From Flexibacter flexilis DSM 6793 (lineage in GTDB: Bacteria; Bacteroidota; Bacteroidia; Cytophagales; Flexibacteraceae): DNA of 64,000 nt. Under the pieces are notes generated by a model that saw only the letters and a list, made by a program, of their open reading frames with translations, ran no database searches and had not been told where the DNA came from. Below are positions 1 to 64,000 of this stretch, piece after piece (position 1 is the first letter of the stretch; each line of letters begins with the position of its first letter). The stretch covers positions 317,854 through 381,853 of the forward strand of contig NZ_FOLE01000002.1 in the NCBI RefSeq assembly GCF_900112255.1, written 5' to 3'. Position numbers and translations under genes: made by a program.

Positions 1-353
1 AAGTCGAAATAAGTGGTATTTTTTTCATTATGATATAGTTGAAATTTACTAATGTGTATGATAATACAACTCTAAAAAACAAAAATCGTTAGTGTTTATG
101 CCCAAAACAAACAAAAAGCAACTTTTTTTATTCGATAAAAACAATAAAAACTACATAATAGCACAAAGATAAACGAATCTATTCTTAAAAAATAATTTTT
201 AACTACAAAACATACATATAAAAGTAAATATCCCAAAAAAGAATCTCTTCCCTTATTCCCTACGCATAATTTAGCTCAATTTTATTGTTTTAAGAAAAGA
301 AACCGCGACCTTTGAATCAGTAAGAATCTACTAACATACACCCAATTTAATCC
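1..353. other. AT-rich upstream region, no gene seen
   Basis: Strongly AT-rich non-coding stretch in front of the acyl-CoA carboxylase gene. I see no ORF of credible composition, no tRNA and no full TTG-N20-TAnnTTTG promoter. It presumably holds the promoter of the gene starting at 354, but I cannot place it. Confidence 0.5.
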
Positions 354-1982
354 ATGATTACAACACAAACTCCCAACGCAGAAGCCATACAAGCTCTTTG
401 CGATGAATTGGAGAAAAAACGAAAAAAAACACAGCTTGGCGGCGGCCTCAAAAAAATTGAAGCCCATAAAGCCAAAGGAAAACTCACGGCTCGCGAACGC
501 ATAGAATATTTACTTGATGAAGGAACGCCACGCGTAGAAATTGGTACGTTTGTGGCCGAAGGAATGTACCAAGAAGAAGGCGGCTGCCCGTCGGGTGGCG
601 TAGTAGTGATGATTGGCTATGTACGTGATAGACAATGTATTGTAGTGGCCAACGACGCTACTGTAAAAGCGGGGGCTTGGTTTCCTATTACGGCCAAAAA
701 GAACCTAAGAGCACAGGAAATCGCCATGGAAAACCGCCTACCAATCATTTATTTGGTGGATAGCGCAGGCGTTTATTTGCCGATGCAGGCCGAAGTTTTC
801 CCCGATAAAGAACATTTTGGGCGTATTTTCCGCAACAATGCCATGATGTCTTCGCAAGGCATCATTCAGATAGCCGCGATTATGGGTAGCTGTGTGGCGG
901 GTGGCGCGTATTTGCCCATCATGTCCGACGAAGCTCTGATTGTGGAAGGCACTGGCTCGGTATTTTTGGCGGGTTCGTATTTGGTCAAATCGGCCATTGG
1001 CGAAGACGTGGACAACGAAACGCTTGGCGGCGCAAGTACGCATTGCGAAATTTCGGGCGTAACCGACAACAAATATCCCAACGATGAGGCTTGTTTGGAT
1101 GCGATTAAAAATCTCATGGACAAAATCGGTGCGCCAGACCGCGCAGGTTTTGACCGCGCCGCGCCACAATTGCCCAAAGAAAATCCCGAAGAAATTTTTG
1201 ATATTCTACCCGCCGACCGCACCAAGCCTTACGACATGGGCGAAGTAATCAAACGTTTGGTAGATAATTCGGAATTTGAGGAATACAAAGCACTTTACGG
1301 TAAGTCTATTCTGTGCGGTTATGCGCGTATAGATGGCTGGGCTGTGGGTATTGTGGCCAATCAGCGCAAAATCGTCAAGTCCAAAAAAGGCGAAATGCAA
1401 ATGGGCGGCGTGATTTATTCGGACGCAGCCGACAAAGCCGCGCGTTTTATTATGAACTGTAACCAAAAGAAAATTCCGTTGGTGTTCCTACAAGACGTAA
1501 CGGGTTTTATGGTGGGCAGCCGTTCAGAACACGGAGGCATTATCAAAGACGGTGCGAAAATGGTAAACGCCATGGCCAATTCTGTTGTACCGAAGTTTAC
1601 AATTATCATCGGAAACTCCTATGGAGCAGGTAATTACGCCATGTGTGGCAAAGCCTACGACCCGCGTCTTATTTTCTCGTGGCCAACCTCACAACTGGCC
1701 GTAATGAGTGGCGCGGCAGCGGCCAAAACCCTTTTGCAAATACAAGTAGCTACGCTCAAAGCCAAAGGCGAAACCATTACGCCCGAAGCAGAACAAAAGC
1801 TACTGGCCGACGTAACGCAAACTTACAACGAACAACTTTCGCCTTACTACGCGGCTTCGCGCCTGTGGGTGGACGATGTGATTAACCCGTTAGAAACCCG
1901 AAACGCTATTTCCTTGGGCATCGGGGCAGCCAATAACGCGCCTATCGAACGTCGCTATAACGTGGGTGTAATCCAAACATAG
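354..1982 (+). CDS. acyl-CoA carboxylase, carboxyltransferase (beta) subunit, methylcrotonyl-CoA type
   Basis: A 542-residue biotin-dependent carboxylase carboxyltransferase subunit. It would move the carboxyl group from carboxybiotin onto a short or branched acyl-CoA in the cytoplasm, with a separate biotin carboxylase/BCCP subunit that is not in this window. The N-terminal half carries the AEVFPD-HFGRIF and MGSCVAGGAYLP stretches (around residues 145-190) that are characteristic of the methylcrotonyl-CoA carboxylase beta group rather than the propionyl-CoA type. The C-terminal half has the GNSYGAGNYAMCG and FSWPTSQLAVMSG motifs. Length fits the family. It stands alone, with a terminator hairpin just downstream. 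The exact substrate is inferred and could be another acyl-CoA. Confidence 0.88.
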   Translation: MITTQTPNAEAIQALCDELEKKRKKTQLGGGLKKIEAHKAKGKLTARERIEYLLDEGTPRVEIGTFVAEGMYQEEGGCPSGGVVVMIGYVRDRQCIVVANDATVKAGAWFPITAKKNLRAQEIAMENRLPIIYLVDSAGVYLPMQAEVFPDKEHFGRIFRNNAMMSSQGIIQIAAIMGSCVAGGAYLPIMSDEALIVEGTGSVFLAGSYLVKSAIGEDVDNETLGGASTHCEISGVTDNKYPNDEACLDAIKNLMDKIGAPDRAGFDRAAPQLPKENPEEIFDILPADRTKPYDMGEVIKRLVDNSEFEEYKALYGKSILCGYARIDGWAVGIVANQRKIVKSKKGEMQMGGVIYSDAADKAARFIMNCNQKKIPLVFLQDVTGFMVGSRSEHGGIIKDGAKMVNAMANSVVPKFTIIIGNSYGAGNYAMCGKAYDPRLIFSWPTSQLAVMSGAAAAKTLLQIQVATLKAKGETITPEAEQKLLADVTQTYNEQLSPYYAASRLWVDDVINPLETRNAISLGIGAANNAPIERRYNVGVIQT

Positions 1983-2003
1983 TTTTTTCTTTTTCATCAA
2001 TAC

Positions 2004-2037
2004 AAGCAGGCTTAAGCAATGAGGCCTGCTTTTTTTA
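2004..2037 (+). terminator. rho-independent terminator
   Basis: Perfect 8-bp stem AAGCAGGC/GCCTGCTT around a 12-nt loop, followed by a run of T, 22 nt after the carboxylase stop codon. Confidence 0.85.
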
Positions 2038-2066
2038 TATTTGCTTGATACAACTAAACACGCCCC

Positions 2067-2729
2067 ATGAAAGAATCTTTTAAAAAAGAAATAGCCTTTG
2101 AAAGAGTCCTGTTTTTTAGTGATGCCATCGTGGCCATTGCCATTACGCTGCTGGCTCTGAACCTCAAATTAGAAATTCCGTCGGGGCAACATCTGAGTTT
2201 TGCGGATTTGCTGCGGCCTTGGAAAACGATTTTGGCTTTTGTGCTGTCGTTTATCAACATCGCGAATTTCTGGAAAACGCACCACGATTTTTTTATTTAC
2301 ATCAATCGCCTCGACCGCGTGTTGGTTTTGCTCAATATTGCGTGGCTGTTTCTGATAGTGGTGTTGCCGTTTAGTACGACGGTGGTCAGTTCGTATTTTG
2401 GCGACAGCCCCGCCATTTTTTTGTACAGCCTTAATGTACTACTAATCACCATTTTACAAAATCTCATTTGGGATTATGCCGCGCTGCGCAAGAATTTTCT
2501 TAGCCCCGACATTGCACCCGAACAGCAACGCCGCTACGCGCTTATGTGCAATCTGGACATGGCCAACGGCGCGATTGCAGTCGTTTTGTCGTTCTTCCAC
2601 CCTACTCTTGCGTTTGTGTTGCTGTTCACCAAAGTGCCACTTTTTTTGATTGGTGCGCTGTATATTCTCCAAGAGCGGCGCAAAGAAATCTACCGCGATG
2701 GCAGACCCAGAAGCCGACCACCGTTTTAA
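2067..2729 (+). CDS. TMEM175/DUF1211-family membrane protein (putative potassium channel)
   Basis: A 220-residue membrane protein. The first helix holds the RVLFFSDAIVAIAITLLAL signature (residues about 14-32), which matches the R-x3-FSD motif of the TMEM175 family, whose bacterial members form potassium-selective channels. About six hydrophobic segments follow, as expected for a bacterial single-repeat member of roughly 200 residues. The C-terminus is short and basic (RRKEIYRDGRPRSRPP). It lies alone between a terminator and the helicase gene, so context gives no further hint. Family assignment rests on the FSD motif; ion selectivity is inferred from the family. Confidence 0.85.
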   Translation: MKESFKKEIAFERVLFFSDAIVAIAITLLALNLKLEIPSGQHLSFADLLRPWKTILAFVLSFINIANFWKTHHDFFIYINRLDRVLVLLNIAWLFLIVVLPFSTTVVSSYFGDSPAIFLYSLNVLLITILQNLIWDYAALRKNFLSPDIAPEQQRRYALMCNLDMANGAIAVVLSFFHPTLAFVLLFTKVPLFLIGALYILQERRKEIYRDGRPRSRPPF

Positions 2730-2843
2730 TTTTTCAGAAAATACAATAGTTTTGTCCGAATAAACCCACTTCTATTTGTTCATTTCTCGATTATAGTTGC
2801 TGGGATAAATTGCCTTTTTAGTTTATATTTAAACCCACACAAA

Positions 2844-4997
2844 ATGGAAACCTCTACCAAAACAGATTTGAGTTCGCTCAACGACCAACAGCGCGAAGCC
2901 GTAGTAAGTGAAGCAAAAAGACTGTTAGTTTTGGCGGGTGCTGGCTCAGGAAAAACAAAAACACTTTTACAGAAATTAATTTATCTTATCGAAGAAAAAG
3001 GCGTAAATCCTGCGCATATCTTAGCGATTACTTTTACTAAAAATGCTGCCAATGAAATGATAGACCGTCTTATTATTTCGGCAGACACAACAGGAGAATA
3101 TGAGCAAAAACTTTTTGATAAAAAGCTAAGCCAAACAGAAAAAAATAGAGAAAGATATTTTCAGCAAAAGAAATACAAATGGATTGATAATCTTACAATC
3201 CGAACGTTTCACAGCTTTTGTTATACGGTATTGCGGAGCTATGGCGTAAATGAATTTGACAACAAATTCAAGGTTTTGGGCGCAGAACAGCAAGCCGAAG
3301 ACGAAGAAATTTCTACGCACGTAGCACCCGAAAATACATTTGATATTTTCCATAAATTATTAATTAATCAGTGCGAAGATGTAACGTATTTATTGAAGCT
3401 AAAACGCTATATTTTGGATTATGTAGTAGATAAAATTCATCTACGAAAAGAAGAAAATAAATTGCCTGTTAAAGACGGTAAATTTTTTACGACACTGGAC
3501 GGCACAAAAGTACGTTCTAAGTCAGAACAATATATTGCCGATTGGCTTTACAGACACAGCATCAAATACGAATACGAGCCAGAATTAAACGTCAAAGATT
3601 TTTATTTCCGACCCGATTTTTATATTCCTGATGCCAATATTTATTTGGAACACATCAGCGACAAAAGTTTTTCGATGAAAAATAAAGAAGAGCAATTCAA
3701 CAAAGGGAATTTGCTCTTGGTGAAAACGTATGAAAGCATGACGAAAGACTCGGCCTTGTTCAATCATACGCTCGAAAAAATCATAAAAAACAGGTTACCA
3801 GCCAATTATCACCGAAAAGTTTCGCTTTCGTTCCGCGAAGAGTTCAACAGTTATCATGACGATGTGAAAGACTTTGTGTTGCAAACCATGCGCATCACGG
3901 ACATGATAAAAGTGGATAATTTAAGCTTTGAAGGCATTTTGCAAAAAGCACAAGCAGACCCACACGAACGAGTACGCAATTTTTATGAATTAGCCATTCC
4001 GATAGCCTTGCAATACAATAATTATTGCGTGGACAAATCGTATTTAGATTTTAATGACCTGATTGGCCGTTCTACGTCTTTATTTAAAAATCACGCGGAT
4101 ATTGCGCAAGTATATAAGCAGCGATACCAATATATTTTGGTAGATGAATTTCAGGACGTAAATAACATACAAGTAGAATTAATCAAGCTACTTTTAACCG
4201 AAAATACGCAGCTTTTTTGTGTGGGCGACGACTGGCAAAGTATTTATGGATTTCGAGGTTCTAACGTGAGTTATATTCTCGAATTTGAGAAACATTTTAC
4301 TAATTCTCAATTAATAAAATTAAACTTAAATTACAGAAGCACTCAAAACATCGTTGGGGCGAGTAATGAAGTAATAAAGCACAATAAATTTAAAGTAAAT
4401 AAAGATATTATTGCTTCCAAAAAATCCGAACATAAAATCGTGATTTATGCAGGAAATAACGAAGAAGATAATATTCATTTTTGCGCCAAAAAAGTAAAAG
4501 AATTGCTGGCTGACGGTTATTTGCACGACGATATTTTATTTCTGTACAGAAGAAGTAAAATGTTTACGCCTTATTTGAATTATTTCAAGCAACAAGGCAT
4601 CAAAGTTTCGGGTAAAACGATTCATGGGGCGAAGGGTTTGGAGGCAAAAATCGTGTTTATTCTTGGCCTGACGGAAGGTTACGGCGGTTTTCCTGATATT
4701 TGGCTGGAAGACCGTATTTTTCAGGTGATCAAAAAGGCCAACCACGATTTGTTGATGGAGGAAGAGCGCAGGCTTTTTTATGTAGCCATCACCAGAGCCA
4801 AAGACAAACTTTTTTTGATTACGGAAAAAGGCAACGAATCGAGTTTTTTGAAAGAAATCCCCGAAAACTTCACGGTTCGGACCTCGCTACCCGCCAAGTC
4901 GGTGGTGGACAAGGTGGTTCTTTGCCAAAAATGTTATAGCCAACTGGAAAAACTCTGGATTGTGTGTCCGTATTGCGGGCAAACGGTCGGGGCTTAA
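2844..4997 (+). CDS. UvrD-family superfamily 1 helicase with internal PD-(D/E)XK nuclease domain and C-terminal zinc ribbon
   Basis: A 717-residue SF1A DNA helicase. Visible motifs: Walker A AGAGSGKT (31-38), motif Ia FTKNAANEM, motif II DEFQD (434-438), motif III GDDWQSIYGFRG (461-472), NYRST (about 496-500), HGAKGLE (594-600) and RLFYVAITRAKD (about 643-654). Between Ia and II lies an insert at about 205-300 with RSKSEQ (E227), RPDFYIPDANIYLEH (D258, E269) and LLVKTYE, which reads as a PD-(D/E)XK nuclease fold like those seen in many UvrD/helicase IV relatives. The C-terminus is a four-cysteine zinc ribbon (C694, C697, C708, C711). It probably acts in DNA repair or processing of foreign DNA. 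A small zinc-ribbon gene follows 23 nt downstream. Confidence 0.9.
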   Translation: METSTKTDLSSLNDQQREAVVSEAKRLLVLAGAGSGKTKTLLQKLIYLIEEKGVNPAHILAITFTKNAANEMIDRLIISADTTGEYEQKLFDKKLSQTEKNRERYFQQKKYKWIDNLTIRTFHSFCYTVLRSYGVNEFDNKFKVLGAEQQAEDEEISTHVAPENTFDIFHKLLINQCEDVTYLLKLKRYILDYVVDKIHLRKEENKLPVKDGKFFTTLDGTKVRSKSEQYIADWLYRHSIKYEYEPELNVKDFYFRPDFYIPDANIYLEHISDKSFSMKNKEEQFNKGNLLLVKTYESMTKDSALFNHTLEKIIKNRLPANYHRKVSLSFREEFNSYHDDVKDFVLQTMRITDMIKVDNLSFEGILQKAQADPHERVRNFYELAIPIALQYNNYCVDKSYLDFNDLIGRSTSLFKNHADIAQVYKQRYQYILVDEFQDVNNIQVELIKLLLTENTQLFCVGDDWQSIYGFRGSNVSYILEFEKHFTNSQLIKLNLNYRSTQNIVGASNEVIKHNKFKVNKDIIASKKSEHKIVIYAGNNEEDNIHFCAKKVKELLADGYLHDDILFLYRRSKMFTPYLNYFKQQGIKVSGKTIHGAKGLEAKIVFILGLTEGYGGFPDIWLEDRIFQVIKKANHDLLMEEERRLFYVAITRAKDKLFLITEKGNESSFLKEIPENFTVRTSLPAKSVVDKVVLCQKCYSQLEKLWIVCPYCGQTVGA

Positions 4998-5020
4998 TGA
5001 ACTGAAAACCAAAATCCGCC

Positions 5021-5230
5021 ATGCTTCCCATCATTTCCAAGTGCGATGAATGCCGTAGCGAATTTTTCGCGCAGGTCTCGCCCCTACCACAACTTTGTCC
5101 CGAATGTGCCAGTGTGTTGTATGGCTACGCCAATTGCCAACACGTGTTTGAAAATGGCCGTTGTAAACATTGTTATTGGAACGGAAAATCAAGTGCGTAT
5201 GTCCAAAAACTAAAAAATCAGCAGTCTTAA
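5021..5230 (+). CDS. small double zinc-ribbon protein
   Basis: A 69-residue protein starting 23 nt after the helicase stop. It has three CxxC knuckles (C8/C11, C26/C29, C48/C51) plus C39, enough for two zinc sites, and a short basic C-terminus. The cysteine density and pattern make it very unlikely to be a random ORF. It resembles the C-terminal ribbon of the preceding helicase in style, and the two are probably co-transcribed. I do not recognise a named family. A role as helicase partner or nucleic-acid binder is inference from position only. Confidence 0.7.
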   Translation: MLPIISKCDECRSEFFAQVSPLPQLCPECASVLYGYANCQHVFENGRCKHCYWNGKSSAYVQKLKNQQS

Positions 5231-5341
5231 AAGATAGTTTTTCGACGGCGTGAAAATTTTTTTGAAAAAAATAAGTTGTTAGTGTCCCCATCTGGCGCGT
5301 TCAAACGTCTTTAGCACACAAAACCATAAACTTTATTTCAA

Positions 5342-5698
5342 ATGAAAGAATTTGCGTTAATTTTCAGGAACAGTGCTAATCCAGAAGCCAAGCCTTCGGC
5401 TCAACAAATGCAACAGCTCATGACCGACTGGATGAACTGGATGGGAAGCGTTGCAGCCCAAAACAAGTTGGCCGACGAAGGCAACCGACTTTCGATGTCT
5501 GAAGCCAAAACCGTGCGCCCCGACAACGTGATAACCGATGGCCCTTACACCGAAATCAAAGAATTTATCAACGGCTACATCATCGTCCGAACCGCCGACA
5601 TAAACGAGGCCGTCCTAATCGCACAACAATGCCCGATTCTGGGAATTGGCGGAAACGTGGAAGTGAGAGCAATCGTAACGCCCAATGACAACAGCTAA
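5342..5698 (+). CDS. YCII/DGPF-domain protein
   Basis: A 118-residue protein of the YCII-related (DGPF) family: it begins MKEFALIFRN, contains TDGPYTEIKEFINGY (around 65-79, the family DGPF site with Y for F) and ends with a beta strand VEVRAI. Its last 14 bases overlap the start of the sigma factor gene, so the two are translationally coupled. Genes for DGPF proteins next to ECF42 sigma factors are a well-known arrangement. The biochemical role is not settled; a regulatory or stress-related role with the sigma factor is inferred. Confidence 0.88.
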   Translation: MKEFALIFRNSANPEAKPSAQQMQQLMTDWMNWMGSVAAQNKLADEGNRLSMSEAKTVRPDNVITDGPYTEIKEFINGYIIVRTADINEAVLIAQQCPILGIGGNVEVRAIVTPNDNS

Positions 5699-6932
5699 CA
5701 ATTTGTTGCCCCATTTGTTCAGAACAGAATACACCAAAATGACGGCGGTACTATGTCGTCATTTTGGTTTGAAACATATTGAAATTGCCGAAGACATCGC
5801 CAGCGAAACTTTCCTGAAAGCCTTTGAGTGTTGGCCGACAAGTGGAATCCCCGACAACCCTACCTCGTGGCTGTACCGCGTTGCAAAAAACAAAACACTG
5901 GATTATTTGCGCCGAAATACCCTTTTTGAAAAAGAAATTCGTCCGCAATGGCAAGCAGGCCAAACCACGATTAGCCCAGAAATCAATCTCGAATTTTCAC
6001 CCAAAACCATTGCAGACAGCCAATTAGCAATGATTTTTGCGGTTTGCCAGCCACACAACTCGCCCGAAGCACAGGTTTGTTTGGCCTTGCAAATTCTGTG
6101 CGGTTTTAGTGTAGAAGAAATTGCGTCCGCTTTTTTGGCCAAAGCCGAAACCATCAAAAAACGACTTTATCGCGCCCGAAACAATCTCCGAAATCAAGCG
6201 TTTGAGTTGGAAACTTTATCGGAAAAAGAGATTCTGGAACGGCTAAATACAGTGTTACAAACCTTGTATCTGTTTTTTAATGAAGGTTATTTTTCGCAAA
6301 CCAACCAGCAGCAAACACGACAAGACCTTTGTGCGGAAGCTGTGCGGCTCATGCTCATTTTGGTAGAAAATCCGCTCACCAACACGCCCGAAACCAATGC
6401 TTTGCTTTCGCTGATGTGCTATCAGAGTAGCCGCTTGGCCGCTCGTACCGACGAGGCGGGGCAGGCCATTTTGTTTGAGCAACAAGACCAAACGCTTTGG
6501 GATAAAACCCTGATAGACAAAGGAAATTATTATTTGGTAAAAGCTTTTTCGCAACTTCAGCCGCCGCCCAGCCGCTACCATTTGCAAGCCAGTATTGCGT
6601 ATTGGCACGCTGCACCGCCCTGCCCTGACAAATGGCCATACATTTTACAGCTTTACGACCAACTCACTCAAATAGAAAGTTCTTCTATTATGGTATTAAG
6701 TCGGCTTTTTGCGGTGAGTAAAGTGCATGGCGCAGCACAGGCCATTGCCGAAACGCAGGTGTTGGCGTGGCACGAAAATGTAAATTATGAAGCTTTATTG
6801 GGTTATTTGTACGGGCAAACAGATGCGTCCGAAACAGCCATTGCACATTATCAAAAAGCCATAACATTGAGCCAGTCCAGCGGCGAAAAGCAGATGTTTG
6901 CCAAGCATATTGCGGCGTTGCGGAAAGGATAG
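5685..6932 (+). CDS. ECF42-group RNA polymerase sigma factor with C-terminal TPR-like extension
   Basis: A 415-residue sigma factor. Region 2 occupies about residues 10-80 (EDIASETFLKAFECWP, then SWLYRVAKNKTLDYLRRN), and region 4 about 120-170 (LCGFSVEEIASAFL, KKRLYRARNNLR). The remaining roughly 240 residues are a helical, TPR-like extension (LLGYLYGQ, AIAHYQKAITL) that defines the ECF42 group. ECF42 members usually have no anti-sigma factor and are encoded with DGPF proteins, as here; the start lies inside the YCII gene. The gene converges on the aspartyl protease gene, whose end lies only 9 nt away, with no visible terminator. Confidence 0.9.
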   Translation: MTTANNLLPHLFRTEYTKMTAVLCRHFGLKHIEIAEDIASETFLKAFECWPTSGIPDNPTSWLYRVAKNKTLDYLRRNTLFEKEIRPQWQAGQTTISPEINLEFSPKTIADSQLAMIFAVCQPHNSPEAQVCLALQILCGFSVEEIASAFLAKAETIKKRLYRARNNLRNQAFELETLSEKEILERLNTVLQTLYLFFNEGYFSQTNQQQTRQDLCAEAVRLMLILVENPLTNTPETNALLSLMCYQSSRLAARTDEAGQAILFEQQDQTLWDKTLIDKGNYYLVKAFSQLQPPPSRYHLQASIAYWHAAPPCPDKWPYILQLYDQLTQIESSSIMVLSRLFAVSKVHGAAQAIAETQVLAWHENVNYEALLGYLYGQTDASETAIAHYQKAITLSQSSGEKQMFAKHIAALRKG

Positions 6933-6941
6933 CAGAGTGTT

Positions 6942-8159
6942 TTAGTTTCGTATGATCGGTGTGTAAAATAAGTTGTTGGGTTTTAAGTAAATAAAACCAG
7001 CCTTAAAATCAATGATGGTATTAAAACGTTTCAAAATATTATTTCCAATATTTTCATTATGTTCATCGCCCTCTACTTCTTGTTCCTGAATGGCTAACGG
7101 AACTTGATACATTTCATAATCGCCTAATTTTAATTTTGGCAAAATCACTTTATTGTTTTTAATGGCTTTTCCCGTACTACCAACCGAGATACTTGTACCA
7201 ATATTTTTCATCGCGTCGTTGAGGGCATTGTCTCTGGCAAATTTTTGGCCAATAATCAATTCTCCATTAGAACCGCTATCAAAATCAAACCAGCCTTCCA
7301 CTTCTTTTTTATTGACAACAAGTTTACATTTTATATACGGAACCCCACCGATTAACTGATATGGTAGCTTTGTATATTCGGCAGATAAGTTTGGTAAAAA
7401 TTGATGAACTACTAAAATATGTTTTTCATAATCAATTTCAATGATTTTATTTTCGAATGCAACCCAACCCATCACAGCATCAAAAGTAGGTTTTTGATAA
7501 TTGATGGATAAAAGCGGGACATTTTCCCATTTTAAATTACTGATTTCAATTACATTTTTAGCACTTTTGTCCACTGTCGCGATACCGTCAGTTCCGCCAT
7601 TTTCCTCACTTCCATCTATTGTAAGGTTTACTTTTTTGTTAATAATTGAAGAAGTTATCACACAAATTCCTGCGCCTGTATCAAATAAAAAATCGACGGT
7701 ATCCGAATTATTAATTTTACCTTTTAAATGAATCCAATTGTCTTTGCCAAGCGTAAAAGGAATCGTATCTGTTTGTGTGTTAGCCTTTTTTAATCTTGTA
7801 TAGAAAAGTTTAGGTTCTAATGAAGGCTTCGCTTTGCTATAAGTACTTATTTGTGTGTATGCTTTGTCTTTTCCATTCAACAAAATAATAAAGTCATATT
7901 TTTTATTGGGCTTTACAGTAAAAGAAATGCTATCAATGTCCGAGCGAAACACAATTGTTTGGGTTCCTCTGAATGGATTTGCAACAAAAACATCCAATTT
8001 TACTTCAGGAGAAATTTCCCAAACGTCCTTGTATTCAGAATTTCCTTCTTGAATACTGATTGAAGTTTTGTTTGTCTTGAGGGTTGGTAGCGTTTTTTGA
8101 GCATTCACCAACTGTGAAGTTAGGATGATTAGTAAAAATGTACGAATTATTAATTTCAT
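6942..8159 (-). CDS. secreted retropepsin-like aspartyl protease
   Basis: A 405-residue exported protein with a signal peptide (residues 1-20, cleavage after VNA). Two aspartyl-protease-like half sites are visible: FLFDTGAGICVI near residue 155 (DTG) and GWFDFDSGSNGELII near residue 286 (DSG). This is the layout of the bacterial retropepsin-like family with two catalytic lobes in one chain. There is no T9SS sorting domain, so it is probably periplasmic or surface-associated by another route. The second site is DSG rather than DTG, which is tolerated in the clan. A TAACTTTG box (reverse strand, 8234-8241) upstream may be its -7 element. Substrate unknown. Confidence 0.8.
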   Translation of the reverse strand: MKLIIRTFLLIILTSQLVNAQKTLPTLKTNKTSISIQEGNSEYKDVWEISPEVKLDVFVANPFRGTQTIVFRSDIDSISFTVKPNKKYDFIILLNGKDKAYTQISTYSKAKPSLEPKLFYTRLKKANTQTDTIPFTLGKDNWIHLKGKINNSDTVDFLFDTGAGICVITSSIINKKVNLTIDGSEENGGTDGIATVDKSAKNVIEISNLKWENVPLLSINYQKPTFDAVMGWVAFENKIIEIDYEKHILVVHQFLPNLSAEYTKLPYQLIGGVPYIKCKLVVNKKEVEGWFDFDSGSNGELIIGQKFARDNALNDAMKNIGTSISVGSTGKAIKNNKVILPKLKLGDYEMYQVPLAIQEQEVEGDEHNENIGNNILKRFNTIIDFKAGFIYLKPNNLFYTPIIRN

Positions 8160-8287
8160 GTTTTGATTTTGATTAATTTAGTTATAGAACTGGATTGATA
8201 ATACGATGAAGCAGCCAACCCACAGAACAGCTCCAAAGTTAAATTAAACAGTTAGACATCACTTAAGGCCAAGCATTGCCAAAAATG

Positions 8288-8323
8288 AAGCAGCCCAAAT
8301 TAAACGAATAACTTGGGCTGCTT
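8288..8323 (-). terminator. hairpin terminator after asmA-like gene
   Basis: Eleven-base perfect inverted repeat AAGCAGCCCAA/TTGGGCTGCTT with a 14-nt loop, just beyond the 3' end of the AsmA gene and between it and the protease promoter region. The downstream T-run on the minus strand is weak. Confidence 0.65.
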
Positions 8324-8351
8324 TGTTTATTAGAAATCTATTCAAAAGAGC

Positions 8352-11351
8352 CTATTTTTTAGGCAACTTCCATTTGTCTTTGAGTTTTTCAAGCTCTTTT
8401 TTCGCTTTTTCTTCCGCTTCTTTTTTCAGGCGGTCGGCTTCCTCTTTGGCTTTGGCTTCTGCGTCGGCTTTAGCTTTGTCCAACTCGGCTTTGGCCTTGT
8501 CTTCGGCAGCTTTGCGAAGGCTGTCCGCAGTGGCTTGCGCCTTGGCTTTGGCATCGTTGAGACTGGCTTGTACATTGGCTTTTACGTCGCTTTTCAGGCT
8601 GCTGCTTCCATCCGAACCACCGCCCAACAACGAAATTTTAGGGTCGTTTTGATTGCCTGTGGCTTTGAGGTTCAACTTCACATTGCCCGAACCGTCGGCG
8701 GCTTTGCCTGTAAGCAACGAAGTTGCATTGTTCAGCGCAACACCCGCCGCACCTGCTGGCACAGTCATTTTGATATTGTAGTCTATCGTGCCATCAAAAC
8801 CCTGACTTCCGCCGATGTTAATTTTCTGACCTCCCGCCGAAACGTCAAACGGTTGGAAGAACACGCGGCCATTCTGAATCTCGGCTTTAAGAAGCAAATC
8901 TTTAAGATTTACAGCACCCGAATTGCTACCGCTTAGTTTCGTAACTTTCTGTATGCCAGACAACAACTTCATTTCTTTGAGCGAAGCCTCCGCGATATTG
9001 AGCAAACCTGCGCCATTCATGGTTGGGTAAACAGGCATCATGTCTTTGCCCAACTCTCCATTGATTTTAAATTTGGTAGAAAGTTTACCCGTCATATTTT
9101 CGGCTACAGGAGCTAACATTTTTACGGTATTGAAAGTTTGGTAAGCCTTCGGAATTTCAAGGTTTTTGATGTCCAAATCAAAGTCAAATTTCGGGTGCGT
9201 CAGGTCGCGTGAGTCGTAAAGGCCATTCATGCCAAACGCGCCACCCAACAAATTGAACGTACCTTTGTCCAGACGTACCGTTCCGTCGCGCACGATGATG
9301 TTGCCTTTCAGGTCTGTAATGTCCATGTTGTCGTATAGCACTTCACCAAGTTGCGAAGCCAACACGAAATCAATGTTTTTCGGAATTTCGACCACCGTCA
9401 TAGGTTCTTCCGCGGTGGTTTTTGTGGCGACTTCTTCTTTAGTGAGCCATTCGTTGGTATCAAATTTCTTAGAAGAAAAATTCAATGCGCCTGTTAGCTT
9501 TTCATTATTAAAAATAAATGCCAAATAGTTACTCAAGTAGCCGTTAGCCGAAACGTCGCTTTTACCCAAAAATCCTTCAAACTTAGATACTTGCGCGCGC
9601 ACTGGGTCAAAACTCATGGCCGCTCCCGTGATTTTCACGCCTTGCGGAACGTCTTTGCTCACAAACGAAAAATTGCTGGCTGTCAGCGTTCCCGACGTAG
9701 GCAATTTGGCGTAACGCTTGGCCGTAACATCCGACATACGTCCGCGTGTGGCAATGTCGGCTTTTATTTTTCCTGCCAAAGTCATGCCTTCAAGCGGATA
9801 AATTTTTGTGATTTTGGTCAAATCTACACCGCCTTTTACTTTTACATCGTACTGATAATCAACTAAATTTTCTACAAAAGCCACCATCGAAAACGGCTCG
9901 CCTTCCAGTTCCATTCCGAAAGTCGGTACTTGGATTTTAGTGGCTTCCATTTGGCCGTTCGGGTTTTCTACGCTTGCCATAAAATTGATTTTTTCGATTG
10001 GCGCAGGAAAATCTTTAGACTTCACAAAGCCATCTATCATGTTCATGTTGGCCGTCACCGCAGGCAACAAATGTAAACTGTCGTTGTACGTGCCTTTGGC
10101 TTTTACGTTTAGCCCAAACAACCCTTTGAGTGTCAGGCCGTCCACTGGGAACACGTTCGTAATTTCGGCCAAATTCAGTTTGGCACTCACGTCCGCGTCC
10201 AATAGCATATTCGTAAGGCCTTTGAGCGTCAGGCGGGCATCAACGGGGTTTTTACCCAAATCCAAATGGAATTTGCTAATGTTCACTTCCGTCTCGTCGA
10301 TGATGCCTTTCGAATTTTTCACGGCCATATCCAACGCAATATTGGTAACGGCTGTCGGTAATTTCGGATACTGGAACATTCCTTTGTCGATTTTCAAATT
10401 CAGGCCGAAAGCAGGCATTTGCTTTTCGTTGTAAAGGCCTTTGGCGTAGCCGTCAAAAGCCAACGTGCCATCCGTTTTGATGTCCGCAAAATCGGCCATA
10501 TAGACTCCTGGTACCAGCGAAAGAATGCTTTTAAATTTGGTTTCGAGGGTTTTAAATTTGATGTCGGTTTCGATACCAGCCGCAGGCATGGCCACGTAGC
10601 CATCAAAACCAAAAGCAAATTCGTTGAGCTTAAAGTTATTTTCTTTGAACGTGTATTTGGCATTTGGCAAGTCCATGTTCAAGGTCATGTCGGCTTCTAA
10701 TTTTTTATTACTCAAGTAATTAACTTTATCAAAAGTAACCGAAAGCGAGTTGATGACCGTTTGCATATTCAGGTCAAAAATATCTTGCGTAAAATCACCT
10801 TTGCCCGTATGATTCAGGCCGAGTACTTCTGCCTTGAGTGGTATCGTCAAATCCGTGTAACAAATGTTACCGTCTTTGATAGACCATTTATCAATCCCGA
10901 TATTGAAAGACGAGGGTTCGGACTTGGCCGTGTCTGTGGGCGTAGCCGACGGTTTGGAAATGTCCCAGTTGGCTTTGCCATTGGCCAGCACAATCACGCG
11001 GATTTTTGGTTCAATCAACGAAATTTCTTTTACCTTAATTTTGTCGCCACCAATCACGCTCATAATGTCCACAACGGCATTAAAAGACTTCACGGCGGCC
11101 AGCGTGTCGTGCGCAAACGTGTCTTGCCCCACTACACCAAAATTGCCCATGCTTACCGTCAGGTTCGGGAAGCTGCTAAAAATACTTAAACCAAAATCGT
11201 TGGCATTGTAATATACTTTTGCGTTTACGGCGTTGGCTATCTCGCTGTCTATCTTGGCTTTAATGGAATCTTTAAAGAACAAAGGAATAGACGCTAAAGC
11301 GGCAAATAGTAGCACAATTACACCCAAAACGACATACAAAACTTTTTTCAT
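8352..11351 (-). CDS. AsmA family protein with long charged coiled-coil tail
   Basis: A 999-residue member of the AsmA/TamB-like superfamily: one N-terminal transmembrane segment (about 5-25) followed by a very long beta-rich region with the repeating DxxxDxNL and KAKG patterns of these proteins, and an AsmA C-terminal-type domain around 740-900 (LSTKFKINGELG, LLNIAEASLKEMKLL). Such proteins are thought to bridge the inner and outer membranes and to help lipid movement. The last 80 residues (about 918-999) are unusual: an Ala/Lys/Glu-rich helix of many AKAE/KAKAE repeats ending in Lys-Leu-Pro-Lys-Lys. The gene stands alone with a hairpin terminator downstream. Confidence 0.87.
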   Translation of the reverse strand: MKKVLYVVLGVIVLLFAALASIPLFFKDSIKAKIDSEIANAVNAKVYYNANDFGLSIFSSFPNLTVSMGNFGVVGQDTFAHDTLAAVKSFNAVVDIMSVIGGDKIKVKEISLIEPKIRVIVLANGKANWDISKPSATPTDTAKSEPSSFNIGIDKWSIKDGNICYTDLTIPLKAEVLGLNHTGKGDFTQDIFDLNMQTVINSLSVTFDKVNYLSNKKLEADMTLNMDLPNAKYTFKENNFKLNEFAFGFDGYVAMPAAGIETDIKFKTLETKFKSILSLVPGVYMADFADIKTDGTLAFDGYAKGLYNEKQMPAFGLNLKIDKGMFQYPKLPTAVTNIALDMAVKNSKGIIDETEVNISKFHLDLGKNPVDARLTLKGLTNMLLDADVSAKLNLAEITNVFPVDGLTLKGLFGLNVKAKGTYNDSLHLLPAVTANMNMIDGFVKSKDFPAPIEKINFMASVENPNGQMEATKIQVPTFGMELEGEPFSMVAFVENLVDYQYDVKVKGGVDLTKITKIYPLEGMTLAGKIKADIATRGRMSDVTAKRYAKLPTSGTLTASNFSFVSKDVPQGVKITGAAMSFDPVRAQVSKFEGFLGKSDVSANGYLSNYLAFIFNNEKLTGALNFSSKKFDTNEWLTKEEVATKTTAEEPMTVVEIPKNIDFVLASQLGEVLYDNMDITDLKGNIIVRDGTVRLDKGTFNLLGGAFGMNGLYDSRDLTHPKFDFDLDIKNLEIPKAYQTFNTVKMLAPVAENMTGKLSTKFKINGELGKDMMPVYPTMNGAGLLNIAEASLKEMKLLSGIQKVTKLSGSNSGAVNLKDLLLKAEIQNGRVFFQPFDVSAGGQKINIGGSQGFDGTIDYNIKMTVPAGAAGVALNNATSLLTGKAADGSGNVKLNLKATGNQNDPKISLLGGGSDGSSSLKSDVKANVQASLNDAKAKAQATADSLRKAAEDKAKAELDKAKADAEAKAKEEADRLKKEAEEKAKKELEKLKDKWKLPKK

Positions 11352-11553
11352 GGGCTTGATAATTATAAGTAAAAAGTTGAAGGTAAAGAATTAGAATAAA
11401 ACCATAGCTTAAACCGCAAATTACGCGATTGAGGCAGAAAGATTATAATTTTTTTTCAATAGAACGTTAAAATATAATTGATTTGCATACACACCGACAA
11501 TATTTTGAAAAATAGGAAGCCAAATGAATATATCGCCTTCGGCAAAATTTAGC

Positions 11554-11561
11554 TAACTTTG
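11554..11561 (+). promoter_or_regulatory. candidate -7 element (TAACTTTG)
   Basis: Exact match to the Bacteroidota TAnnTTTG box, 51 nt before the A-type Fe-S gene. No convincing TTG at the -33 position. Confidence 0.45.
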
Positions 11562-11612
11562 CAGCCTATTTTTAGTTAAGCTATTGATTTTCAATAAAAA
11601 TATTTTCCGAAA

Positions 11613-11942
11613 ATGCCAATTTCGACCATAGAAAAACCGCTGCCCGTTTCCATAACAGAGCGAGCCGCCTCCGAAATAAAACAAATCATGGCCAACAAAA
11701 ACATTCCTGCCGAATACGCATTACGCGTAGGCATACGCGGCGGCGGCTGTTCGGGTTTGTCGTATTTGTTGGGATTTGACAAAGCCAAAGAAACCGACGA
11801 CGCTTACACACACCCCGACGGATTCGGCATTTTGATAGAAAAAAAACACGCCATGTACGTGCTCGGAATGCAAATAGATTTTGAAGATGGTGTCAATGCA
11901 CGCGGCTTTATTTTCTCAAACCCCGACGTGCCACAGTCTTAA
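11613..11942 (+). CDS. HesB/IscA-like A-type Fe-S protein lacking the C-terminal CxC motif
   Basis: A 109-residue A-type iron-sulfur carrier family protein. The body matches well: SITERAASEIKQIM, LRVGIRGGGCSGLSYLLGF with the first conserved cysteine (C48), and GFIFSNPDVP near the end. Canonical family members then carry a CGCG motif whose two cysteines help bind the cluster; here the chain stops right after NPDVPQS. I checked the other two frames past the stop codon and neither encodes a CGC, so this does not look like a simple one-base frameshift. It may be a variant with a different role, or a shortened copy. Probable first gene of a plus-strand run continuing to lepA. Confidence 0.85.
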   Translation: MPISTIEKPLPVSITERAASEIKQIMANKNIPAEYALRVGIRGGGCSGLSYLLGFDKAKETDDAYTHPDGFGILIEKKHAMYVLGMQIDFEDGVNARGFIFSNPDVPQS

Positions 11943-11982
11943 TTTTTTCACACAAAAAACTGATTTTCAAATTTTTAGATAA

Positions 11983-12537
11983 ATGAATATACAACTTTTG
12001 CGCATTGCCGCCTTTGCGGGGCTTTTTAGTGGATTTGGCTGCGCCACATATTTTCTTTTGGTTTTCGGCAATGTACTTACCAGTCCATTGGCGCGCTACA
12101 TGGACATTTGGATTCCTGCTTTGGCCATGATTTTTTCGATGTGGTATGTGCGTGGCGGTCGCCGCGACGGGCATTTGCACTTTTGGGAAGCCTTGATGAT
12201 GGGCAATGTTACGCAATTGGTAACGGCTTTGCTTTCGGCCAGCATTTTGTATGTGGTACTTAATTACGTGAGCGACAAAGCACTTTTGGGCTACATCGAA
12301 AGTTCTAAAATATTTATTATCAATTCAAAAGCCAATACGATTCAACAATTTGGGCAAAAAGCCTACGACGAGCAATTGGCCACCATCGGCCAAACCACCG
12401 CCAGCGGAATATTTATAGATGAGTTTTTCAAAAAAATAACTTATATGTTTTTGCTCGTTCCTTTGCTTTCGCTGATTTTGCGCCACAAAGCACCAGCGCA
12501 GCCCGAAACGAAAATTGATTTAACAAAAGCAGAGTAG
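11983..12537 (+). CDS. DUF4199-type membrane protein
   Basis: A 184-residue integral membrane protein with about four hydrophobic helices (residues 8-28, 40-56, 68-92 and 145-165). Its spacing, length and the central RRDGHLHFWEAL stretch fit the DUF4199 family, which is almost confined to Bacteroidota and often lies beside a GT2 glycosyltransferase; one is found 2.4 kb downstream here. Function is unknown. It starts 40 nt after the A-type Fe-S gene and ends 27 nt before the cupin gene, so the three are probably co-transcribed. Confidence 0.75.
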   Translation: MNIQLLRIAAFAGLFSGFGCATYFLLVFGNVLTSPLARYMDIWIPALAMIFSMWYVRGGRRDGHLHFWEALMMGNVTQLVTALLSASILYVVLNYVSDKALLGYIESSKIFIINSKANTIQQFGQKAYDEQLATIGQTTASGIFIDEFFKKITYMFLLVPLLSLILRHKAPAQPETKIDLTKAE

Positions 12538-12564
12538 TAATTTACCCTTCCCATTTTTGAACTA

Positions 12565-12975
12565 ATGCCTAACGCTTTAGAGCCATATTGTATTGATATT
12601 GAAAGTTTTGGAGAAAAAGAACGTGGTTTTTTGTCGGCCATGAGCGGCGAAGAAATTCCGTTTGTGCCGCAGCGTATTTTCTGGATTTATGGCACGCCTG
12701 CCCCTTGCGAGCGAGGGTTACACGCGCACCAAAAATCTGTAATTTTTATAGTGGCCATGCACGGCAAAGCCGAAATAATTTGCGAGTCAGCCAGTGGCCA
12801 AACCTTTTCTTTTTTGTTAGAAAATCCGCAAAAAGCCGTGATTATTCCGCCGCTTCATTGGCACAAAATCCAGATTGAGCAGCCCGAAACTGTCCTTTTT
12901 TGTATGGCTTCTGAGCCTTACAACGAAGCAGCTTACATTCGTGATTACGAAACTTTTAGAGGCTTAGGCGCGTAA
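12565..12975 (+). CDS. WxcM-like/FdtA-type cupin
   Basis: A 136-residue single-domain cupin of the WxcM-like family. It holds IFWIYGTP, RGLHAHQKS (the two histidines correspond to the catalytic pair of sugar 3,4-ketoisomerases such as FdtA/QdtA), IIPPLHWHKI and the closing EAAYIRDYETF. Family members isomerise dTDP-4-keto-6-deoxyglucose to a 3-keto sugar during surface polysaccharide synthesis. No other nucleotide-sugar enzymes are adjacent, so the substrate is uncertain; only a GT2 glycosyltransferase lies nearby. Start chosen at the ATG 27 nt after the previous gene. Confidence 0.8.
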   Translation: MPNALEPYCIDIESFGEKERGFLSAMSGEEIPFVPQRIFWIYGTPAPCERGLHAHQKSVIFIVAMHGKAEIICESASGQTFSFLLENPQKAVIIPPLHWHKIQIEQPETVLFCMASEPYNEAAYIRDYETFRGLGA

Positions 12976-13010
12976 AAAATAACCCGTTTCGATATTTGAC
13001 AAATTATCTC

Positions 13011-13018
13011 TACTTTTG
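13011..13018 (+). promoter_or_regulatory. candidate -7 element of lepA (TACTTTTG)
   Basis: Exact TAnnTTTG match 69 nt before the lepA start codon; the -33 region is only a weak match. Confidence 0.5.
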
Positions 13019-13087
13019 CATGAGTAGAATTGTAAATTTTTATTTAAAAAATTAGGAATCAAGCATTTATCGCTTTACATAGCTGCA

Positions 13088-14878
13088 ATGAAGAATATTA
13101 GAAATTTTTGCATCATCGCACACATTGACCACGGCAAAAGTACTTTAGCCGACCGCCTTTTGGAGTTTACCCAGACAGTGGACAAACGCCAAATGCAAGC
13201 GCAATTGCTCGATGATATGGATTTGGAACGCGAGCGCGGCATTACCATCAAAAGCCACGCCATTCAGATGACTTACCCGTACAAAGGGGAAACTTACGTT
13301 TTTAACCTTATTGATACGCCTGGCCACGTGGACTTTTCGTACGAAGTGTCCCGTTCCATTGCGGCTTGTGAAGGTGCTTTGCTTATCGTAGATGCCGCTC
13401 AAGGCATTGAAGCTCAGACTATTTCAAACTTGTATTTGGCTTTGGGCAACAACTTGGAAATTATCCCAGTACTCAACAAAATAGATTTACCTGGCGCGAT
13501 GCCCGAAGAAGTAAAAGACGAAATCGTGGACTTACTCGGCTGCAAACGCGAAGAAATTATACACGCCAGCGGTAAAGAAGGCATCGGTATTCAGGACATT
13601 CTCAATGCCGTAGTAGAACGCATTCCGCCACCAAAAGGCGACCCAGAAGCACCACTTCAAGCCCTCATTTTCGACTCTGTTTTTAACTCTTACAGAGGCA
13701 TTGAGGTTTATTTTAGGGTGTATAACGGCACTATCAACAAAGGCGATAAAGTAAAATTTATGGCCACAGGTCGCCAATACGAAGCCGACGAAGTAGGGAT
13801 TTTGAAGCTCAACCAAGAGCCGCAATTATCTATCGGCGCGGGCAATGTGGGTTACTTGATTTCGGGTATCAAAGATGCCAAAGAAGTAAAAGTAGGTGAC
13901 ACGATTACACATCTTTTGAATCCTTGTTCGGAAGCGATTCAGGGTTTTGCGGACGTGAAGCCAATGGTTTTTGCGGGTATTTATCCAGTGGAAACCAGCG
14001 AGTTTGAAGATTTGCGCACGGCGATGGAAAAACTCCAACTCAACGACGCGTCGTTGGTGTGGGAGCCTGAAACTTCGGCGGCGTTGGGCTTTGGTTTCCG
14101 TTGCGGATTCTTGGGTATGTTGCACATGGAAATTGTGCAGGAGCGTTTGGAACGCGAATTTGATATGACCGTGATTACAACTGTTCCGTCGGTGGCATTT
14201 CTTTGCCATACCACAGCAGGCGAAACGCTCAACATCAGCGCACCTTCCGAAATGCCTGAACCTAACCACATTGACTACATCGAAGAGCCATTCATTAAGG
14301 CCCAGATTATTTCTAAGTCGGATTATGTAGGCTCAATCATGTCGTTGTGTATCGACAAGCGTGGCATTATCAAAAACCAAAACTACCTAACTTCTGAGCG
14401 CGTAGAACTTACGTTTGATTTGCCGCTTTCGGAAATCGTTTTTGATTTCTTCGATAAACTAAAAACCATTTCGCGCGGTTACGCTTCGCTTGATTATGAA
14501 CTAATTGGCTTCCGTGAATCGCACATGGTGAAGTTGGATATTATGCTTAACGGCGAAAAAGTAGATGCACTTTCGGCCATAGTTCACCGCGATAAGGCCT
14601 ACGAATGGGGCAAACGCCTTTGCGAAAAACTTAAAGAACTTTTACCACGCCAACAATTTGAAATTGCGGTACAAGCAGCCATCGGGCAAAAAATCATTGC
14701 TCGCGAAACCGTGAAAGCCTTGCGCAAAGATGTTTTGGCCAAATGTTATGGCGGTGATATTTCGCGTAAGCGTAAATTGCTCGAAAAACAGAAAAAAGGT
14801 AAAAAACGTATGCGCCAAGTGGGTAACGTAGAAATCCCGCAGGAAGCATTTATGGCCGTGCTGAAACTCGACCAATAA
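13088..14878 (+). CDS. lepA: elongation factor 4 (LepA)
   Basis: A 596-residue translational GTPase, the usual length for LepA/EF4, which promotes back-translocation or ribosome biogenesis. GTPase motifs: G1 AHIDHGKST, the ERGITIKS switch I segment, G3 DTPGHVDF and G4 NKID. Domains II and III follow, then the LepA-specific C-terminal domain ending in [18 protein letters not shown] and the conserved [10 protein letters not shown] near the C-terminus. It is preceded by a -7 promoter element and followed by a strong terminator. Confidence 0.98.
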
Positions 14879-14895
14879 TTTTTATTACATAACTG

Positions 14896-14944
14896 AAAGA
14901 CAGAAGTTTGAAAGCGCACATCGTTTTCGCTTCTGTCTTTTTAT
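14896..14944 (+). terminator. rho-independent terminator of lepA
   Basis: Eleven-base inverted repeat AAAGACAGAAG/CTTCTGTCTTT followed by T residues, 18 nt after the lepA stop. Confidence 0.85.
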
Positions 14945-14986
14945 TGAAAACTAAAACCTATTTTTTAAAAGGCTAATTAAACAATA

Positions 14987-15916
14987 ATGCAGTTATCCAT
15001 TATCATACCTATTTACAACGAGGAAGCGAATATCGTTACGCTGCATCGCAGGCTTGACGCATTGGTCAAGACCATGAAACTCTCTGAATACGAATTTATT
15101 TTTATAAATGACGGCAGTCGCGACCGTTCCATTCAGTTGGTGAAAGGATTGGCAGAAACAGACAAAGCCATCAAATACATAGATTTTAGCCGCAATTTTG
15201 GTCATCAAATCGCCGTAACGGCAGGCCTCGACCACGCCAAAGGTAACCGCATCGCCATTATTGATGCCGATTTACAAGACCCACCAGAATTGATTATTGA
15301 GATGTTCGCCAAAATGGACGAAGGTTTTGAGGTGGTGTACGCCAAACGCCGTCGTAGGTCAGGCGAAAGTTTCATGAAGTTGCTCACAGCCAAAGTATTT
15401 TATAGACTTTTGGCACGCATTACGTCCGTAGAAATCCCTGTGGATACTGGCGATTTTAGGGTAATTGACCGCAAAGTTTTGGAGATTTTGAAAAAAATGC
15501 CCGAACAAAATAAATATTTGCGTGGCCAAATTGCATGGATTGGTTTCCGCCAAACATACGTTGAATACGACCGCTCCGAACGTGCAGGTGGCCAAACGGG
15601 TTATACTTATTCCAAAATGATTCGCTTTGCGTTGGACGGCATTACCTCTTTTTCAGACTTTCCGCTCAAAATGGCCACTATGGCAGGGTTTACGGTGTCT
15701 GGCTTTGCCTTTTTGTTATTGCTGTACGTACTTTACACAAGGCTTATCAGTGGCGACTACGTGGAAGGTTGGGCATCTACTATTATTAGTGTGCTATTCT
15801 TAGGCGGTATTCAGCTTATTTCGTTGGGGATTATTGGCGAATATTTGAGCCGCTTGGGCGCAAATATCCGTAATCGTCCGTTGTATATCGTCAATGAAAC
15901 GAATACAGATAAGTAA
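14987..15916 (+). CDS. GT2 glycosyltransferase, polyprenyl-phosphate sugar synthase type (GtrB/DPM-like)
   Basis: A 309-residue family 2 glycosyltransferase. The N-terminus has LSIIIPIYNEEANI, FINDGSRD and the catalytic DADLQDPPELI (about 91-101); a FRVIDRKVL segment and TGYTYSKM follow. Two C-terminal transmembrane helices (about 226-250 and 260-285) match the GtrB/ArnC/dolichol-phosphate mannose synthase type, which moves a sugar from a nucleotide donor to undecaprenyl phosphate at the inner membrane. The final substrate (O-antigen, lipid A or protein) cannot be told from context. The gene is separated from lepA by a terminator, so it has its own promoter. Confidence 0.9.
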   Translation: MQLSIIIPIYNEEANIVTLHRRLDALVKTMKLSEYEFIFINDGSRDRSIQLVKGLAETDKAIKYIDFSRNFGHQIAVTAGLDHAKGNRIAIIDADLQDPPELIIEMFAKMDEGFEVVYAKRRRRSGESFMKLLTAKVFYRLLARITSVEIPVDTGDFRVIDRKVLEILKKMPEQNKYLRGQIAWIGFRQTYVEYDRSERAGGQTGYTYSKMIRFALDGITSFSDFPLKMATMAGFTVSGFAFLLLLYVLYTRLISGDYVEGWASTIISVLFLGGIQLISLGIIGEYLSRLGANIRNRPLYIVNETNTDK

Positions 15917-16045
15917 CTATGAGCCTTAATTTTATGTTAATATAATTAAAAAATTGTAATTATCTAAAAACTCTTGCTTACTTTTGTGTACTTGATGTTA
16001 TATATGGTGTTGTCTATACCGAACTCATTATAATTTGCTATTAAC

Positions 16046-17050
16046 ATGAAAATTCTACAAAACTTAGGGCTAATCGGTTTACTCAGTGCAGCAACAGTGG
16101 TCTTTATTCCACAACAAGGCTTTGCGCAAACCCCTACGGCAGAGTCGCCAGCCGCACCACAAGAAGAACTTTTTAAGGTAATTTCTATACGTGGCATGGT
16201 GTCCGTGATTAAGCCATCAGGCAAATTCATATTGGCTTCAGGCAAAAAACTTTACAATGACGAAAGCATTGAAGTAACACCCAATAGCTACATAAGTCTT
16301 ATGCACTTGTCGGGGCGCGTGCTAGAGCTTCGCACGCCAGGCAAACAATCAGTGAGTGATTTGGCAGGGCGATTTGCAAAAGTAAGTAGCTCTGTAAGTG
16401 AACGTTATGCCAACTTTGTTTTTGGGGAAAGCCTCAAAGAGAAAGACAAGGACATGAAGAAAAATCACCAGCAATATATGGCCGTAACGGGAGCTGTAAC
16501 TCGTTCCACTTCGCGTGCCAACAGCGCAGCCACAGCCCTACAACGTGAGTTGGCCAACACGATTCTGTTGCCTGCTTCTTCGGATGTGTTTGTCGCACAA
16601 AATACTTTCCGTTGGCGCAAATTGCCGTCGGCCAAAAGCTATGTAGTTACGATTAGTGATATGTTCGACCAAACCGTATTCCAGAAAGAAACTTCGGACA
16701 CGGCTTTGATGGTTGATTTTGGAAAATTAGCCCTGAAAAATGCGAAAATGTGCTTGCTCGGCATCAGTGCTAAGAGCGCGACCGAAGAAGTACAAGCTGC
16801 TAAGATTGGTTTGAGATTTGTGCAAGGCGAAAATTTCAATAAAATTCAGAAAGAAGTAACGCAACTCAAAGCCGAAAACGATGGGACTATCATCGGCAAA
16901 GTGATATTTGGTGCTTATTACGAAGAACACCATCTCTACATTGATGCCATGAACTCGTATGCGGAAGCTGCCGCAGCCGAACCCGAAAACACCGATTTCC
17001 AAACCGCTTACAACAAGTTTTTGGTCAGAATCGGAATGTTAGAAGAATAA
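16046..17050 (+). CDS. secreted FecR-like domain protein, function unknown
   Basis: A 334-residue exported protein with a signal peptide (1-28, ending GFAQ). Residues about 42-100 (VISIRGMVSVIKPSGK, YNDESIEVTPNSYISLMHLSGRVLELRTPG) read as a FecR-like beta domain, the type that presents structural or polysaccharide-binding modules in the periplasm. The middle is unrecognised, and the last 50 residues (YYEEHHLYIDAMNSYAEAAAAEPEN) look like a single TPR-type helix pair. No lipobox or T9SS domain. It ends 70 nt before hflX, facing it across a shared terminator. Function unknown. Confidence 0.75.
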   Translation: MKILQNLGLIGLLSAATVVFIPQQGFAQTPTAESPAAPQEELFKVISIRGMVSVIKPSGKFILASGKKLYNDESIEVTPNSYISLMHLSGRVLELRTPGKQSVSDLAGRFAKVSSSVSERYANFVFGESLKEKDKDMKKNHQQYMAVTGAVTRSTSRANSAATALQRELANTILLPASSDVFVAQNTFRWRKLPSAKSYVVTISDMFDQTVFQKETSDTALMVDFGKLALKNAKMCLLGISAKSATEEVQAAKIGLRFVQGENFNKIQKEVTQLKAENDGTIIGKVIFGAYYEEHHLYIDAMNSYAEAAAAEPENTDFQTAYNKFLVRIGMLEE

Positions 17051-17083
17051 TTCGCTTGTTTCTTTTTAATAATAAAAAAAAGC

Positions 17084-17114
17084 TACATCGTTTATTGGCG
17101 GTGTAGCTTTTTTT
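17084..17114. terminator. bidirectional terminator
   Basis: Hairpin with GCTACA/TGTAGC stem flanked by A-run and T-run on both sides, between the convergent FecR-like gene and hflX; usable in both directions. Confidence 0.85.
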
Positions 17115-17121
17115 ATGTCAA

Positions 17122-18360
17122 TTATTCTGACTCTTCTGGAGCTTCTCCGTAAATCACCTCATTTTCAAGGAAATGCGGATAAATGGAAATGTGTTTGCGA
17201 CGTACCATCGCCGTCAGGATTTTACGCAACTCGTCGATATTCTGGCGTTTTTGGGCAGAAATAAACACTGTAAACGTATCGTCTTGGTTCATGTACGTGG
17301 CCTTTAGGCGCGTGATAATCTCTTCGGGTGTAGGTCGTTCGTTTTCAATAGCTTTGGCCGTGTGTTCGGGGTTATTGAACAAATCAATTTTATTGAAAAC
17401 ATAAAGCGTCGGTTTGTCGGCGGCTTTTATATCACCCAAAATTTTGTTTACTACCTCCAGATGCTCCTCAAAAGCAGGATGCGAAATGTCTATCACGTGC
17501 ATGAGTACATCGGCTTCGCGCACCTCGTCGAGCGTGGATTTGAAACTTTCTATCAAGTGCGTAGGCAGCTTGCGAATGAACCCAACCGTATCGGTAAGCA
17601 AAAACGGAATGTTGTTATAAACCACTTTGCGAACCGTAGAATCCACTGTCGCGAAAAGTTTGTTTTCCGCAAAAACTTCCGCCTTAGAAAGTTCATTGAG
17701 CAGCGTGGATTTGCCTACGTTCGTATAACCCACAATCGCCACACGTACCAGACGGTCGCGACCTTGACGGCGCGTAACGCTTTGTTTATCAATTTCTTTT
17801 AATTTTTCTTTCAGAAACGCGATGCGGTCTTTTACGATACGGCGGTCAGTTTCCAATTCCTTTTCACCCGGCCCACCGCGTGTTCCCACGCCACCTTTTT
17901 GTTTGCTCAAGTGCGTCCACAGGCGCGTAAGTCGTGGGTACAAATATTGATACTGCGCCAATTCTACTTGTACTTTGGACTGGGCAGTTTGCGCGCGCAT
18001 CGAAAAAATGTGAATGATGAGCAAACTGCGGTCAAGAATCTTGACTTTCAGTTCATTTTCCAAGTTGCGCACCTGCGAGGGCGAAAGGTCGTCGTCAAAA
18101 ATAACCGTGTCGGCTTCGTGTGCTTTTACAAAAGCCTCAATTTCTTCGAGTTTGCCTTTTCCCACAAAAGTACGATTGTCGGGGCGTTCGAGTTTTTGGG
18201 TAAAACGGCCAATGGTTTCCACGCCTGCCGTCGTAGCCAAAAACGCCAATTCCTCCAAATATTCGTGTGCTTGTTCGGCGGTTTGTTTTTGTGTAACCAC
18301 TGCTACCAAAACAGCTTTTTCAGTTTTGGCGGCGGTGGAATGTGATTTTTTTTCTATCAT
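17122..18360 (-). CDS. hflX: GTPase HflX
   Basis: A 412-residue HflX, a ribosome-associated GTPase that splits stalled or heat-damaged ribosomes. The N-terminal HflX domain has VDTIGRFTQKL-like sequence and FVGKGKLEEI; a linker coiled coil contains the family GxGTRGGPGEKELETDRR stretch (about 156-172). The GTPase domain has G1 GYTNVGKST, G3 DTVGF and G4 NKID. Length and motif order are normal. The gene lies 3' of mnmA on the same strand with a hairpin between them. Confidence 0.97.
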   Translation of the reverse strand: MIEKKSHSTAAKTEKAVLVAVVTQKQTAEQAHEYLEELAFLATTAGVETIGRFTQKLERPDNRTFVGKGKLEEIEAFVKAHEADTVIFDDDLSPSQVRNLENELKVKILDRSLLIIHIFSMRAQTAQSKVQVELAQYQYLYPRLTRLWTHLSKQKGGVGTRGGPGEKELETDRRIVKDRIAFLKEKLKEIDKQSVTRRQGRDRLVRVAIVGYTNVGKSTLLNELSKAEVFAENKLFATVDSTVRKVVYNNIPFLLTDTVGFIRKLPTHLIESFKSTLDEVREADVLMHVIDISHPAFEEHLEVVNKILGDIKAADKPTLYVFNKIDLFNNPEHTAKAIENERPTPEEIITRLKATYMNQDDTFTVFISAQKRQNIDELRKILTAMVRRKHISIYPHFLENEVIYGEAPEESE

Positions 18361-18384
18361 TTAGAAAATATTTTTCAGTTAAAG

Positions 18385-18424
18385 AAACCTGATAGGCTTT
18401 AAATAAAACTAACCTATCAGGTTT
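18385..18424 (-). terminator. hairpin terminator after mnmA
   Basis: Twelve-base perfect inverted repeat AAACCTGATAGG/CCTATCAGGTTT with a 16-nt loop, directly after the mnmA stop codon on the minus strand and followed by TTTCTTT. Confidence 0.75.
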
Positions 18425-18435
18425 GTAAAATCAAA

Positions 18436-19551
18436 TTATAACGTGGCTTCTTGTCTGAAACTCGACAGAATCCAGCCGCCACCCACTACGTCGTTGCCTT
18501 CATAAAACACAGCGGCTTGGCCTGGTGCAATGGCATTAACTCCTTCATGGAAAAGCACTTGCATACGGTCGCCGACTTGCGTAATGGCTGCCGATGTGCC
18601 GTCGTCGTTGTAACGGACTTTCGTAACGGTTTCCAGCGTGCGGCCTGTCAGGTCGGCGTATTTCATCATATTGAGTTTGCCAGCCCACATACCATCGCGC
18701 GCGAGTTTGTCTATTGTTCCCAAAACCACTTGGTTGCTGTCTTTGCGGATTTCGGTTACGAACACAGGATAACCCAATGTGATGCCCAAGCCTTTGCGTT
18801 GGCCGATGGTATAGAACGGATAACCTTCGTGTTTGCCTACTACCGTGCCGTCTTCCAACACAAATTCACCGCCATTGACACGCTCTTGCAAATCAGGCAC
18901 GCGGCGTTTGAGGAAACCTCTATAATCGTTGTCGGGCACAAAGCAAATTTCGTAAGATTCGGACTTGTTCACCAAATCCATAAAACCACGTTCGGCGGCC
19001 ATTTCGCGGATTTGTGTTTTGCGCAAATTGCCCAGTGGCAACATAGTGCGGCTCAAACTTTGTTGCGAAACGCCCCAAAGTGCATACGACTGGTCTTTGT
19101 TTTCGTCAATGCCTTTGGAAATAAAATAACGGTCGTTTTCGTGGCGCAAGTTGGCGTAATGGCCAGTGGCAATCCATTCGCAGTCGAGCTTGTCGGCGCG
19201 GCGCAAAAGCGAGTCCCATTTGATGTGCGTGTTGCACAATACACATGGGTTCGGCGTGCGGCCTTCCAAGTATTCGCCCGTAAAATGGTTAATCACATAG
19301 TCGCCAAACTCTTCGCGAATGTCGAGAATGTAATGTGGAAAACCCAAATTCACGGCAACGGTTCGCGCGTCGTTGATGGAGTCGAGACTGCAACAGCCTG
19401 TTTCCTTTTTGCTACCGCCAGCAGAGGCATAGTCCCATGTTTTCATGGTCATACCAATTACTTCGTAACCTTGTTCGTGAAGCATTACAGCAGCCACAGA
19501 GCTATCTATTCCACCGCTCATGGCCACTAATACTCTTCCATGTTTACTCAT
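18436..19551 (-). CDS. mnmA: tRNA-specific 2-thiouridylase MnmA
   Basis: A 371-residue MnmA, which adds sulfur to U34 of tRNA-Lys, -Glu and -Gln in the cytoplasm. The ATP pyrophosphatase P-loop is AMSGGIDSSVAA (near the N-terminus), the two catalytic cysteines sit in TPNPCVLCNTHIKW and the SYEICFVPDNDYRGF segment, and KDQSYALWGV is present. Length and motifs are normal. Upstream, a TATATTTG box on the minus strand (19640-19647) may serve as its promoter. A terminator separates it from hflX. Confidence 0.97.
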   Translation of the reverse strand: MSKHGRVLVAMSGGIDSSVAAVMLHEQGYEVIGMTMKTWDYASAGGSKKETGCCSLDSINDARTVAVNLGFPHYILDIREEFGDYVINHFTGEYLEGRTPNPCVLCNTHIKWDSLLRRADKLDCEWIATGHYANLRHENDRYFISKGIDENKDQSYALWGVSQQSLSRTMLPLGNLRKTQIREMAAERGFMDLVNKSESYEICFVPDNDYRGFLKRRVPDLQERVNGGEFVLEDGTVVGKHEGYPFYTIGQRKGLGITLGYPVFVTEIRKDSNQVVLGTIDKLARDGMWAGKLNMMKYADLTGRTLETVTKVRYNDDGTSAAITQVGDRMQVLFHEGVNAIAPGQAAVFYEGNDVVGGGWILSSFRQEATL

Positions 19552-19954
19552 TTGTTCATTGGATTATGAACCTTCAAGACTTTGATTCAAAGTCAAATCC
19601 TTGTTGGATTCTGTTTTGGAAAAAATTAAAATGTAAGGGCAAATATACGGAAGCATTTAGGAATTAGCCTTATGCCCACAGCCGTGCCCCTATGCTCGGC
19701 GTAAGAGAACACCAAAACTGGCACAAAAGTTAAAGATTGTATTAAAATTTAACACCATCAATTTTGGTTGTATTTTGCAGAATTTACAAAAAAATAAAGA
19801 TTAAAATTTTATTTGGTCAAAATTTAGTATTTATTAGTGGCTTATTGAAAATAACAAAAGCAAAATTTATATTTGTAAGAATTGTAAAGAATTTAGGCAC
19901 TCTTTACGCGCTCTTGTTTTAGTTTGGATTTTTGTATGAAAATAATTTGTATGT
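19552..19954. other. divergent intergenic region, mnmA / GAF sensor
   Basis: About 400 nt without an ORF. It contains a minus-strand -7 box TATATTTG at 19640-19647 for mnmA, and a full plus-strand promoter at 19845-19875 for the GAF gene. The stretch in between is AT-rich with no other structure that I can support. Confidence 0.6.
19845..19875 (+). promoter_or_regulatory. Bacteroidota promoter TTG-N20-TATATTTG
   Basis: TTG at 19845-19847 and TATATTTG at 19868-19875 with exactly 20 nt between them, the spacing of the primary sigma factor promoter in this phylum. Predicted leader to the GAF sensor start is about 70 nt. Confidence 0.75.
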
Positions 19955-21541
19955 ATGGCCAAAGTTAAGCACCGTTCCCGAAAAGATGGGCAACCATCGG
20001 TAAAAAAAGGGATTTCGTATTATATGCAGATAAACAATAGAACCATTCAGGGCAAATTGACAATGGGCTGTCTGTCTATGTCCGTTTTGGCTTTTATTAT
20101 GCTTGTTACGAATAATTGGCTGTGGAGCAATTCCATTGGTGTAAACGAACCGTTAATGGCCAGTATTCCGCCTGCACACCAGTATTTAGGACGTATTTCG
20201 GATGGCGCAGCGCGTGCGGCCAGCATGATGCAAACTTTTGCCCTGACCAGCGATATTTCCTATCAGAACAAAAGCATAGAAATCATTAAACAGCAAATAA
20301 AACCTTCGGCAGACTCTTTGGCTGCGCTTTCGGCCAAATGGGAAAGCGACAAAGTAGCCAGTCAATTAGAAAATTACCAACGCTCTCTTAACGTTTTTAT
20401 TGGGATTTTGCAGACGACCAACACCGACCAAACAGCCAAAGTAAAACAAGTAGCCTCTCATCTGGATATTTTAGCAGAACAAGCCTCCCAACTGCGGCAA
20501 CAATTGGTACAATACCAACAATCAGCATTTAAGAGTATTGAAAAACAAAAAAACAATCTGGTAGTAACCATTATCATCATGTTTTTGATTGCTTTTGTTT
20601 TCGCGCTTTTCATTGGTATTTATATTGTAGAAACAGTGATTGCTCGCATTCGCTTTCTCAAATACGAACTTCGCAATCTAGCTTTAGGCAATTTACCCGA
20701 CGAAATACCGCCAGCCAGAGACGAATTAAACAGTCTTATTTATGAATTTAACATACTGACTACCAATCTAAAAGAAATAAAACATTTTGCGGAAGAAGTA
20801 GGAAAAGGCAATTTTCAATCGGACATCAAGGTATTTAACAACGAAGGCGATCTGGGTTCGTCGTTGGCACAAATGCGTGAGAGTTTGAGCCAAGTGGCGC
20901 AGGCCGACCAAGTTCGTAACTGGTCAAACGAAGGATACGCCCTTTTTGCCGAAATCTTGCGTAACAATTCTGACAATATCGAAACCCTCTGCAATGAAGT
21001 AACCCGCCGACTCGTTAATTACCTGAATGTGGTGCAAGGCTCTATGTTTGTGTTAGGTGAAAACAACTACGGCGAACAGGTACTTGAGCTTCAAGCCTAT
21101 TACGCTTACGATAAAAAGAAATTTATTGATAAAACCATAGGAATCGGACAAGGCCTTGTGGGACAGGCATTTCTGGAAGGCGAAGTGGTGTACATGACCA
21201 AAGTGCCGAACGATTATGTGCAAGTAACTTCTGGTTTGGGCGAAGCCAACCCAAGTAGTATTGTGCTTATACCCATCAAGCTCAACGATCAAATAAACGG
21301 CGTGATAGAACTTGCTTCATTCAAAAAATTTGAGCCATATCAAATAGAGTTTTTGAAGAAGGTAATGGAAAGCATTGCCGCTACACTTACCTCTGTGAAA
21401 ACTGCCGAACATACCCAAAAACTCCTTCGTGAGTCGCAGGAACTGGCCGAACAAATGCGTATGCAAGAAGAGGAAATGCGCCAACAAATGGAAGAGTTGC
21501 AGGCTACACAAGAAGAAATGGAACGCCGCAGATTATATTAA
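19955..21541 (+). CDS. membrane-bound GAF-domain sensor without output domain
   Basis: A 528-residue inner-membrane sensory protein. Order: basic N-terminus, TM1 (about 38-54), a helical periplasmic region (55-200), TM2 (about 201-225), HAMP-like linker (226-310), GAF domain (about 330-480, containing GIGQGLVGQAFLEGE and SIVLIPIKLNDQINGVIEL), then a coiled coil (485-528) rich in the QxEEM and EELQATQEEM patterns. It stops there, with no kinase, cyclase or HTH output domain, so it must signal through a partner. Bacteroidota have many sensors ending in this coiled coil. The start MAKVKHR follows a good promoter; an in-frame Met at residue 24 is a less likely alternative. Confidence 0.82.
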   Translation: MAKVKHRSRKDGQPSVKKGISYYMQINNRTIQGKLTMGCLSMSVLAFIMLVTNNWLWSNSIGVNEPLMASIPPAHQYLGRISDGAARAASMMQTFALTSDISYQNKSIEIIKQQIKPSADSLAALSAKWESDKVASQLENYQRSLNVFIGILQTTNTDQTAKVKQVASHLDILAEQASQLRQQLVQYQQSAFKSIEKQKNNLVVTIIIMFLIAFVFALFIGIYIVETVIARIRFLKYELRNLALGNLPDEIPPARDELNSLIYEFNILTTNLKEIKHFAEEVGKGNFQSDIKVFNNEGDLGSSLAQMRESLSQVAQADQVRNWSNEGYALFAEILRNNSDNIETLCNEVTRRLVNYLNVVQGSMFVLGENNYGEQVLELQAYYAYDKKKFIDKTIGIGQGLVGQAFLEGEVVYMTKVPNDYVQVTSGLGEANPSSIVLIPIKLNDQINGVIELASFKKFEPYQIEFLKKVMESIAATLTSVKTAEHTQKLLRESQELAEQMRMQEEEMRQQMEELQATQEEMERRRLY

Positions 21542-21693
21542 ATATCGCTTTAGTCTTGTTTGTTGTTTAGGTATTTTATTTACATTTGAGTAGTCTTACT
21601 AAAAAAACATACACAAAAAACACTGTTGCTATGCTTCAAAAAAATATGGCACAGTTTTGGTAGTGTTTTAACTGAACCAACTGAAATTTAACA

Positions 21694-22080
21694 ATGAAAA
21701 TTTTAATCGGATTATTGCTTAGTTTATTGGTATCGTTTGGGGCAATGGCCCAAGACGAAGTGGTGGAAAGTGCCCGTACAGCCATCAAAAGCGGTGGAGC
21801 AAAAGAACTTAGCCGAATCCTTAACGATGGTGCAGAAGTGGGCATAGACGGCCAAAAAGCCAATTACAGCCGCACGCAAGTAGAATTTGTTCTCAAAGAT
21901 TTCTTCAAAAAATACCCACCTGTTGATTTTGCTTATATTCATCAAGGCGCATCAAAAGAAGGTTTAAAATACGCCATCGGCAAATACACTTCCGACAAAG
22001 GCTCGTTTAGGGTGTATTTTGTTATAAAGCAAATCAAAGGGCACTATGTCATTGATACGCTCGATTTTAGCAAAGAATAA
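21694..22080 (+). CDS. DUF4783 secreted protein
   Basis: A 128-residue exported protein with a clean signal peptide (1-20, ending AMAQ). The rest (ARTAIKSGGAKELSRILND, SRTQVEFVLKDFFKKYPP, KYAIGKYTS, FRVYFVIKQ) matches the Bacteroidota DUF4783 family, an NTF2-like fold predicted from its small cone-shaped pattern. Function unknown. It is followed by a very strong bidirectional terminator. Confidence 0.82.
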   Translation: MKILIGLLLSLLVSFGAMAQDEVVESARTAIKSGGAKELSRILNDGAEVGIDGQKANYSRTQVEFVLKDFFKKYPPVDFAYIHQGASKEGLKYAIGKYTSDKGSFRVYFVIKQIKGHYVIDTLDFSKE

Positions 22081-22104
22081 TTGAAATCTATTTTATAAAT
22101 CCTA

Positions 22105-22150
22105 CACACAAAAAACTCCCGCCTAAGTCTTAGTCGGGAGTTTTTTTGTG
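22105..22150. terminator. bidirectional terminator
   Basis: Long inverted repeat ACACAAAAAACTCCCG / CGGGAGTTTTTTTGTGT between the convergent DUF4783 and glycosyltransferase genes. Confidence 0.9.
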
Positions 22151-22155
22151 TATCG

Positions 22156-23493
22156 TTATTTTTTTATTCTATCAAAAATCGCGGCCAAACGCCCCGTCAG
22201 TGCCTTGCGGCTGTACGGGCTACCCGTTACGCTGTCAGGAAATTTTCGGGTGATGCGTCCGCCCGAAAGCCACGCTTCAAACGTCTGTAACAAAGCCGCT
22301 TTCAACGCTAGCGTATCGTTATAATCTATCACCGCCAAACGTTTCTGTTCGGTCAGAATCTGGCTTACGTTGGCTTGTGGGTCGCCTACGGTCAGAATCG
22401 ACGTGCCCGAAGCCAAATACTCAAACGTTTTGCCCGCAATTACGCCTTTGCTGCCGTCGTTCGGTATCACGAACAAAAGCATCGCCGCTTCAAACATCTT
22501 TCGGGTAGCTTCGTGGTGCGGCACTGGCGCGTTATTTTCCACCCACTCGCGCAAACCCGCATCGTAGAGTTTTTGCAAAATCACGGCATCGGTTACACCC
22601 GTAAAACTCAATCGGAAATAGCGGGCAAAATCGGCGTTTTCGCGCGTAAGTTCGGCGATAGCCTGCCAAAGTCCTGGGCTGTCGTAAAACGGGAAAAAGT
22701 TGCCTACGTGCGCCAAGCGGAAATAATCGGCAGGCGCAAGCGCACCCGTATAAATATCATCTTCATCAAAGCCATTAAAAATAACTTGGATTTCGCGTGC
22801 GCGGTTTTCAAATTCTTGCCCCGTGCCCCACGAGGTAACCGTAACCACATCTGCCGCCTTCAAAACACTGTCTTCTAAGGCTTTATCGCGGCGTTTGGTG
22901 CTTTCCGTGCGTGGTAATTCTTTGTTATAAAAAATATTCGTCCAAGGGTCGCGCAGGTCGGCAACCCACGGCAAGCCCGACATTTTTTTGATGTCCAGCC
23001 CCGCCAAATGCACACTATGCGGCGGCCCAGTGGTGGCCATCACACAGATTTCGGGATTTTCGGCAATGGCTTGTTTGGCGGCTTCTACGGCGTATTTGCG
23101 CCAACCGCGCCGCGCATCAGGAATAAACAGATTGGCACGGATATAATTGGCTACTTTCTGAAAAATGGTTTTGGGGTCTTTGATGCCCACCGTCCCGACA
23201 GGAATCGGCGCATCTTTTTTCTTTCCTTGCAGGCGATTGTACAACTCAAACGGCTCAAAAGTGTCTGTTTTATAGACTTTTACGCCTTCAGGCACATCGC
23301 GCAAAAGTGTATCGTCATAGTACGGAGCAGTGCCATGTTTGGGCGTAATGACCACAGGTTCCCAGCCATACACACGCAAATATTTGACAAATTTCAACCA
23401 ACGTTGCACGCCCGAACCGCCACTTGGTGGCCAGTAATACGCCAAAATCAAAACTTTTTTAGTTGCCTGTTGTGTCGGAGATGATGTCGCCAT
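22156..23493 (-). CDS. GT-B fold glycosyltransferase (family 4-like)
   Basis: A 445-residue glycosyltransferase with a GT-B fold. The N-terminal half has VLILAYYWPPSGGSGVQRWLKFVKYL, typical of GT4-like enzymes; the C-terminal half has FIPDARRGWRKYA, LPWVADLRDPW, and near the C-terminus GKTFEYLASGTSILTVGD, with the usual acidic donor-site region. It probably builds surface polysaccharide in the cytoplasm. It is 66 nt downstream of tdk on the same strand. Donor and acceptor cannot be deduced. Confidence 0.83.
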   Translation of the reverse strand: MATSSPTQQATKKVLILAYYWPPSGGSGVQRWLKFVKYLRVYGWEPVVITPKHGTAPYYDDTLLRDVPEGVKVYKTDTFEPFELYNRLQGKKKDAPIPVGTVGIKDPKTIFQKVANYIRANLFIPDARRGWRKYAVEAAKQAIAENPEICVMATTGPPHSVHLAGLDIKKMSGLPWVADLRDPWTNIFYNKELPRTESTKRRDKALEDSVLKAADVVTVTSWGTGQEFENRAREIQVIFNGFDEDDIYTGALAPADYFRLAHVGNFFPFYDSPGLWQAIAELTRENADFARYFRLSFTGVTDAVILQKLYDAGLREWVENNAPVPHHEATRKMFEAAMLLFVIPNDGSKGVIAGKTFEYLASGTSILTVGDPQANVSQILTEQKRLAVIDYNDTLALKAALLQTFEAWLSGGRITRKFPDSVTGSPYSRKALTGRLAAIFDRIKK

Positions 23494-23559
23494 GATGATG
23501 CAAGAAAGAATTATTTTTTAGCAATATATTTTCAAAATAAAAACCTAACAATCAGCTAT

Positions 23560-24162
23560 TCAAGCCTGATGCTCAGTGTGTTCTTTTTGGCCAGCTACAA
23601 AACAATGTCTGCAACGCGCCTCATAAATTTGCGTTTCGCCCAACAAGAATTTTTCTTTGGATTCTACCAAACGATACGAATACGAAGCCACACCGCCGCA
23701 CTGCACACAAATCGCGTGTACTTTCGTAACAAACTCAGCCACAGCCATAAGCGCAGGCATTTGCCCGAAAGGTTTGCCCATAAAGTCCATGTCCAAGCCT
23801 GCCACAATCACCCGAACGCCATTGTTGGCCAGCGTAACGCACACGTCCAGCAATTCTTCCCCAAAAAATTGCGCTTCGTCGATGCCGACCACTTGGCAAT
23901 TGCCTATTTTTTCCAAAATATCGGTAGCATTGGCCACAGGCGTAGAAGAAATAAAATTGTCGTTGTGCGAAACGATATTTTCGACATGGTAACGCGTATC
24001 CAACGCAGGTTTGAAGATTTCTACTCTCTGTTTGGCGATGGCGGCGCGGTTAAGCCGACGTATCAACTCCTCAGTTTTTCCCGAAAACATCGAGCCGCAA
24101 ACTACTTCAATCCAGCCATTTGCGCCCGTGCGAGGCGTACCAAAATGCGGTTCTATAAACAT
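23560..24162 (-). CDS. tdk: thymidine kinase
   Basis: A 200-residue type II thymidine kinase of the salvage pathway, phosphorylating thymidine to dTMP with ATP. P-loop CGSMFSGKTEELIRRL (about 23-38), GIDEAQFF (Walker B-like, about 95-102), and the zinc lasso CVQCGG plus CRHC near the C-terminus are all present. Length is normal. Probably co-transcribed with the glycosyltransferase downstream. Confidence 0.96.
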   Translation of the reverse strand: MFIEPHFGTPRTGANGWIEVVCGSMFSGKTEELIRRLNRAAIAKQRVEIFKPALDTRYHVENIVSHNDNFISSTPVANATDILEKIGNCQVVGIDEAQFFGEELLDVCVTLANNGVRVIVAGLDMDFMGKPFGQMPALMAVAEFVTKVHAICVQCGGVASYSYRLVESKEKFLLGETQIYEARCRHCFVAGQKEHTEHQA

Positions 24163-24206
24163 GAAATTCTTGGTTGGTTAAATCAATTGAGGGGGCAATA
24201 TTAACG

Positions 24207-24232
24207 AACCCTTCGCGGAAAAACGAAGGGTT
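24207..24232 (-). terminator. hairpin downstream of HhH-barrel gene
   Basis: Nine-base perfect inverted repeat AACCCTTCG/CGAAGGGTT with an 8-nt loop, between the HhH-barrel gene end and tdk. The T-run is weak, so termination is less certain than for the other hairpins. Confidence 0.55.
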
Positions 24233-24253
24233 AGCAGCAAATTTTGAAGACTT

Positions 24254-26371
24254 TTAACCAAACTTATAGCGCAACTGCACCACCAAATCCGTGTCCTTGT
24301 TGCCTTGTTTTTGTTCCAGACCCGAACCCACCGTATTTACGTCGCGGTAGTGCGTGCGGGCAATGCGCAACCACATTTCTAAGCGGCGCGTAATGCCGTA
24401 ATTGGCTAACAGATAAGCTCTTGTGCCTCGTCCGTAATAGGCAGGAATCGCAAAAGCGTACAATACGTTTTTCTCGTAAGCGTATTGGCGGTTGTTGTAG
24501 TCGTCTGTTTGGAAAATAGCCATGCGTACACTCACGTCGAGGCGCGAAGTTGGCTTTACTGTAATGTCCTGAATAATGGCGTAGCCCTGCGTGCGCGGAC
24601 GGCCTTCTTGCTCCCAGTCGCTCCATTGTACTCTGGTCTTGAAACTAATGTATTCAGGAGCTTTGTAATCCAAATTAATGGCATAATTGCGGCGTGTAGT
24701 CGGCACTAAATAATCGATGCGCGTGTCGTTGCTGGTCAGGTTGCGGCCTTTGGTTTCGCTGCGGAACTGCCCAAAAATCGTGATGCTGCGCGATGGCTGA
24801 TACGTGAGGCGCGCCAAATATTCGTTGCCTTCGGCTGGCGCGTCGGCCTGATACGAAAGCCAAGGGAATTTGAAACGGTCGTAATACACGGCCAATGTCC
24901 ATTTTTTGATTGGGCGCAATTTCAAGCCCCAATAAACGCCTTGTTCGTTGGTGTTGGCCGTAGCCTCGCCGAAAGCGTTGGAATAAAGCGCGTGATAATC
25001 GCGGGAATAGTTGCGATACACCATCGACATTTCGGCTTTGGGCGAAAGACTTGACATAAAGCCAGTTACAACACCTTTGCCGCCACTTTCCGAAATGGCC
25101 GCTTCTCCAAAAAAGTTAAAATTTTGCCAGTTGTACGAACCCGCCACGCTGGCATTGCTATTCTGTTTGCCCGAAAAAGCAAATTGATTGTAGGACGTGG
25201 CATCGCGCTGCAAAGGCACGCTATAACGCATACCCGTCGCCAAAACGCCCAGTTCCAAATTGCGGTCTTTGCTGCGATAAATGGCATTTGCGCCTGCGAT
25301 GTCTTCGGTAGTGGTATGTTTTTTGGCTAATTCGCTTGCCGTACGATGAAAACCCGTAATATTTACGCTACTGATATAATTTTCTACGTTGTCGTTGTCG
25401 ATGGTATCGGTGGCCGTTTGGACGCTTCCATCTACTTTTTTATGGGAAAGAAAAGCCGTTACATCTACGCGGCCAATGTTGTAAGTAGCGGCCGCACCTC
25501 TGAAAAATGTCCCTTCCAGCACCGAAGTAAACGGCTTGATACCCAAGTTACTACGGCGCACCGTCCCGACAGTTTCCGCGCCTTTGCCGACGGCAAAACC
25601 TGCCGAAAGCACAAGCCCTTGTCCGAATTGTACTTGGTAGTCGCCTATCGCAATTTTTTTCCAACGACCTTTATTTTCCAAAAAAAGATGCGCCGACATA
25701 AAGTCAAAACCGTATTGTTTTTTGTCGGGATTCCAAGTGAACTGCTCGCCTGCGTCTTTTTCCATCGTAAAACCCAAACTAAAATCTTTCGGGTGATTGA
25801 TGCGATAACGCGCAAACCATTTATTTTGGCCGCCCAAATAACGCTGATTCGGTTGGCCTTGCGAATTGCTGTCGGCGGGCGTGTAGCCTTTTTGGTTTTC
25901 CAAAGAACGTGAATATCTGACAATCAGTGTGTTATTTTTTTCGGTTCGGATACGCTGCCAAAGCGGACGACCGTCGGAAGCAAAACCATCATCACGCACA
26001 TAGGTAAACGGCATGAGGTTATAAATCGTGTTCATGTCCATTTCTGGCACAACCTGCAACTCATACACAGACAAAAAACTGCCGTATTTGGCGCGATACG
26101 TGAGTATGCCGTTGATTTGCGCCTCCGAAAGCACGTAGAGCGAGGCCAAGTCTTCGCGGTCGGCGGTGTTGAGGTTCAGGGGATTGGTATAAAGCAACAA
26201 CAATGATTCGTACATATCCTCGTAGTTGGCCGATGCGTCTTGCAACTGAAATAGGTTTTCGACAAAACGGTCAAGTTCTATTTCTTGGCGCGGATATTCT
26301 TGCCCAAACACCTGATTTTGAAGCGATAAGCCCAATGCCAACAAACCGATAAAACTGTATTTTTTTATCAT
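24254..26371 (-). CDS. outer-membrane beta-barrel protein with N-terminal helix-hairpin-helix domain
   Basis: A 705-residue exported protein with a signal peptide (1-23, ending VFGQ). Residues about 65-125 carry two HhH units (LNLNTADREDLASLYVLSE, then GILTYRAKYGSFLSVYELQV) like the DNA-binding ComEA domain. The rest is a long run of alternating amphipathic strands with aromatic girdles ending in QLRYKFG, the pattern of an outer-membrane beta-barrel. It overlaps the upstream PorV/PorQ-like gene by 4 nt (ATGA). Homologues are common in Bacteroidota as uncharacterised ComEA-like proteins. A role in moving or binding DNA at the outer membrane is an inference. Confidence 0.82.
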   Translation of the reverse strand: MIKKYSFIGLLALGLSLQNQVFGQEYPRQEIELDRFVENLFQLQDASANYEDMYESLLLLYTNPLNLNTADREDLASLYVLSEAQINGILTYRAKYGSFLSVYELQVVPEMDMNTIYNLMPFTYVRDDGFASDGRPLWQRIRTEKNNTLIVRYSRSLENQKGYTPADSNSQGQPNQRYLGGQNKWFARYRINHPKDFSLGFTMEKDAGEQFTWNPDKKQYGFDFMSAHLFLENKGRWKKIAIGDYQVQFGQGLVLSAGFAVGKGAETVGTVRRSNLGIKPFTSVLEGTFFRGAAATYNIGRVDVTAFLSHKKVDGSVQTATDTIDNDNVENYISSVNITGFHRTASELAKKHTTTEDIAGANAIYRSKDRNLELGVLATGMRYSVPLQRDATSYNQFAFSGKQNSNASVAGSYNWQNFNFFGEAAISESGGKGVVTGFMSSLSPKAEMSMVYRNYSRDYHALYSNAFGEATANTNEQGVYWGLKLRPIKKWTLAVYYDRFKFPWLSYQADAPAEGNEYLARLTYQPSRSITIFGQFRSETKGRNLTSNDTRIDYLVPTTRRNYAINLDYKAPEYISFKTRVQWSDWEQEGRPRTQGYAIIQDITVKPTSRLDVSVRMAIFQTDDYNNRQYAYEKNVLYAFAIPAYYGRGTRAYLLANYGITRRLEMWLRIARTHYRDVNTVGSGLEQKQGNKDTDLVVQLRYKFG

Positions 26372-27234
26372 AAATCAGCGGAAGGATTTGAAGGTTTGGC
26401 AGATGTTTTACGCGACAAAAATTTGTAGCTCAACGAAAAAGCGTGCGACCAACCCAATTTGGTGTGCGTGGTGGCGGCATAGTCAAAGTCAAAAAGGCTT
26501 TGTTTTACGCCTATTCCAAAAAAGTTAGAAAAATTGTTGGTGTTGATGCCCGTGCGCAAATACACTTTCTTCACGATTTCGTATTCTACACCCGCTTTTA
26601 CACGTGCTTTGTAGTCGATGTCTTTTTCTGTTTCGATGTTGAGCATCAACGTTTTAGTTGGCCTGTACGACAAACCTGCCTTCATCACGGTTGGGAGGCG
26701 TTCGTTCTGATAATCAGCGATTTTGGCTTGCGTAACATTGAAAATATGTGCGCCAATGAGCAATTCGGGCGTAATTTCGGCCACACCGCCAAACTGAATT
26801 CCGAACACGCCTTTGCTGCCGATTTCGGACACGGAAGTTTGCAAATAATCCACCTGAATCCCTAAGGAAACGCCCGCGATTTGATGGCCGTATCCGATTC
26901 CTGCGCGGCTTTGACTCAACAAATCGTCCCCGAAACGCTGCACATTGACGGCAATCACGCCGTTTTTGTTTTCGCGAAGCGGCGCGGCAAAGCCTGCAGC
27001 CACAGTCGTAAATGATTTGTTATTAAATTTATTTCCCACAAAAACACCTACTTCTTTTTGCTTTACGCCAGCCAAACCGCCAATGTTATTGAACATAGAC
27101 CAAGAATCGCGCAGCGTAACCGAAGCGTTGCCCATGCCGATAGCGCGTGCGCCAATCGGAGCGTTGTCGTGGCCAGCCTGTGCCGAAGTGTGCAGCAGCA
27201 CACCCAAACCCAATAGTTGTAGAAATTTTTTCAC
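26368..27234 (-). CDS. PorV/PorQ-like outer-membrane beta-barrel protein
   Basis: A 288-residue outer-membrane protein of the PorV/PorQ/UPF0164-like family: APIGARAIGMGNASVTLRD-W-MFNNIGGLA right after the signal peptide (about 22-50) is the classic start, followed by repeated amphipathic strands (VGVFVGNKF, GIGYGHQIAGVSLGIQVDYL) and a C-terminal FSLSYKF. I place the start at a GTG (27234) giving MKKFLQLLGLGVLLHTSAQA as signal peptide; no ATG is available and an upstream TTG would add an unhelpful basic leader. Some relatives are T9SS components, but this pairing with the HhH-barrel suggests a different job. Confidence 0.8.
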   Translation of the reverse strand: MKKFLQLLGLGVLLHTSAQAGHDNAPIGARAIGMGNASVTLRDSWSMFNNIGGLAGVKQKEVGVFVGNKFNNKSFTTVAAGFAAPLRENKNGVIAVNVQRFGDDLLSQSRAGIGYGHQIAGVSLGIQVDYLQTSVSEIGSKGVFGIQFGGVAEITPELLIGAHIFNVTQAKIADYQNERLPTVMKAGLSYRPTKTLMLNIETEKDIDYKARVKAGVEYEIVKKVYLRTGINTNNFSNFFGIGVKQSLFDFDYAATTHTKLGWSHAFSLSYKFLSRKTSAKPSNPSADL

Positions 27235-27397
27235 CAATCCGTGTAGTTTTGAAATCAAAGCATTCAGGCAAATGTAATAATTTTCGGCTTACACACGCCA
27301 TGCCGCCTTTTTCTTATTCTTTGGAAAACAATTGCATAATATACAATATCATTTCTGGCCACAATAGGCATTTACGCTACTGAAATACAGTTATTTA

Positions 27398-27448
27398 ATC
27401 AAAAAAAGCACAAGATTTAACTCGTATGAGAGTCGAACCTTGTGCTTT
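27398..27448 (-). terminator. rho-independent terminator of the T9SS gene
   Basis: Ten-base stem AAAGCACAAG/CTTGTGCTTT with a small inner CTCgtatGAG hairpin; on the minus strand it is followed by a T-run. It lies 54 nt after the end of the 292-residue T9SS protein gene. Confidence 0.85.
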
Positions 27449-27492
27449 GGCGTTGCGCCAAACCTCATTGGTTTTGAAAAACGCTTAGGTTT
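27446..27492. repeat. two further abutting hairpins
   Basis: TTTGGCG-TTG-CGCCAAA (27446-27462) directly abuts the terminator stem, and an AAACCT/AGGTTT stem (27460-27492) abuts it in turn. Neighbouring stems share three bases each, so the three cannot all be fully paired together. Confidence 0.6.
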
Positions 27493-27501
27493 GAAATATT
27501 T

Positions 27502-28380
27502 TTAATGACTGACTACAAACTTTTGGGTGGCAATATTGTCCCCGTCCGAATATTGGAGCAAATACAAACCATTCGGGAACTGGCGTGTATCAATAAAATC
27601 GCCTACAAAAAAAGGATTTTCATAGACAATTTCCCCCATGATGTTAGTAATCTGCACGTTGGCTTGTGATTTGTTGCTTTTGCTATTGATTCGTAACTGG
27701 TTGGCTACGGGATTGGGGAATACAGAAATGAGGTGATTGTTTTGGCGAGGCGATACTGCGGAAAGACGATCATAAATAATTATGTTATCAATTAACCAGC
27801 CGTCATGTGGCGTAGTTCCATTGTCTGTAATGTAAGTGAACCTGAACAAGATGCTATCGGTATTAAGAGAGATGGGCATATTGCTACTCATATCCCATGC
27901 CGTTAAATTCATTTCAAAAGTGTTCCAGTCCTCTGTACTACCTTTTAACGATGGTTTATTATAAAGCCAATAAATAGAATAAGTAGTGTCTTCTGCGAGT
28001 ACATCTACCCAATGCGCACCGCCATCAGGGGATACTTCTATTTTTCCATAGTCCGTAGAATCTCCATCTAATTTATAATCAAAAAGCAAATCATATCCAT
28101 ATGGCCCACCATGATTTCGGGCATGACCAAAGTAAAAAGTAGAAGTATCATTGGCGGGGACTGGGTTAAGGGAATCTGTAACCAATCCTCTTTCATGCCA
28201 ATCTTCTGTAAAAATGGTTTTATTCGGTTTCCCAATTTGCCATATACAATTGGGGTTGCTGATAGTATCTCGGTGTATTTGTAACATAAATGAATAATCA
28301 AAATCATTATAAAATACCCCTTGAGCGAAAGTATCGCTGATAAACAAGCTAAAAGCAAGGAAGAATAAGAGTTTTTTCAT
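27502..28380 (-). CDS. T9SS-exported protein with MAM-like domain and C-terminal sorting domain
   Basis: A 292-residue secreted protein. Signal peptide 1-19 (ending DTFAQ). The body (DWHERGLV, TSTFYFGHARNHGG, WNTFEMNLTAWD, DSILFRFTYITDNG, DGWLIDNIIIYD) reads as a jelly-roll of the MAM/immune-inhibitor-A type often found on surface proteins. The last 75 residues (SVFPNPVANQLRI, QITNIMGEIVYE, FPNGLYLLQYSDGDNIATQKFVV) are a type A T9SS sorting domain, so the protein is exported and anchored or released at the cell surface. No catalytic residues recognised. Confidence 0.87.
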   Translation of the reverse strand: MKKLLFFLAFSLFISDTFAQGVFYNDFDYSFMLQIHRDTISNPNCIWQIGKPNKTIFTEDWHERGLVTDSLNPVPANDTSTFYFGHARNHGGPYGYDLLFDYKLDGDSTDYGKIEVSPDGGAHWVDVLAEDTTYSIYWLYNKPSLKGSTEDWNTFEMNLTAWDMSSNMPISLNTDSILFRFTYITDNGTTPHDGWLIDNIIIYDRLSAVSPRQNNHLISVFPNPVANQLRINSKSNKSQANVQITNIMGEIVYENPFFVGDFIDTRQFPNGLYLLQYSDGDNIATQKFVVSH

Positions 28381-28399
28381 GGTTTGAATAGTTAAATGT

Positions 28400-29854
28400 T
28401 TAGAAATTAATAATAAGTTTTTTGCGGTTTATGAGTGTGCCGTCTGGACGCTGCCACTCTGCGGCATAAACACCAGTTGCCAGACCTGCCACAGAAACCA
28501 AAATATGATTTTCGGAGAAAACTACTCGTTTTTGCTCACGGCCTACTATATCTCGTAAGACGAAAACCCCTCCAGCGTACGGAACACTTACATTTACTAC
28601 TGATGCGGCAGGATTAGGCCATAGATTTATAGGCGGAGCTTTTGCTATTATATCTTTTGTACCAACCAACCAACTACTATCCGTCTCTGGCAAATACGGC
28701 AAGCCAATTCCGCCCACTTTCATAAAATATAAATCAAATGCTGCTGGATTCGGGCTATCTATATAACCCGCAAAAACCGCATCGCCATCCCCTGTGAAGG
28801 CGATAGAAGATATTGTCTTCGTTTGCGGGTATGCTCCCCCAGTAAAATTCGTTGACCACAATACACTACCATTCTGTTTGTATTTCGTTAAAGTAGTATT
28901 ATATACATTATTCACCATCATTCCCGCTCCTAAGACAATCGAAGTATCACTGGTAATGTATGCAGGAAAACAATTACCCACTTGTTCGGGTTGCTGCCAT
29001 ACCAAATTATAATTACTATCATATAAGCCTACATAACGCCTTACTGGATTTGTCCAAACAGAACCCCCTATCACCAAATACTTCTGATTCGGAAGTTGCT
29101 GAACATACGCATTGTATATCTTCGCATACGTCGGGCGAGTGTAAAAAATATGCTGCCGTATCACATTACCACTCGTATCCAACTCCATGCCCCATATCGA
29201 ACTATTCACACTACCTGATACCCAATAATGACCATTCGCCATACCCTCCACATAATAGCCCTCTGTGTAATAGCCCAAATTAAATGACTTGGCCCATACC
29301 AAATCTCCATTGCCCCTATAACGACCCACATACGCATCCCATGCCATGTTAGGGGTGCTGCTAAACGTCGTCTGACCCACCACTAACAAATCTCCATTGC
29401 TCATACTCTTCCCCCTACAATTGGAAACAACATTCCCATTATTGCCCACCATATACGTGTGTGTATAATGTGCTAACACCACCCCATTGCTATCCAGCTT
29501 CAACAAATGCTGCTGGTAATCAAATGCACGTTCCTGTGCTACTATCCAATAATGAAGACCATCTCTATCCTGCGTAATCGAGGCTGCTTCGGAGGTAATT
29601 ATATTCAAATTCTTGACCCATGCCGTATCCCCATTCGACAACAATTTCCCTACATACAAGCCTCGATAACCACAATCTATGCCGAATTTGCACAATGAAC
29701 CTGTAAACAGATAATTTGAGGATTGAGGCATCGGAACTATCGCATCAGCGTAGTCCATATAATAAATATTATATTTCTTCTCCCACAATACCGATTGAGA
29801 ATACAATACCTGATGTAACAGAATGCTTAATAATATCAGTAATAGTTTTTTCAT
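28400..29854 (-). CDS. T9SS-exported beta-propeller-like protein
   Basis: A 484-residue secreted protein with signal peptide 1-19 (ending LYSQ) and a C-terminal T9SS type A sorting domain (NLWPNPAASVVNVSVPYAG, VLRDIVGREQK, LATGVYAAEW, INRKKLIINF). The middle has repeated blades of the LYDSNYNLVW / LVVGQTTFS type with G-D-W-K patterns, like delta-60/SBBP beta-propeller proteins. It looks like a paralogue of the 600-residue protein at 36815-38617. It has a long leader from a promoter at about 30107-30136. Function unknown. Confidence 0.83.
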   Translation of the reverse strand: MKKLLLILLSILLHQVLYSQSVLWEKKYNIYYMDYADAIVPMPQSSNYLFTGSLCKFGIDCGYRGLYVGKLLSNGDTAWVKNLNIITSEAASITQDRDGLHYWIVAQERAFDYQQHLLKLDSNGVVLAHYTHTYMVGNNGNVVSNCRGKSMSNGDLLVVGQTTFSSTPNMAWDAYVGRYRGNGDLVWAKSFNLGYYTEGYYVEGMANGHYWVSGSVNSSIWGMELDTSGNVIRQHIFYTRPTYAKIYNAYVQQLPNQKYLVIGGSVWTNPVRRYVGLYDSNYNLVWQQPEQVGNCFPAYITSDTSIVLGAGMMVNNVYNTTLTKYKQNGSVLWSTNFTGGAYPQTKTISSIAFTGDGDAVFAGYIDSPNPAAFDLYFMKVGGIGLPYLPETDSSWLVGTKDIIAKAPPINLWPNPAASVVNVSVPYAGGVFVLRDIVGREQKRVVFSENHILVSVAGLATGVYAAEWQRPDGTLINRKKLIINF

Positions 29855-30106
29855 GTGAGATACTTATTAAAAACGGCTCTTAGCCCAACGACAAAAAAGT
29901 TGTTGGTTAACAGAAAGTAGTAACTTAGGAAGCTACATACGAACAAGCCATCTCACGGATAGCCAAGAGAATTATTGTTCATATTAAAGTGAGATAAGGT
30001 TGATTAAAAATGAATGTACACACGCTCACTTGATTCTTAGCAAACCAAACGAGGAAAATAAAAGGCCGTTGAAAGATGTTTTAGAAGGCAATCGTACTAT
30101 ATACAG

Positions 30107-30136
30107 CAAATATACAAAACGCGAACAAAATAACAA
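30107..30136 (-). promoter_or_regulatory. promoter TTG-N19-TATATTTG
   Basis: Read on the minus strand: TTG (complement of 30134-30136), 19 nt, then TATATTTG (complement of 30107-30114). It fits the Bacteroidota consensus and points at the 484-residue T9SS gene. Confidence 0.65.
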
Positions 30137-30197
30137 CACTCAGATATAGCCTTTTTTTTAATCGAGCAGCCGATAGAATACTGTATTGCATATTGCA

Positions 30198-30205
30198 TAA
30201 CTTTG
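30198..30205 (+). promoter_or_regulatory. candidate -7 element of folK (TAACTTTG)
   Basis: Exact TAnnTTTG box 42 nt upstream of the folK ATG; no clear -33 TTG at the right distance. Confidence 0.5.
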
Positions 30206-30247
30206 CGGGGCAGCGGCAGCATTACAGGGCAGTTTTTAGCAAACAAA

Positions 30248-30751
30248 ATGACACAACAAACAACTGATTATCATTGGCTTATTGGCGGAAACTTGAGCGA
30301 CAGGCTCGACTATTTGGCGCGTGCACGTGCGCTGATGGCCGAGCAAATCGGGCAAATTCTCCAGACTTCGGGCATTTACCAAACACAGGCTTGGGGCTAC
30401 ACCGACCAACCCGACTTTCTGAACCAAGCCATTATCACGCGGTCGGCTTTGCCGCCACAGCAAGCCATGCAAGCGGCCTTGCACATTGAGCAGCAACTTG
30501 GCCGCGAGCGTCATCAGCGTTGGCACGAACGCACCATCGACATCGACTTGATTTATGCCCAAGATTTTTGTTTGGAAACCCCAAACCTCACCTTGCCGCA
30601 CCCACGCGCCCACGAACGCCGCTTTGTGTTAGTGCCTTTGGCCGAAATTAGTCCCGATTTTATACACCCGATTTGGCACAAATCCCAAGCCGAACTGTTG
30701 CAACTGTGCGCCGACACGTCTGCCGTAGAAACATTTAAATTGTTGATTTAA
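30248..30751 (+). CDS. folK: 6-hydroxymethyl-7,8-dihydropterin pyrophosphokinase
   Basis: A 167-residue folate-pathway enzyme, moving pyrophosphate from ATP to 6-hydroxymethyl-dihydropterin. It begins with HWLIGGNLSDRLDYLARA (substrate-binding GGN), has GYTDQPDFLNQA and the signature GRERHQRWHERTIDIDLIY with the catalytic R and D pair, then LPHPRAHERRFVLVPLAEI. Start set at the ATG 30248; a longer reading from an upstream TTG would add 15 non-conserved residues. It ends 11 nt before a glycosyltransferase gene. Confidence 0.95.
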   Translation: MTQQTTDYHWLIGGNLSDRLDYLARARALMAEQIGQILQTSGIYQTQAWGYTDQPDFLNQAIITRSALPPQQAMQAALHIEQQLGRERHQRWHERTIDIDLIYAQDFCLETPNLTLPHPRAHERRFVLVPLAEISPDFIHPIWHKSQAELLQLCADTSAVETFKLLI

Positions 30752-30762
30752 AATATTTTATC

Positions 30763-31857
30763 TTGAAAAAAATAATCCTGACCGTAACCACCGACATCAG
30801 CTACGACCAACGTATGCAACGCATTTGTGCCACGCTACACGCGGCAGGCTATGAGGTTTGGTTGGTGGGGCGGCTCAAAAAAACATCGTCTCCTCTACCC
30901 GATTTTCCGTACCACACGCGGCGGCTCAAATGCTTTTGGGAGAAGGGCAAATTTTTTTATATCGAATACAATATCAGGCTGTTTTTTTGGCTTTTGGGGC
31001 AAAAATTTGAGGCTGTTTGCGGCATAGACCTCGATACCATCGCGCCTGCCGTGCTGGTGGGCAAGCTCAAAGGCAAAAAAACGCTGTTTGATGCGCACGA
31101 ATATTTCACGCAAGTACCCGAACTCATAGGCCGCCCGCGCACCCAACGCCTTTGGGAATGGATAGAAAAACGCTTCGTGCCGCGTGTAGATGCTGCCTAC
31201 ACGGTGAGCGAATCTTTAGCCAAAATATTTGAAAATCAATTACATATCCCTTTCGGTTTGGTGCGTAACATTGGCACGCCTTTAGCCGTAGAGCCTGCAC
31301 CCACACCCGACAAATCGTATTTGATTTATATTGGGGCGGTCAATGCTGGGCGCGGCTTGGAACAACTCATTGAAGCCATGCAACAAATTGATTATGAGCT
31401 GTATGTATGCGGCGATGGCGACATTTTGGAAGCCCTAAAAGCCCAAGCCGTAGCGCAAGGCGTGGCGCACAAAGTGAAGTTTTGGGGATATGTGAAGCCG
31501 CAGGATTTACACCAACTCACGACCAAAGCCCGCATCGGTTATTTGCTTTTGGATAATAAAAGCCAGAGTTATTATTATTCGTTGGCCAACAAATTTTTTG
31601 ATTACATACACGCAGGCATTCCGCAGATTACCAGCAATTTTCCTGAATATCAGCTTATTAACCAACGTTACAAAGTAGCTGAGTTGGTGGAATTGCGTGT
31701 GACCGACATCGTGGCCAGTACCCAAAAGCTACTGCAAGACGAAAATTATTACCAAAAAATGGCTGAAAATGCCCGATTGGCGCAAAAAGAACTTTGTTGG
31801 GAAAACGAGCAAAAAACTTTGTTGGGAATTTGGGAAAAAGTGTTGGGAAAAAGCTAA
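30763..31857 (+). CDS. GT4-family glycosyltransferase
   Basis: A 364-residue GT-B glycosyltransferase starting with TTG, 11 nt after folK. N-terminus KKIILTVTTDISYDQRMQRICATLHAAGYEVWLVG is typical of a GT4 subgroup; the TTG start is forced because the conserved beginning lies upstream of the first ATG. Further motifs: DAHEYFTQVPEL, YIGAVNAGRGLEQLIEAM, and SLANKFFDYIHAGIPQI with the conserved glutamine-rich donor loop. Likely surface polysaccharide synthesis; substrate unknown. Confidence 0.85.
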   Translation: MKKIILTVTTDISYDQRMQRICATLHAAGYEVWLVGRLKKTSSPLPDFPYHTRRLKCFWEKGKFFYIEYNIRLFFWLLGQKFEAVCGIDLDTIAPAVLVGKLKGKKTLFDAHEYFTQVPELIGRPRTQRLWEWIEKRFVPRVDAAYTVSESLAKIFENQLHIPFGLVRNIGTPLAVEPAPTPDKSYLIYIGAVNAGRGLEQLIEAMQQIDYELYVCGDGDILEALKAQAVAQGVAHKVKFWGYVKPQDLHQLTTKARIGYLLLDNKSQSYYYSLANKFFDYIHAGIPQITSNFPEYQLINQRYKVAELVELRVTDIVASTQKLLQDENYYQKMAENARLAQKELCWENEQKTLLGIWEKVLGKS

Positions 31858-31935
31858 AAACTTGTTCGTGATTTAGTGCGTTTTATAGTATATTTACTGC
31901 TGTTGTTTCCCTTTTAACCAAGTTGTTTTTATACT

Positions 31936-32181
31936 ATGTTCTTTCATTACTTACTAATCACGACCTTGAGTATGATAGGGCTACTTTGGTTGCTCCTAAA
32001 GCTTTCGCGTAGAGGAAAGTTGCCACCAGACGGCGGCGACGATGGCGGCGGAGGTTTTGGCGACGACAATTTGCCGATTATAGACCTTCCCCCAGGTGCA
32101 GGACTCGACGAATGGCTTACCGACCGCATTCCCGAAACGCCAACGAGCACTATTAAACAAAAAATTTTAGAAAAAAACTGA
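31936..32181 (+). CDS. small acidic membrane-anchored protein, unknown
   Basis: An 81-residue protein with one N-terminal transmembrane segment (about 4-22), a basic turn (KLSRRGKLPP), a Gly/Asp-rich linker (DGGDDGGGGFGDDN) and a Pro/Leu-rich tail. I do not recognise a family. Its stop is 11 nt from the end of the lipoprotein gene on the other strand. Composition and a clean start suggest a real gene; confidence is moderate. A linker-and-tail on a single helix would suit an adaptor or tether. Confidence 0.55.
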   Translation: MFFHYLLITTLSMIGLLWLLLKLSRRGKLPPDGGDDGGGGFGDDNLPIIDLPPGAGLDEWLTDRIPETPTSTIKQKILEKN

Positions 32182-32192
32182 TAATCAGCGAA

Positions 32193-32411
32193 TTAATTCA
32201 TTCCTGAATGGCTGTACTTTTTGCGTTTTTTGAGCAAACCATTTTTGTCCATCCCCGTACTGCTGGTTTTGAGTTTGCCCACGCCGTCCCCGCGTTTGGT
32301 ACTGATTTGCATATCTCCACCATTGTCGGGGCAAGGATACGATTTGTTGGAGCAGGAGGCAGCCAAACCGATTATCAGAAAAGAAAGCAACAAGTGTGTA
32401 TATTTTTTCAT
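32193..32411 (-). CDS. small lipoprotein, third gene of the siaBC operon
   Basis: A 72-residue protein with a lipoprotein signal (KKYTHLLLSFLIIGLAASC, lipobox LAAS-C20), then a short polar tail ending KKRKKYSHSGMN. The start is the ATG at 32411; the codon before it is TTG. It sits 37 nt downstream of the SiaC-like gene on the same strand. Short basic-ended lipoproteins of this kind are frequent in Bacteroidota and have no assigned function. Its place in the operon is the only clue. Confidence 0.65.
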   Translation of the reverse strand: MKKYTHLLLSFLIIGLAASCSNKSYPCPDNGGDMQISTKRGDGVGKLKTSSTGMDKNGLLKKRKKYSHSGMN

Positions 32412-32448
32412 CAAAAAAACATTTTAAGCAGAACAAACAACTAACTGA

Positions 32449-32856
32449 TTACCAACGTGCTGGCAGCTCGTCTTCGTCGTCTTCGTTCACGACCATATCA
32501 ATTGGCAACTGAAGCATCATGCGAAAATCCGCGCCCACTTGTTCCATATCTTCGTCGTCTTGGTCATGAAACCATTTCACCTCCACGCGGTGGCCTTTGC
32601 CGTGCATGGTCTCCAATCGCTTCATTATTTCGAGAATATACTCCGTTGAGCTAGAATTAAAGTACGATAATTTAAACAAAAAAACGGTATTAGGAGCTGG
32701 CATCTGTACGTATTCATCCAACCACTGCAACAGAGGCATATACAAATCGTGTGCGTTTTCGGGAATGGACTTGCCGAAAAGTTCCAATACACCTGTTTGT
32801 TGGTCAAAATTTACTTTGGGAGATTTGGCGGAAGGCTCTATGATAAGCGTTTGCAT
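32449..32856 (-). CDS. siaC: SiaC-family (DUF1987) regulatory protein
   Basis: A 135-residue protein of the DUF1987/SiaC family. In Pseudomonas, SiaC is phosphorylated by SiaB, dephosphorylated by SiaA, and in the unphosphorylated form controls the cyclase SiaD. The hallmark is FKLSYFNSSSTEYILEIMKRL at about residues 61-81; S68 lies where the phosphorylated Thr68 of Pseudomonas SiaC is expected by eye. The C-terminus WFHDQDDEDMEQVGADF is also typical. It lies 87 nt downstream of the SiaB-like gene. No SiaA or SiaD is in the window. Confidence 0.85.
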   Translation of the reverse strand: MQTLIIEPSAKSPKVNFDQQTGVLELFGKSIPENAHDLYMPLLQWLDEYVQMPAPNTVFLFKLSYFNSSSTEYILEIMKRLETMHGKGHRVEVKWFHDQDDEDMEQVGADFRMMLQLPIDMVVNEDDEDELPARW

Positions 32857-32943
32857 ATAATAAATATGTGTTTCTTTGATAAGTTAAAGGCTCTATGGAG
32901 TAGGTTGTAAAACGGCAGCAAATTACTTAATTTTATCCAAAAA

Positions 32944-33489
32944 TTATTCGGCTATTTTTATCTGCATGCAAAAGAAATAATAGTCATCAGCTACGGGGCG
33001 CAGACTATATTCTATTTTTCTGCCCGACCGTCGCGCAATGTCAATCATACCAATGCCTGCCCCTGCCGTTTCAGGCGTTTTTTCCTTGTGCGTGAGTATA
33101 TGTCTATAATTTTCGCTGAGTTCTTCTTTGCTCATGGCATTGATTCTATCCAAACGAAGTTTGAGGGCTTGTGCTTTATTTGCCGTCAGATGGTTGCCTG
33201 TAATGATCAGGTAACCGTCTGGCTCATGCGTTATCATCAGCAAAGACGAATCGTCGGGGCAGTTGGTGTCCCCCATAGGATTGCGGCCATGATGAAATAT
33301 ATTTTGTAACGATTCAATGAGGATATTCAAGACTTTCTTTCGGATAGTCGGTGCCGTTTGCAGTTCGCTAAATTTGGCCTCAGCGAATTGCAAAAGCGAA
33401 GTGATGAGGTCGCCGTTTATTCGACCACGATACGATAGCATCACATTATTATCGCTCAATAAATCATAATGTTTGTGAACATCTAACAT
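32944..33489 (-). CDS. siaB: SiaB-family protein kinase
   Basis: A 181-residue HATPase-type protein kinase of the SiaB family, expected to phosphorylate the SiaC-like partner encoded next. The N-box is NILIESLQNIFHHG (E59, N63), and the G-box is TAGAGIGMIDIARRSGRKI (about 141-160). The start is the ATG at 33489; the upstream TTG is an alternative. A -7 element on the minus strand lies 70 nt upstream. First gene of an apparent siaB-siaC-lipoprotein operon. Confidence 0.85.
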   Translation of the reverse strand: MLDVHKHYDLLSDNNVMLSYRGRINGDLITSLLQFAEAKFSELQTAPTIRKKVLNILIESLQNIFHHGRNPMGDTNCPDDSSLLMITHEPDGYLIITGNHLTANKAQALKLRLDRINAMSKEELSENYRHILTHKEKTPETAGAGIGMIDIARRSGRKIEYSLRPVADDYYFFCMQIKIAE

Positions 33490-33558
33490 CAATGTACTGA
33501 AGATGGGTATAATACAAGTTTAAAGTTGTTTGTAGGTTAGGCGTATAGGATACGTGTA

Positions 33559-33566
33559 CAAAGGTA
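33559..33566 (-). promoter_or_regulatory. candidate -7 element of siaB operon (TACCTTTG)
   Basis: Complement of CAAAGGTA, an exact TAnnTTTG box 70 nt upstream of siaB; no clear -33 TTG at the usual spacing. Confidence 0.5.
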
Positions 33567-33774
33567 CAACAATAATTGGATTTATAAAAGTTCCGATGTA
33601 ATAACTTTATACAAACGACTTAATAACAAAAAGAAATCGTCTTTTTTTTGTTTTATTTTTATGAAAAAAAATGAGTTTTATCCTACAAAAATTAGCTATA
33701 CGCAAAAAAATAGTTGCTCTGACAACAAATTTAATTTGCATCAAAACAACTATTTTAAGTAAAACTTAATAAAA

Positions 33775-36624
33775 TTATTGGTTCAAAACCAAGCGTTGGG
33801 TTACTGTGCGGCCTGCCACAGTGAGGCGGCAGAAGTATGTACCCGTCGGCATGGCAGCGGCTTCATTCCAAATCAAAGTTTGCAAACCTTCCGACTGCAC
33901 GCCATCAAACAAAGTCGTTACTTTTTGTCCCAAAGCATTGTAAATCTCGGCGCGAACAGCTTGGCGGCTATTGAGCGCGTAAGCAATGTTCACTTGCCCT
34001 TCGGCGGGATTCGGATACACGACTACGCCTTTAGCCGACTGTGCTACCTCATCGGCAATGCCCGTAATTGCCGCGGTTTTTTGCATTTTTTTGGTAGAAT
34101 AAATATGGTATTCGGCAGGTTGGTAAGTAGCCGAATAGCCCGAATTTACCGTGATGCTATCGCCCGAAAAGAAGTCGTACCATTTGCCCGTAACTGGGAA
34201 GCTTGGCGATACTTGCTTGGCCGTCACATCAAAATTACCGATTACCAACACATTATTTCCGTTAGTGCCTTGCAAAGTAATTTGTTTTACGGCTACGTTG
34301 TTACCAACATTAAGCGTATAGTTAGAAGTCTCAAAAGCAGGCTCTTGCACACGCAATCGGTTCACATAACCATACACATCGTAGAGTTTTTTGCGGTTAG
34401 CATTTTGCAAATAACTCCACAAAATCGGCTTGGCATCTGTGCGGCAGTTTTCCGAAATCGTACCATTACCGCAACGGTTAATTGATTGGTCGTAACCCAA
34501 TTCCCCAAATTGCCAAATCATTTTTGGGCCGGGAACAGAAAGGAAAAATACGGCAGCCAATTCCTGACGCGAAAGTGCCACATTAAGCGTTTTTACGTCA
34601 TGGTTTGCGTTAGTAGAATTACCGTACAAGATATTTTTGTACATCAAACGCTCTTCGTCGTGGCTTTCCATGTAGCCAAAAACATTTGGTTGCTGCCAAC
34701 CGCGCGATTTGTACGAAAGCCAATCAAATCCCGAATTGGCCAACCAACCCATCGTAGATTCATTGAAATTGTAGTTAGCATTGCCCCAAAGCATCATGCC
34801 ATAATTCGCCAAAACGGTTTCTTCGCTATTGTTAGCAAAATGCTCCATAATCACGTAAGCATTCGGGGAGGCAATTTGAATTGTATCATAAATAGCTTTC
34901 AGGATGTTGATACGGGATTGGTCATAATTGCCCCATGCCCCCATATCAGACGTATAGTTTTGCGTAAAACCTTTCGACAAATCGAAACGGAAACCATCTA
35001 CTTTGTACTCTGACAACCAATATTTTAACACATCAGCCACATATTTTTTAGTATCGGTACTTTCGTGGTTAAAATCGTAACCCACATTCAAAGGGTGTTT
35101 GGCATCAGGGTTAAACCAAGGGCTGTTGGTTGCGGGTTTGTTTTGGCTGGCATCCCAGTACATTTGCACCATTGGGCTCATCCCGAAAGCATGATTCAGC
35201 ACCATGTCCAACACCACCGCAATACCACGTTTATGGCATTCGTCTATGAGCATTTGCAAATCTTTTTTGGTGCCATAGGCTTTGTCGGGAGCCATGTGGA
35301 ACATTGGGTTATAACCCCAACTATCGTTGCCTTCAAACTCCATCACGGGCATTAGCTCAATGGTATTGATGCCCAATTTTTGCAAATACGGCAGCGAATC
35401 CATCACGGTTTTGTAACGGCGGCTGGCCACAAAGTCGCGGATATGCAGCTCATACGCCACAATATCCGTTTTGGCAGGGCGCGTAAAATTGTTGCTTGTC
35501 CAAGTGTAAGGCGTTTGGGCAGTTTGTAAAATACTAACTACGCCTGTCGTCTTGCCCACGGGGTAGGCTTTGAGGGCTGGATAAGTCGTGGAAGTAATGT
35601 ATTGGTCGTTGTACGGATCAAGAATTTTCTCGCTGTACGCGTCGGCCACTTTGAGCTGATTGTCTATCAAATATTGGTAGGCGTATTCTTGTCCCGCATT
35701 TAAGTTGTTGATTTGTAACCAATAGCGTTTTCCGTCGGGCGTTACGTTCATGTAATAGGCCGTATCTATTTGCCAGTTATTAAATTCGCCCAACACATAC
35801 ACAAAACTTTTGAGCGGAGCATAAAGGCTCAGAATCGCGGAGTTATTGCTCAAATACGTTACACCGTTGGGCTTTGCACCTGCTGGCAAAGCGGCTATCG
35901 TTGCGGGTTTGTGTACCACACACGTAAACGAATCGGCTACGCTGGTTGTGCCATTTGTTCCGATGAGTTTTACCTTTTTTACTGCCGAGCCTGTCGCCGT
36001 TGGCAACGAATAATTTATTACAGAATCAACCGTTTGCGCCACTTGTGCACCGTTTACAAGTAACGAAAGTGTTGTGCCTGCCTTTTTAGAAGCAACGCCT
36101 TTTACAGACACCACATCGCCACTGTTTACAAGCATTGAGCCGCCATTGTTGAGAGGCATGGACAAAGCCGCCCCAAACTGGCCAGCCTGATAAATCGGCA
36201 TAAAAATATCGCCGTTTTGGTCAGTTTTGCCCGTAGCCGAACCACTGGCATTGCGAAATACAAAAGCTAAGCGGTAAACAGTTTGGTTGGTAATACCATA
36301 ATAATTTTTGATGTGGAATTTGATGCGATGCTTGTTGTTTCCGATGGGTGTCATCAGGACGCTATCAGCCGCTACACCCCACGTACCTTGTACCAAAGAC
36401 CAACCCGTCGCGTTGGGGCCGCCAGTTACTACACCCGTATGCACATACACAGGCGAAGTGTTTACAAGTCCCTGATTGCCTTTGGTTGCGTCAAAAGTTA
36501 CGGTGAGCGAATCGTTGATAGTCGGGAAAAGTGGCGACCACGTAATCACTTGCGCCGAAGCGGGCGCAGCCATCAGCCCAGCGAGTGCAAGGCCTAAGCA
36601 TTTAAGCTTGTTAATAATTTTCAT
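33775..36624 (-). CDS. T9SS-exported GH13 alpha-amylase-family enzyme
   Basis: A 949-residue secreted glycosidase from the ATG at 36624 (signal peptide ending APASAQ; an upstream in-frame start would add 15 residues before it). After a DUF4961-like N-terminal region and a CBM48-like domain (about 255-345) comes a GH13 barrel: DMVLNH (about 473-478), DGFRFD with nucleophile D548, VIMEHF with acid E594, and MESHDEERL with D656. The C-terminus (VVYPNPAEGQVNIAY, MPTGTYFCRLTVAGRTVTQRLVL) is a T9SS type A sorting domain. It probably acts on starch or glycogen outside the cell. No Sus-type transport genes are adjacent. Confidence 0.92.
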   Translation of the reverse strand: MKIINKLKCLGLALAGLMAAPASAQVITWSPLFPTINDSLTVTFDATKGNQGLVNTSPVYVHTGVVTGGPNATGWSLVQGTWGVAADSVLMTPIGNNKHRIKFHIKNYYGITNQTVYRLAFVFRNASGSATGKTDQNGDIFMPIYQAGQFGAALSMPLNNGGSMLVNSGDVVSVKGVASKKAGTTLSLLVNGAQVAQTVDSVINYSLPTATGSAVKKVKLIGTNGTTSVADSFTCVVHKPATIAALPAGAKPNGVTYLSNNSAILSLYAPLKSFVYVLGEFNNWQIDTAYYMNVTPDGKRYWLQINNLNAGQEYAYQYLIDNQLKVADAYSEKILDPYNDQYITSTTYPALKAYPVGKTTGVVSILQTAQTPYTWTSNNFTRPAKTDIVAYELHIRDFVASRRYKTVMDSLPYLQKLGINTIELMPVMEFEGNDSWGYNPMFHMAPDKAYGTKKDLQMLIDECHKRGIAVVLDMVLNHAFGMSPMVQMYWDASQNKPATNSPWFNPDAKHPLNVGYDFNHESTDTKKYVADVLKYWLSEYKVDGFRFDLSKGFTQNYTSDMGAWGNYDQSRINILKAIYDTIQIASPNAYVIMEHFANNSEETVLANYGMMLWGNANYNFNESTMGWLANSGFDWLSYKSRGWQQPNVFGYMESHDEERLMYKNILYGNSTNANHDVKTLNVALSRQELAAVFFLSVPGPKMIWQFGELGYDQSINRCGNGTISENCRTDAKPILWSYLQNANRKKLYDVYGYVNRLRVQEPAFETSNYTLNVGNNVAVKQITLQGTNGNNVLVIGNFDVTAKQVSPSFPVTGKWYDFFSGDSITVNSGYSATYQPAEYHIYSTKKMQKTAAITGIADEVAQSAKGVVVYPNPAEGQVNIAYALNSRQAVRAEIYNALGQKVTTLFDGVQSEGLQTLIWNEAAAMPTGTYFCRLTVAGRTVTQRLVLNQ

Positions 36625-36748
36625 TTTTAATTTGGTTTGTTGTTTGACAGTGATTTTATATTGCGCCAAAACTACAAACTTGATAGCAAGAATGCTAATT
36701 TGGACAAAATAGTGATTTTTCTATCAAAATCAGACCACATTCAAACAA

Positions 36749-36787
36749 AAACGTCGTGACACTTCTCCATAAAGCACCACGACGTTT
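36749..36787 (-). terminator. rho-independent terminator
   Basis: Ten-base perfect stem AAACGTCGTG/CACGACGTTT with a 19-nt loop, followed on the minus strand by TTTTTGTTTG, after the 600-residue T9SS gene. Confidence 0.85.
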
Positions 36788-36814
36788 AGTTGAAAATACT
36801 AATCAAAATCTCTA

Positions 36815-38617
36815 CTACTTCACTACCGACACTTTCCGCACGCCAAGCGGCGCACCGTCAGCATACACTTGCAACACATACATTCCTGCCGCCAATGGCG
36901 CAGTGTTCAGGCGCAACATATTGCCTGTGAGGGACATTTCTTGTTCTATCAATACTTTGCCTGTCCCGACTTCGCTCATGCGTACCACCGCCGACTTACA
37001 AGCTGAAGGCAAACCGTAGTTTACACTTACGCTATTGCTCGCTGGGTTCGGGTAAACCTCTCCCACAAACACGCCTTTCTGTACAGGCTTGTTGCCTACG
37101 ATGCCTTGCGGCGTAACAATCGCTGTGAGCGTATCCTTGCAGCCCCAAAAGTTCGTAATCACCAGCGTAACACGAAGGCCGTTAGGGTGCGCCGAAGGGC
37201 TAATCTGCATATTGATGGCCGTGTCGATACTTACCGTACTGCCGCCAATCAGCCATTGGCAATCTACGCTATCCTGCATGGCCATGCCCGAATTGGAAGT
37301 GTTATAGAGCTGCAAAGTATCCCCCACCCAAGAACCTGTAAAGTTGGCTTGCAAACTATCCGAACAATAATCGGAAGGCTGCAAGAAATCCGCTACACCT
37401 GTGTATTTGGCCATGTAATAGTCGCCTGGCTGAGCAAATACATAAGGTAAACGTGGCGCAGCTCCTACTACCATCAAATCATTATTCTCGGTTACTATCA
37501 AATCGTTTATTTTGTAAGCTAATTTATAGGTGGCACTTAAAGCAGAATCAGATAAATATTTACGCCAAAGTTCTTGGCCTGTAATCAAATTTACTTTCGC
37601 CATAAAAGGATAAGTTACAGCTATATTCGTAGGTTCTCGGGTACTGCCCATCATAATCACAGACGTATCCCGCGCTTCAATGGCACGTAAATAGTCAGAG
37701 CCTACCACCGCATTACTATCCAAGCGAGACCATAGTATATTAAAATTTGCATCCGTGCGCGCTATATACGGCAAATAATGGCTACTTGTACTGGAGGTAT
37801 CTATCCCTCCATGAAAAATAAAACCGCCATCACGCAATGGCCATGTACGAACAGCCTTTAAATCAGCAAGGAGCACGGGTGCTTTTTGCTGCATAATTAC
37901 CCCACTGGGGACATCTATAAACATCATACGAGTATTTTCGTAATAACCGTCCCAGTAACTGATACACACACGGTTGTTGGGGTACAGGCCAGACGAGATT
38001 AAGGTCTGATTCGTCGGCATTGTGTAGATTTGCTGCCATACCAAATTGCCCGAACCATCTATGCGCATGGCCATCATATCAACGTCTTGGCAATTACTAA
38101 GCACTAACTGAACATGGCCTACCAGCACAAACCCTCCATCTGACATAGGATGTACGGCACTGCCAAACAAATAGTTACAGCCCTTCATAAATTCGCGGTG
38201 CTCCAAGATTTGACCCAAGCTATCTACTAAAAATACACCCAAACCCCGATTATTCGCCGATGATGCTCCATGTTCAAAAACAACGATTGCCCAAAAATTA
38301 CCATTAGGGGCTGGAGCTATGCCCCAACCTTCTGATTCCTGATAATAATTTACAAAATTTTGGTGCCAAAGCGTATCCCCGTTACTGTCTTTAAAGGCTA
38401 ATATTTCTGTAGTACGAGTATAGGTATTGGTAGTTGGGTTAAGACAATAGGCATAGTCTGAAACGCCTACCCAAAAACGTTTGTTCGGGCTTAATGTGGC
38501 CGTACGAATAACTTGAGAGCTTGGCAAAGGGTAGGTATTTTCCCAGACCAATGTGCCTTGCCCATAGCTAAATACATAGCCACAGAGCAGTAAGAAAAGA
38601 AGGATTAGTTTTTTCAT
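36815..38617 (-). CDS. T9SS-exported beta-propeller-like protein (paralogue)
   Basis: A 600-residue secreted protein, start at the ATG 38617 (signal peptide LILLFLLLCGYVFSYGQ). The repeated blades (GGFVLVGHVQL, GNLVWQQIYTMP, GGFIFHGGI, LPYVFAQPGDYYMAKYTG) are like those of the 484-residue protein at 28400-29854, making the two likely paralogues. A PKD-like stretch precedes the C-terminal T9SS sorting domain (EVYPNPASNSVSVNYG, PLAAGMYVLQVYADGAPLGVRKVSVV). A palindromic repeat element lies just upstream. Function unknown. Confidence 0.84.
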   Translation of the reverse strand: MKKLILLFLLLCGYVFSYGQGTLVWENTYPLPSSQVIRTATLSPNKRFWVGVSDYAYCLNPTTNTYTRTTEILAFKDSNGDTLWHQNFVNYYQESEGWGIAPAPNGNFWAIVVFEHGASSANNRGLGVFLVDSLGQILEHREFMKGCNYLFGSAVHPMSDGGFVLVGHVQLVLSNCQDVDMMAMRIDGSGNLVWQQIYTMPTNQTLISSGLYPNNRVCISYWDGYYENTRMMFIDVPSGVIMQQKAPVLLADLKAVRTWPLRDGGFIFHGGIDTSSTSSHYLPYIARTDANFNILWSRLDSNAVVGSDYLRAIEARDTSVIMMGSTREPTNIAVTYPFMAKVNLITGQELWRKYLSDSALSATYKLAYKINDLIVTENNDLMVVGAAPRLPYVFAQPGDYYMAKYTGVADFLQPSDYCSDSLQANFTGSWVGDTLQLYNTSNSGMAMQDSVDCQWLIGGSTVSIDTAINMQISPSAHPNGLRVTLVITNFWGCKDTLTAIVTPQGIVGNKPVQKGVFVGEVYPNPASNSVSVNYGLPSACKSAVVRMSEVGTGKVLIEQEMSLTGNMLRLNTAPLAAGMYVLQVYADGAPLGVRKVSVVK

Positions 38618-38641
38618 GAGATGGTGAAGATTAAAACAAAA

Positions 38642-38714
38642 CAACCCCACCTAAATCCTCCCCGAAGGGAGGACTTCAAGTACCACTCCCCAGTGAGGAG
38701 GTCGGGTGGGGTTG
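38642..38714. repeat. 73-bp palindromic (REP/BIME-like) repeat
   Basis: Outer arms CAACCCCACC (38642-38651) and GGTGGGGTTG (38705-38714) are perfect inverted repeats. Inside lies a perfect CCTCCC-CGAA-GGGAGG hairpin (38657-38672) and a second CCCCAGTGAGGAGG region. The GC-rich composition is quite unlike the surrounding intergenic DNA. It has the look of a dispersed palindromic repeat; I found no second copy in this window. Confidence 0.65.
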
Positions 38715-38735
38715 AGTCGTTGGTTTTGAATGAAA

Positions 38736-40511
38736 TTATTTAATCACCGCTAATTTACGGCTTTGGACTACTTTGCCGTCCAGCAATAGCACATACGGAT
38801 AAATACCTGAGGCCAAACGGCTTAGGTTTACGGTTACGTTGCCTTCGGTTTCTTGCAAAGTTTGGGTAAAGACCGCCTTGCCCGAAACGGGTGCATAGAC
38901 TACGATTTGGGCTTTGCCTACTGCCTCTTCGGGTAGTGTGTAGCCTATTTGCGTTTCGTGGGTAGCAGGGTTAGGGGCATTGTTCCCCAAAGTAGCCTGT
39001 ACTGATGGTGCCGCTTGGCGATTTAGAATACCAGCTGCTGTGCGACAGGTTTCATTAATGCCATCTATTTCACACGATAGAAAAGAAATAGACAAGCTAT
39101 TGCTTACATCCTTTACATTCTCATTTTTATATCTTCTGTACTCAATATTCGAAGCTAAAGAGCTATTGATAAAGGTAAAGTTCGTGGGCAAAACAAGATT
39201 ACTATGAGACCTCAGGTTACGCACCTCATTGCCGTTAGGGGTGTTGCCCGTAGCATCGCAACCGCCTAAGATGGAATTAAAGCCATCAAAATTTACAGCC
39301 ATATTCCCTTGCAAACGGATACCTGTGCGGGCAAGGCTGGTCGTACTTACAAAGTCGTTGCAGCGAATACCCAAACTCACATTGCTGGCATCTGTGCGGT
39401 TGATATGAATACCTGTGAGGTTGTTGGTAAAGACCACATTGTTAATGGTATAAGAACCTTTTGTACCTTCTAAAAGGATGCCTGTTTTTAGCCCAACAAA
39501 TTCAGACTCAACGGCATTTATATCGCCATTAAAACCATAATAACCAATATGTTGGCTGTCTGTTTCGGTCATATTTACACCACTCAAATCACTTTGCCCG
39601 TGTTCGGAAATCATCCCAAAACATTGCCCTGCGGCGGGGATTTTAAAAGGCAGTTGCCGACTGCCAAAGCTACTGTTTTTCATTTCTTTTAGGTTAAAAT
39701 CACTTTGAATAACATTTAATTCGCCGTTTCTGACATAAATACTAGACACTTCGCAGTTACCAAAAACGCAATGTTTGATGTTTATTTTGTGTTTTTCTGT
39801 TACAAACATACTGACTACGGCCTTATCAAACAAATTATTTTCAAATTGTTTAGATAATAAATACAATTCTTGACCGTCGGTGTTTTTCAGGTGCATTTGA
39901 CTAATAAAATGCTCGTCAAGGCTCACCGAATCCAAAGGCATTTTCATGGCCGAAGGGCGGCTACTAAAGTTGTTGTGGCGGAGTGTGTCGTGGCGGCCAG
40001 CGAGTTGCAAACTCACATAATTGTTTCGGAAAGTTGAGTTTTCGACTTTCAAGCAGCTTTCAGTAAGTTGTACAATTCCGTGGTAACTGTCGGAAATGCG
40101 GCAGCCGTTTAGCTGCAAAACACTGCTGCTATCGGCCACATACAAGCCGCCCCACATCCCCGAATCGGCGGCAGTAAGCATACAATTTTGCAGTATTACA
40201 TTTGCTCCGCAAAGTTGTATGTTCGTGCCATAGGCCGTGCCACCAGCCTTGTGTATATTTTTATTATACTGTAAATCAGCTATTTGATTGCGTCGAAAGT
40301 TGCTTTTGAGCAAAAAACGCACATTTTGTAAACGAATATTTCCACTCAAAGTAATGTCGGCGGCCACGTAATAAGTGCGCGTGGAGCTGTGTGGTAAACT
40401 GTCCGTGTAAATTAGCCTGTCAAAGCCAAGCACTGTTGCATTTTGGGGTGTTTGGGCACGAGAAATGATGGCCACGAGGCCGAAGAGTAGTAGCAAGCAC
40501 AGTTTGCGCAT
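38736..40511 (-). CDS. T9SS-exported right-handed beta-helix protein
   Basis: A 591-residue secreted protein with signal peptide 1-20 (ending SRAQ). The body has many short repeats of the C-x-ISDSYHGIVQ / VVFTNNLTGIHINRT type (residues about 80-430) that look like coils of a parallel beta-helix, often carbohydrate binding or pectate-lyase-like. The C-terminus (TLGNNAPNPATHETQIGYTL, LASGIYPYVLLLDGKVVQSRKLAVI) is a T9SS sorting domain. No catalytic site recognised. Confidence 0.84.
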   Translation of the reverse strand: MRKLCLLLLFGLVAIISRAQTPQNATVLGFDRLIYTDSLPHSSTRTYYVAADITLSGNIRLQNVRFLLKSNFRRNQIADLQYNKNIHKAGGTAYGTNIQLCGANVILQNCMLTAADSGMWGGLYVADSSSVLQLNGCRISDSYHGIVQLTESCLKVENSTFRNNYVSLQLAGRHDTLRHNNFSSRPSAMKMPLDSVSLDEHFISQMHLKNTDGQELYLLSKQFENNLFDKAVVSMFVTEKHKINIKHCVFGNCEVSSIYVRNGELNVIQSDFNLKEMKNSSFGSRQLPFKIPAAGQCFGMISEHGQSDLSGVNMTETDSQHIGYYGFNGDINAVESEFVGLKTGILLEGTKGSYTINNVVFTNNLTGIHINRTDASNVSLGIRCNDFVSTTSLARTGIRLQGNMAVNFDGFNSILGGCDATGNTPNGNEVRNLRSHSNLVLPTNFTFINSSLASNIEYRRYKNENVKDVSNSLSISFLSCEIDGINETCRTAAGILNRQAAPSVQATLGNNAPNPATHETQIGYTLPEEAVGKAQIVVYAPVSGKAVFTQTLQETEGNVTVNLSRLASGIYPYVLLLDGKVVQSRKLAVIK

Positions 40512-40592
40512 CGGTTAAGGATTAATAATAAATTATTACAAAACAACCCATCATTTATTATTAATCCAAAATATTTTTAAATATATTAAATA

Positions 40593-41558
40593 CGCGTAGT
40601 GCATTATCAGACTATATTAATTTTGAGCTTGTTGATATTGCGTTTGAAAAGAAATTTGTTGAGATATAGAATGGTAGTAAGGGCAGTAATTTTGGCTAAA
40701 ATTCTGGTTTTAAACCCCTGAAAAGTTTTTACATAATTTCTTCTAATCATAAATTGGTCACCCAATTGAGCAAACAAAGTTTCAATTCTTCTTCGAGCTT
40801 TTTTAAATAATGCAAACCAAGATTTATAGTCTTTTTGATTCCTTCTTTGAGGCGTTTCTAATCGGATATTAGCTTGCTTTAGTAGTTCCATTTTCTTGGA
40901 TTGGGAAAGATAGCCTTTGTCGGCAAGTAGCAGATAATTGTGATTTTATATCTTGCAAATAATGAATATCATGCACACTGGCAGGAGCTAAATCAAAGCA
41001 TTGAAATACGCCTTGTATAGAACAAACAGCATGAAGTTTATAACCGTAATAAGAGAGGCGATGGCTGGCACAATATCCATGGTCAGGCTGGGCGTAAGGT
41101 GTTTCTTTACAGATTTTACTGGCAGCACTACGAGCCATTTTACAGACTTCCAAAGGCATACTATCTACCACAAAATAGGACTCAAATGCTTGGAGTTGTT
41201 GGACTAATTTTAGCCTGATTTGCTCAATAAAAAAGAATAGTTTTCGCTTTCGTCGATTGTAAACACTGCGTTCAATTTTAGTGGCTATTTCCCAATTTTG
41301 TATTTCTCTAAATAACTGGTATTCAGAATCTAAAGATTTAAACTCTGCTAAAATAATCAGACTAATCAGCTCAATATCAGAGAGTTTAGGTTTTCTGGGT
41401 TTAAAGTATAAATTATCAGATGTTGAAATTTTACGCAATTCATTAAGAATTATTTCATAAATCCCTCAAGGTTGCCCATAATTGTATTTGATTCGTAGTC
41501 AATACAATATACTTACTATGAGTAAAATGGGCAACTTTTTTCATAATGCACTACGGGT
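40593..41558. mobile_element. IS982-family insertion sequence, inactivated
   Basis: An element of about 966 bp, the size of IS982 elements. Ends: CGTAGTGCATTAT at 40596-40608 and its complement ATAATGCACTACG at 41543-41555, a 13-bp perfect terminal inverted repeat. The left flank ends in TATTAAAT (40585-40592) and the same octamer occurs at 41565-41572, six bases beyond the right end as drawn, so a target duplication is possible but not exact. It sits between the beta-helix gene and the phytase operon and interrupts no recognisable gene. Confidence 0.8.
40607..41479 (-). pseudogene. IS982-like transposase, frameshifted
   Basis: Two fragments in different frames make up one transposase. The N-terminal part (down from 41438, 189 residues) has KLSDIELISLIILAEF, YFVVDSMPLEVCKMAR (first catalytic Asp) and ASVHDIHYLQDI. 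The C-terminal part carries LLADKGYLSQSKKMELL (second Asp), RRNQKDYKSWFALFKKARRRIETLFAQL with the catalytic Glu. The shift lies near 40931, where one extra base separates the frames. A second frame change may occur near 41455, since the only good ATG (41479, MGNLEGF) is in yet another frame. The transposase is very unlikely to be active unless frameshifting is programmed. Confidence 0.83.
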
Positions 41559-41602
41559 TTTACCTATTAAATGAAAGGATTATTACTTTGATTTCCCCCC
41601 AG

Positions 41603-41640
41603 CAAAAAGACGTGTTGCCAGCGATGACAACACGTCTTTT
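41603..41640 (-). terminator. rho-independent terminator of phytase operon
   Basis: Fourteen-base perfect inverted repeat AAAAAGACGTGTTG/CAACACGTCTTTTT with a 10-nt loop, 29 nt after the phytase stop codon. Confidence 0.9.
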
Positions 41641-41668
41641 TGTTACATTATGTTTGTTTTACTGAAAC

Positions 41669-42778
41669 TTATTGCGCGGCTTTCAATTCTTTCCCCGCGA
41701 TGTCCTCCCAACGGTAAAACTGAAAGGTTTTGTTGTCGGACATGGCCACGAATAACCCATGTTTGAAAACGCTATTGAGCGGCGTGCTGCACACGTCCGA
41801 ACCGTCGCTTTCGGAGGTAGAAACTTTCACGATTTTAAGTAAATCATGTTGATGCGGATTAGTTTTGCTGCCCTCTCTGGGGAAAACATGAAACTGGTTT
41901 GCCTGTTGGTCTGACAACAAAATATAGCCCGTAGAATCGTTGAGGGCATAAATTGAAATGCCTTCATGGTCATTTTTAACGCCAGAAGTAGCAAATACGG
42001 CCAATTCCTGATTGCCTTTGTCGGGGTCGGCGTAGTATTTGCGCACGCCAAAAGTTTCGTCGGAATAATAGATGTAACCCAGTGCATCGTCGGCGGCGAT
42101 AGCCTCAATTTCTTTCTTTTGGCTATACTTACCAAACTTACGAACAAGTGTTGCTTTGACTGCGCCTTTGCCGTCGTCTTGCAACAAATATTGCCACAAA
42201 TAGCCGTCGGCAGGGCCCGTTTTTCGGCCAACAATCGCAAAAATAGCCTTGTCTTTAGGGCGTTTGTACAACGTAATGCCCATGAGGTCGCGGAATTCCG
42301 CGCCTTGCTCTCCGACAAACATATCCAGACCGCCATTATCCACAGCACGCATATCGGGCAGGCTATACACGCGAATTTTGTGTGTGATGCGTTCGGTTAC
42401 GACTGCAATATCGGTTGGTTTGCCATTGAGCATGAGGCCATATTCAATGTCCACGTTATTGGGGCGTTTGAGGCCGCGCACGACTTTGTTTTCAATTATT
42501 TTTCCTTGCAAATCAAACACATACAACGCGCCGTCTTCGTCTTTGTCAGTTCCCAACACAAGACTTTCGGCAGGGTTGTTGGGGTTAATCCAGATGGCAG
42601 GATCGTCGGAATCGTGTTTTACAGTTTGGGAAGAAAACACAGGGGCAACCGCTGCATTAGAGGTTACTGAATCTTTTTTGGGTGTTTGGGTAGCTTGTTG
42701 GGTTTGGTTGTCCATGCTTCCGCAAGCGGCCATTGCCCAAGCCAATAAAGCGATTCCCGTCTTTTTGGTTATTTTCAT
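41669..42778 (-). CDS. beta-propeller phytase lipoprotein (3-phytase)
   Basis: A 369-residue calcium-dependent beta-propeller phytase that removes phosphate from phytate (myo-inositol hexakisphosphate). It has a lipoprotein signal (lipobox before C19 in AMAACGS). Family motifs: VKHDSDDPAIWINPNNP (about 53-69), VLGTDKDEDGALYVFDLQGK, RPNNVDIEYG and YYSDETFGVRKYYADPDKG, the last matching the active-site acidic cluster. It is the last gene of a minus-strand operon with a TonB receptor and a beta-helix lipoprotein. A GTAGCTTGGTT hairpin precedes the start. Confidence 0.93.
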   Translation of the reverse strand: MKITKKTGIALLAWAMAACGSMDNQTQQATQTPKKDSVTSNAAVAPVFSSQTVKHDSDDPAIWINPNNPAESLVLGTDKDEDGALYVFDLQGKIIENKVVRGLKRPNNVDIEYGLMLNGKPTDIAVVTERITHKIRVYSLPDMRAVDNGGLDMFVGEQGAEFRDLMGITLYKRPKDKAIFAIVGRKTGPADGYLWQYLLQDDGKGAVKATLVRKFGKYSQKKEIEAIAADDALGYIYYSDETFGVRKYYADPDKGNQELAVFATSGVKNDHEGISIYALNDSTGYILLSDQQANQFHVFPREGSKTNPHQHDLLKIVKVSTSESDGSDVCSTPLNSVFKHGLFVAMSDNKTFQFYRWEDIAGKELKAAQ

Positions 42779-42797
42779 TCTTTATACTTGCTTAAAA

Positions 42798-42826
42798 GTA
42801 GCTTGGTTCAGGTGAAACCAAGCTAC
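42798..42826 (-). promoter_or_regulatory. intercistronic hairpin before phytase
   Basis: Eleven-base perfect stem GTAGCTTGGTT/AACCAAGCTAC with a 7-nt loop, 20 nt upstream of the phytase ATG and inside the operon. There is no full T-run after it, so it could stabilise or attenuate the phytase message rather than end it. Confidence 0.6.
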
Positions 42827-42853
42827 CCATTGAACGATTATTAGGTTAGGTAA

Positions 42854-44251
42854 TTATTGCAAATTGCCTGAGTTGTCGGCTTGGTATGCGCCAGCGTCTT
42901 TGCCAGGGTTTGAAACAGTTGGTTTGAAAATACCGTTCACATTCAAATTCGCTACGGAATTGACTGGGCTAAAGCCTGTGTAACCTTTATTCAAGGCCTT
43001 AGAAGTAGCGTTTAGCTTCAAATCGTCGGTGCTACGGAAAAAGTTAGTGCGTTTGGCTTCATCAGAAGGAGCAGCCGTTGTACCAGCCGCCAAATTCAAG
43101 GTAAAAGATTTGAAAGAAGGATCGTTTTCACCCACACCACCTTTAACGTCAGTGGCCTGATTGCGCGTTACACTACCCGTCGTTGCGGCGTTAAATTCGG
43201 CCACAAGGTCGGAAGTTGCGCCGTAATAATACTGATAACCGTATTTGATATTGGTCGTGTCAGGATATTCTGGGGAACGAAGTCTTAAACCAAAATGGCA
43301 ATTGACAATCATATTGTTGTAAATATTGCCTTTGGCCAAGGTTTCATAGTTGATAGAACCACCGCGTCCTTGTTTGGTTTGGCGGTATCCTGTGTTCAGA
43401 ATCGTATTGTTGTAAGTGTTAATGTTGGTTTGGTGCGTTGTGCCAGACACGGAAGCCGCTTTCACGCCGTTGGTAGCTCCACCCACAAAAAGGTTGAAAG
43501 CCACGTCGCCAGTACTTCCGTCTTTCATGTTAATAGCCTCGCCACCCGATTTACCAGTTTTAGCAAATTTGCTTCGCATAATGCTCAACTTAACATTTTG
43601 GGTACGGATACAATCGTCCACCGAACCATAGAAATACGAATCTTCTACCACCAAAGTTGCATTGGTTTTACTTGCCAAATAAGAAATGCCGTATTTAGGG
43701 TCACCTGCCGAATAACCTGTTGGCGGATTTGCTCCCCAAGGGCCTCCTATATACGATACTTTAGCCCATTTGAAAACCGCAAGATTGGCCGCGTCGCAGT
43801 TGAAACCACCCCAATAACCCTTAAATGCGGGGTCTGTGGCAGGGTCTTGCAAGGTCGTTTGGTCACCTTTAAGATTATCGTTAATGGTAAATTCTACGGG
43901 AGCATCTTGCGTACCTACCACCAACAAAGAACCTTTGATAAAGAAAGTAGGGTTGTTGGTAGCTTGTCCGAAAGTACTCGTGCTGCTCTGGTTGCCGATA
44001 ACGATGATTTTAACACCTTTTTGGATGTAAAGCGTATCGCCTTCGTTTACGGTTACGTCGCCTGTCATGTAGTAAGGAGCAGTACGCGAAGGAATCGTAC
44101 CTTTGATGCTCGAACCTGCCTTGAGTGTATCGCCTGTGAATTTAGAACCGACGATTACTTCCGCAACGGAAACTTCAGTGCTGTCTTTGTCGCAGCTAAA
44201 CATGGCAATAGCCATTAGGCAAGAGCTTGCCAAGTAAAAGATTTTTTTCAT
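42854..44251 (-). CDS. beta-helix lipoprotein of the phytate locus
   Basis: A 465-residue lipoprotein (lipobox before C20, AMFSCDKDS). The body has repeated short strands with NNTI/GNIYNNMIVNCHFG patterns (about 60-440), a right-handed beta-helix like pectate lyase or alginate-binding proteins. It lies between the TonB receptor and the phytase genes on the same strand, so it probably helps the receptor bind phytate or a polyanion at the outer surface. No catalytic site seen. Role inferred from context. Confidence 0.75.
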   Translation of the reverse strand: MKKIFYLASSCLMAIAMFSCDKDSTEVSVAEVIVGSKFTGDTLKAGSSIKGTIPSRTAPYYMTGDVTVNEGDTLYIQKGVKIIVIGNQSSTSTFGQATNNPTFFIKGSLLVVGTQDAPVEFTINDNLKGDQTTLQDPATDPAFKGYWGGFNCDAANLAVFKWAKVSYIGGPWGANPPTGYSAGDPKYGISYLASKTNATLVVEDSYFYGSVDDCIRTQNVKLSIMRSKFAKTGKSGGEAINMKDGSTGDVAFNLFVGGATNGVKAASVSGTTHQTNINTYNNTILNTGYRQTKQGRGGSINYETLAKGNIYNNMIVNCHFGLRLRSPEYPDTTNIKYGYQYYYGATSDLVAEFNAATTGSVTRNQATDVKGGVGENDPSFKSFTLNLAAGTTAAPSDEAKRTNFFRSTDDLKLNATSKALNKGYTGFSPVNSVANLNVNGIFKPTVSNPGKDAGAYQADNSGNLQ

Positions 44252-44305
44252 AAAAATTAACCAATAAAGAGTTTATAAAGTATTAAAAGAAATTAAGAAT
44301 GAGCT

Positions 44306-47044
44306 TTATAGTTTGTAGCGCAGGCCAAGCAAGTAATATGCCCCGTACTTGTTTTGAATTACGTTAATGCGGCTGTTGCTGTCCTGATAAGGGTAATGAT
44401 AGTCTGTGGCGGCGGTGTAAGGATAGGCCGCACGAATATCCACTTGATAGGGCGAGTTGAGAATGTTTTGGATTTTGGTGTACACCGTGAATTTTTTAAA
44501 AATTCGTTTTTCAACAGACAAATCCAATGTCGATTGGTCGCGCTGCCAATAGTCCAGCCCCACGAACTGATCCACTTGTATAATGCGTTTGCCCGTAAAA
44601 ACCCAAGCCAATTGTACATCAATGCCTTGTTTGACATCTTTATAAAAAACAGACACATTGGCCACGTGCTTGGATTGCCCTTGCAACGGTCGGGTCTGTT
44701 TCACCTTTTCGCTGGTAATGCCCCCCTGAATGACCATGTTGCGCAGCTTGGTCGTCGTGATTTCGGAAATAGTGAAAGTGTAGTTGGTCGAGAATCCGAA
44801 TTTTCCTAAAAATTTCACGCCCACCCATTCAAAGCCATAATTCGTGGCAGAACCAAAATTGTTGGGCTGATAAACCGTAATCGTGGAGTTTGGCACAGCC
44901 ACTAAGCCGTATTCGATGGGATTCTGTATTTTTTTGTAGAAAAATCCCGCCAAGATTTGGTCGTTGCCGCGCCCAAAATATTCGTATCGTAAATCAATGT
45001 TATTGGCGGTAGTGTGTTTGAGGTATGGATTGCCTGCTTCAGGGAAATTGTCGGTTACGCCTGCGCCAATGTTGTAAGGCGTAATTTCAAAATAACTTGG
45101 GCGGCTCAACGAACTGAAGTACGACAAACGCACATTTTGTTTTTCGTTTAGCACATATTTAAAATGTACGCTGGGCAAAATATCTGTATAAACTTGCTTA
45201 CCCGTGCGGCCTACTTCGGTTTTGGGCAAACTGGTTTGGTATTCTTGATTGATATTTTCTGCCCTCACTCCCGCCAACACATGCAACTGCTTGAGCGAAA
45301 ATTGAAGTTTGAAATAGGCGGCGGAAATATCTTCTTTGGCGGTGTAGTTATTAGCTCCCACATAAATCCCCAACGGATTGAAAACCGTATAAGGCTCTGA
45401 ATTTATGTCGTTTATGTCGGTGGCCAAATTTCCAGAGGCTTTGAGGCGATAATCCAAATAAGAATTTGTGCGGTTTTTGTGGCGATACAAACCACCTACC
45501 CAAAACTCCAAATCCTGCAAACGAGACGCTGGCCTGTAACCAATGTTTAGATACGCGGCTTTGTCTTTGTCATCATTTTCTTGCCAAATACGTTCCACGT
45601 CCTGATACTTTACGCCTTCCAAACTCATTTTTAGGCTTTGCTCGGCCAAATCAGGAATTTTGTTGGTAGCCGCCGAATACGCCAAAGACCAGTTGAACAA
45701 GAAACGACCTGCCTCATGTTCGCCTTGTAAAGTATTGTTATAAATACTTTGTCGCTGAAAACGAGAACGATTAAGAATATCCACATCGGCCAACACGGGA
45801 CGAACCGACGTGTTTTTGTAGGTGGTGTCTAAGGTGTAACGCGTTTGCAACTCATCTAACATCAAATAAACATTGTATAAACGAAGTGTGTTTTTCTCGT
45901 TCAAACGATAATCCATCTTTACGTTTGCACCCATGCGCGTTTGTTGTATGGAATACTCGCGCACCAACAATTCCGTAAATCGAGGGCTGTTGTATGCGTC
46001 TATTTTGGTGCGATACAAATAACCGTCCGAACCGCGATAGGTATTTTGGTACGACCCCGCCACCAACAAACCTAATTTTTGATTAAAAAAGCGATTCCCA
46101 AAACTTATATTTCCTATCAAGCTCGGCGCAGGTTTTTGATTCTTGAATTTAACCCAAGGAAAATCTTTCATCGTGGCCGAATAGCTGTTGCCGTGCTGCG
46201 CGGCTGGCGATTGCATATTGATTTGAGAGTGATCGAAATGCTTGTAAGAGCGATCAAAAAACAATTGGCCATAACCCGTCCCCAAATTAGCCGTCAACGT
46301 TTTTTCTTCGGGGGCATCTTTCATCACCATATTGACTACACCGCCAATCGCGTCGGCTTCCATGTCGGGCGTAAGGGCTTTGGTTACTTCTAATCGCTGA
46401 AGCAAATCCGACGGAAAAATATCCAAAGGCACGTAACGGTTGTAAGGGTCTGGACTCGGAATCTTAATGCCATTGACTAACGTATAATTATAGCGTTTGT
46501 CCATGCCGCGCAATACCGCATAACGACCGTCGCCGTTATTACTTCTCTCCAACGTAACACCCGACACACGTTGCAACACGTTAGCTACCGTAATATCTGG
46601 CGAAATCTGAATGGCTTTGGCCGATACGATATTCATTACCTGACTGGCCGACTGCTCCATTTTGCGAGCACTCAAATCGGACTCTTTATTGGTTTTGGCT
46701 TCAATCTTTACTTCATTGAGCAAGTTTTCGCGCGGCTGCAACTCAATATTCAATGAGATAAAAGGTTCTTCCCCCACCACTACTTCTTGCTGGTGGGTTT
46801 GATACCCGATAAACTGACAAATAAGTTTATACTTTCCCGCACCTACATTCTTGAGCACAAAACTTCCGTCCAAACCCGTAACCGCATTATAAGCGGTATT
46901 TTCCAAATAAACGGTTGCTCCAGTCAGCGGTTCGCGGCTTTGCAGTTCCGCTACAAAACCTTTGATAGTAGTGGCGTGTGCTTGCGTAATAGACAGTAGG
47001 GACAAGCCCATCAGGCATAGAAAGTAATTGAAATAGTTTTTCAT
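44306..47044 (-). CDS. TonB-dependent outer-membrane receptor (putative phytate/inositol phosphate uptake)
   Basis: A 912-residue TonB-dependent receptor starting at the ATG 47044 (an upstream in-frame Met would add 10 residues before the signal peptide). Order: signal peptide (ending AHA), carboxypeptidase-regulatory-like beta domain (about 26-105, GFVAELQSREPLTGATVYLENT, GLDGSFVLKNVGAGKYKL), plug domain (SDLSARKMEQSASQVMNIVSAKAI, RVSGVTLERSNNGDGRYAVLRGMDKRYNYTLVNGIKIPSP), then a 22-strand barrel ending GAYYLLGLRYKL. Together with the phytase it suggests uptake of phytate or its products. A good promoter lies 41 nt upstream. Confidence 0.93.
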   Translation of the reverse strand: MKNYFNYFLCLMGLSLLSITQAHATTIKGFVAELQSREPLTGATVYLENTAYNAVTGLDGSFVLKNVGAGKYKLICQFIGYQTHQQEVVVGEEPFISLNIELQPRENLLNEVKIEAKTNKESDLSARKMEQSASQVMNIVSAKAIQISPDITVANVLQRVSGVTLERSNNGDGRYAVLRGMDKRYNYTLVNGIKIPSPDPYNRYVPLDIFPSDLLQRLEVTKALTPDMEADAIGGVVNMVMKDAPEEKTLTANLGTGYGQLFFDRSYKHFDHSQINMQSPAAQHGNSYSATMKDFPWVKFKNQKPAPSLIGNISFGNRFFNQKLGLLVAGSYQNTYRGSDGYLYRTKIDAYNSPRFTELLVREYSIQQTRMGANVKMDYRLNEKNTLRLYNVYLMLDELQTRYTLDTTYKNTSVRPVLADVDILNRSRFQRQSIYNNTLQGEHEAGRFLFNWSLAYSAATNKIPDLAEQSLKMSLEGVKYQDVERIWQENDDKDKAAYLNIGYRPASRLQDLEFWVGGLYRHKNRTNSYLDYRLKASGNLATDINDINSEPYTVFNPLGIYVGANNYTAKEDISAAYFKLQFSLKQLHVLAGVRAENINQEYQTSLPKTEVGRTGKQVYTDILPSVHFKYVLNEKQNVRLSYFSSLSRPSYFEITPYNIGAGVTDNFPEAGNPYLKHTTANNIDLRYEYFGRGNDQILAGFFYKKIQNPIEYGLVAVPNSTITVYQPNNFGSATNYGFEWVGVKFLGKFGFSTNYTFTISEITTTKLRNMVIQGGITSEKVKQTRPLQGQSKHVANVSVFYKDVKQGIDVQLAWVFTGKRIIQVDQFVGLDYWQRDQSTLDLSVEKRIFKKFTVYTKIQNILNSPYQVDIRAAYPYTAATDYHYPYQDSNSRINVIQNKYGAYYLLGLRYKL

Positions 47045-47359
47045 GTCAGAATAAATAATGGTGATTGCTTTCACAAATCTGACACAAGTTTAGAAGGCCG
47101 CCGACTGGCTTACAAGCCATTGGCATAAGCAAAAAGGCAACAAAGGCGTTTTTGGCGTTACAAAAAGGCAGCAATAACGAAATCATAAAATTGCCTGCGC
47201 AAAACGGTTTTTATCCTAACATTGCGGTTATACTGAGGCTATTTTGCATAACAATTATTTTCAGCATTTTGGAAAAAGAAAAAGCCGCCCGCGTTTCCAC
47301 TGGCGACTTTAGAAGGACGCAAAGCATCTGCAAACATTCTTTATCCGAGCATTTGGAGC
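47045..47359. other. intergenic region with phytate operon promoter
   Basis: About 315 nt. The only signal I can support is the minus-strand promoter at 47085-47115. The remainder has no ORF and no clear operator; no Pho-box-like repeat was recognised. Confidence 0.5.
47085..47115 (-). promoter_or_regulatory. promoter of the phytate operon
   Basis: On the minus strand: TTG (complement of 47113-47115), 20 nt, then TAAACTTG (complement of 47085-47092), one mismatch to TAnnTTTG. The start of transcription would be about 47078, some 34 nt before the TonB receptor ATG. Confidence 0.65.
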
Positions 47360-49105
47360 TTAGAAAGTCATCATAAAATTGGTGAGGCTGTCTTTTTGTT
47401 GTAGCCTGAGTTTTTTGCGTAAGCGGTGGCGGTTCACCCGAAGACTATCTTGCGAAATTCCCAACGTATTGGCCATGTCTTTAGAGTCCATGTTGAGGCG
47501 AATAAGCGAGCAGAGCCGCAAATCTCCTGCCGTTAGGTCTGGATATTCTTGTTGCAGGCGACTAAAAAAGTCGTTGTGCACTTGCTCAAATGCCAACTGA
47601 AATTCGTTCCAATCTTTATTGAGCTGAATATTTTTATCTATCATCCCCGAAAGCTGCTGCAATAGCTCGTCTTTTTCGGCTACGGGTTTGCGCAAAGCCA
47701 CCTGAATTTGCGTAACAATATCGGTCAATATTTCATTTTTTTGTACGATGGTCAGCGTGCGGCCTGTCAGTTCTCTGTTGCGCGTATCTAGTTCATTTTG
47801 AAGCGTTTGTTGTTTTAATTGCTTATTTTCTAACTCTATTTTGAGTTGCACTTCATTCAGGTGCGCATTTTCCAGCGCGGTACGCTGCAAAGCGTGTTCG
47901 GCTTCAAACAAACGCTGATTTTGCTCCAAAATCTTTCTATTTTTATTGAGTAAAAGCCTTTGCCTGTTCACAATCACGGCGGCCAACAAAAACAATAAAC
48001 TTCCGCCAACGCCCAATATATACCACCATAACGTACTGATTTTCTTATCTCTTTCCAGCAACGTAATTTCTTTGTCTTTTTCTTGGGTTTGGTAAATGGC
48101 TTGCATTTCTGCGATTTGGCGAGCCGTTTCCAAATTATATACTTCTCCGTACATCACATAAGCCGAATCCAAATAAGTATAAGCCTTCGGGGAGTTGCCC
48201 AACAAAAAATACGTTTGGGAAATATCGCGATAAACACTGCGCAGCTGGTATCGTTGGTTGAGCTTACGCGCCAGAGCCAAACTCTCAAAGAAAAAAGGAA
48301 GAGAAGCCTCGTATTTGCCTTGTTTTTGGAGAATATCGCCCAAATTGTTCAAATCCACAACGGCGTTTACCTGATTGTTGACCTGTCGGTTATAGGCCAA
48401 AGCCTGCGCAAAATACTCATAAGCTTTGGGATAATCTTTCAAATCCTCATAAATGCTGCCCATATTGTCCAACACTTTTGCCAAACCCGTTTTATCCTGA
48501 ATCTGTTCATATATCGTAAAGGCTTTTTGCTGATAATCAATGGCTTCCTTGTATGATTCTTGCTTTTCAAACAAATGGCCTATGTAACTAAGCGTCCCCG
48601 CAATTCCTGCTTTATCGTCCAGTTGCCCAAACAAATCCAGTGCTTTTCTGTAATTATCTAACGCTACGGGCAATTTTTTGGCATACTGATACGCCAATCC
48701 CAAATGCTGGTAGGTGACGGCTTGGCCTTTCAGGTCTTTTTGCGTTTTGTACAATTGCAGCGCATTCAGATAATTTTCTAAGGCCAAATTAAACGCGCCT
48801 TGCTCATACAATACCCTTCCCGAAATAAAATAGCTTGTTGCCAAAGCGTCTGGTTGATGATATTTTTGGGCAATTTTTTGGGCTTGCTTCGCCAATTTAA
48901 AGGCAGAGTCTGGAGCAAAACCCAAATAAAAATATGCCAAGTCATTGAGTAAATGGCTTTTCTGGGATTCTTGGGTAGCCGCTACCAATAGTTTATCTAT
49001 CTTATCTTTTTCGGTAACTGCCCCCAAAGTTTGCGCCCAAACGCATCGTCCCCCACTCCCCAAACTCAACATTAAAAAATAAAAAAGAATAACAGAAGGC
49101 TTCAT
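47360..49105 (-). CDS. TPR membrane protein with C-terminal LuxR-type HTH
   Basis: A 581-residue regulator of a type common in Bacteroidota. Signal peptide (1-24), several TPRs outside the cytoplasm (about 55-330, with ALENYLNALQLYKTQ and YKEAIDYQQKAFTIYEQI), one transmembrane helix (about 352-372), a coiled coil (380-445) and a C-terminal HTH (about 520-575: TAGDLRLCSLIRLNMDSKDM, GISQDSLRVNRHRLRKKL). It lies upstream of and co-directional with the TonB-phytase genes, and is a candidate regulator. A signal would have to cross the inner membrane to the HTH. That it controls the phytate genes is inference from position. Confidence 0.82.
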   Translation of the reverse strand: MKPSVILFYFLMLSLGSGGRCVWAQTLGAVTEKDKIDKLLVAATQESQKSHLLNDLAYFYLGFAPDSAFKLAKQAQKIAQKYHQPDALATSYFISGRVLYEQGAFNLALENYLNALQLYKTQKDLKGQAVTYQHLGLAYQYAKKLPVALDNYRKALDLFGQLDDKAGIAGTLSYIGHLFEKQESYKEAIDYQQKAFTIYEQIQDKTGLAKVLDNMGSIYEDLKDYPKAYEYFAQALAYNRQVNNQVNAVVDLNNLGDILQKQGKYEASLPFFFESLALARKLNQRYQLRSVYRDISQTYFLLGNSPKAYTYLDSAYVMYGEVYNLETARQIAEMQAIYQTQEKDKEITLLERDKKISTLWWYILGVGGSLLFLLAAVIVNRQRLLLNKNRKILEQNQRLFEAEHALQRTALENAHLNEVQLKIELENKQLKQQTLQNELDTRNRELTGRTLTIVQKNEILTDIVTQIQVALRKPVAEKDELLQQLSGMIDKNIQLNKDWNEFQLAFEQVHNDFFSRLQQEYPDLTAGDLRLCSLIRLNMDSKDMANTLGISQDSLRVNRHRLRKKLRLQQKDSLTNFMMTF

Positions 49106-49213
49106 TGCCAGTGATGAAAGATTTTATGTTAGAAAAAAAGAAGACTCATAACCAGTGTATTGGTGCCCAAAACGGCACATATCTTTTTCATCTTAACTGA
49201 CGATTTGGACGAG

Positions 49214-49242
49214 CAAATATATAAAATCCATCCATGACGCAA
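49214..49242 (-). promoter_or_regulatory. promoter of the TPR-HTH regulator
   Basis: Minus strand TTG (complement of 49240-49242), 18 nt, TATATTTG (complement of 49214-49221). Spacing is one or two bases short of the usual 19-20. Confidence 0.55.
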
Positions 49243-49303
49243 CTTTTAAAAGCGTCCAAACCCCTGAATTTGAATAAAATAAACTTCTTAACCGCCTGAT
49301 AGA

Positions 49304-49333
49304 TTGTATATCCTGAATAGAAACGTAGATTTG
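49304..49333 (+). promoter_or_regulatory. promoter of the ABC exporter
   Basis: TTG at 49304-49306, 19 nt, then TAGATTTG at 49326-49333, fitting the Bacteroidota consensus. Leader about 110 nt. Confidence 0.7.
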
Positions 49334-49450
49334 CACCCCGAAATCTTTCGGATACAAACACGTCAGCTGCCAGCCCAACAGGCGATTGGTTGCCCCGATT
49401 CACTCGACACAAAAAACTATTAAGCACATAAAAATCTCATTTTCAATAAA

Positions 49451-51250
49451 ATGGCAAAACGACAGGCTTTTTCTCCCGTAGAAGAACAAGATAAAAAGAA
49501 AGTAACCAAAGAAGGTTTGCGCAAAGCTTTACGCATTTTCAACTTTGTGTGGCCGTACAAATATATGTTTTTGACGGGAATGGTCTTTTTGGGACTTTCC
49601 AGCCTTACGGTGATGGTATTCCCATATGTTACAGCTCGCCTCGTGGATTCGGCGGTAGGCGTAAGCATGCAACAAGACCGTAACACATTGGCTTTGAGCA
49701 TCATTGGCATTTTGGTATTACAAAGTGTTTTTTCGTTTTTGCGCGTATTGCTTTTCTCGCGCGTGAGCGAAAGCAGCTTGCAAGACATTCGTTTGGCTTT
49801 GTATAGCAAAATGGTAACACTGCCCGTTCCCTTTATGGAACAACGTCGCGTGGGCGAACTAACCAGCCGCCTGACCACCGACGTAGCCCAGTTGCAAGAC
49901 GTGTTGTCGCTGACGCTGGCCGAATTTTTCAGACAATTAGTTACGCTCGTAGGCGGTGTATTTTTTATTTTCTTCATTTCTACGCGCCTGACGCTGGTCA
50001 TGTTGTCCTCGTTTCCGTTCATTGTGATTGGCGCGATTATTTTCGGGAAATACATTCGTACACTTTCCAAAAAGTCGCAAGACCAACTCGCCGAAGCCAA
50101 CGTAGTAGCCGAAGAAACCTTGCAGGCGATCAATATTGTAAAAGCCTTCACCAACGAAGTTTTTGAAGTGTCGCGCTACCGCAAAACCCTTGACCAAGTG
50201 TTACAAAATGCGTTGCGCACGGCCATGTTTCGTGGCGGATTTATTTCGTTTATCATTTTCGCGATTTTTGGCGGTATCGTGTTGGTTATGTGGTACGGTT
50301 TGGGACTCGTGCAAGACAACCTCATCACGATTGGCGATTTGGTGGCCTTTGTGATGTACACGGTGTTTATTGGGGCGGCTGTCGGTGGCATGGGCGACAT
50401 GTACGGCCAACTCCAAAAAACCATTGGCGCATCTGAGCGTATTTTGGAAATTTTGGAAGAAAAATCCGAAATCGACTTGGCCGACAACGTGCCAAATACA
50501 CGCGTAAACGGTTCGGTTCGTTTTGATAATGTGCGTTTTAGCTATCCATCACGCGCGGACGTACAAATTCTGAAAGGCATTAGTTTTGAAGTGGAAGCAG
50601 GTAAAAAAGTGGCGTTAGTCGGACACAGTGGCGCGGGCAAATCAACCATCGTGCAGTTGCTTTCGCGCTATTACGAACTGGAAAGCGGCTTTATTTCGGT
50701 GGACGATAAAAATATTAAAGATTATAACATTACAGAATTGCGCCGTAACATTGGTGTAGTGCCACAAGAAGTAATGCTTTTTGGGGGAACAATTCGCGAA
50801 AACATTGCTTACGGCTTGCCAGAAGCGACCGAAGCGCAAGTACAAGACGCGGCGCGTAAGGCCAACGCTTGGGATTTTATCTCGGCTTTCCCCGAAGGCT
50901 TGGAAACAATTGTAGGCGAACGCGGTATCAAACTTTCGGGTGGCCAACGCCAACGCATCGCCATTGCGCGTGCCATTCTCAAAAATCCTGCGGTATTGGT
51001 GCTGGACGAAGCGACCAGTTCATTAGATGCCGAATCCGAAAAACTCGTACAAGCCGCTCTCGATGAGCTAATGAAAAACCGCACGACAATCATTATCGCG
51101 CACCGTTTGGCCACGATTCGCCAAGTAGATACGATTTATGTACTCAACGAAGGGCGCATCATTGAACAAGGCACACACGAACAACTTTTGACCAACGACA
51201 GCGGCCTTTACGCCAACCTCATCAAGCTGCAGTTCGAGTTGAAAGCCTAA
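49451..51250 (+). CDS. ABC exporter, fused permease and ATPase (MsbA/ABCB-like)
   Basis: A 599-residue half-transporter. Residues about 25-325 are a six-helix transmembrane domain; the C-terminal ATPase has Walker A GHSGAGKST, Q-loop VPQEVMLFGG, signature KLSGGQRQRIAIARA, Walker B LVLDEATSSLD and the H-loop IIAHRL. The closest types are MsbA and ABCB-like exporters of lipids or drugs; it would work as a homodimer at the inner membrane. Substrate unknown. It has its own promoter and a 38-nt gap to tgt. Confidence 0.93.
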   Translation: MAKRQAFSPVEEQDKKKVTKEGLRKALRIFNFVWPYKYMFLTGMVFLGLSSLTVMVFPYVTARLVDSAVGVSMQQDRNTLALSIIGILVLQSVFSFLRVLLFSRVSESSLQDIRLALYSKMVTLPVPFMEQRRVGELTSRLTTDVAQLQDVLSLTLAEFFRQLVTLVGGVFFIFFISTRLTLVMLSSFPFIVIGAIIFGKYIRTLSKKSQDQLAEANVVAEETLQAINIVKAFTNEVFEVSRYRKTLDQVLQNALRTAMFRGGFISFIIFAIFGGIVLVMWYGLGLVQDNLITIGDLVAFVMYTVFIGAAVGGMGDMYGQLQKTIGASERILEILEEKSEIDLADNVPNTRVNGSVRFDNVRFSYPSRADVQILKGISFEVEAGKKVALVGHSGAGKSTIVQLLSRYYELESGFISVDDKNIKDYNITELRRNIGVVPQEVMLFGGTIRENIAYGLPEATEAQVQDAARKANAWDFISAFPEGLETIVGERGIKLSGGQRQRIAIARAILKNPAVLVLDEATSSLDAESEKLVQAALDELMKNRTTIIIAHRLATIRQVDTIYVLNEGRIIEQGTHEQLLTNDSGLYANLIKLQFELKA

Positions 51251-51288
51251 GATTTTATTAAAACAAAAATTTACTTTTTCAAAGATTT

Positions 51289-52419
51289 ATGCAATTCAAA
51301 TTAGAAGCCCAAGACGCAGGCAGCAAAGCACGTGCAGGGCTTATCACTACCGACCACGGCACAATCGAAACGCCGATTTTTATGCCTGTCGGGACGGCGG
51401 CTTCCGTAAAAGCCATTCACCAACGCGAACTAAAAGAAGATATTAAAGCCCAAATCATATTAGGCAATACTTACCATTTGTATTTGCGCCCTGGCTTGTC
51501 GGTGCTGGAACAGGCTGGCGGCTTACACAAATTTAATGGTTGGGACCGACCAATCCTGACGGATAGTGGTGGTTATCAAGTATATTCACTTTCGGGTACG
51601 CGCAAAATCAAAGAAGAAGGCGTAACTTTCAAATCGCACATCGACGGTTCGAAGCATATTTTTACGCCCGAAGGTGTCATGGACATTCAGCGCACTATCG
51701 GCGCGGATATTATGATGGCTTTTGATGAATGTACGCCCTATCCTTGCGACTACGAATATGCCCGCAAGTCTATGGACATGACGCATCGCTGGCTCAAACG
51801 TTGCATTTCGCGTTTTGATAGCACCGAACCAAAATATGGTTATTCTCAGACGCTGTTCCCAATCGTACAAGGCAGCACATACAAAGATTTGCGCAAAGCC
51901 TCCGCCGAATTTATAGCCGAACAAAACCGCGAAGGCAACGCCATCGGCGGCCTGTCGGTGGGCGAACCTGCCGAAGATATGTACGAAATGACGGAATTGG
52001 TGTGCGATATTTTGCCAAAAGACAAACCTCGCTACCTAATGGGTGTGGGTACGCCAGCCAATATTTTGGAAGGAATCGCGTTGGGCGTGGATATGTTCGA
52101 TTGTGTAATGCCAACGCGCAACGGTCGTAACGGCATGATTTTCACCACACAAGGCATTGTAAATATTCGCAACGAAAAATGGAAAAACGATTTTAGCCCC
52201 TTAGACCCAGGACTGGACGGTTACGTTTCCTCGTTTTATACGAAGGCCTACATTCGCCATTTGTTTATTAGCGAGGAGATTTTGGGAATGCAAATTGCCA
52301 GCCTTCAAAACCTGTCGTTTTATCTGCATTTGGTGCAACAGGCACGCCAGAAAATCAAAGAAGGAACATTTGCAGCGTGGAAAACACAGACCATCAAACA
52401 AGTGATGCAACGCCTTTAA
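51289..52419 (+). CDS. tgt: queuine/preQ1 tRNA-guanine transglycosylase lacking the zinc site
   Basis: A 376-residue Tgt, which swaps guanine-34 for preQ1 in tRNAs with GUN anticodons. Conserved parts: PIFMPVGTAASVKAIH, LTDSGGYQVYSLSG (catalytic Asp), SHIDGSKHIFTPE, MAFDECTPYP, GGLSVGEP, GVGTPANILEGI and MPTRNGRNGMIFT. The C-terminal CxCxxC and His that bind structural zinc in most bacterial Tgt enzymes are missing: the equivalent segment reads LDGYVSSFYTKAYIRHLF, and the later His is Gln (SLQNLSFY). I believe other Bacteroidota Tgt enzymes also lack the cysteines. It ends 77 nt before the facing kinase gene, with a terminator between. Confidence 0.95.
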   Translation: MQFKLEAQDAGSKARAGLITTDHGTIETPIFMPVGTAASVKAIHQRELKEDIKAQIILGNTYHLYLRPGLSVLEQAGGLHKFNGWDRPILTDSGGYQVYSLSGTRKIKEEGVTFKSHIDGSKHIFTPEGVMDIQRTIGADIMMAFDECTPYPCDYEYARKSMDMTHRWLKRCISRFDSTEPKYGYSQTLFPIVQGSTYKDLRKASAEFIAEQNREGNAIGGLSVGEPAEDMYEMTELVCDILPKDKPRYLMGVGTPANILEGIALGVDMFDCVMPTRNGRNGMIFTTQGIVNIRNEKWKNDFSPLDPGLDGYVSSFYTKAYIRHLFISEEILGMQIASLQNLSFYLHLVQQARQKIKEGTFAAWKTQTIKQVMQRL

Positions 52420-52442
52420 TTTCCTTTTTTATATAGCAAAAA

Positions 52443-52480
52443 AACGTTATAGATTCCAGAAACCTATAACGTTTTTTTTA
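52443..52480. terminator. bidirectional terminator
   Basis: Ten-base perfect stem AACGTTATAG/CTATAACGTT with A- and T-runs on both sides, between the convergent tgt and deoxynucleoside kinase genes. Confidence 0.9.
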
Positions 52481-52495
52481 TTGATATACAGCACG

Positions 52496-53110
52496 TTAGG
52501 CAATTTGTGCCAACGATTCATCTACTTTCTGGATAATCAATTGCAAATCTTCGGCGCGTGCGGCGTAGTCGAGTTGATTCACGTCTATAATCAACAAGCG
52601 GCTTTCTTTGTACGTGGAAATCCAGTCTTCGTAATGCTTGTTAAGGTTTTTGAGGTATTCCAAACGAATATTGTTTTCGTAGTCGCGGCCACGTTTCTCG
52701 ATTTGACCCACGAGTTTGGGCAAGTCGGCACGCAAGTAAATCAGCAAGTCGGGCGGCTGAATAAAATTGTGCATGGTATTGAAAATCCCCAGATAATTTT
52801 GGTAGTCGCGGGAAGTCATTAGCCCCGAATCATGCAGATTTTTAGCGAAAATATAAGCATCTTCGTAAATAGTTCTGTCCTGAATAATAGGATTTTGGCT
52901 GTTGCGAATGTGATGGATTTGCGCAATGCGGCTATTGAGAAAAAAGATTTGCAAATGAAAAGACCAACGATTCATATCTTCATAGAAATCAGACAGATAC
53001 GGATTGTTATCCACAGCTTCAAAGTGCGCTTCCCAGCCATAATGTTGGGCTAATTTGGAAGCAAGCGTAGTTTTGCCTGCGCCAATATTGCCAGCGATAG
53101 CGATGTGCAT
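52496..53110 (-). CDS. deoxynucleoside kinase (dAdo/dGuo kinase-like)
   Basis: A 204-residue deoxynucleoside kinase of the dCK/dGK family. P-loop AGNIGAGKTTLASKLAQHYGW (about 5-25), the ERS/DRT-like QDRTIYEDAYIFAKNLH (about 76-92), YLRADLPKLVGQIEKRGRDYE (lid region with arginines) and RLLIIDVNQLDY. It phosphorylates deoxynucleosides for salvage; whether it prefers purines or pyrimidines cannot be read from these motifs, but the pattern is closest to the Gram-positive dAK/dGK enzymes. Confidence 0.88.
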   Translation of the reverse strand: MHIAIAGNIGAGKTTLASKLAQHYGWEAHFEAVDNNPYLSDFYEDMNRWSFHLQIFFLNSRIAQIHHIRNSQNPIIQDRTIYEDAYIFAKNLHDSGLMTSRDYQNYLGIFNTMHNFIQPPDLLIYLRADLPKLVGQIEKRGRDYENNIRLEYLKNLNKHYEDWISTYKESRLLIIDVNQLDYAARAEDLQLIIQKVDESLAQIA

Positions 53111-53242
53111 ACGATTTATTTTTGTGATTTTAGAACTTCAGACAAGGCCGATGCGCCCACGAAGTGCACATCAAGTTTTTTGAGGCAACAAATATAATTG
53201 GTTATGCGTTGCCATGTCGTTTTTTTTGAAGTTTTAATTTTA

Positions 53243-53250
53243 TAGATTTG
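53243..53250 (+). promoter_or_regulatory. candidate -7 element of the lipoprotein pair (TAGATTTG)
   Basis: Exact TAnnTTTG box 34 nt before the first small lipoprotein; the best -33 TTG is not at the right distance. Confidence 0.45.
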
Positions 53251-53284
53251 CCACGTTAGTATTATTTTTATAAAAACCTTCATT

Positions 53285-53749
53285 ATGAAAAAAACTTGGA
53301 TGCTCTCTTTGATTATTGGAATTAGTTTAGTGTCTTGTAAAAAAGGGGAAGGAGACGAACCTGTCGGAAAGGCTAATTATGTGTATTTCAATACTTTTAG
53401 TAGCCCTATTGATTTGGAAATTTATGACCCAGAAAAAAAATCTTCAATCCAATACCCATTGGGATATAAAGATTCTGTGGTCTTTTCCTATAGTGGAAGC
53501 CCCAGCGTTTATCCTTTTTTGGGAAATGAGTTATTGCATAGAACTGGCGATTCTGTTGTTATTAAATTTGCTAATAACACCTGTATTTCTTACAAAAGAA
53601 AGTACACATCAGGTCCATTTTTAGGTAACGGCGTTTTCAACCTTGAAGAATACGATAATTATACGAAGGATTTAGTCAATCAACGGTCATATACGCTGCG
53701 TTATTCCATTGATTCTGCGGACTACAAAAAAGCAACGACGTGTAAATAA
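53285..53749 (+). CDS. small lipoprotein, tandem copy 1
   Basis: A 154-residue lipoprotein (lipobox LVSC, Cys at about 18). It is followed by its own terminator and then by a second 154-residue gene of the same family. The N-terminal signal region and the last 40 residues are almost identical between copies (38 of 40 residues at the C-terminus match), while the middle (about 25-110) is quite diverged. No known domain recognised. Probably surface exposed or periplasmic; function unknown. Confidence 0.78.
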   Translation: MKKTWMLSLIIGISLVSCKKGEGDEPVGKANYVYFNTFSSPIDLEIYDPEKKSSIQYPLGYKDSVVFSYSGSPSVYPFLGNELLHRTGDSVVIKFANNTCISYKRKYTSGPFLGNGVFNLEEYDNYTKDLVNQRSYTLRYSIDSADYKKATTCK

Positions 53750-53756
53750 TTCATAC

Positions 53757-53791
53757 CAACCGAGTACGGTCATCTTGCTCGGTTGTTTTTA
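53757..53791 (+). terminator. terminator of lipoprotein copy 1
   Basis: Eight-base stem CAACCGAG/CTCGGTTG followed by a T-run; the same hairpin, slightly changed, follows copy 2. Confidence 0.85.
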
Positions 53792-53822
53792 TTTTAAATC
53801 AACCTTCTAACAAAATATAACA

Positions 53823-54287
53823 ATGCTACAGAAAACAACTTGGATGCTCTCTTTGCTTACTGGAATTAGTTTGATGGTTAGTTGTGGTAACGAGATAACA
53901 GAACTGCCCATTAGATCAGCAACATATATATACAAAAATACATTACCAGAAACAATACAGCTAAATGTGAAGAATCATTACAATTCTTCTTCCTTTCTTA
54001 TCAACCCACAAGATTCCGTGAGGATTGATGAAAAAGGAGAATTGCCCAATCCGTTTCATGGTGAATCTATAGGAAATGTTATTGGCGATACTGTATCCAT
54101 TTCTTTTGGTGAAAATAAATGCACAGTTTATTTCAAAGACTTCTCGTCAGGAACATTTGGAGGTAATGGCGTTTTCAGCCTTGAAGAATACGATAATTAT
54201 ACGAAGGAGTTGGTCAATCAACGGTCATATACACTACGCTATTCCATTGATTCTGCGGACTACAAAAAAGCAACGACATGTAAATAA
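53823..54287 (+). CDS. small lipoprotein, tandem copy 2
   Basis: A 154-residue lipoprotein (lipobox LMVSC, Cys at about 21), paralogue of the gene 74 nt upstream. Shared: TTWMLSLL.GIS at the start and FLEEYDNYTK.LVNQRSYTLRYSIDSADYKKATTCK-type end. The middle is unlike copy 1. Function unknown. Confidence 0.77.
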   Translation: MLQKTTWMLSLLTGISLMVSCGNEITELPIRSATYIYKNTLPETIQLNVKNHYNSSSFLINPQDSVRIDEKGELPNPFHGESIGNVIGDTVSISFGENKCTVYFKDFSSGTFGGNGVFSLEEYDNYTKELVNQRSYTLRYSIDSADYKKATTCK

Positions 54288-54294
54288 TTCATAC

Positions 54295-54327
54295 CAACCG
54301 AGTAAGGTCATCTTGCTCGGTTTTTTT
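54295..54327 (+). terminator. terminator of lipoprotein copy 2
   Basis: AACCGAG/CTCGGTT stem followed by a long T-run, same hairpin as after copy 1. Confidence 0.85.
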
Positions 54328-54368
54328 ATTTTTTGCTGAAAAATTTTAAAAGTAAACAAACATTCATT

Positions 54369-54376
54369 TATCTTTG
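54369..54376 (+). promoter_or_regulatory. -7 element very close to tetR start (TATCTTTG)
   Basis: Exact TAnnTTTG box ending 8 nt before the tetR ATG, so transcription would begin within a few bases of the start codon. The AAACAAACATTCATTTA stretch just upstream is a candidate operator. No good -33 TTG. Confidence 0.5.
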
Positions 54377-54384
54377 CTGCCGCT

Positions 54385-55035
54385 ATGAGAACAAGAGACG
54401 AAAGCAAGGTAAATTTGGTGCGCGAAAAAGCACTCGAAATGCTTGTAATAGAAGGTTTTAACGGATTTAGTATGCAGAAGTTGGCCAAAGCGGCTGGCGT
54501 TTCTCCTGCCACACTATACATTTATTACCGCGATAAAGACGACCTCATTACGCAAATTGGCGTAGAAGAAGGCCTGAAAATGACCGAAGCGGCCTTAGAA
54601 GGATTTTCGTCCGAAATGTCTTTTGCCGACGGATTGCGCCTACAATGGAAAAACCGCGCCAGTTATTGGATGAAAAATCCGATTGCAGTGCAGTTTTTTG
54701 AGCAAATCAAAAACTCGCCTTATCACGGCGTAGTCAAGCAAACGATTAGCAAAGAGTTTTCGGAAAAAATGAGCGGTTTTGTGGCCAACGCCCAGCGCAA
54801 CAACGAAGTAATTACCTTGTCGTTACCTGTGTATTGGTCGGTGGCTTTTGCACCGTTGTACAACTTGCTGTATTTTCATACCGCAGGCCGCGCCTTAGGC
54901 CACATTCCGTTTACGCTCACCGACGAAATACTTGACCAAACACTCGAATTGGTTATCAAAGCACTCTCACCCAACAAGTTATTATCTCTCTCCCTTATTA
55001 TTTGGCTAACATTTTCCTTCTGTTTTCATCAATGA
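54385..55035 (+). CDS. TetR-family transcriptional regulator with hydrophobic C-terminal tail
   Basis: A 216-residue TetR-type repressor. HTH at about 27-50 (FSMQKLAKAAGVSPATLYIYYRDKDDLI), then a ligand-binding helical domain. The last 18 residues (ending LSLIIWLTFSFCFHQ) are strongly hydrophobic and not typical of TetR; they may be a read-on into the next gene's region. The stop overlaps the next ATG (ATGA), so the small protein downstream is translationally coupled. With the MFS gene further on, this looks like a self-regulated efflux unit. Confidence 0.87.
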   Translation: MRTRDESKVNLVREKALEMLVIEGFNGFSMQKLAKAAGVSPATLYIYYRDKDDLITQIGVEEGLKMTEAALEGFSSEMSFADGLRLQWKNRASYWMKNPIAVQFFEQIKNSPYHGVVKQTISKEFSEKMSGFVANAQRNNEVITLSLPVYWSVAFAPLYNLLYFHTAGRALGHIPFTLTDEILDQTLELVIKALSPNKLLSLSLIIWLTFSFCFHQ

Positions 55036-55277
55036 ACATCAATGGCTTATCTTCTGTACCAGACGTATTAGTTTTTCGGACTAATATTGATTGTGCCAAC
55101 GAAGCTGCCGCGATTTGCAGTTTCTTGCGGAAATCTTTTTTCGTTCAAAAATGTAACATTGCATTGGACGATACCGACCGCGTGCTACGCGTAGAAGCTG
55201 GCGGCGCGGTAGATGCTCCCACTATTATCCAATATCTTCAGGGCAAAGGCTTTTTTTGTGAAGAATTGCCCGACTAA
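55032..55277 (+). CDS. small ferredoxin-like (HMA-like) protein
   Basis: An 81-residue protein starting at the ATG that overlaps the tetR stop by 4 nt. The order beta-alpha-beta-beta-alpha-beta (VLVFRTNIDCANEAAAICSFL, VQKCNIALDD, VLRVEA, APTIIQYLQGKGF) suggests a ferredoxin-like fold as in heavy-metal-associated domains, but the CxxC metal site is missing. Similar small proteins are common in Bacteroidota. Its place between tetR and an MFS gene suggests a role in sensing or transport; this is inference. Confidence 0.7.
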   Translation: MNINGLSSVPDVLVFRTNIDCANEAAAICSFLRKSFFVQKCNIALDDTDRVLRVEAGGAVDAPTIIQYLQGKGFFCEELPD

Positions 55278-55312
55278 TTTTCTATCAAAACGAATCAGAA
55301 ACATCAAATAAA

Positions 55313-56569
55313 ATGAAAACTTCTCCTTCTGCCAATGCTGACAAATTCACTGGTTATCAGTTGTTTATTGTCATTATTTTGGCTCTTTTGCAATTTACCA
55401 TTATCCTTGATTTTATGGTGCTCTCGCCACTGGGAGCTATCCTAATGCCCGAAATGCACATCACGACGGGGCAGTTTGGCGCGGTCGTGTCGGGCTATGC
55501 GTTTAGTGCGGGAGCATCTGGGCTTTTGGCCGCAGGTTTTGCCGACCGCTTCGACCGCAAAAAATTCTTGATGTTTTTTTATGTGGGCTTTTTGTTTGGC
55601 ACAAGCCTTTGCGCGATGGCTACCAGCTACGAGTTTCTGCTGATGGCGCGTATCATCACGGGCATTTTTGGGGGCGTAATTGGCTCAGTATCATTTGCCA
55701 TTATCACCGATTTGTTTGTTCCGCAAATGCGTGGCCGCGTGATGGCTGCCGTACAAATGGCTTTTGCTGCAAGTCAGATTTTGGGTTTGCCAATCGGTCT
55801 TTCGTTGGCCAACGCCTACAACTGGCACGTTCCGTTTTGGGTAATTGTGGGCTTGGGTATTGTGTTGGGCGTAGTGATTATGGTTTACATGAAACCCATC
55901 GAAGGCCATTTGCATTTGCAAAAACTTGACCGCCACCCGCTGCACCACTTATTTACAACCGTTTCGAACAGCTATTATTTGCGTGCATTTGTGGCTACCA
56001 CACTTTTGGCAACGGGCGGTTTTATGCTCATGCCGTTTGGTAGTACATTCACTACCAACAACTTAAAAATTCCGATGGAAGACCTGCCTTGGATTTATGG
56101 CATTACGGGTGTTTCTACCATGATTGTTTCGCCCATTATTGGGCTTTTGTCCGACAAAATCGGTCGTTTTCCCGTGTTTGCTATCGGTACGTTTATAGGC
56201 CTGAGCATGGTGGCTGTTTACACGCACTTTGGCGTTACGCCGCTGTGGGTTTGTATTGCCGTTTCGGTGGTGATGTTTGTGGGAATTAATGCCCGCATGA
56301 TTTCGGCTTCGGCATTGGTGTCGGAAGTGCCAGCTCCACAAGACAGAGGCGCGTTTATGAGTGTAAACTCCTCCGTACAACAAATTTCGGGCGGTGTGGC
56401 CTCGTTTGTGGCGGGGCTTATCGTGGTGCAAAATCCTGATGGCTCGTTGGGAAATTATCCGCTGTTGGGCTATACGGTCATTGGCAGTATGTTGGTGGCT
56501 TTGGGGCTGATTTATTGGCTCAATAGCTATATGCAACAACAAAAAGCCAAAGCAGTGGCTGCAGCCTAA
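55313..56569 (+). CDS. MFS efflux transporter
   Basis: A 418-residue major facilitator with 12 predicted helices. Loop 2-3 signature GFADRFDRKKFLM (about 74-86, the MFS motif A) and the second-half GLLSDKIGRFPVF; the start LQFTIILDFMVLSPLGAILMPEM is typical of the DHA1-type drug and sugar exporters in Bacteroidota. It follows the TetR/small protein pair by 35 nt and ends in a strong terminator. Substrate unknown. Confidence 0.88.
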   Translation: MKTSPSANADKFTGYQLFIVIILALLQFTIILDFMVLSPLGAILMPEMHITTGQFGAVVSGYAFSAGASGLLAAGFADRFDRKKFLMFFYVGFLFGTSLCAMATSYEFLLMARIITGIFGGVIGSVSFAIITDLFVPQMRGRVMAAVQMAFAASQILGLPIGLSLANAYNWHVPFWVIVGLGIVLGVVIMVYMKPIEGHLHLQKLDRHPLHHLFTTVSNSYYLRAFVATTLLATGGFMLMPFGSTFTTNNLKIPMEDLPWIYGITGVSTMIVSPIIGLLSDKIGRFPVFAIGTFIGLSMVAVYTHFGVTPLWVCIAVSVVMFVGINARMISASALVSEVPAPQDRGAFMSVNSSVQQISGGVASFVAGLIVVQNPDGSLGNYPLLGYTVIGSMLVALGLIYWLNSYMQQQKAKAVAAA

Positions 56570-56584
56570 TTTTTTATATTTTAT

Positions 56585-56629
56585 AAAAAAACGCCAACTA
56601 CTCTAATAAGTGGTTGGCGTTTTTTTGTT
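56585..56629 (+). terminator. terminator of the efflux unit
   Basis: Stem ACGCCAAC/GTTGGCGT with A- and T-runs on both sides, 20 nt after the MFS stop. It lies in front of gltD. Confidence 0.9.
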
Positions 56630-56786
56630 TGAATACAATACACATAAAAATAAGCAAAAGGAGACTCGTTAAACTGTCTTTTTGGCATAAATTTCAACAA
56701 AACAGTTATTATACAAACTTTCTTCTGTCATGTTTTTCGGAAAGTGGCCTTCTGCATTGTTTTAGGGACTTAGTCAGAATTGTTTG

Positions 56787-56794
56787 TATATTTG
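56787..56794 (+). promoter_or_regulatory. -7 element of gltD (TATATTTG)
   Basis: Exact TAnnTTTG match 56 nt before the gltD ATG; the -33 TTG is not at the ideal distance. Confidence 0.5.
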
Positions 56795-56850
56795 CTTTCG
56801 CACCAATTAGCCAAGCATTAGTTATTTTTCTTGCAAACATCTTCCTTCTT

Positions 56851-58239
56851 ATGTACGAATATACCAAGACAAATCGCCTTGACCCCGAAGTGAAGCCAGT
56901 CAAAGAACGTTTGGCCAACTTTGATGAAATATACGAACGCTACAACACTGCCGCCGCCGAATCGCAAGCAAGTCGTTGTATTCAATGTGGCATTCCGTTT
57001 TGTACGTCTTTGGGCTGCCCGCTCAACAACAATATTCCTCAATGGCTCAAATACATTGCCGAAAAAGAACATCAATCGGCTTTTGATATATCCAACGAAA
57101 CATCGCCTTTTCCTGAGATTTTGGGTAGAATCTGCCCGCACGACCGCCTTTGCGAAAAAGCTTGCACGCTCAACGAAGATTATGGCGCGGTTTCGATTGG
57201 TTCGGTAGAGGTTTTTATTAGCGAATCAGGTTTTGAAAAAGGCCTTAAACCCGAATTTCCGCAAACACTTTCCGACAAAAAAGTAGCCATCATTGGTTCG
57301 GGACCTGCGGGGCTTTCGTGTGCTACGTTTTTGCTCAGAGCGGGCATCAGGCCTGTCATTTATGAGAAAGCCGACGAGGCGGGCGGTTTGCTTATTTATG
57401 GCATTCCGAGTTTTAAACTCGAAAAAGAAGCCGTTACGCGCCGCATACAGTGGCTTTTGGAAGCGGGTATGGAGTTGCACCTAAACGCGGAGATTGGCAA
57501 AGACATTACGTTTGAGAGCCTGCGCCGCCAATACGATGCCGTATTTTTGGCTGTCGGGGCAACGGAAGGCAAGTTGCTTACTTACGAAGGTTATAACTCT
57601 GACGGTGTGTTTATGGCCGTTCCGTTCCTGACCAACGCCCAAAAGAAACAGTTGGGGAAACGTTCGGACAAAAAATATAGCGTAGCAGGCAAACGCGTAG
57701 TAGTGGTTGGTGGCGGTGATACCGCAATGGACTGCGTGCGTACGTCGGTGCGTGAGGGCGCAAGCAGTGTTACGTGTGTTTATCGCCGCGATGAAGCCTC
57801 TATGCCTGCCAGCACCAAAGAATTTAAGGCAGCACAAGAAGAAGGCGTAGAGTTTTTGTACAACAAAGCTCCTAAAGCCTTTGACGTAACGCCAGAAGGC
57901 AAGCTGCAAGGAATGTTTTTTGTAGAAACGACTTTGCAAAAAAATGCAGAAACGGGCAAAGAATATTTAGCAGAAATAGCAGACCAACAGACACTTATGG
58001 AGGCTGATGTCGTGATTTTGGCTTTGGGTTTCAACAACGAGCAATTACAGTTCCTGACCGATAACGGCATTACAACCACACCTTACGGTACGATTCTGAC
58101 CAACGAGCAACAACAAACCAGCATAGAAGGCGTATTTGCGGGTGGCGATGCTACGCGCGGCGCGGATTTAGTGGTTACTGCCGCCCTTGATGGCAGGGAA
58201 GCCGCTACGTTTATTGCGGAATACGTTTTTGGAAAATAG
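56851..58239 (+). CDS. gltD: glutamate synthase small subunit (NADPH-type) without adjacent large subunit
   Basis: A 462-residue GltD. Start at the ATG 56851; a longer reading from 56614 would run through a terminator hairpin and adds 79 non-conserved residues. N-terminal Fe-S part: SRCIQCGIPFCTSLGCPLNN and RICPHDRLCEKACTLN. FAD/NAD parts: VAIIGSGPAGLSCATFL, VVVVGGGDTAMDCVRTS and GVFAGGDATRGADLVVTA. The large subunit GltB is not in the window. GltD passes electrons from NAD(P)H to GltB for glutamate synthesis; related proteins can serve other enzymes. Confidence 0.93.
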   Translation: MYEYTKTNRLDPEVKPVKERLANFDEIYERYNTAAAESQASRCIQCGIPFCTSLGCPLNNNIPQWLKYIAEKEHQSAFDISNETSPFPEILGRICPHDRLCEKACTLNEDYGAVSIGSVEVFISESGFEKGLKPEFPQTLSDKKVAIIGSGPAGLSCATFLLRAGIRPVIYEKADEAGGLLIYGIPSFKLEKEAVTRRIQWLLEAGMELHLNAEIGKDITFESLRRQYDAVFLAVGATEGKLLTYEGYNSDGVFMAVPFLTNAQKKQLGKRSDKKYSVAGKRVVVVGGGDTAMDCVRTSVREGASSVTCVYRRDEASMPASTKEFKAAQEEGVEFLYNKAPKAFDVTPEGKLQGMFFVETTLQKNAETGKEYLAEIADQQTLMEADVVILALGFNNEQLQFLTDNGITTTPYGTILTNEQQQTSIEGVFAGGDATRGADLVVTAALDGREAATFIAEYVFGK

Positions 58240-58259
58240 AGAACTAAAGTTGTGCGTTT

Positions 58260-58321
58260 TCGAGAAATTTTGAATTTCGTCGAGCAAAAACGACATTTCA
58301 CCGAGCAAACATATCATTTCA
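58260..58321. repeat. short tandem repeat, three degenerate units of about 21 bp
   Basis: Units begin CGAG and end ATTTC: CGAGCAAAAACGACATTTC (58280), CGAGCAAACATATCATTTC (58301) and a weaker copy CGAGAAATTTTGAATTTC (58260). The second and third share 17 of 21 bases by eye. Confidence 0.55.
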
Positions 58322-58473
58322 CCTAATTAGAATAAACCAATATCTTATTTACTTTAGCTTTGCTCATGTTCTGAACGGATTGTACTTGCCGTAAAGAAAG
58401 TTTTAGAGAGTAAAGATGCGAAAGTAAAATTTCTCATCTTAAAAGGTTTAGGTTTATAAAATGGATACACTAA

Positions 58474-58502
58474 CTGCCTTCCCGATTTTTTTGGGAAGGC
58501 AG
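58474..58502. terminator. bidirectional terminator, gltD/nadC
   Basis: Ten-base perfect stem CTGCCTTCCC/GGGAAGGCAG with a 9-nt loop, between convergent gltD and nadC. Confidence 0.8.
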
Positions 58503-58558
58503 CAGTGTTTTTAGGGGATAATATCAAAAACGAACCTATTCTTTTAGATAATAATCTT

Positions 58559-59422
58559 TTAAAAAGCCTTTAGACTCATGTCGAGGCTACCCGCCGAGTG
58601 CGTCAGTGCACCCACCGAAATAAAATCTACACCCGTTTGTGCCACCATCCGAATAGTTTGTTCCGTAATGCCGCCCGAAGCCTCCGTTTCGCATTGGTGG
58701 TCAATGATTTGTACGGCTTGCGCCATCAGCTCAGGACTCATGTTGTCGAGCATGATACGCGCCACGCCGCCCACTTGCAAGGCTTCTTTCACTTCTTCCA
58801 AATTACGCGTTTCCACCTCAATAGCCAAGGGCTTGCCCAATTTTTCCAAATAGGCTTGCGTGGCTTTTACGGCCTGCGTGATGCCGCCCGCGTAGTCGAT
58901 GTGGTTGTCTTTGAGCATAACCATATCAAAAAGCCCGAATCGGTGATTACAACCGCCACCAATCAGTACCGCCCATTTTTCCGCAATCCTGAAATTAGGC
59001 GTTGTTTTGCGTGTGTCCAATAGCTTGGCCGACGTGCCGTCGATGAGTTGCGTGAGTCGGTGCGTGTACGTGGCAATGCCGCTCATGCGCTGCATACAGT
59101 TGAGTACCAGACGCTCCGCACTCAAAATAGACTGGGCTTTGCCGCGCACCACAAAGGCAATATCGCCATATTTGACCGCCGCGCCGTCTTGTAACAATAC
59201 TTCTACTTTCAAGTCTTTGTCCACTGCCGCAAACACGCGCAATGCCATTTCCACGCCCGCCAACACGCCGTCGGCTTTTACGATGAGTTTGGCTTGATTT
59301 TGGGCATCGGCAGGCACAGAGGCCAGCGTAGAATGATCGCCTTCGCCAATGTCTTCAGCTAAGGCATTGGTTATAAAAAAGTTAAGACTTTCTTCGGTTA
59401 TATAGAAAGGGTAATTTTTCAT
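58559..59422 (-). CDS. nadC: quinolinate phosphoribosyltransferase (decarboxylating)
   Basis: A 287-residue NadC, making nicotinate mononucleotide from quinolinate and PRPP in NAD synthesis. Conserved: NALAEDIGEGDHST, GVLAGVEMA, LNCMQRMSGIAT, DTRKTTPNFRIAEKWAV, GGGCNHRFGLFDMVMLKDNHI, EVETRNLEE, IMLDNMSP, EASGGI and ISVGALTHS. Length is normal. It faces gltD across a shared terminator. Confidence 0.97.
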   Translation of the reverse strand: MKNYPFYITEESLNFFITNALAEDIGEGDHSTLASVPADAQNQAKLIVKADGVLAGVEMALRVFAAVDKDLKVEVLLQDGAAVKYGDIAFVVRGKAQSILSAERLVLNCMQRMSGIATYTHRLTQLIDGTSAKLLDTRKTTPNFRIAEKWAVLIGGGCNHRFGLFDMVMLKDNHIDYAGGITQAVKATQAYLEKLGKPLAIEVETRNLEEVKEALQVGGVARIMLDNMSPELMAQAVQIIDHQCETEASGGITEQTIRMVAQTGVDFISVGALTHSAGSLDMSLKAF

Positions 59423-59474
59423 AATGTTTTAGGTAAAAAAATAAGTCCTTGAAGTGCTGTGTAGCACTGTTATT

Positions 59475-60653
59475 TTAGCGGAACAAAGCTACAAATTTTT
59501 GTATAGCTTGTGCCTTGCTGAATTTATTTTCGGCCAGCAAGCGAGCATTCTGGCGCATTTGGGCATAGGCTTCGGGCTTTTGCCAAAGCTGATGGATTTG
59601 CTCAAAAGTGTGAGCATGATTTTCGGGATCGGCATAAAAACCGCAGTTGGCGCGGCGGATTTCCTCCAAAATCCAACCTTGCACGTTGATAAGGCAGGGC
59701 AAGCCTGCGGCTATCGAATCAAAAAATTTGTTGGGGCTATTGGTCTGCAAAATCGGATATTGCGCAAAGCTGATATACGAAAAGTCGCTGACAGCCAGCA
59801 ACTCACGCACCTGCATGCGGTTTTGGTGTCCAAGCAATCGCACGTTTTGAAGCTGATTTTCTTGTATAAAATTCTCCAGCAAAGGCCGTTCCGCCCCCGC
59901 TCCCGCCAACACAAATTGCGCGGGATAAGGCGCGTTCGTTTGCCACCATTGCGCCAAGCCAAGAAATTGCCGTAGGTCGTTAGCTTTCCCAAACGTGCCG
60001 ATATACGTGATGGTCAGTATTTTATCTAAAGAAAATTTGTGCAAAAGTTGCTCGCCTTTTGGGTTGGTGGTAGGCTGATAAAACTCCGTGTCGGCCATGT
60101 TCGGAATTTCGGAAACTGGCACTTGCGGGCAAACTTTGCGCACGCCGTCGGCCATACTCGGCGAAAGAGCTACTACATGGCGGGCATTTTGATAAATAAT
60201 TTTTTCGAGGCCACGCAACACTTTTTTGTAAAACGGATTGCGGAAAAACCCCAGCTGTATCGGGGCTTCTGGCCACAAGTCGCGCACCTCAAAAATGTAC
60301 GGAATACCATGCAACCATTTGAGCAACAGCGCAATAATGCCAATACTCAACGGCGTGGACGTGGCAAAACATACATCTGCTTTTTGGCGGCTGGCCAATC
60401 GGTAGCATTTCCACACGAAAGCCGCAAACGCCCTGATGCGCTGCCATTTGCCCAACGCGTTATCATAAAAAATCGGCAAATAATGTACGCTAATGCCTTC
60501 CACGTCGGCGTGCTGATAGTCGGGAGCATTGTGGGAAGTGATAAGCTCTACCGTGTGGCCTTCGGCTACAAGGGCTTTGGCCAAATGGTACGAACGTATG
60601 CGCCCGTCGCTTTGTGGCGTAAAAAAATACTGATGAATGTAGAGGATTTTCAT
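59475..60653 (-). CDS. GT4-family glycosyltransferase (WbuB-like)
   Basis: A 392-residue GT-B glycosyltransferase from the ATG at 60653; an upstream TTG would add three residues. N-terminus KILYIHQYFFTPQSDGRIRSYHLAKALVAEGHTVELIT, then IPYIFEVRDLWPEAPIQLGF, YIGTFGKANDL and the donor-site SPNKFFDSIAAGLPCLIN (the EXnE-like region). These are the features of WbuB-type GT4 enzymes that add sugars such as FucNAc to polysaccharides. The third GT4-like enzyme in this window. It lies 73 nt downstream of rsh, past a terminator. Confidence 0.87.
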   Translation of the reverse strand: MKILYIHQYFFTPQSDGRIRSYHLAKALVAEGHTVELITSHNAPDYQHADVEGISVHYLPIFYDNALGKWQRIRAFAAFVWKCYRLASRQKADVCFATSTPLSIGIIALLLKWLHGIPYIFEVRDLWPEAPIQLGFFRNPFYKKVLRGLEKIIYQNARHVVALSPSMADGVRKVCPQVPVSEIPNMADTEFYQPTTNPKGEQLLHKFSLDKILTITYIGTFGKANDLRQFLGLAQWWQTNAPYPAQFVLAGAGAERPLLENFIQENQLQNVRLLGHQNRMQVRELLAVSDFSYISFAQYPILQTNSPNKFFDSIAAGLPCLINVQGWILEEIRRANCGFYADPENHAHTFEQIHQLWQKPEAYAQMRQNARLLAENKFSKAQAIQKFVALFR

Positions 60654-60667
60654 TCCAACCAAAAATA

Positions 60668-60710
60668 AAGTTGCATACCGATTTTATGATAAAGAATTGG
60701 GATGCAACTT
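60668..60710 (-). terminator. terminator of rsh
   Basis: Nine-base stem AAGTTGCAT/ATGCAACTT (extended by CC/GG with one bulge), followed on the minus strand by TTATTTTT, just after the rsh stop codon. Confidence 0.8.
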
Positions 60711-60726
60711 CCTGAAATTTATTGAA

Positions 60727-62979
60727 TTAAACATCAAAACGACTCACATTCACCACACCTTCCACTTTGGAAAGCAAATGAATCAGTTCGTTGAGGTGGT
60801 CCGTATCTTGCACACTTAGCACAATTTCGCCATCAAACACGCCGTCTGTCGTTTTAAGTGCAATAGATTCCATATTTACTTTGAGTTGTTGAGAAATAAC
60901 TTTTGTAACATCGCTTACCAAGCCAATGCGATCTGTTCCCATTACTTTCAGCCCTACCGAATAAGAACTGTCTTGCTGCGAAGCCCATTGTGCTTTCAGG
61001 ATCCTGTATCCGTGTTGCGCCATCATTTCGGGAGCATTCGGGCAACTCGTGCGGTGAATCTTGATGCTGCCAGTGGAAGTAACGTACCCAAAAATCGTGT
61101 CGCCAGCAATCGGGTTGCAGCACGTGGCCAACGCATATTCAATTTTGCTATCACCTCTCCCAATCACCAAAAAATCAGTTCCTTGAGTACGTCTTAGTTC
61201 GCGCTCGATGGATTTGCCGTCCAATAGTGGGGCCGCACTCGACGCAGCAGCACCTGCGGGCACAGGGCGCGGAAAACCTTCGTCGCGGGCTTCTTTAAAA
61301 CGTTTGAGTTCTTTGGGGTCTATTGTTCCTTGCGCAATTTTGAGGAACAAATCTTGCGGCGTTTTCTGCGAAAAAAATGATTTGAGTTGATTCTGAATCT
61401 CGTCGCTGAGCGTAATTTTAAATTGTTTGAGTTTTCGTTCTACAATATCTCGGCCTTCCGAAATTTGGGAACGAGTATGTTCGCGCAATACTTCTTTTAT
61501 TTTGGAAATAGCCTTAGAGCTTACTACAAACTTAAGCCAGTCCGCAGAAGGGCGTTGTTTGGTCGAGGTTAGGATTTCGACTTGGTCGCCATTGCTCAGT
61601 TTAGAGTTGATGGGAACTAAACGTTGGTTGATTTTTGCCCCGATACATCGCGCGCCCACTTGGCTGTGAATATCAAAAGCCAAATCCAACACGCACGAAC
61701 CTGCAGGCAATACTTTCAAATCGCCTTTTGGCGTAAAAACAAAAACTTCGTCGTTGAATAGGTTGCTACGGAAGTCATTGACAAAGTCGATGGCGTTGGA
61801 GTCGTTTTGCTCAATCATTTCGCGTACTTTTCCAATCCATTGTTCAATACCAGATTCGCGTGTGGCGGGGCTGTGGTTGCCTGTTTGTGCGTCTTTGTAT
61901 TTCCAGTGTGCGGCGTAACCTTTTTCGGCGATGTCATCCATGCGTTGCGTCCGAATCTGCACTTCTACCCATTGGCCTGCTTTGCTCATTACGGTTGTGT
62001 GCAAGGATTCGTAGCCGTTACTTTTTGGCGTACTCACCCAGTCGCGGAGGCGTTCGGGACTAGGCATATAATAATCCGTTACGATAGAATAAACCTTCCA
62101 GCAGTCGGCTTTTTCGTGTTCGTAGGCCGTGTCGATGATAATGCGAATGGCAAAAAGGTCGTACACCTGCTCAAACGGAATGCCTTGCTTGCGCATTTTG
62201 TTCCAAATCGAGTGAATACTTTTGGGGCGGCCTTTGATGGTTACCTTAAAGTTTTGTTTGTTCAACTCGTTGTCGATGGGTGCAATAAAATCTTTAATAA
62301 ACTTGGTACGCGCTGCTTTGGTTTGCTTTATTTTATCAGAAATTTCTTTATAAACCGCAGGTTCTGTGTATTTTAGATAAAGGTCTTCCAGCTCCGTTTT
62401 GATGGCGTATAGGCCTAAGCGGTGCGCCAGTGGCGCGTATAGATAAATGGTTTCGGAAGCGATTTTGAGTTGTGAATTGCGCTGCATACTTTCCAGCGTG
62501 CGCATATTGTGGAGGCGGTCGGCGAGTTTGATCAGAATCACGCGCACATCGTCGGTGAGCGTGAGCAACATCTTACGGAAATTCTCGGCCTGTTGGGACG
62601 AACCCGGTGTAAACGCGCCCGAAATTTTGGTAAGCCCATCAATGATTTGGGCTACTTTCGCGCCAAATTCGCGTTCTATATCCTTGAGTTCCCAGTCAGT
62701 ATCTTCTACTACATCGTGCAGCAGTGCTGCAATAATCGAGGTTGGCCCCGATCCGATTTCTTCTACCGCAATTTGTGCTACGGCAATGGGGTGATAAATG
62801 TATGGCTCGCCTGATTTGCGACGTGTCCCGCTGTGTGCCTCCAATGCAAACTTAAACGCTTTCCGTACCATTTCGGCATCACCTTTTTTGAAGGTGGGAC
62901 GCGCTAGCGTAACTAATTTCCGATAACGACGTACGATCTCTTTATTTTCAGCTTCAATATCAATATTTAATTCTTCCAT
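60727..62979 (-). CDS. rsh: bifunctional (p)ppGpp synthetase/hydrolase (Rel/Spo homologue)
   Basis: A 750-residue RSH protein controlling the stringent response. HD hydrolase domain: KSGEPYIYHPIAVAQIAVEE, LLHDVVEDTDW (HD-x4-ED) and KLADRLHNMRTL. Synthetase domain: TIKGRPKSIHSIWNKM, DLFAIRIIIDT and RLRDWVSTPKSNGYESLHTTV. A TGS domain (VFVFTPKGDLKVLPAGSCVLDLAFDIH, about 408-465), a zinc-finger-like segment (CNPIAGD) and a C-terminal ACT domain (VGLKVMGTDRIGLVSDVTKVISQQ) follow. Both catalytic centres look intact, as expected for the single long RSH of Bacteroidota. Confidence 0.96.
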   Translation of the reverse strand: MEELNIDIEAENKEIVRRYRKLVTLARPTFKKGDAEMVRKAFKFALEAHSGTRRKSGEPYIYHPIAVAQIAVEEIGSGPTSIIAALLHDVVEDTDWELKDIEREFGAKVAQIIDGLTKISGAFTPGSSQQAENFRKMLLTLTDDVRVILIKLADRLHNMRTLESMQRNSQLKIASETIYLYAPLAHRLGLYAIKTELEDLYLKYTEPAVYKEISDKIKQTKAARTKFIKDFIAPIDNELNKQNFKVTIKGRPKSIHSIWNKMRKQGIPFEQVYDLFAIRIIIDTAYEHEKADCWKVYSIVTDYYMPSPERLRDWVSTPKSNGYESLHTTVMSKAGQWVEVQIRTQRMDDIAEKGYAAHWKYKDAQTGNHSPATRESGIEQWIGKVREMIEQNDSNAIDFVNDFRSNLFNDEVFVFTPKGDLKVLPAGSCVLDLAFDIHSQVGARCIGAKINQRLVPINSKLSNGDQVEILTSTKQRPSADWLKFVVSSKAISKIKEVLREHTRSQISEGRDIVERKLKQFKITLSDEIQNQLKSFFSQKTPQDLFLKIAQGTIDPKELKRFKEARDEGFPRPVPAGAAASSAAPLLDGKSIERELRRTQGTDFLVIGRGDSKIEYALATCCNPIAGDTIFGYVTSTGSIKIHRTSCPNAPEMMAQHGYRILKAQWASQQDSSYSVGLKVMGTDRIGLVSDVTKVISQQLKVNMESIALKTTDGVFDGEIVLSVQDTDHLNELIHLLSKVEGVVNVSRFDV

Positions 62980-63184
62980 TGTCGTCGCAGATTTTGGTTA
63001 CAGATATATCTAAGTATGTCAAACCTACAAAAAAAACATAGCCTAAGAAAGCAAAAAATGCTTTTTTTCAACTTATCATGCTCAATTAAAATAGCTTTTG
63101 GGTAATAATGACCCATAATAAACTGGTTTTCATACAAAAAAAGAAAATTTGTTTCTTTTATGAGCCTTTTTGAATGCAAAGCTC

Positions 63185-63215
63185 TTGACAAATTGCGTAG
63201 GCATTTATACTTTTG
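63185..63215 (+). promoter_or_regulatory. rho promoter TTG-N20-TACTTTTG
   Basis: TTG at 63185-63187 and TACTTTTG at 63208-63215 with exactly 20 nt between, matching the Bacteroidota consensus. The predicted start near 63222 gives a leader of about 258 nt. Confidence 0.78.
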
Positions 63216-63395
63216 TCCAGACTTAACTTCAGTCGGGCGAATCGTAGCCCAACAGTTTTTTTCATCAAAGTAAAATTGTTTAGCCTTCTTACCCCGTCAT
63301 ATATTCCTTTACTTGGGCTTTTTTGACATTAGGAATATTCAGGGTAACGGTTTCTTAGGCCATAAAACAAAAAATCAAATCAAAATATTATCTCG

Positions 63396-63427
63396 AACAC
63401 AGCTCATCGTAAACTAAACGCTGTGTT
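63396..63427 (+). promoter_or_regulatory. hairpin in the rho leader
   Basis: Stem AACACAGC/GCTGTGTT with a 16-nt loop, 52 nt before the rho ATG. It is not followed by a T-run, so it is not an ordinary terminator. Confidence 0.55.
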
Positions 63428-63479
63428 TGGGTCGCATCATTTCATATTCATTCCCATTCAAACATTCCAGCACTTTCGT

Positions 63480-64000
63480 ATGTATAACATCGAAGAATTA
63501 AAAGACAGATTGCTTGCCGAACTGAAAGACATTGCAGAAACGCTTGGCGTTAAGAATTTTAGAAAATTAGCCAAAAACGAACTCATTTATAAAATTTTAG
63601 ACCAACAATCCATATTACCAGAAAGCGAACTGAAAGCCAAAACGCCCCCATTGCCTCCTTTAGCCAATACACCCGTAGAAAATGAAGAAGTAGTGGCAGA
63701 ACAACAACAACCAAACGAACCAGAACACAATCCTGCTCAACCGCCAAGAATACGCCAACGCATCAAGCGCGAAAACGTACAATCTTCTGATAATCAAAGC
63801 AATAATTCTGATAGTGAAACATTTAAGCCTCGCGACAAAGATCCTTCTACGCTTCCGCCTATCAACATTGCCGAAACAGAAGATTTGTTGGCCAGCTTTA
63901 CCAACGACATAGACCAAATCATGACGGCATTCGGCGACACGAGTGTTCCGCCTGCCGCTCCTCCCACACCTCCTTCGGCCAACCAAGAACGCCGAGAGCA
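63480..64000 (+). CDS. rho: transcription termination factor Rho, N-terminal part (runs off the window)
   Basis: An open frame from the ATG at 63480 to the window edge, 173 codons, no stop. The first 45 residues (MYNIEELKDRLLAELKDIAE, then TLGVKNFRKLAKNELIYKIL) match the Rho N-terminal helical domain. A long low-complexity region rich in Pro, Gln, Asn and Glu follows (about 46-173: PPLPPLANTP, QQQPNEPEHNPAQPPR, APPTPPSANQ), like the disordered insert seen in many Bacteroidota Rho proteins before the RNA-binding domain. The ATPase part lies outside the window, so identity rests on the N-terminal domain. Confidence 0.85.
   Translation, partial: MYNIEELKDRLLAELKDIAETLGVKNFRKLAKNELIYKILDQQSILPESELKAKTPPLPPLANTPVENEEVVAEQQQPNEPEHNPAQPPRIRQRIKRENVQSSDNQSNNSDSETFKPRDKDPSTLPPINIAETEDLLASFTNDIDQIMTAFGDTSVPPAAPPTPPSANQERRE

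Follow-up and report, generated by a model that had tools for sequence, protein, structure and literature searches.

In the type IX secretion system (T9SS), PorV is described as bound to Sov (SprA) (PMC8754138), and PorD is a further protein of the translocon (PMC8754138, PMC10994853). BamG, a FadL homologue, has been reported to be bound to BamA and to be apparently essential (PMC12578637, PMC12611786), while canonical FadL proteins carry hydrophobic molecules (PMC12611786). For helix-hairpin-helix (HhH) proteins of the ComEA type, the GIG of the hairpin and the lysine following it are reported to hold DNA. In Vibrio cholerae ComEA, a G60V/E exchange results in non-transformable cells and G60A is tolerated, whereas K63A reduces transformation about 250-fold and K63E abolishes it (PMC3879209).

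The window, which is the whole stretch of 64,000 nucleotides that was analysed and which belongs to a genome of 4.25 Mb, harbours a pair of genes for a small barrel of the PorV/FadL fold and a large barrel carrying an HhH domain. The features of this pair are:

26368..27234, minus strand: small-barrel gene (PorV/FadL fold) with a signal peptide, predicted to form 14 strands plus a short N-terminal hatch-like part
24254..26371, minus strand: large HhH-barrel gene, 705 aa from an ATG, with signal peptide, HhH domain and large beta-barrel
26368..26371, minus strand: 4-nt ATGA stop/start overlap of both genes, from the ORF coordinates
26006..26182, minus strand: HhH domain at residues 64-122, without the hairpin glycines
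26126..26134, minus strand: tip of hairpin 1 (residues 80-82), V-L-S where ComEA reads G-I-G
24257..25939, minus strand: large barrel domain, from about residue 145 to 705, for which Pfam and NCBIfam gave no family
25331..25354, minus strand: conserved G-F-H-R-T-A-S-E (residues 340-347) between strands, from the 76-row alignment

The sequence-only reading of this DNA had described two outer-membrane barrel genes overlapping by 4 nt, and the ORFs indeed share positions 26368-26371. Such an ATGA overlap is consistent with translational coupling. The longest ORF of the small barrel (26368-27258, minus strand, 296 aa) begins at a TTG; in our own reading of the sequence, the GTG at 27234 probably gives a cleaner signal peptide than this TTG at 27258. 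Downstream of the pair lies a thymidine kinase gene. Of two upstream genes, one encodes a T9SS sorting domain above cut-off, and the other scored below it. A 484-aa D15/Omp85-like gene is located 5′ of the pair in 25 Cytophagales loci and an S46-peptidase-like gene in 24 loci from different clades, both named by reading their sequences. No constant third partner gene was found beside the pair in the Cytophagales loci.

The predicted structure of the small protein (single chain, pLDDT 92.4) has a 14-stranded FadL-type barrel, the PorV/FadL fold. The top two Foldseek matches of this model are the T9SS PorV chains 8gl6_F and 6h3i_F, and the VIA alignment with 8gl6_F gave Z 30.9 and an rmsd of 2.4 over 258 residues. 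Chains of the FadL family and of PorV align at Z 27-31 (rmsd 2.1-2.5) and BamG chains at Z 25-26. The NCBIfam model PorV_fam (NF033709) scored the small barrel at 45.9 bits, under its cut-off of 90 (39.6 bits in the genome search). It ranks seventh of the eight PorV_fam matches in its own genome, where the top match, with 402.3 bits, is another gene (C7:85090). The small barrel was therefore rejected as the T9SS PorV itself. Its open frame, of 306 aa, is also shorter than the five PorV_fam frames above cut-off, which span 350-391 aa.

The AlphaFold2 model of the 705-aa protein (76 sequences, single chain; pLDDT 88.5, pTM 0.85) consists of a helical N-terminal part followed by 26 strand segments of at least three residues. 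Because two of these segments are short, we take the predicted barrel to have 24-26 strands. The ushers FimD and PapC have 24 strands and MtrB has 26. The top Foldseek match is a chain of an MtrB complex (E 4.6e-12, 10% identity), the FimD usher aligns at Z 17.2 (rmsd 4.3, 377 aligned), and the wide-barrel families that were compared (usher, MtrB, LptD) gave moderate Z scores. No Pfam or NCBIfam family was found for the barrel part, and Pfam found no TonB plug domain, both in the window protein and in 22 diverse members of its group. Pfam likewise found no POTRA, Omp85 or usher domain in the large barrel, and no T9SS sorting domain was found on it with Pfam and NCBIfam. Among open-licence articles, we found no paper describing the protein. 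Its best 80 named relatives are mostly from Cytophagales. In a 49-row set, 60 positions are conserved at 85% or more, 56 of which are within the barrel, and G340, H342, R343 and E347 are invariant in the 76-row alignment. Many conserved residues of the large barrel are polar, which makes a wide, specific pore more likely than a filler.

Pfam HHH_3 (PF12836) matches residues 64-122 of the large-barrel protein with 32.3 bits against a cut-off of 27 (37.2 in the genome search) and was matched in all 22 diverse members of the group, whereas the NCBIfam ComEA models stayed below cut-off for the window protein (19.3 against 152.35 bits and 17.2 against 53.1). The ComEA-like HhH that had been proposed at the N-terminus is thus present, in the form of a single domain with two hairpins. 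Residue 85 was assigned as the equivalent of ComEA K63 through an alignment with ComE operon protein 1 and from there to the V. cholerae numbering. In the window protein hairpin 1 reads V-L-S and the contact-lysine position is occupied by Q85, a residue shared by all 80 named loci. None of 120 homologues has GxG in hairpin 1, 11 of them have any glycine there, and five have GxG in hairpin 2; lysine or arginine at position 85 was seen in none of 121 homologues, one row being gapped. The net charge of the domain is −4 in the window protein and −2.3 on average across the 80 named proteins, and reaches +2 or more in 5 of 39 diverse homologues. By comparison, three ComEA-like units and a fourth HhH unit encoded in the same genome carry +2 to +6. 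One of these ComEA-like units keeps K-G-I-G. Mean identity of the HhH and the barrel is 0.55 and 0.50 in the named set and 0.31 and 0.30 in the diverse set. With a conservation similar to that of the barrel, the HhH is under constraint, and judging by the hairpin residues the constraint is apparently not for DNA contact.

We searched a phylum sample of 296 genomes for both genes; all counts are genomes and not evolutionary events, with kinship uncorrected. The large barrel was matched in 228 of the 296 genomes, at least 210 of these matches being solid, and it is mostly single-copy across about 50 families. An E-value of 1e-25 or better was obtained in 203 of the 228. Eleven of the 25 matches above this value were inspected, which gave seven barrels (one diverged) and four proteins that are not barrels. 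Weak matches in G004, G014, G039, G156, G223 and G259 proved to be barrel frames adjoining the partner, and that in G073 is the diverged frame. When genomes without a match were rechecked by profile (38 SprA-positive genomes outside the Flavobacteriaceae-like group f8, plus G284), further barrels were found in G066 and G101 and a diverged pair in G018; G115 has only short broken frames, and the frames in G085 and G240 are weak and unsettled. The barrel is truly missing in about 62-65 of the 296 genomes. For f8, a draw of 60 genomes, which has only three genomes in common with the 29 from f8 in the phylum sample, gave no profile match beyond model position 149 of 667. The labels of f8 and of f18, a Chlorobiaceae-like group, are inferred ones, based on SprA scores and genome sizes.

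Among the matches listed, the barrel position is given for 150 genomes, and in 95 of these the PorV-like gene lies directly upstream. The linkage table covers 130 of them: 95 have the partner directly upstream, 25 have it at another place and 10 have no partner match, and linkage is seen in 24 of its 33 families. The 20 genomes outside the table all belong to f18 and have no partner match, so that with the single-sequence query the partner was not matched in 30 of 150. Beyond the listed rows, both genes are adjacent in two genomes of family f14. In the named loci, the partner lies upstream on the same strand in 73 of 80; the seven loci without it, one of them at a contig edge, include Raineya and two Emticicia. 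Of the 73 loci, 43 could have an ATGA-type overlap and five have a 1-nt overlap, while the start is within 60 nt in 16 and farther away in nine (seven with more than 1 kb between the genes). The recurrence of the same gene order in relatives shows that the pairing is not chance.

At E ≤ 1e-20, the profile of the PorV-like protein matched 144 of the 296 genomes, each of them exactly once. In 143 of these the barrel search had also given a match, and in the remaining one, G066, a full barrel frame lies beside the partner despite the lack of an initial match. Four of the 143, all from family f13 (G001, G006, G011 and G016), are not barrel matches: no barrel was found near the partner, and the initial match was to an HhH on the PorV-like protein. 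The barrel is thus present in 140 of the 144 partner-bearing genomes and unsettled in the other four. Conversely, 85 of the 228 genomes with a barrel match lack the partner, which is therefore not obligatory for the barrel. These co-occurrence counts indicate that the partner is retained almost only alongside the barrel, even when unlinked. Families f5, f6 and f35 contain genera with both genes as well as genera with neither. The pairing is ancient, and the coupling of the large barrel to a PorV-like partner, as put forward in the sequence-only reading, is strongly supported by both linkage and co-occurrence. Conservation of the linkage itself is partial, with the genes together in 95 of the 150 listed genomes, apart in 25 and without a partner match in 30.

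An HhH was also found at the C-terminus of the PorV-like orthologue in all 14 examined genomes with a frame of 383-463 aa (families f13, f16, f29 and f50; profile E-values from 2e-8 to 3e-18). In these 14 genomes the two genes are apart or the barrel was not found, and in f16, f29 and f50 the separate barrel bears an HhH of its own as well. No HhH was found on the 73 named partners, which are mostly from linked genes, or on 18 further partner genes that were inspected. As the domain is found on either partner, a role in protein contact or docking fits. Alternatively, a domain as common as this could have been acquired by each of the two on its own.

A DUF4835 gene is divergent to the PorV-like gene in 17 of 40 diverse regions, none of the 17 being from the window's own class, and the two of these 17 proteins that were scored matched NCBIfam PorD with 248 and 279 bits (cut-off 170). 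DUF4835 was found in 228 and SprA in 229 of the 296 genomes, and among the matches listed the genomes lacking one are nearly the same as those lacking the other; the SprA gene of the window's own genome is located at C2:168985. In SprA-positive genomes with a barrel match, the partner is present in 134 of 162 and missing in 28. Among the 67 SprA-positive genomes without a barrel match, it is present in one; this one is G066, and the count falls to zero once it is reassigned. The barrel itself was matched in 66 of the 67 SprA-less genomes (63 of the 64 in f18, plus three). In these 66 the partner was matched nine times, always in f18 and weakly (75-101 bits). In f8, the group without a barrel in the 60-genome draw, SprA is present in each of the 29 genomes from the phylum sample. 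Since the large barrel occurs in nearly all SprA-less genomes and is missing from the T9SS-bearing f8, it is not a core part of the T9SS; we rejected it as such a component, its presence being independent of SprA. Few independent losses (f18, f12 and G002) underlie the tie between the partner and the T9SS.

These data bear differently on the possible functions of the pair. An accessory role in the T9SS, in which the PorV-like protein would shuttle cargo, with the large barrel as the station for docking or exit, is doubtful, though we regard it as a real possibility. The PorV fold of the small barrel, the neighbouring PorD gene and the predominance of the partner in SprA-positive genomes with a barrel all argue for it, and specialised T9SS shuttles are described as often encoded beside their clients (PMC12618676). 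Yet the barrel is matched in 66 of 67 genomes without SprA and in none of the 60 f8 genomes, although SprA occurs in 29 of 29 sampled from that group; moreover, at 306 aa the partner falls short of the 350-391 aa of its family members above cut-off, and no T9SS sorting domain was found on the barrel. We consider it quite unlikely that the pair is a nutrient or lipid transporter, that is, a large specific porin beside a FadL-type hydrophobic channel. FadL is among the top folds of the small barrel, canonical members of that family carry hydrophobic molecules (PMC12611786) and the large barrel resembles wide channels. However, a barrel kept mostly in one copy per genome in about 50 families is unlike a substrate-specific nutrient porin, and no TonB plug domain was found.

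The sequence-only reading had seen a hint of DNA uptake or surface DNA handling; in such a role the large barrel would pass DNA and the HhH would pull it as ComEA does. The HHH_3 match above cut-off in the window protein, shared by all 22 diverse members, agrees with this, and so does the lack of the barrel in three (all from f38, one clade) of four genomes where ComEC was not matched; the fourth, G260, has a barrel match. Two proteins came out of a screen in Riemerella as essential for transformation, one periplasmic with three HhH and the other a proposed barrel different from ours, and homologues of the latter, the proposed DNA channel, are confined to Flavobacteriaceae in one passage of that report and widely spread in Bacteroidetes, especially Flavobacteriaceae, in another (PMC8459023). 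If the first passage is right, the channel is restricted to a family where our barrel seems missing, and other lineages may need another one. DUF5689, which is part of the Riemerella surface factor, is absent from the genome that the window comes from. Against this reading, the hairpin glycines and the contact lysine are lost in most homologues (no GxG in hairpin 1 in 120, no lysine or arginine in 121), as in the non-transformable ComEA mutants (PMC3879209), and the HhH has a net charge of −4 compared to +2 to +6 in four other HhH units of the genome. That genome also encodes elsewhere a separate ComEA-like protein of 318 aa with three HhH, the type found by the Riemerella screen (PMC8459023). 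ComEC is kept in 56 of the 60 barrel-free f8 genomes, which may, however, use another channel. We therefore rejected DNA uptake as the main reading: DNA uptake by the pair is unlikely, and the model with HhH-driven import through the large barrel is very improbable. An HhH on a surface barrel is by itself no evidence of DNA uptake, a tempting misreading that is corrected here.

The reading that we prefer, with a confidence just short of an even chance, is that the pair forms one outer-membrane complex, in which a pore of 24-26 strands is assisted by a FadL-family barrel and the HhH contacts protein. In such a complex, the large barrel would be the pore and the small barrel would bind to its side to stabilise, gate or load it, much as PorV serves SprA and BamG serves BamA. 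The HhH, a former DNA-binding fold, would now serve protein contact. Being ahead of the barrel in the sequence, it is expected in the periplasm or the lumen, where it may hold both partners together, dock a protein or gate the pore on the side facing the periplasm. The small barrel may in addition link the pore to the T9SS envelope, as it occurs mostly where the large barrel and the T9SS are both present and has a divergent porD gene in deep lineages. The cargo would be macromolecular.

One operon, a one-sided dependence, the fold and the shared HhH make a third FadL-assisted pairing the simplest reading. A more far-reaching form of it, which we offer as an unlikely speculation, adds to SprA-PorV and BamA-BamG a third outer-membrane translocon with FadL assistance. 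It would be a channel present across much of the phylum that moves a macromolecule, with the HhH on either partner docking or gating. Its cargo could be protein, glycan or DNA, with DNA the least likely. If this is true, big outer-membrane machines in the phylum would generally have a FadL-family barrel as an accessory. The large barrel, matched in 228 of 296 genomes and belonging to no Pfam or NCBIfam family in its barrel part, points to a widespread and apparently unstudied outer-membrane function.

Among known systems, the HhH part compares with ComEA and other HHH_3 proteins in its fold and in its N-x-N-T-A start, but it differs from ComEA in the loss of the hairpin GxG and the contact lysine, in its acidic charge and in its fusion to a barrel. 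GspK, a minor pseudopilin of the type II secretion system, has an HhH-like domain outside the cytoplasm and was weakly matched by 8 of 22 large-barrel members with NCBIfam and by 6 of 22 with Pfam. However, the window protein is a barrel and not a pseudopilin, and it scored 12.3 bits against a cut-off of 130. The large barrel is wide and has a moderate structural match to the FimD/PapC ushers and MtrB, but no sequence match to them. Although no POTRA or Omp85 domain was found in it, and although the pair is absent from many lineages, the pair resembles BamA-BamG in that a FadL-family barrel stands beside a big outer-membrane machine, the pairing here being known from the genes; the small barrel aligns better with FadL and PorV than with BamG. 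The large partner, of 705 aa, is not SprA and is matched in 66 of 67 SprA-less genomes, yet the pair is like SprA (Sov)-PorV of the T9SS in combining a predicted 14-stranded PorV/FadL barrel, with PorV as its top Foldseek match, with a much larger barrel.

T9SS-type (type IX secretion) cargo genes form a run in the window at 27502-40511, all on the minus strand, with Por_Secre_tail matches above or below the cut-off; a further barrel gene closes the list.

27502-28380, minus strand: Por_Secre_tail gene, above cut-off
28400-29854, minus strand: Por_Secre_tail-like gene, below cut-off
33775-36669, minus strand: Por_Secre_tail gene with alpha-amylase, above cut-off
36815-38650, minus strand: Por_Secre_tail-like gene, below cut-off
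38736-40511, minus strand: Por_Secre_tail gene, above cut-off
44306-47074, minus strand: TonB-receptor-like barrel, matching carboxypeptidase-regulatory, plug and OMP_b-brl_3

In several other genomes, the HhH-barrel and PorV-like genes are split, diverged or apparently broken up. At six Pontibacter loci (L044, L046, L051-L053 and L119), the operon is split: the PorV-like and barrel genes are separated by a gene on the reverse strand, about 415 aa long. In G018 (L193, 5533-8481), a diverged HhH-barrel-like frame of 575 aa adjoins a diverged PorV-like frame of 406 aa, a pair that escaped single-sequence searches. In G115, where T9SS is present and the PorV-like partner absent, frames of 203 and 83 aa match the C-terminal part of the barrel (L196, G115:C3:39497-49904), apparently the remains of a copy in decay. 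Of the four genomes that gave no ComEC match, three belong to one clade, f38 (G167, G246 and G270), and neither the barrel nor the PorV-like partner was found in these three.

At 17 deep-lineage loci (L130, L147-L150 and L152-L163), the PorV-like gene lies in divergent orientation to a DUF4835 gene (porD, T9SS translocon), and the divergent intergenic region between them is conserved; this was seen in none of the 13 regions from the window's class. The HhH domain also occurs on the PorV-like protein itself: orthologues of 383-463 aa carried it at their C-terminus in all 14 genomes examined (f13, f16, f29 and f50; L182, L184, L185, L187 and L202-L211).
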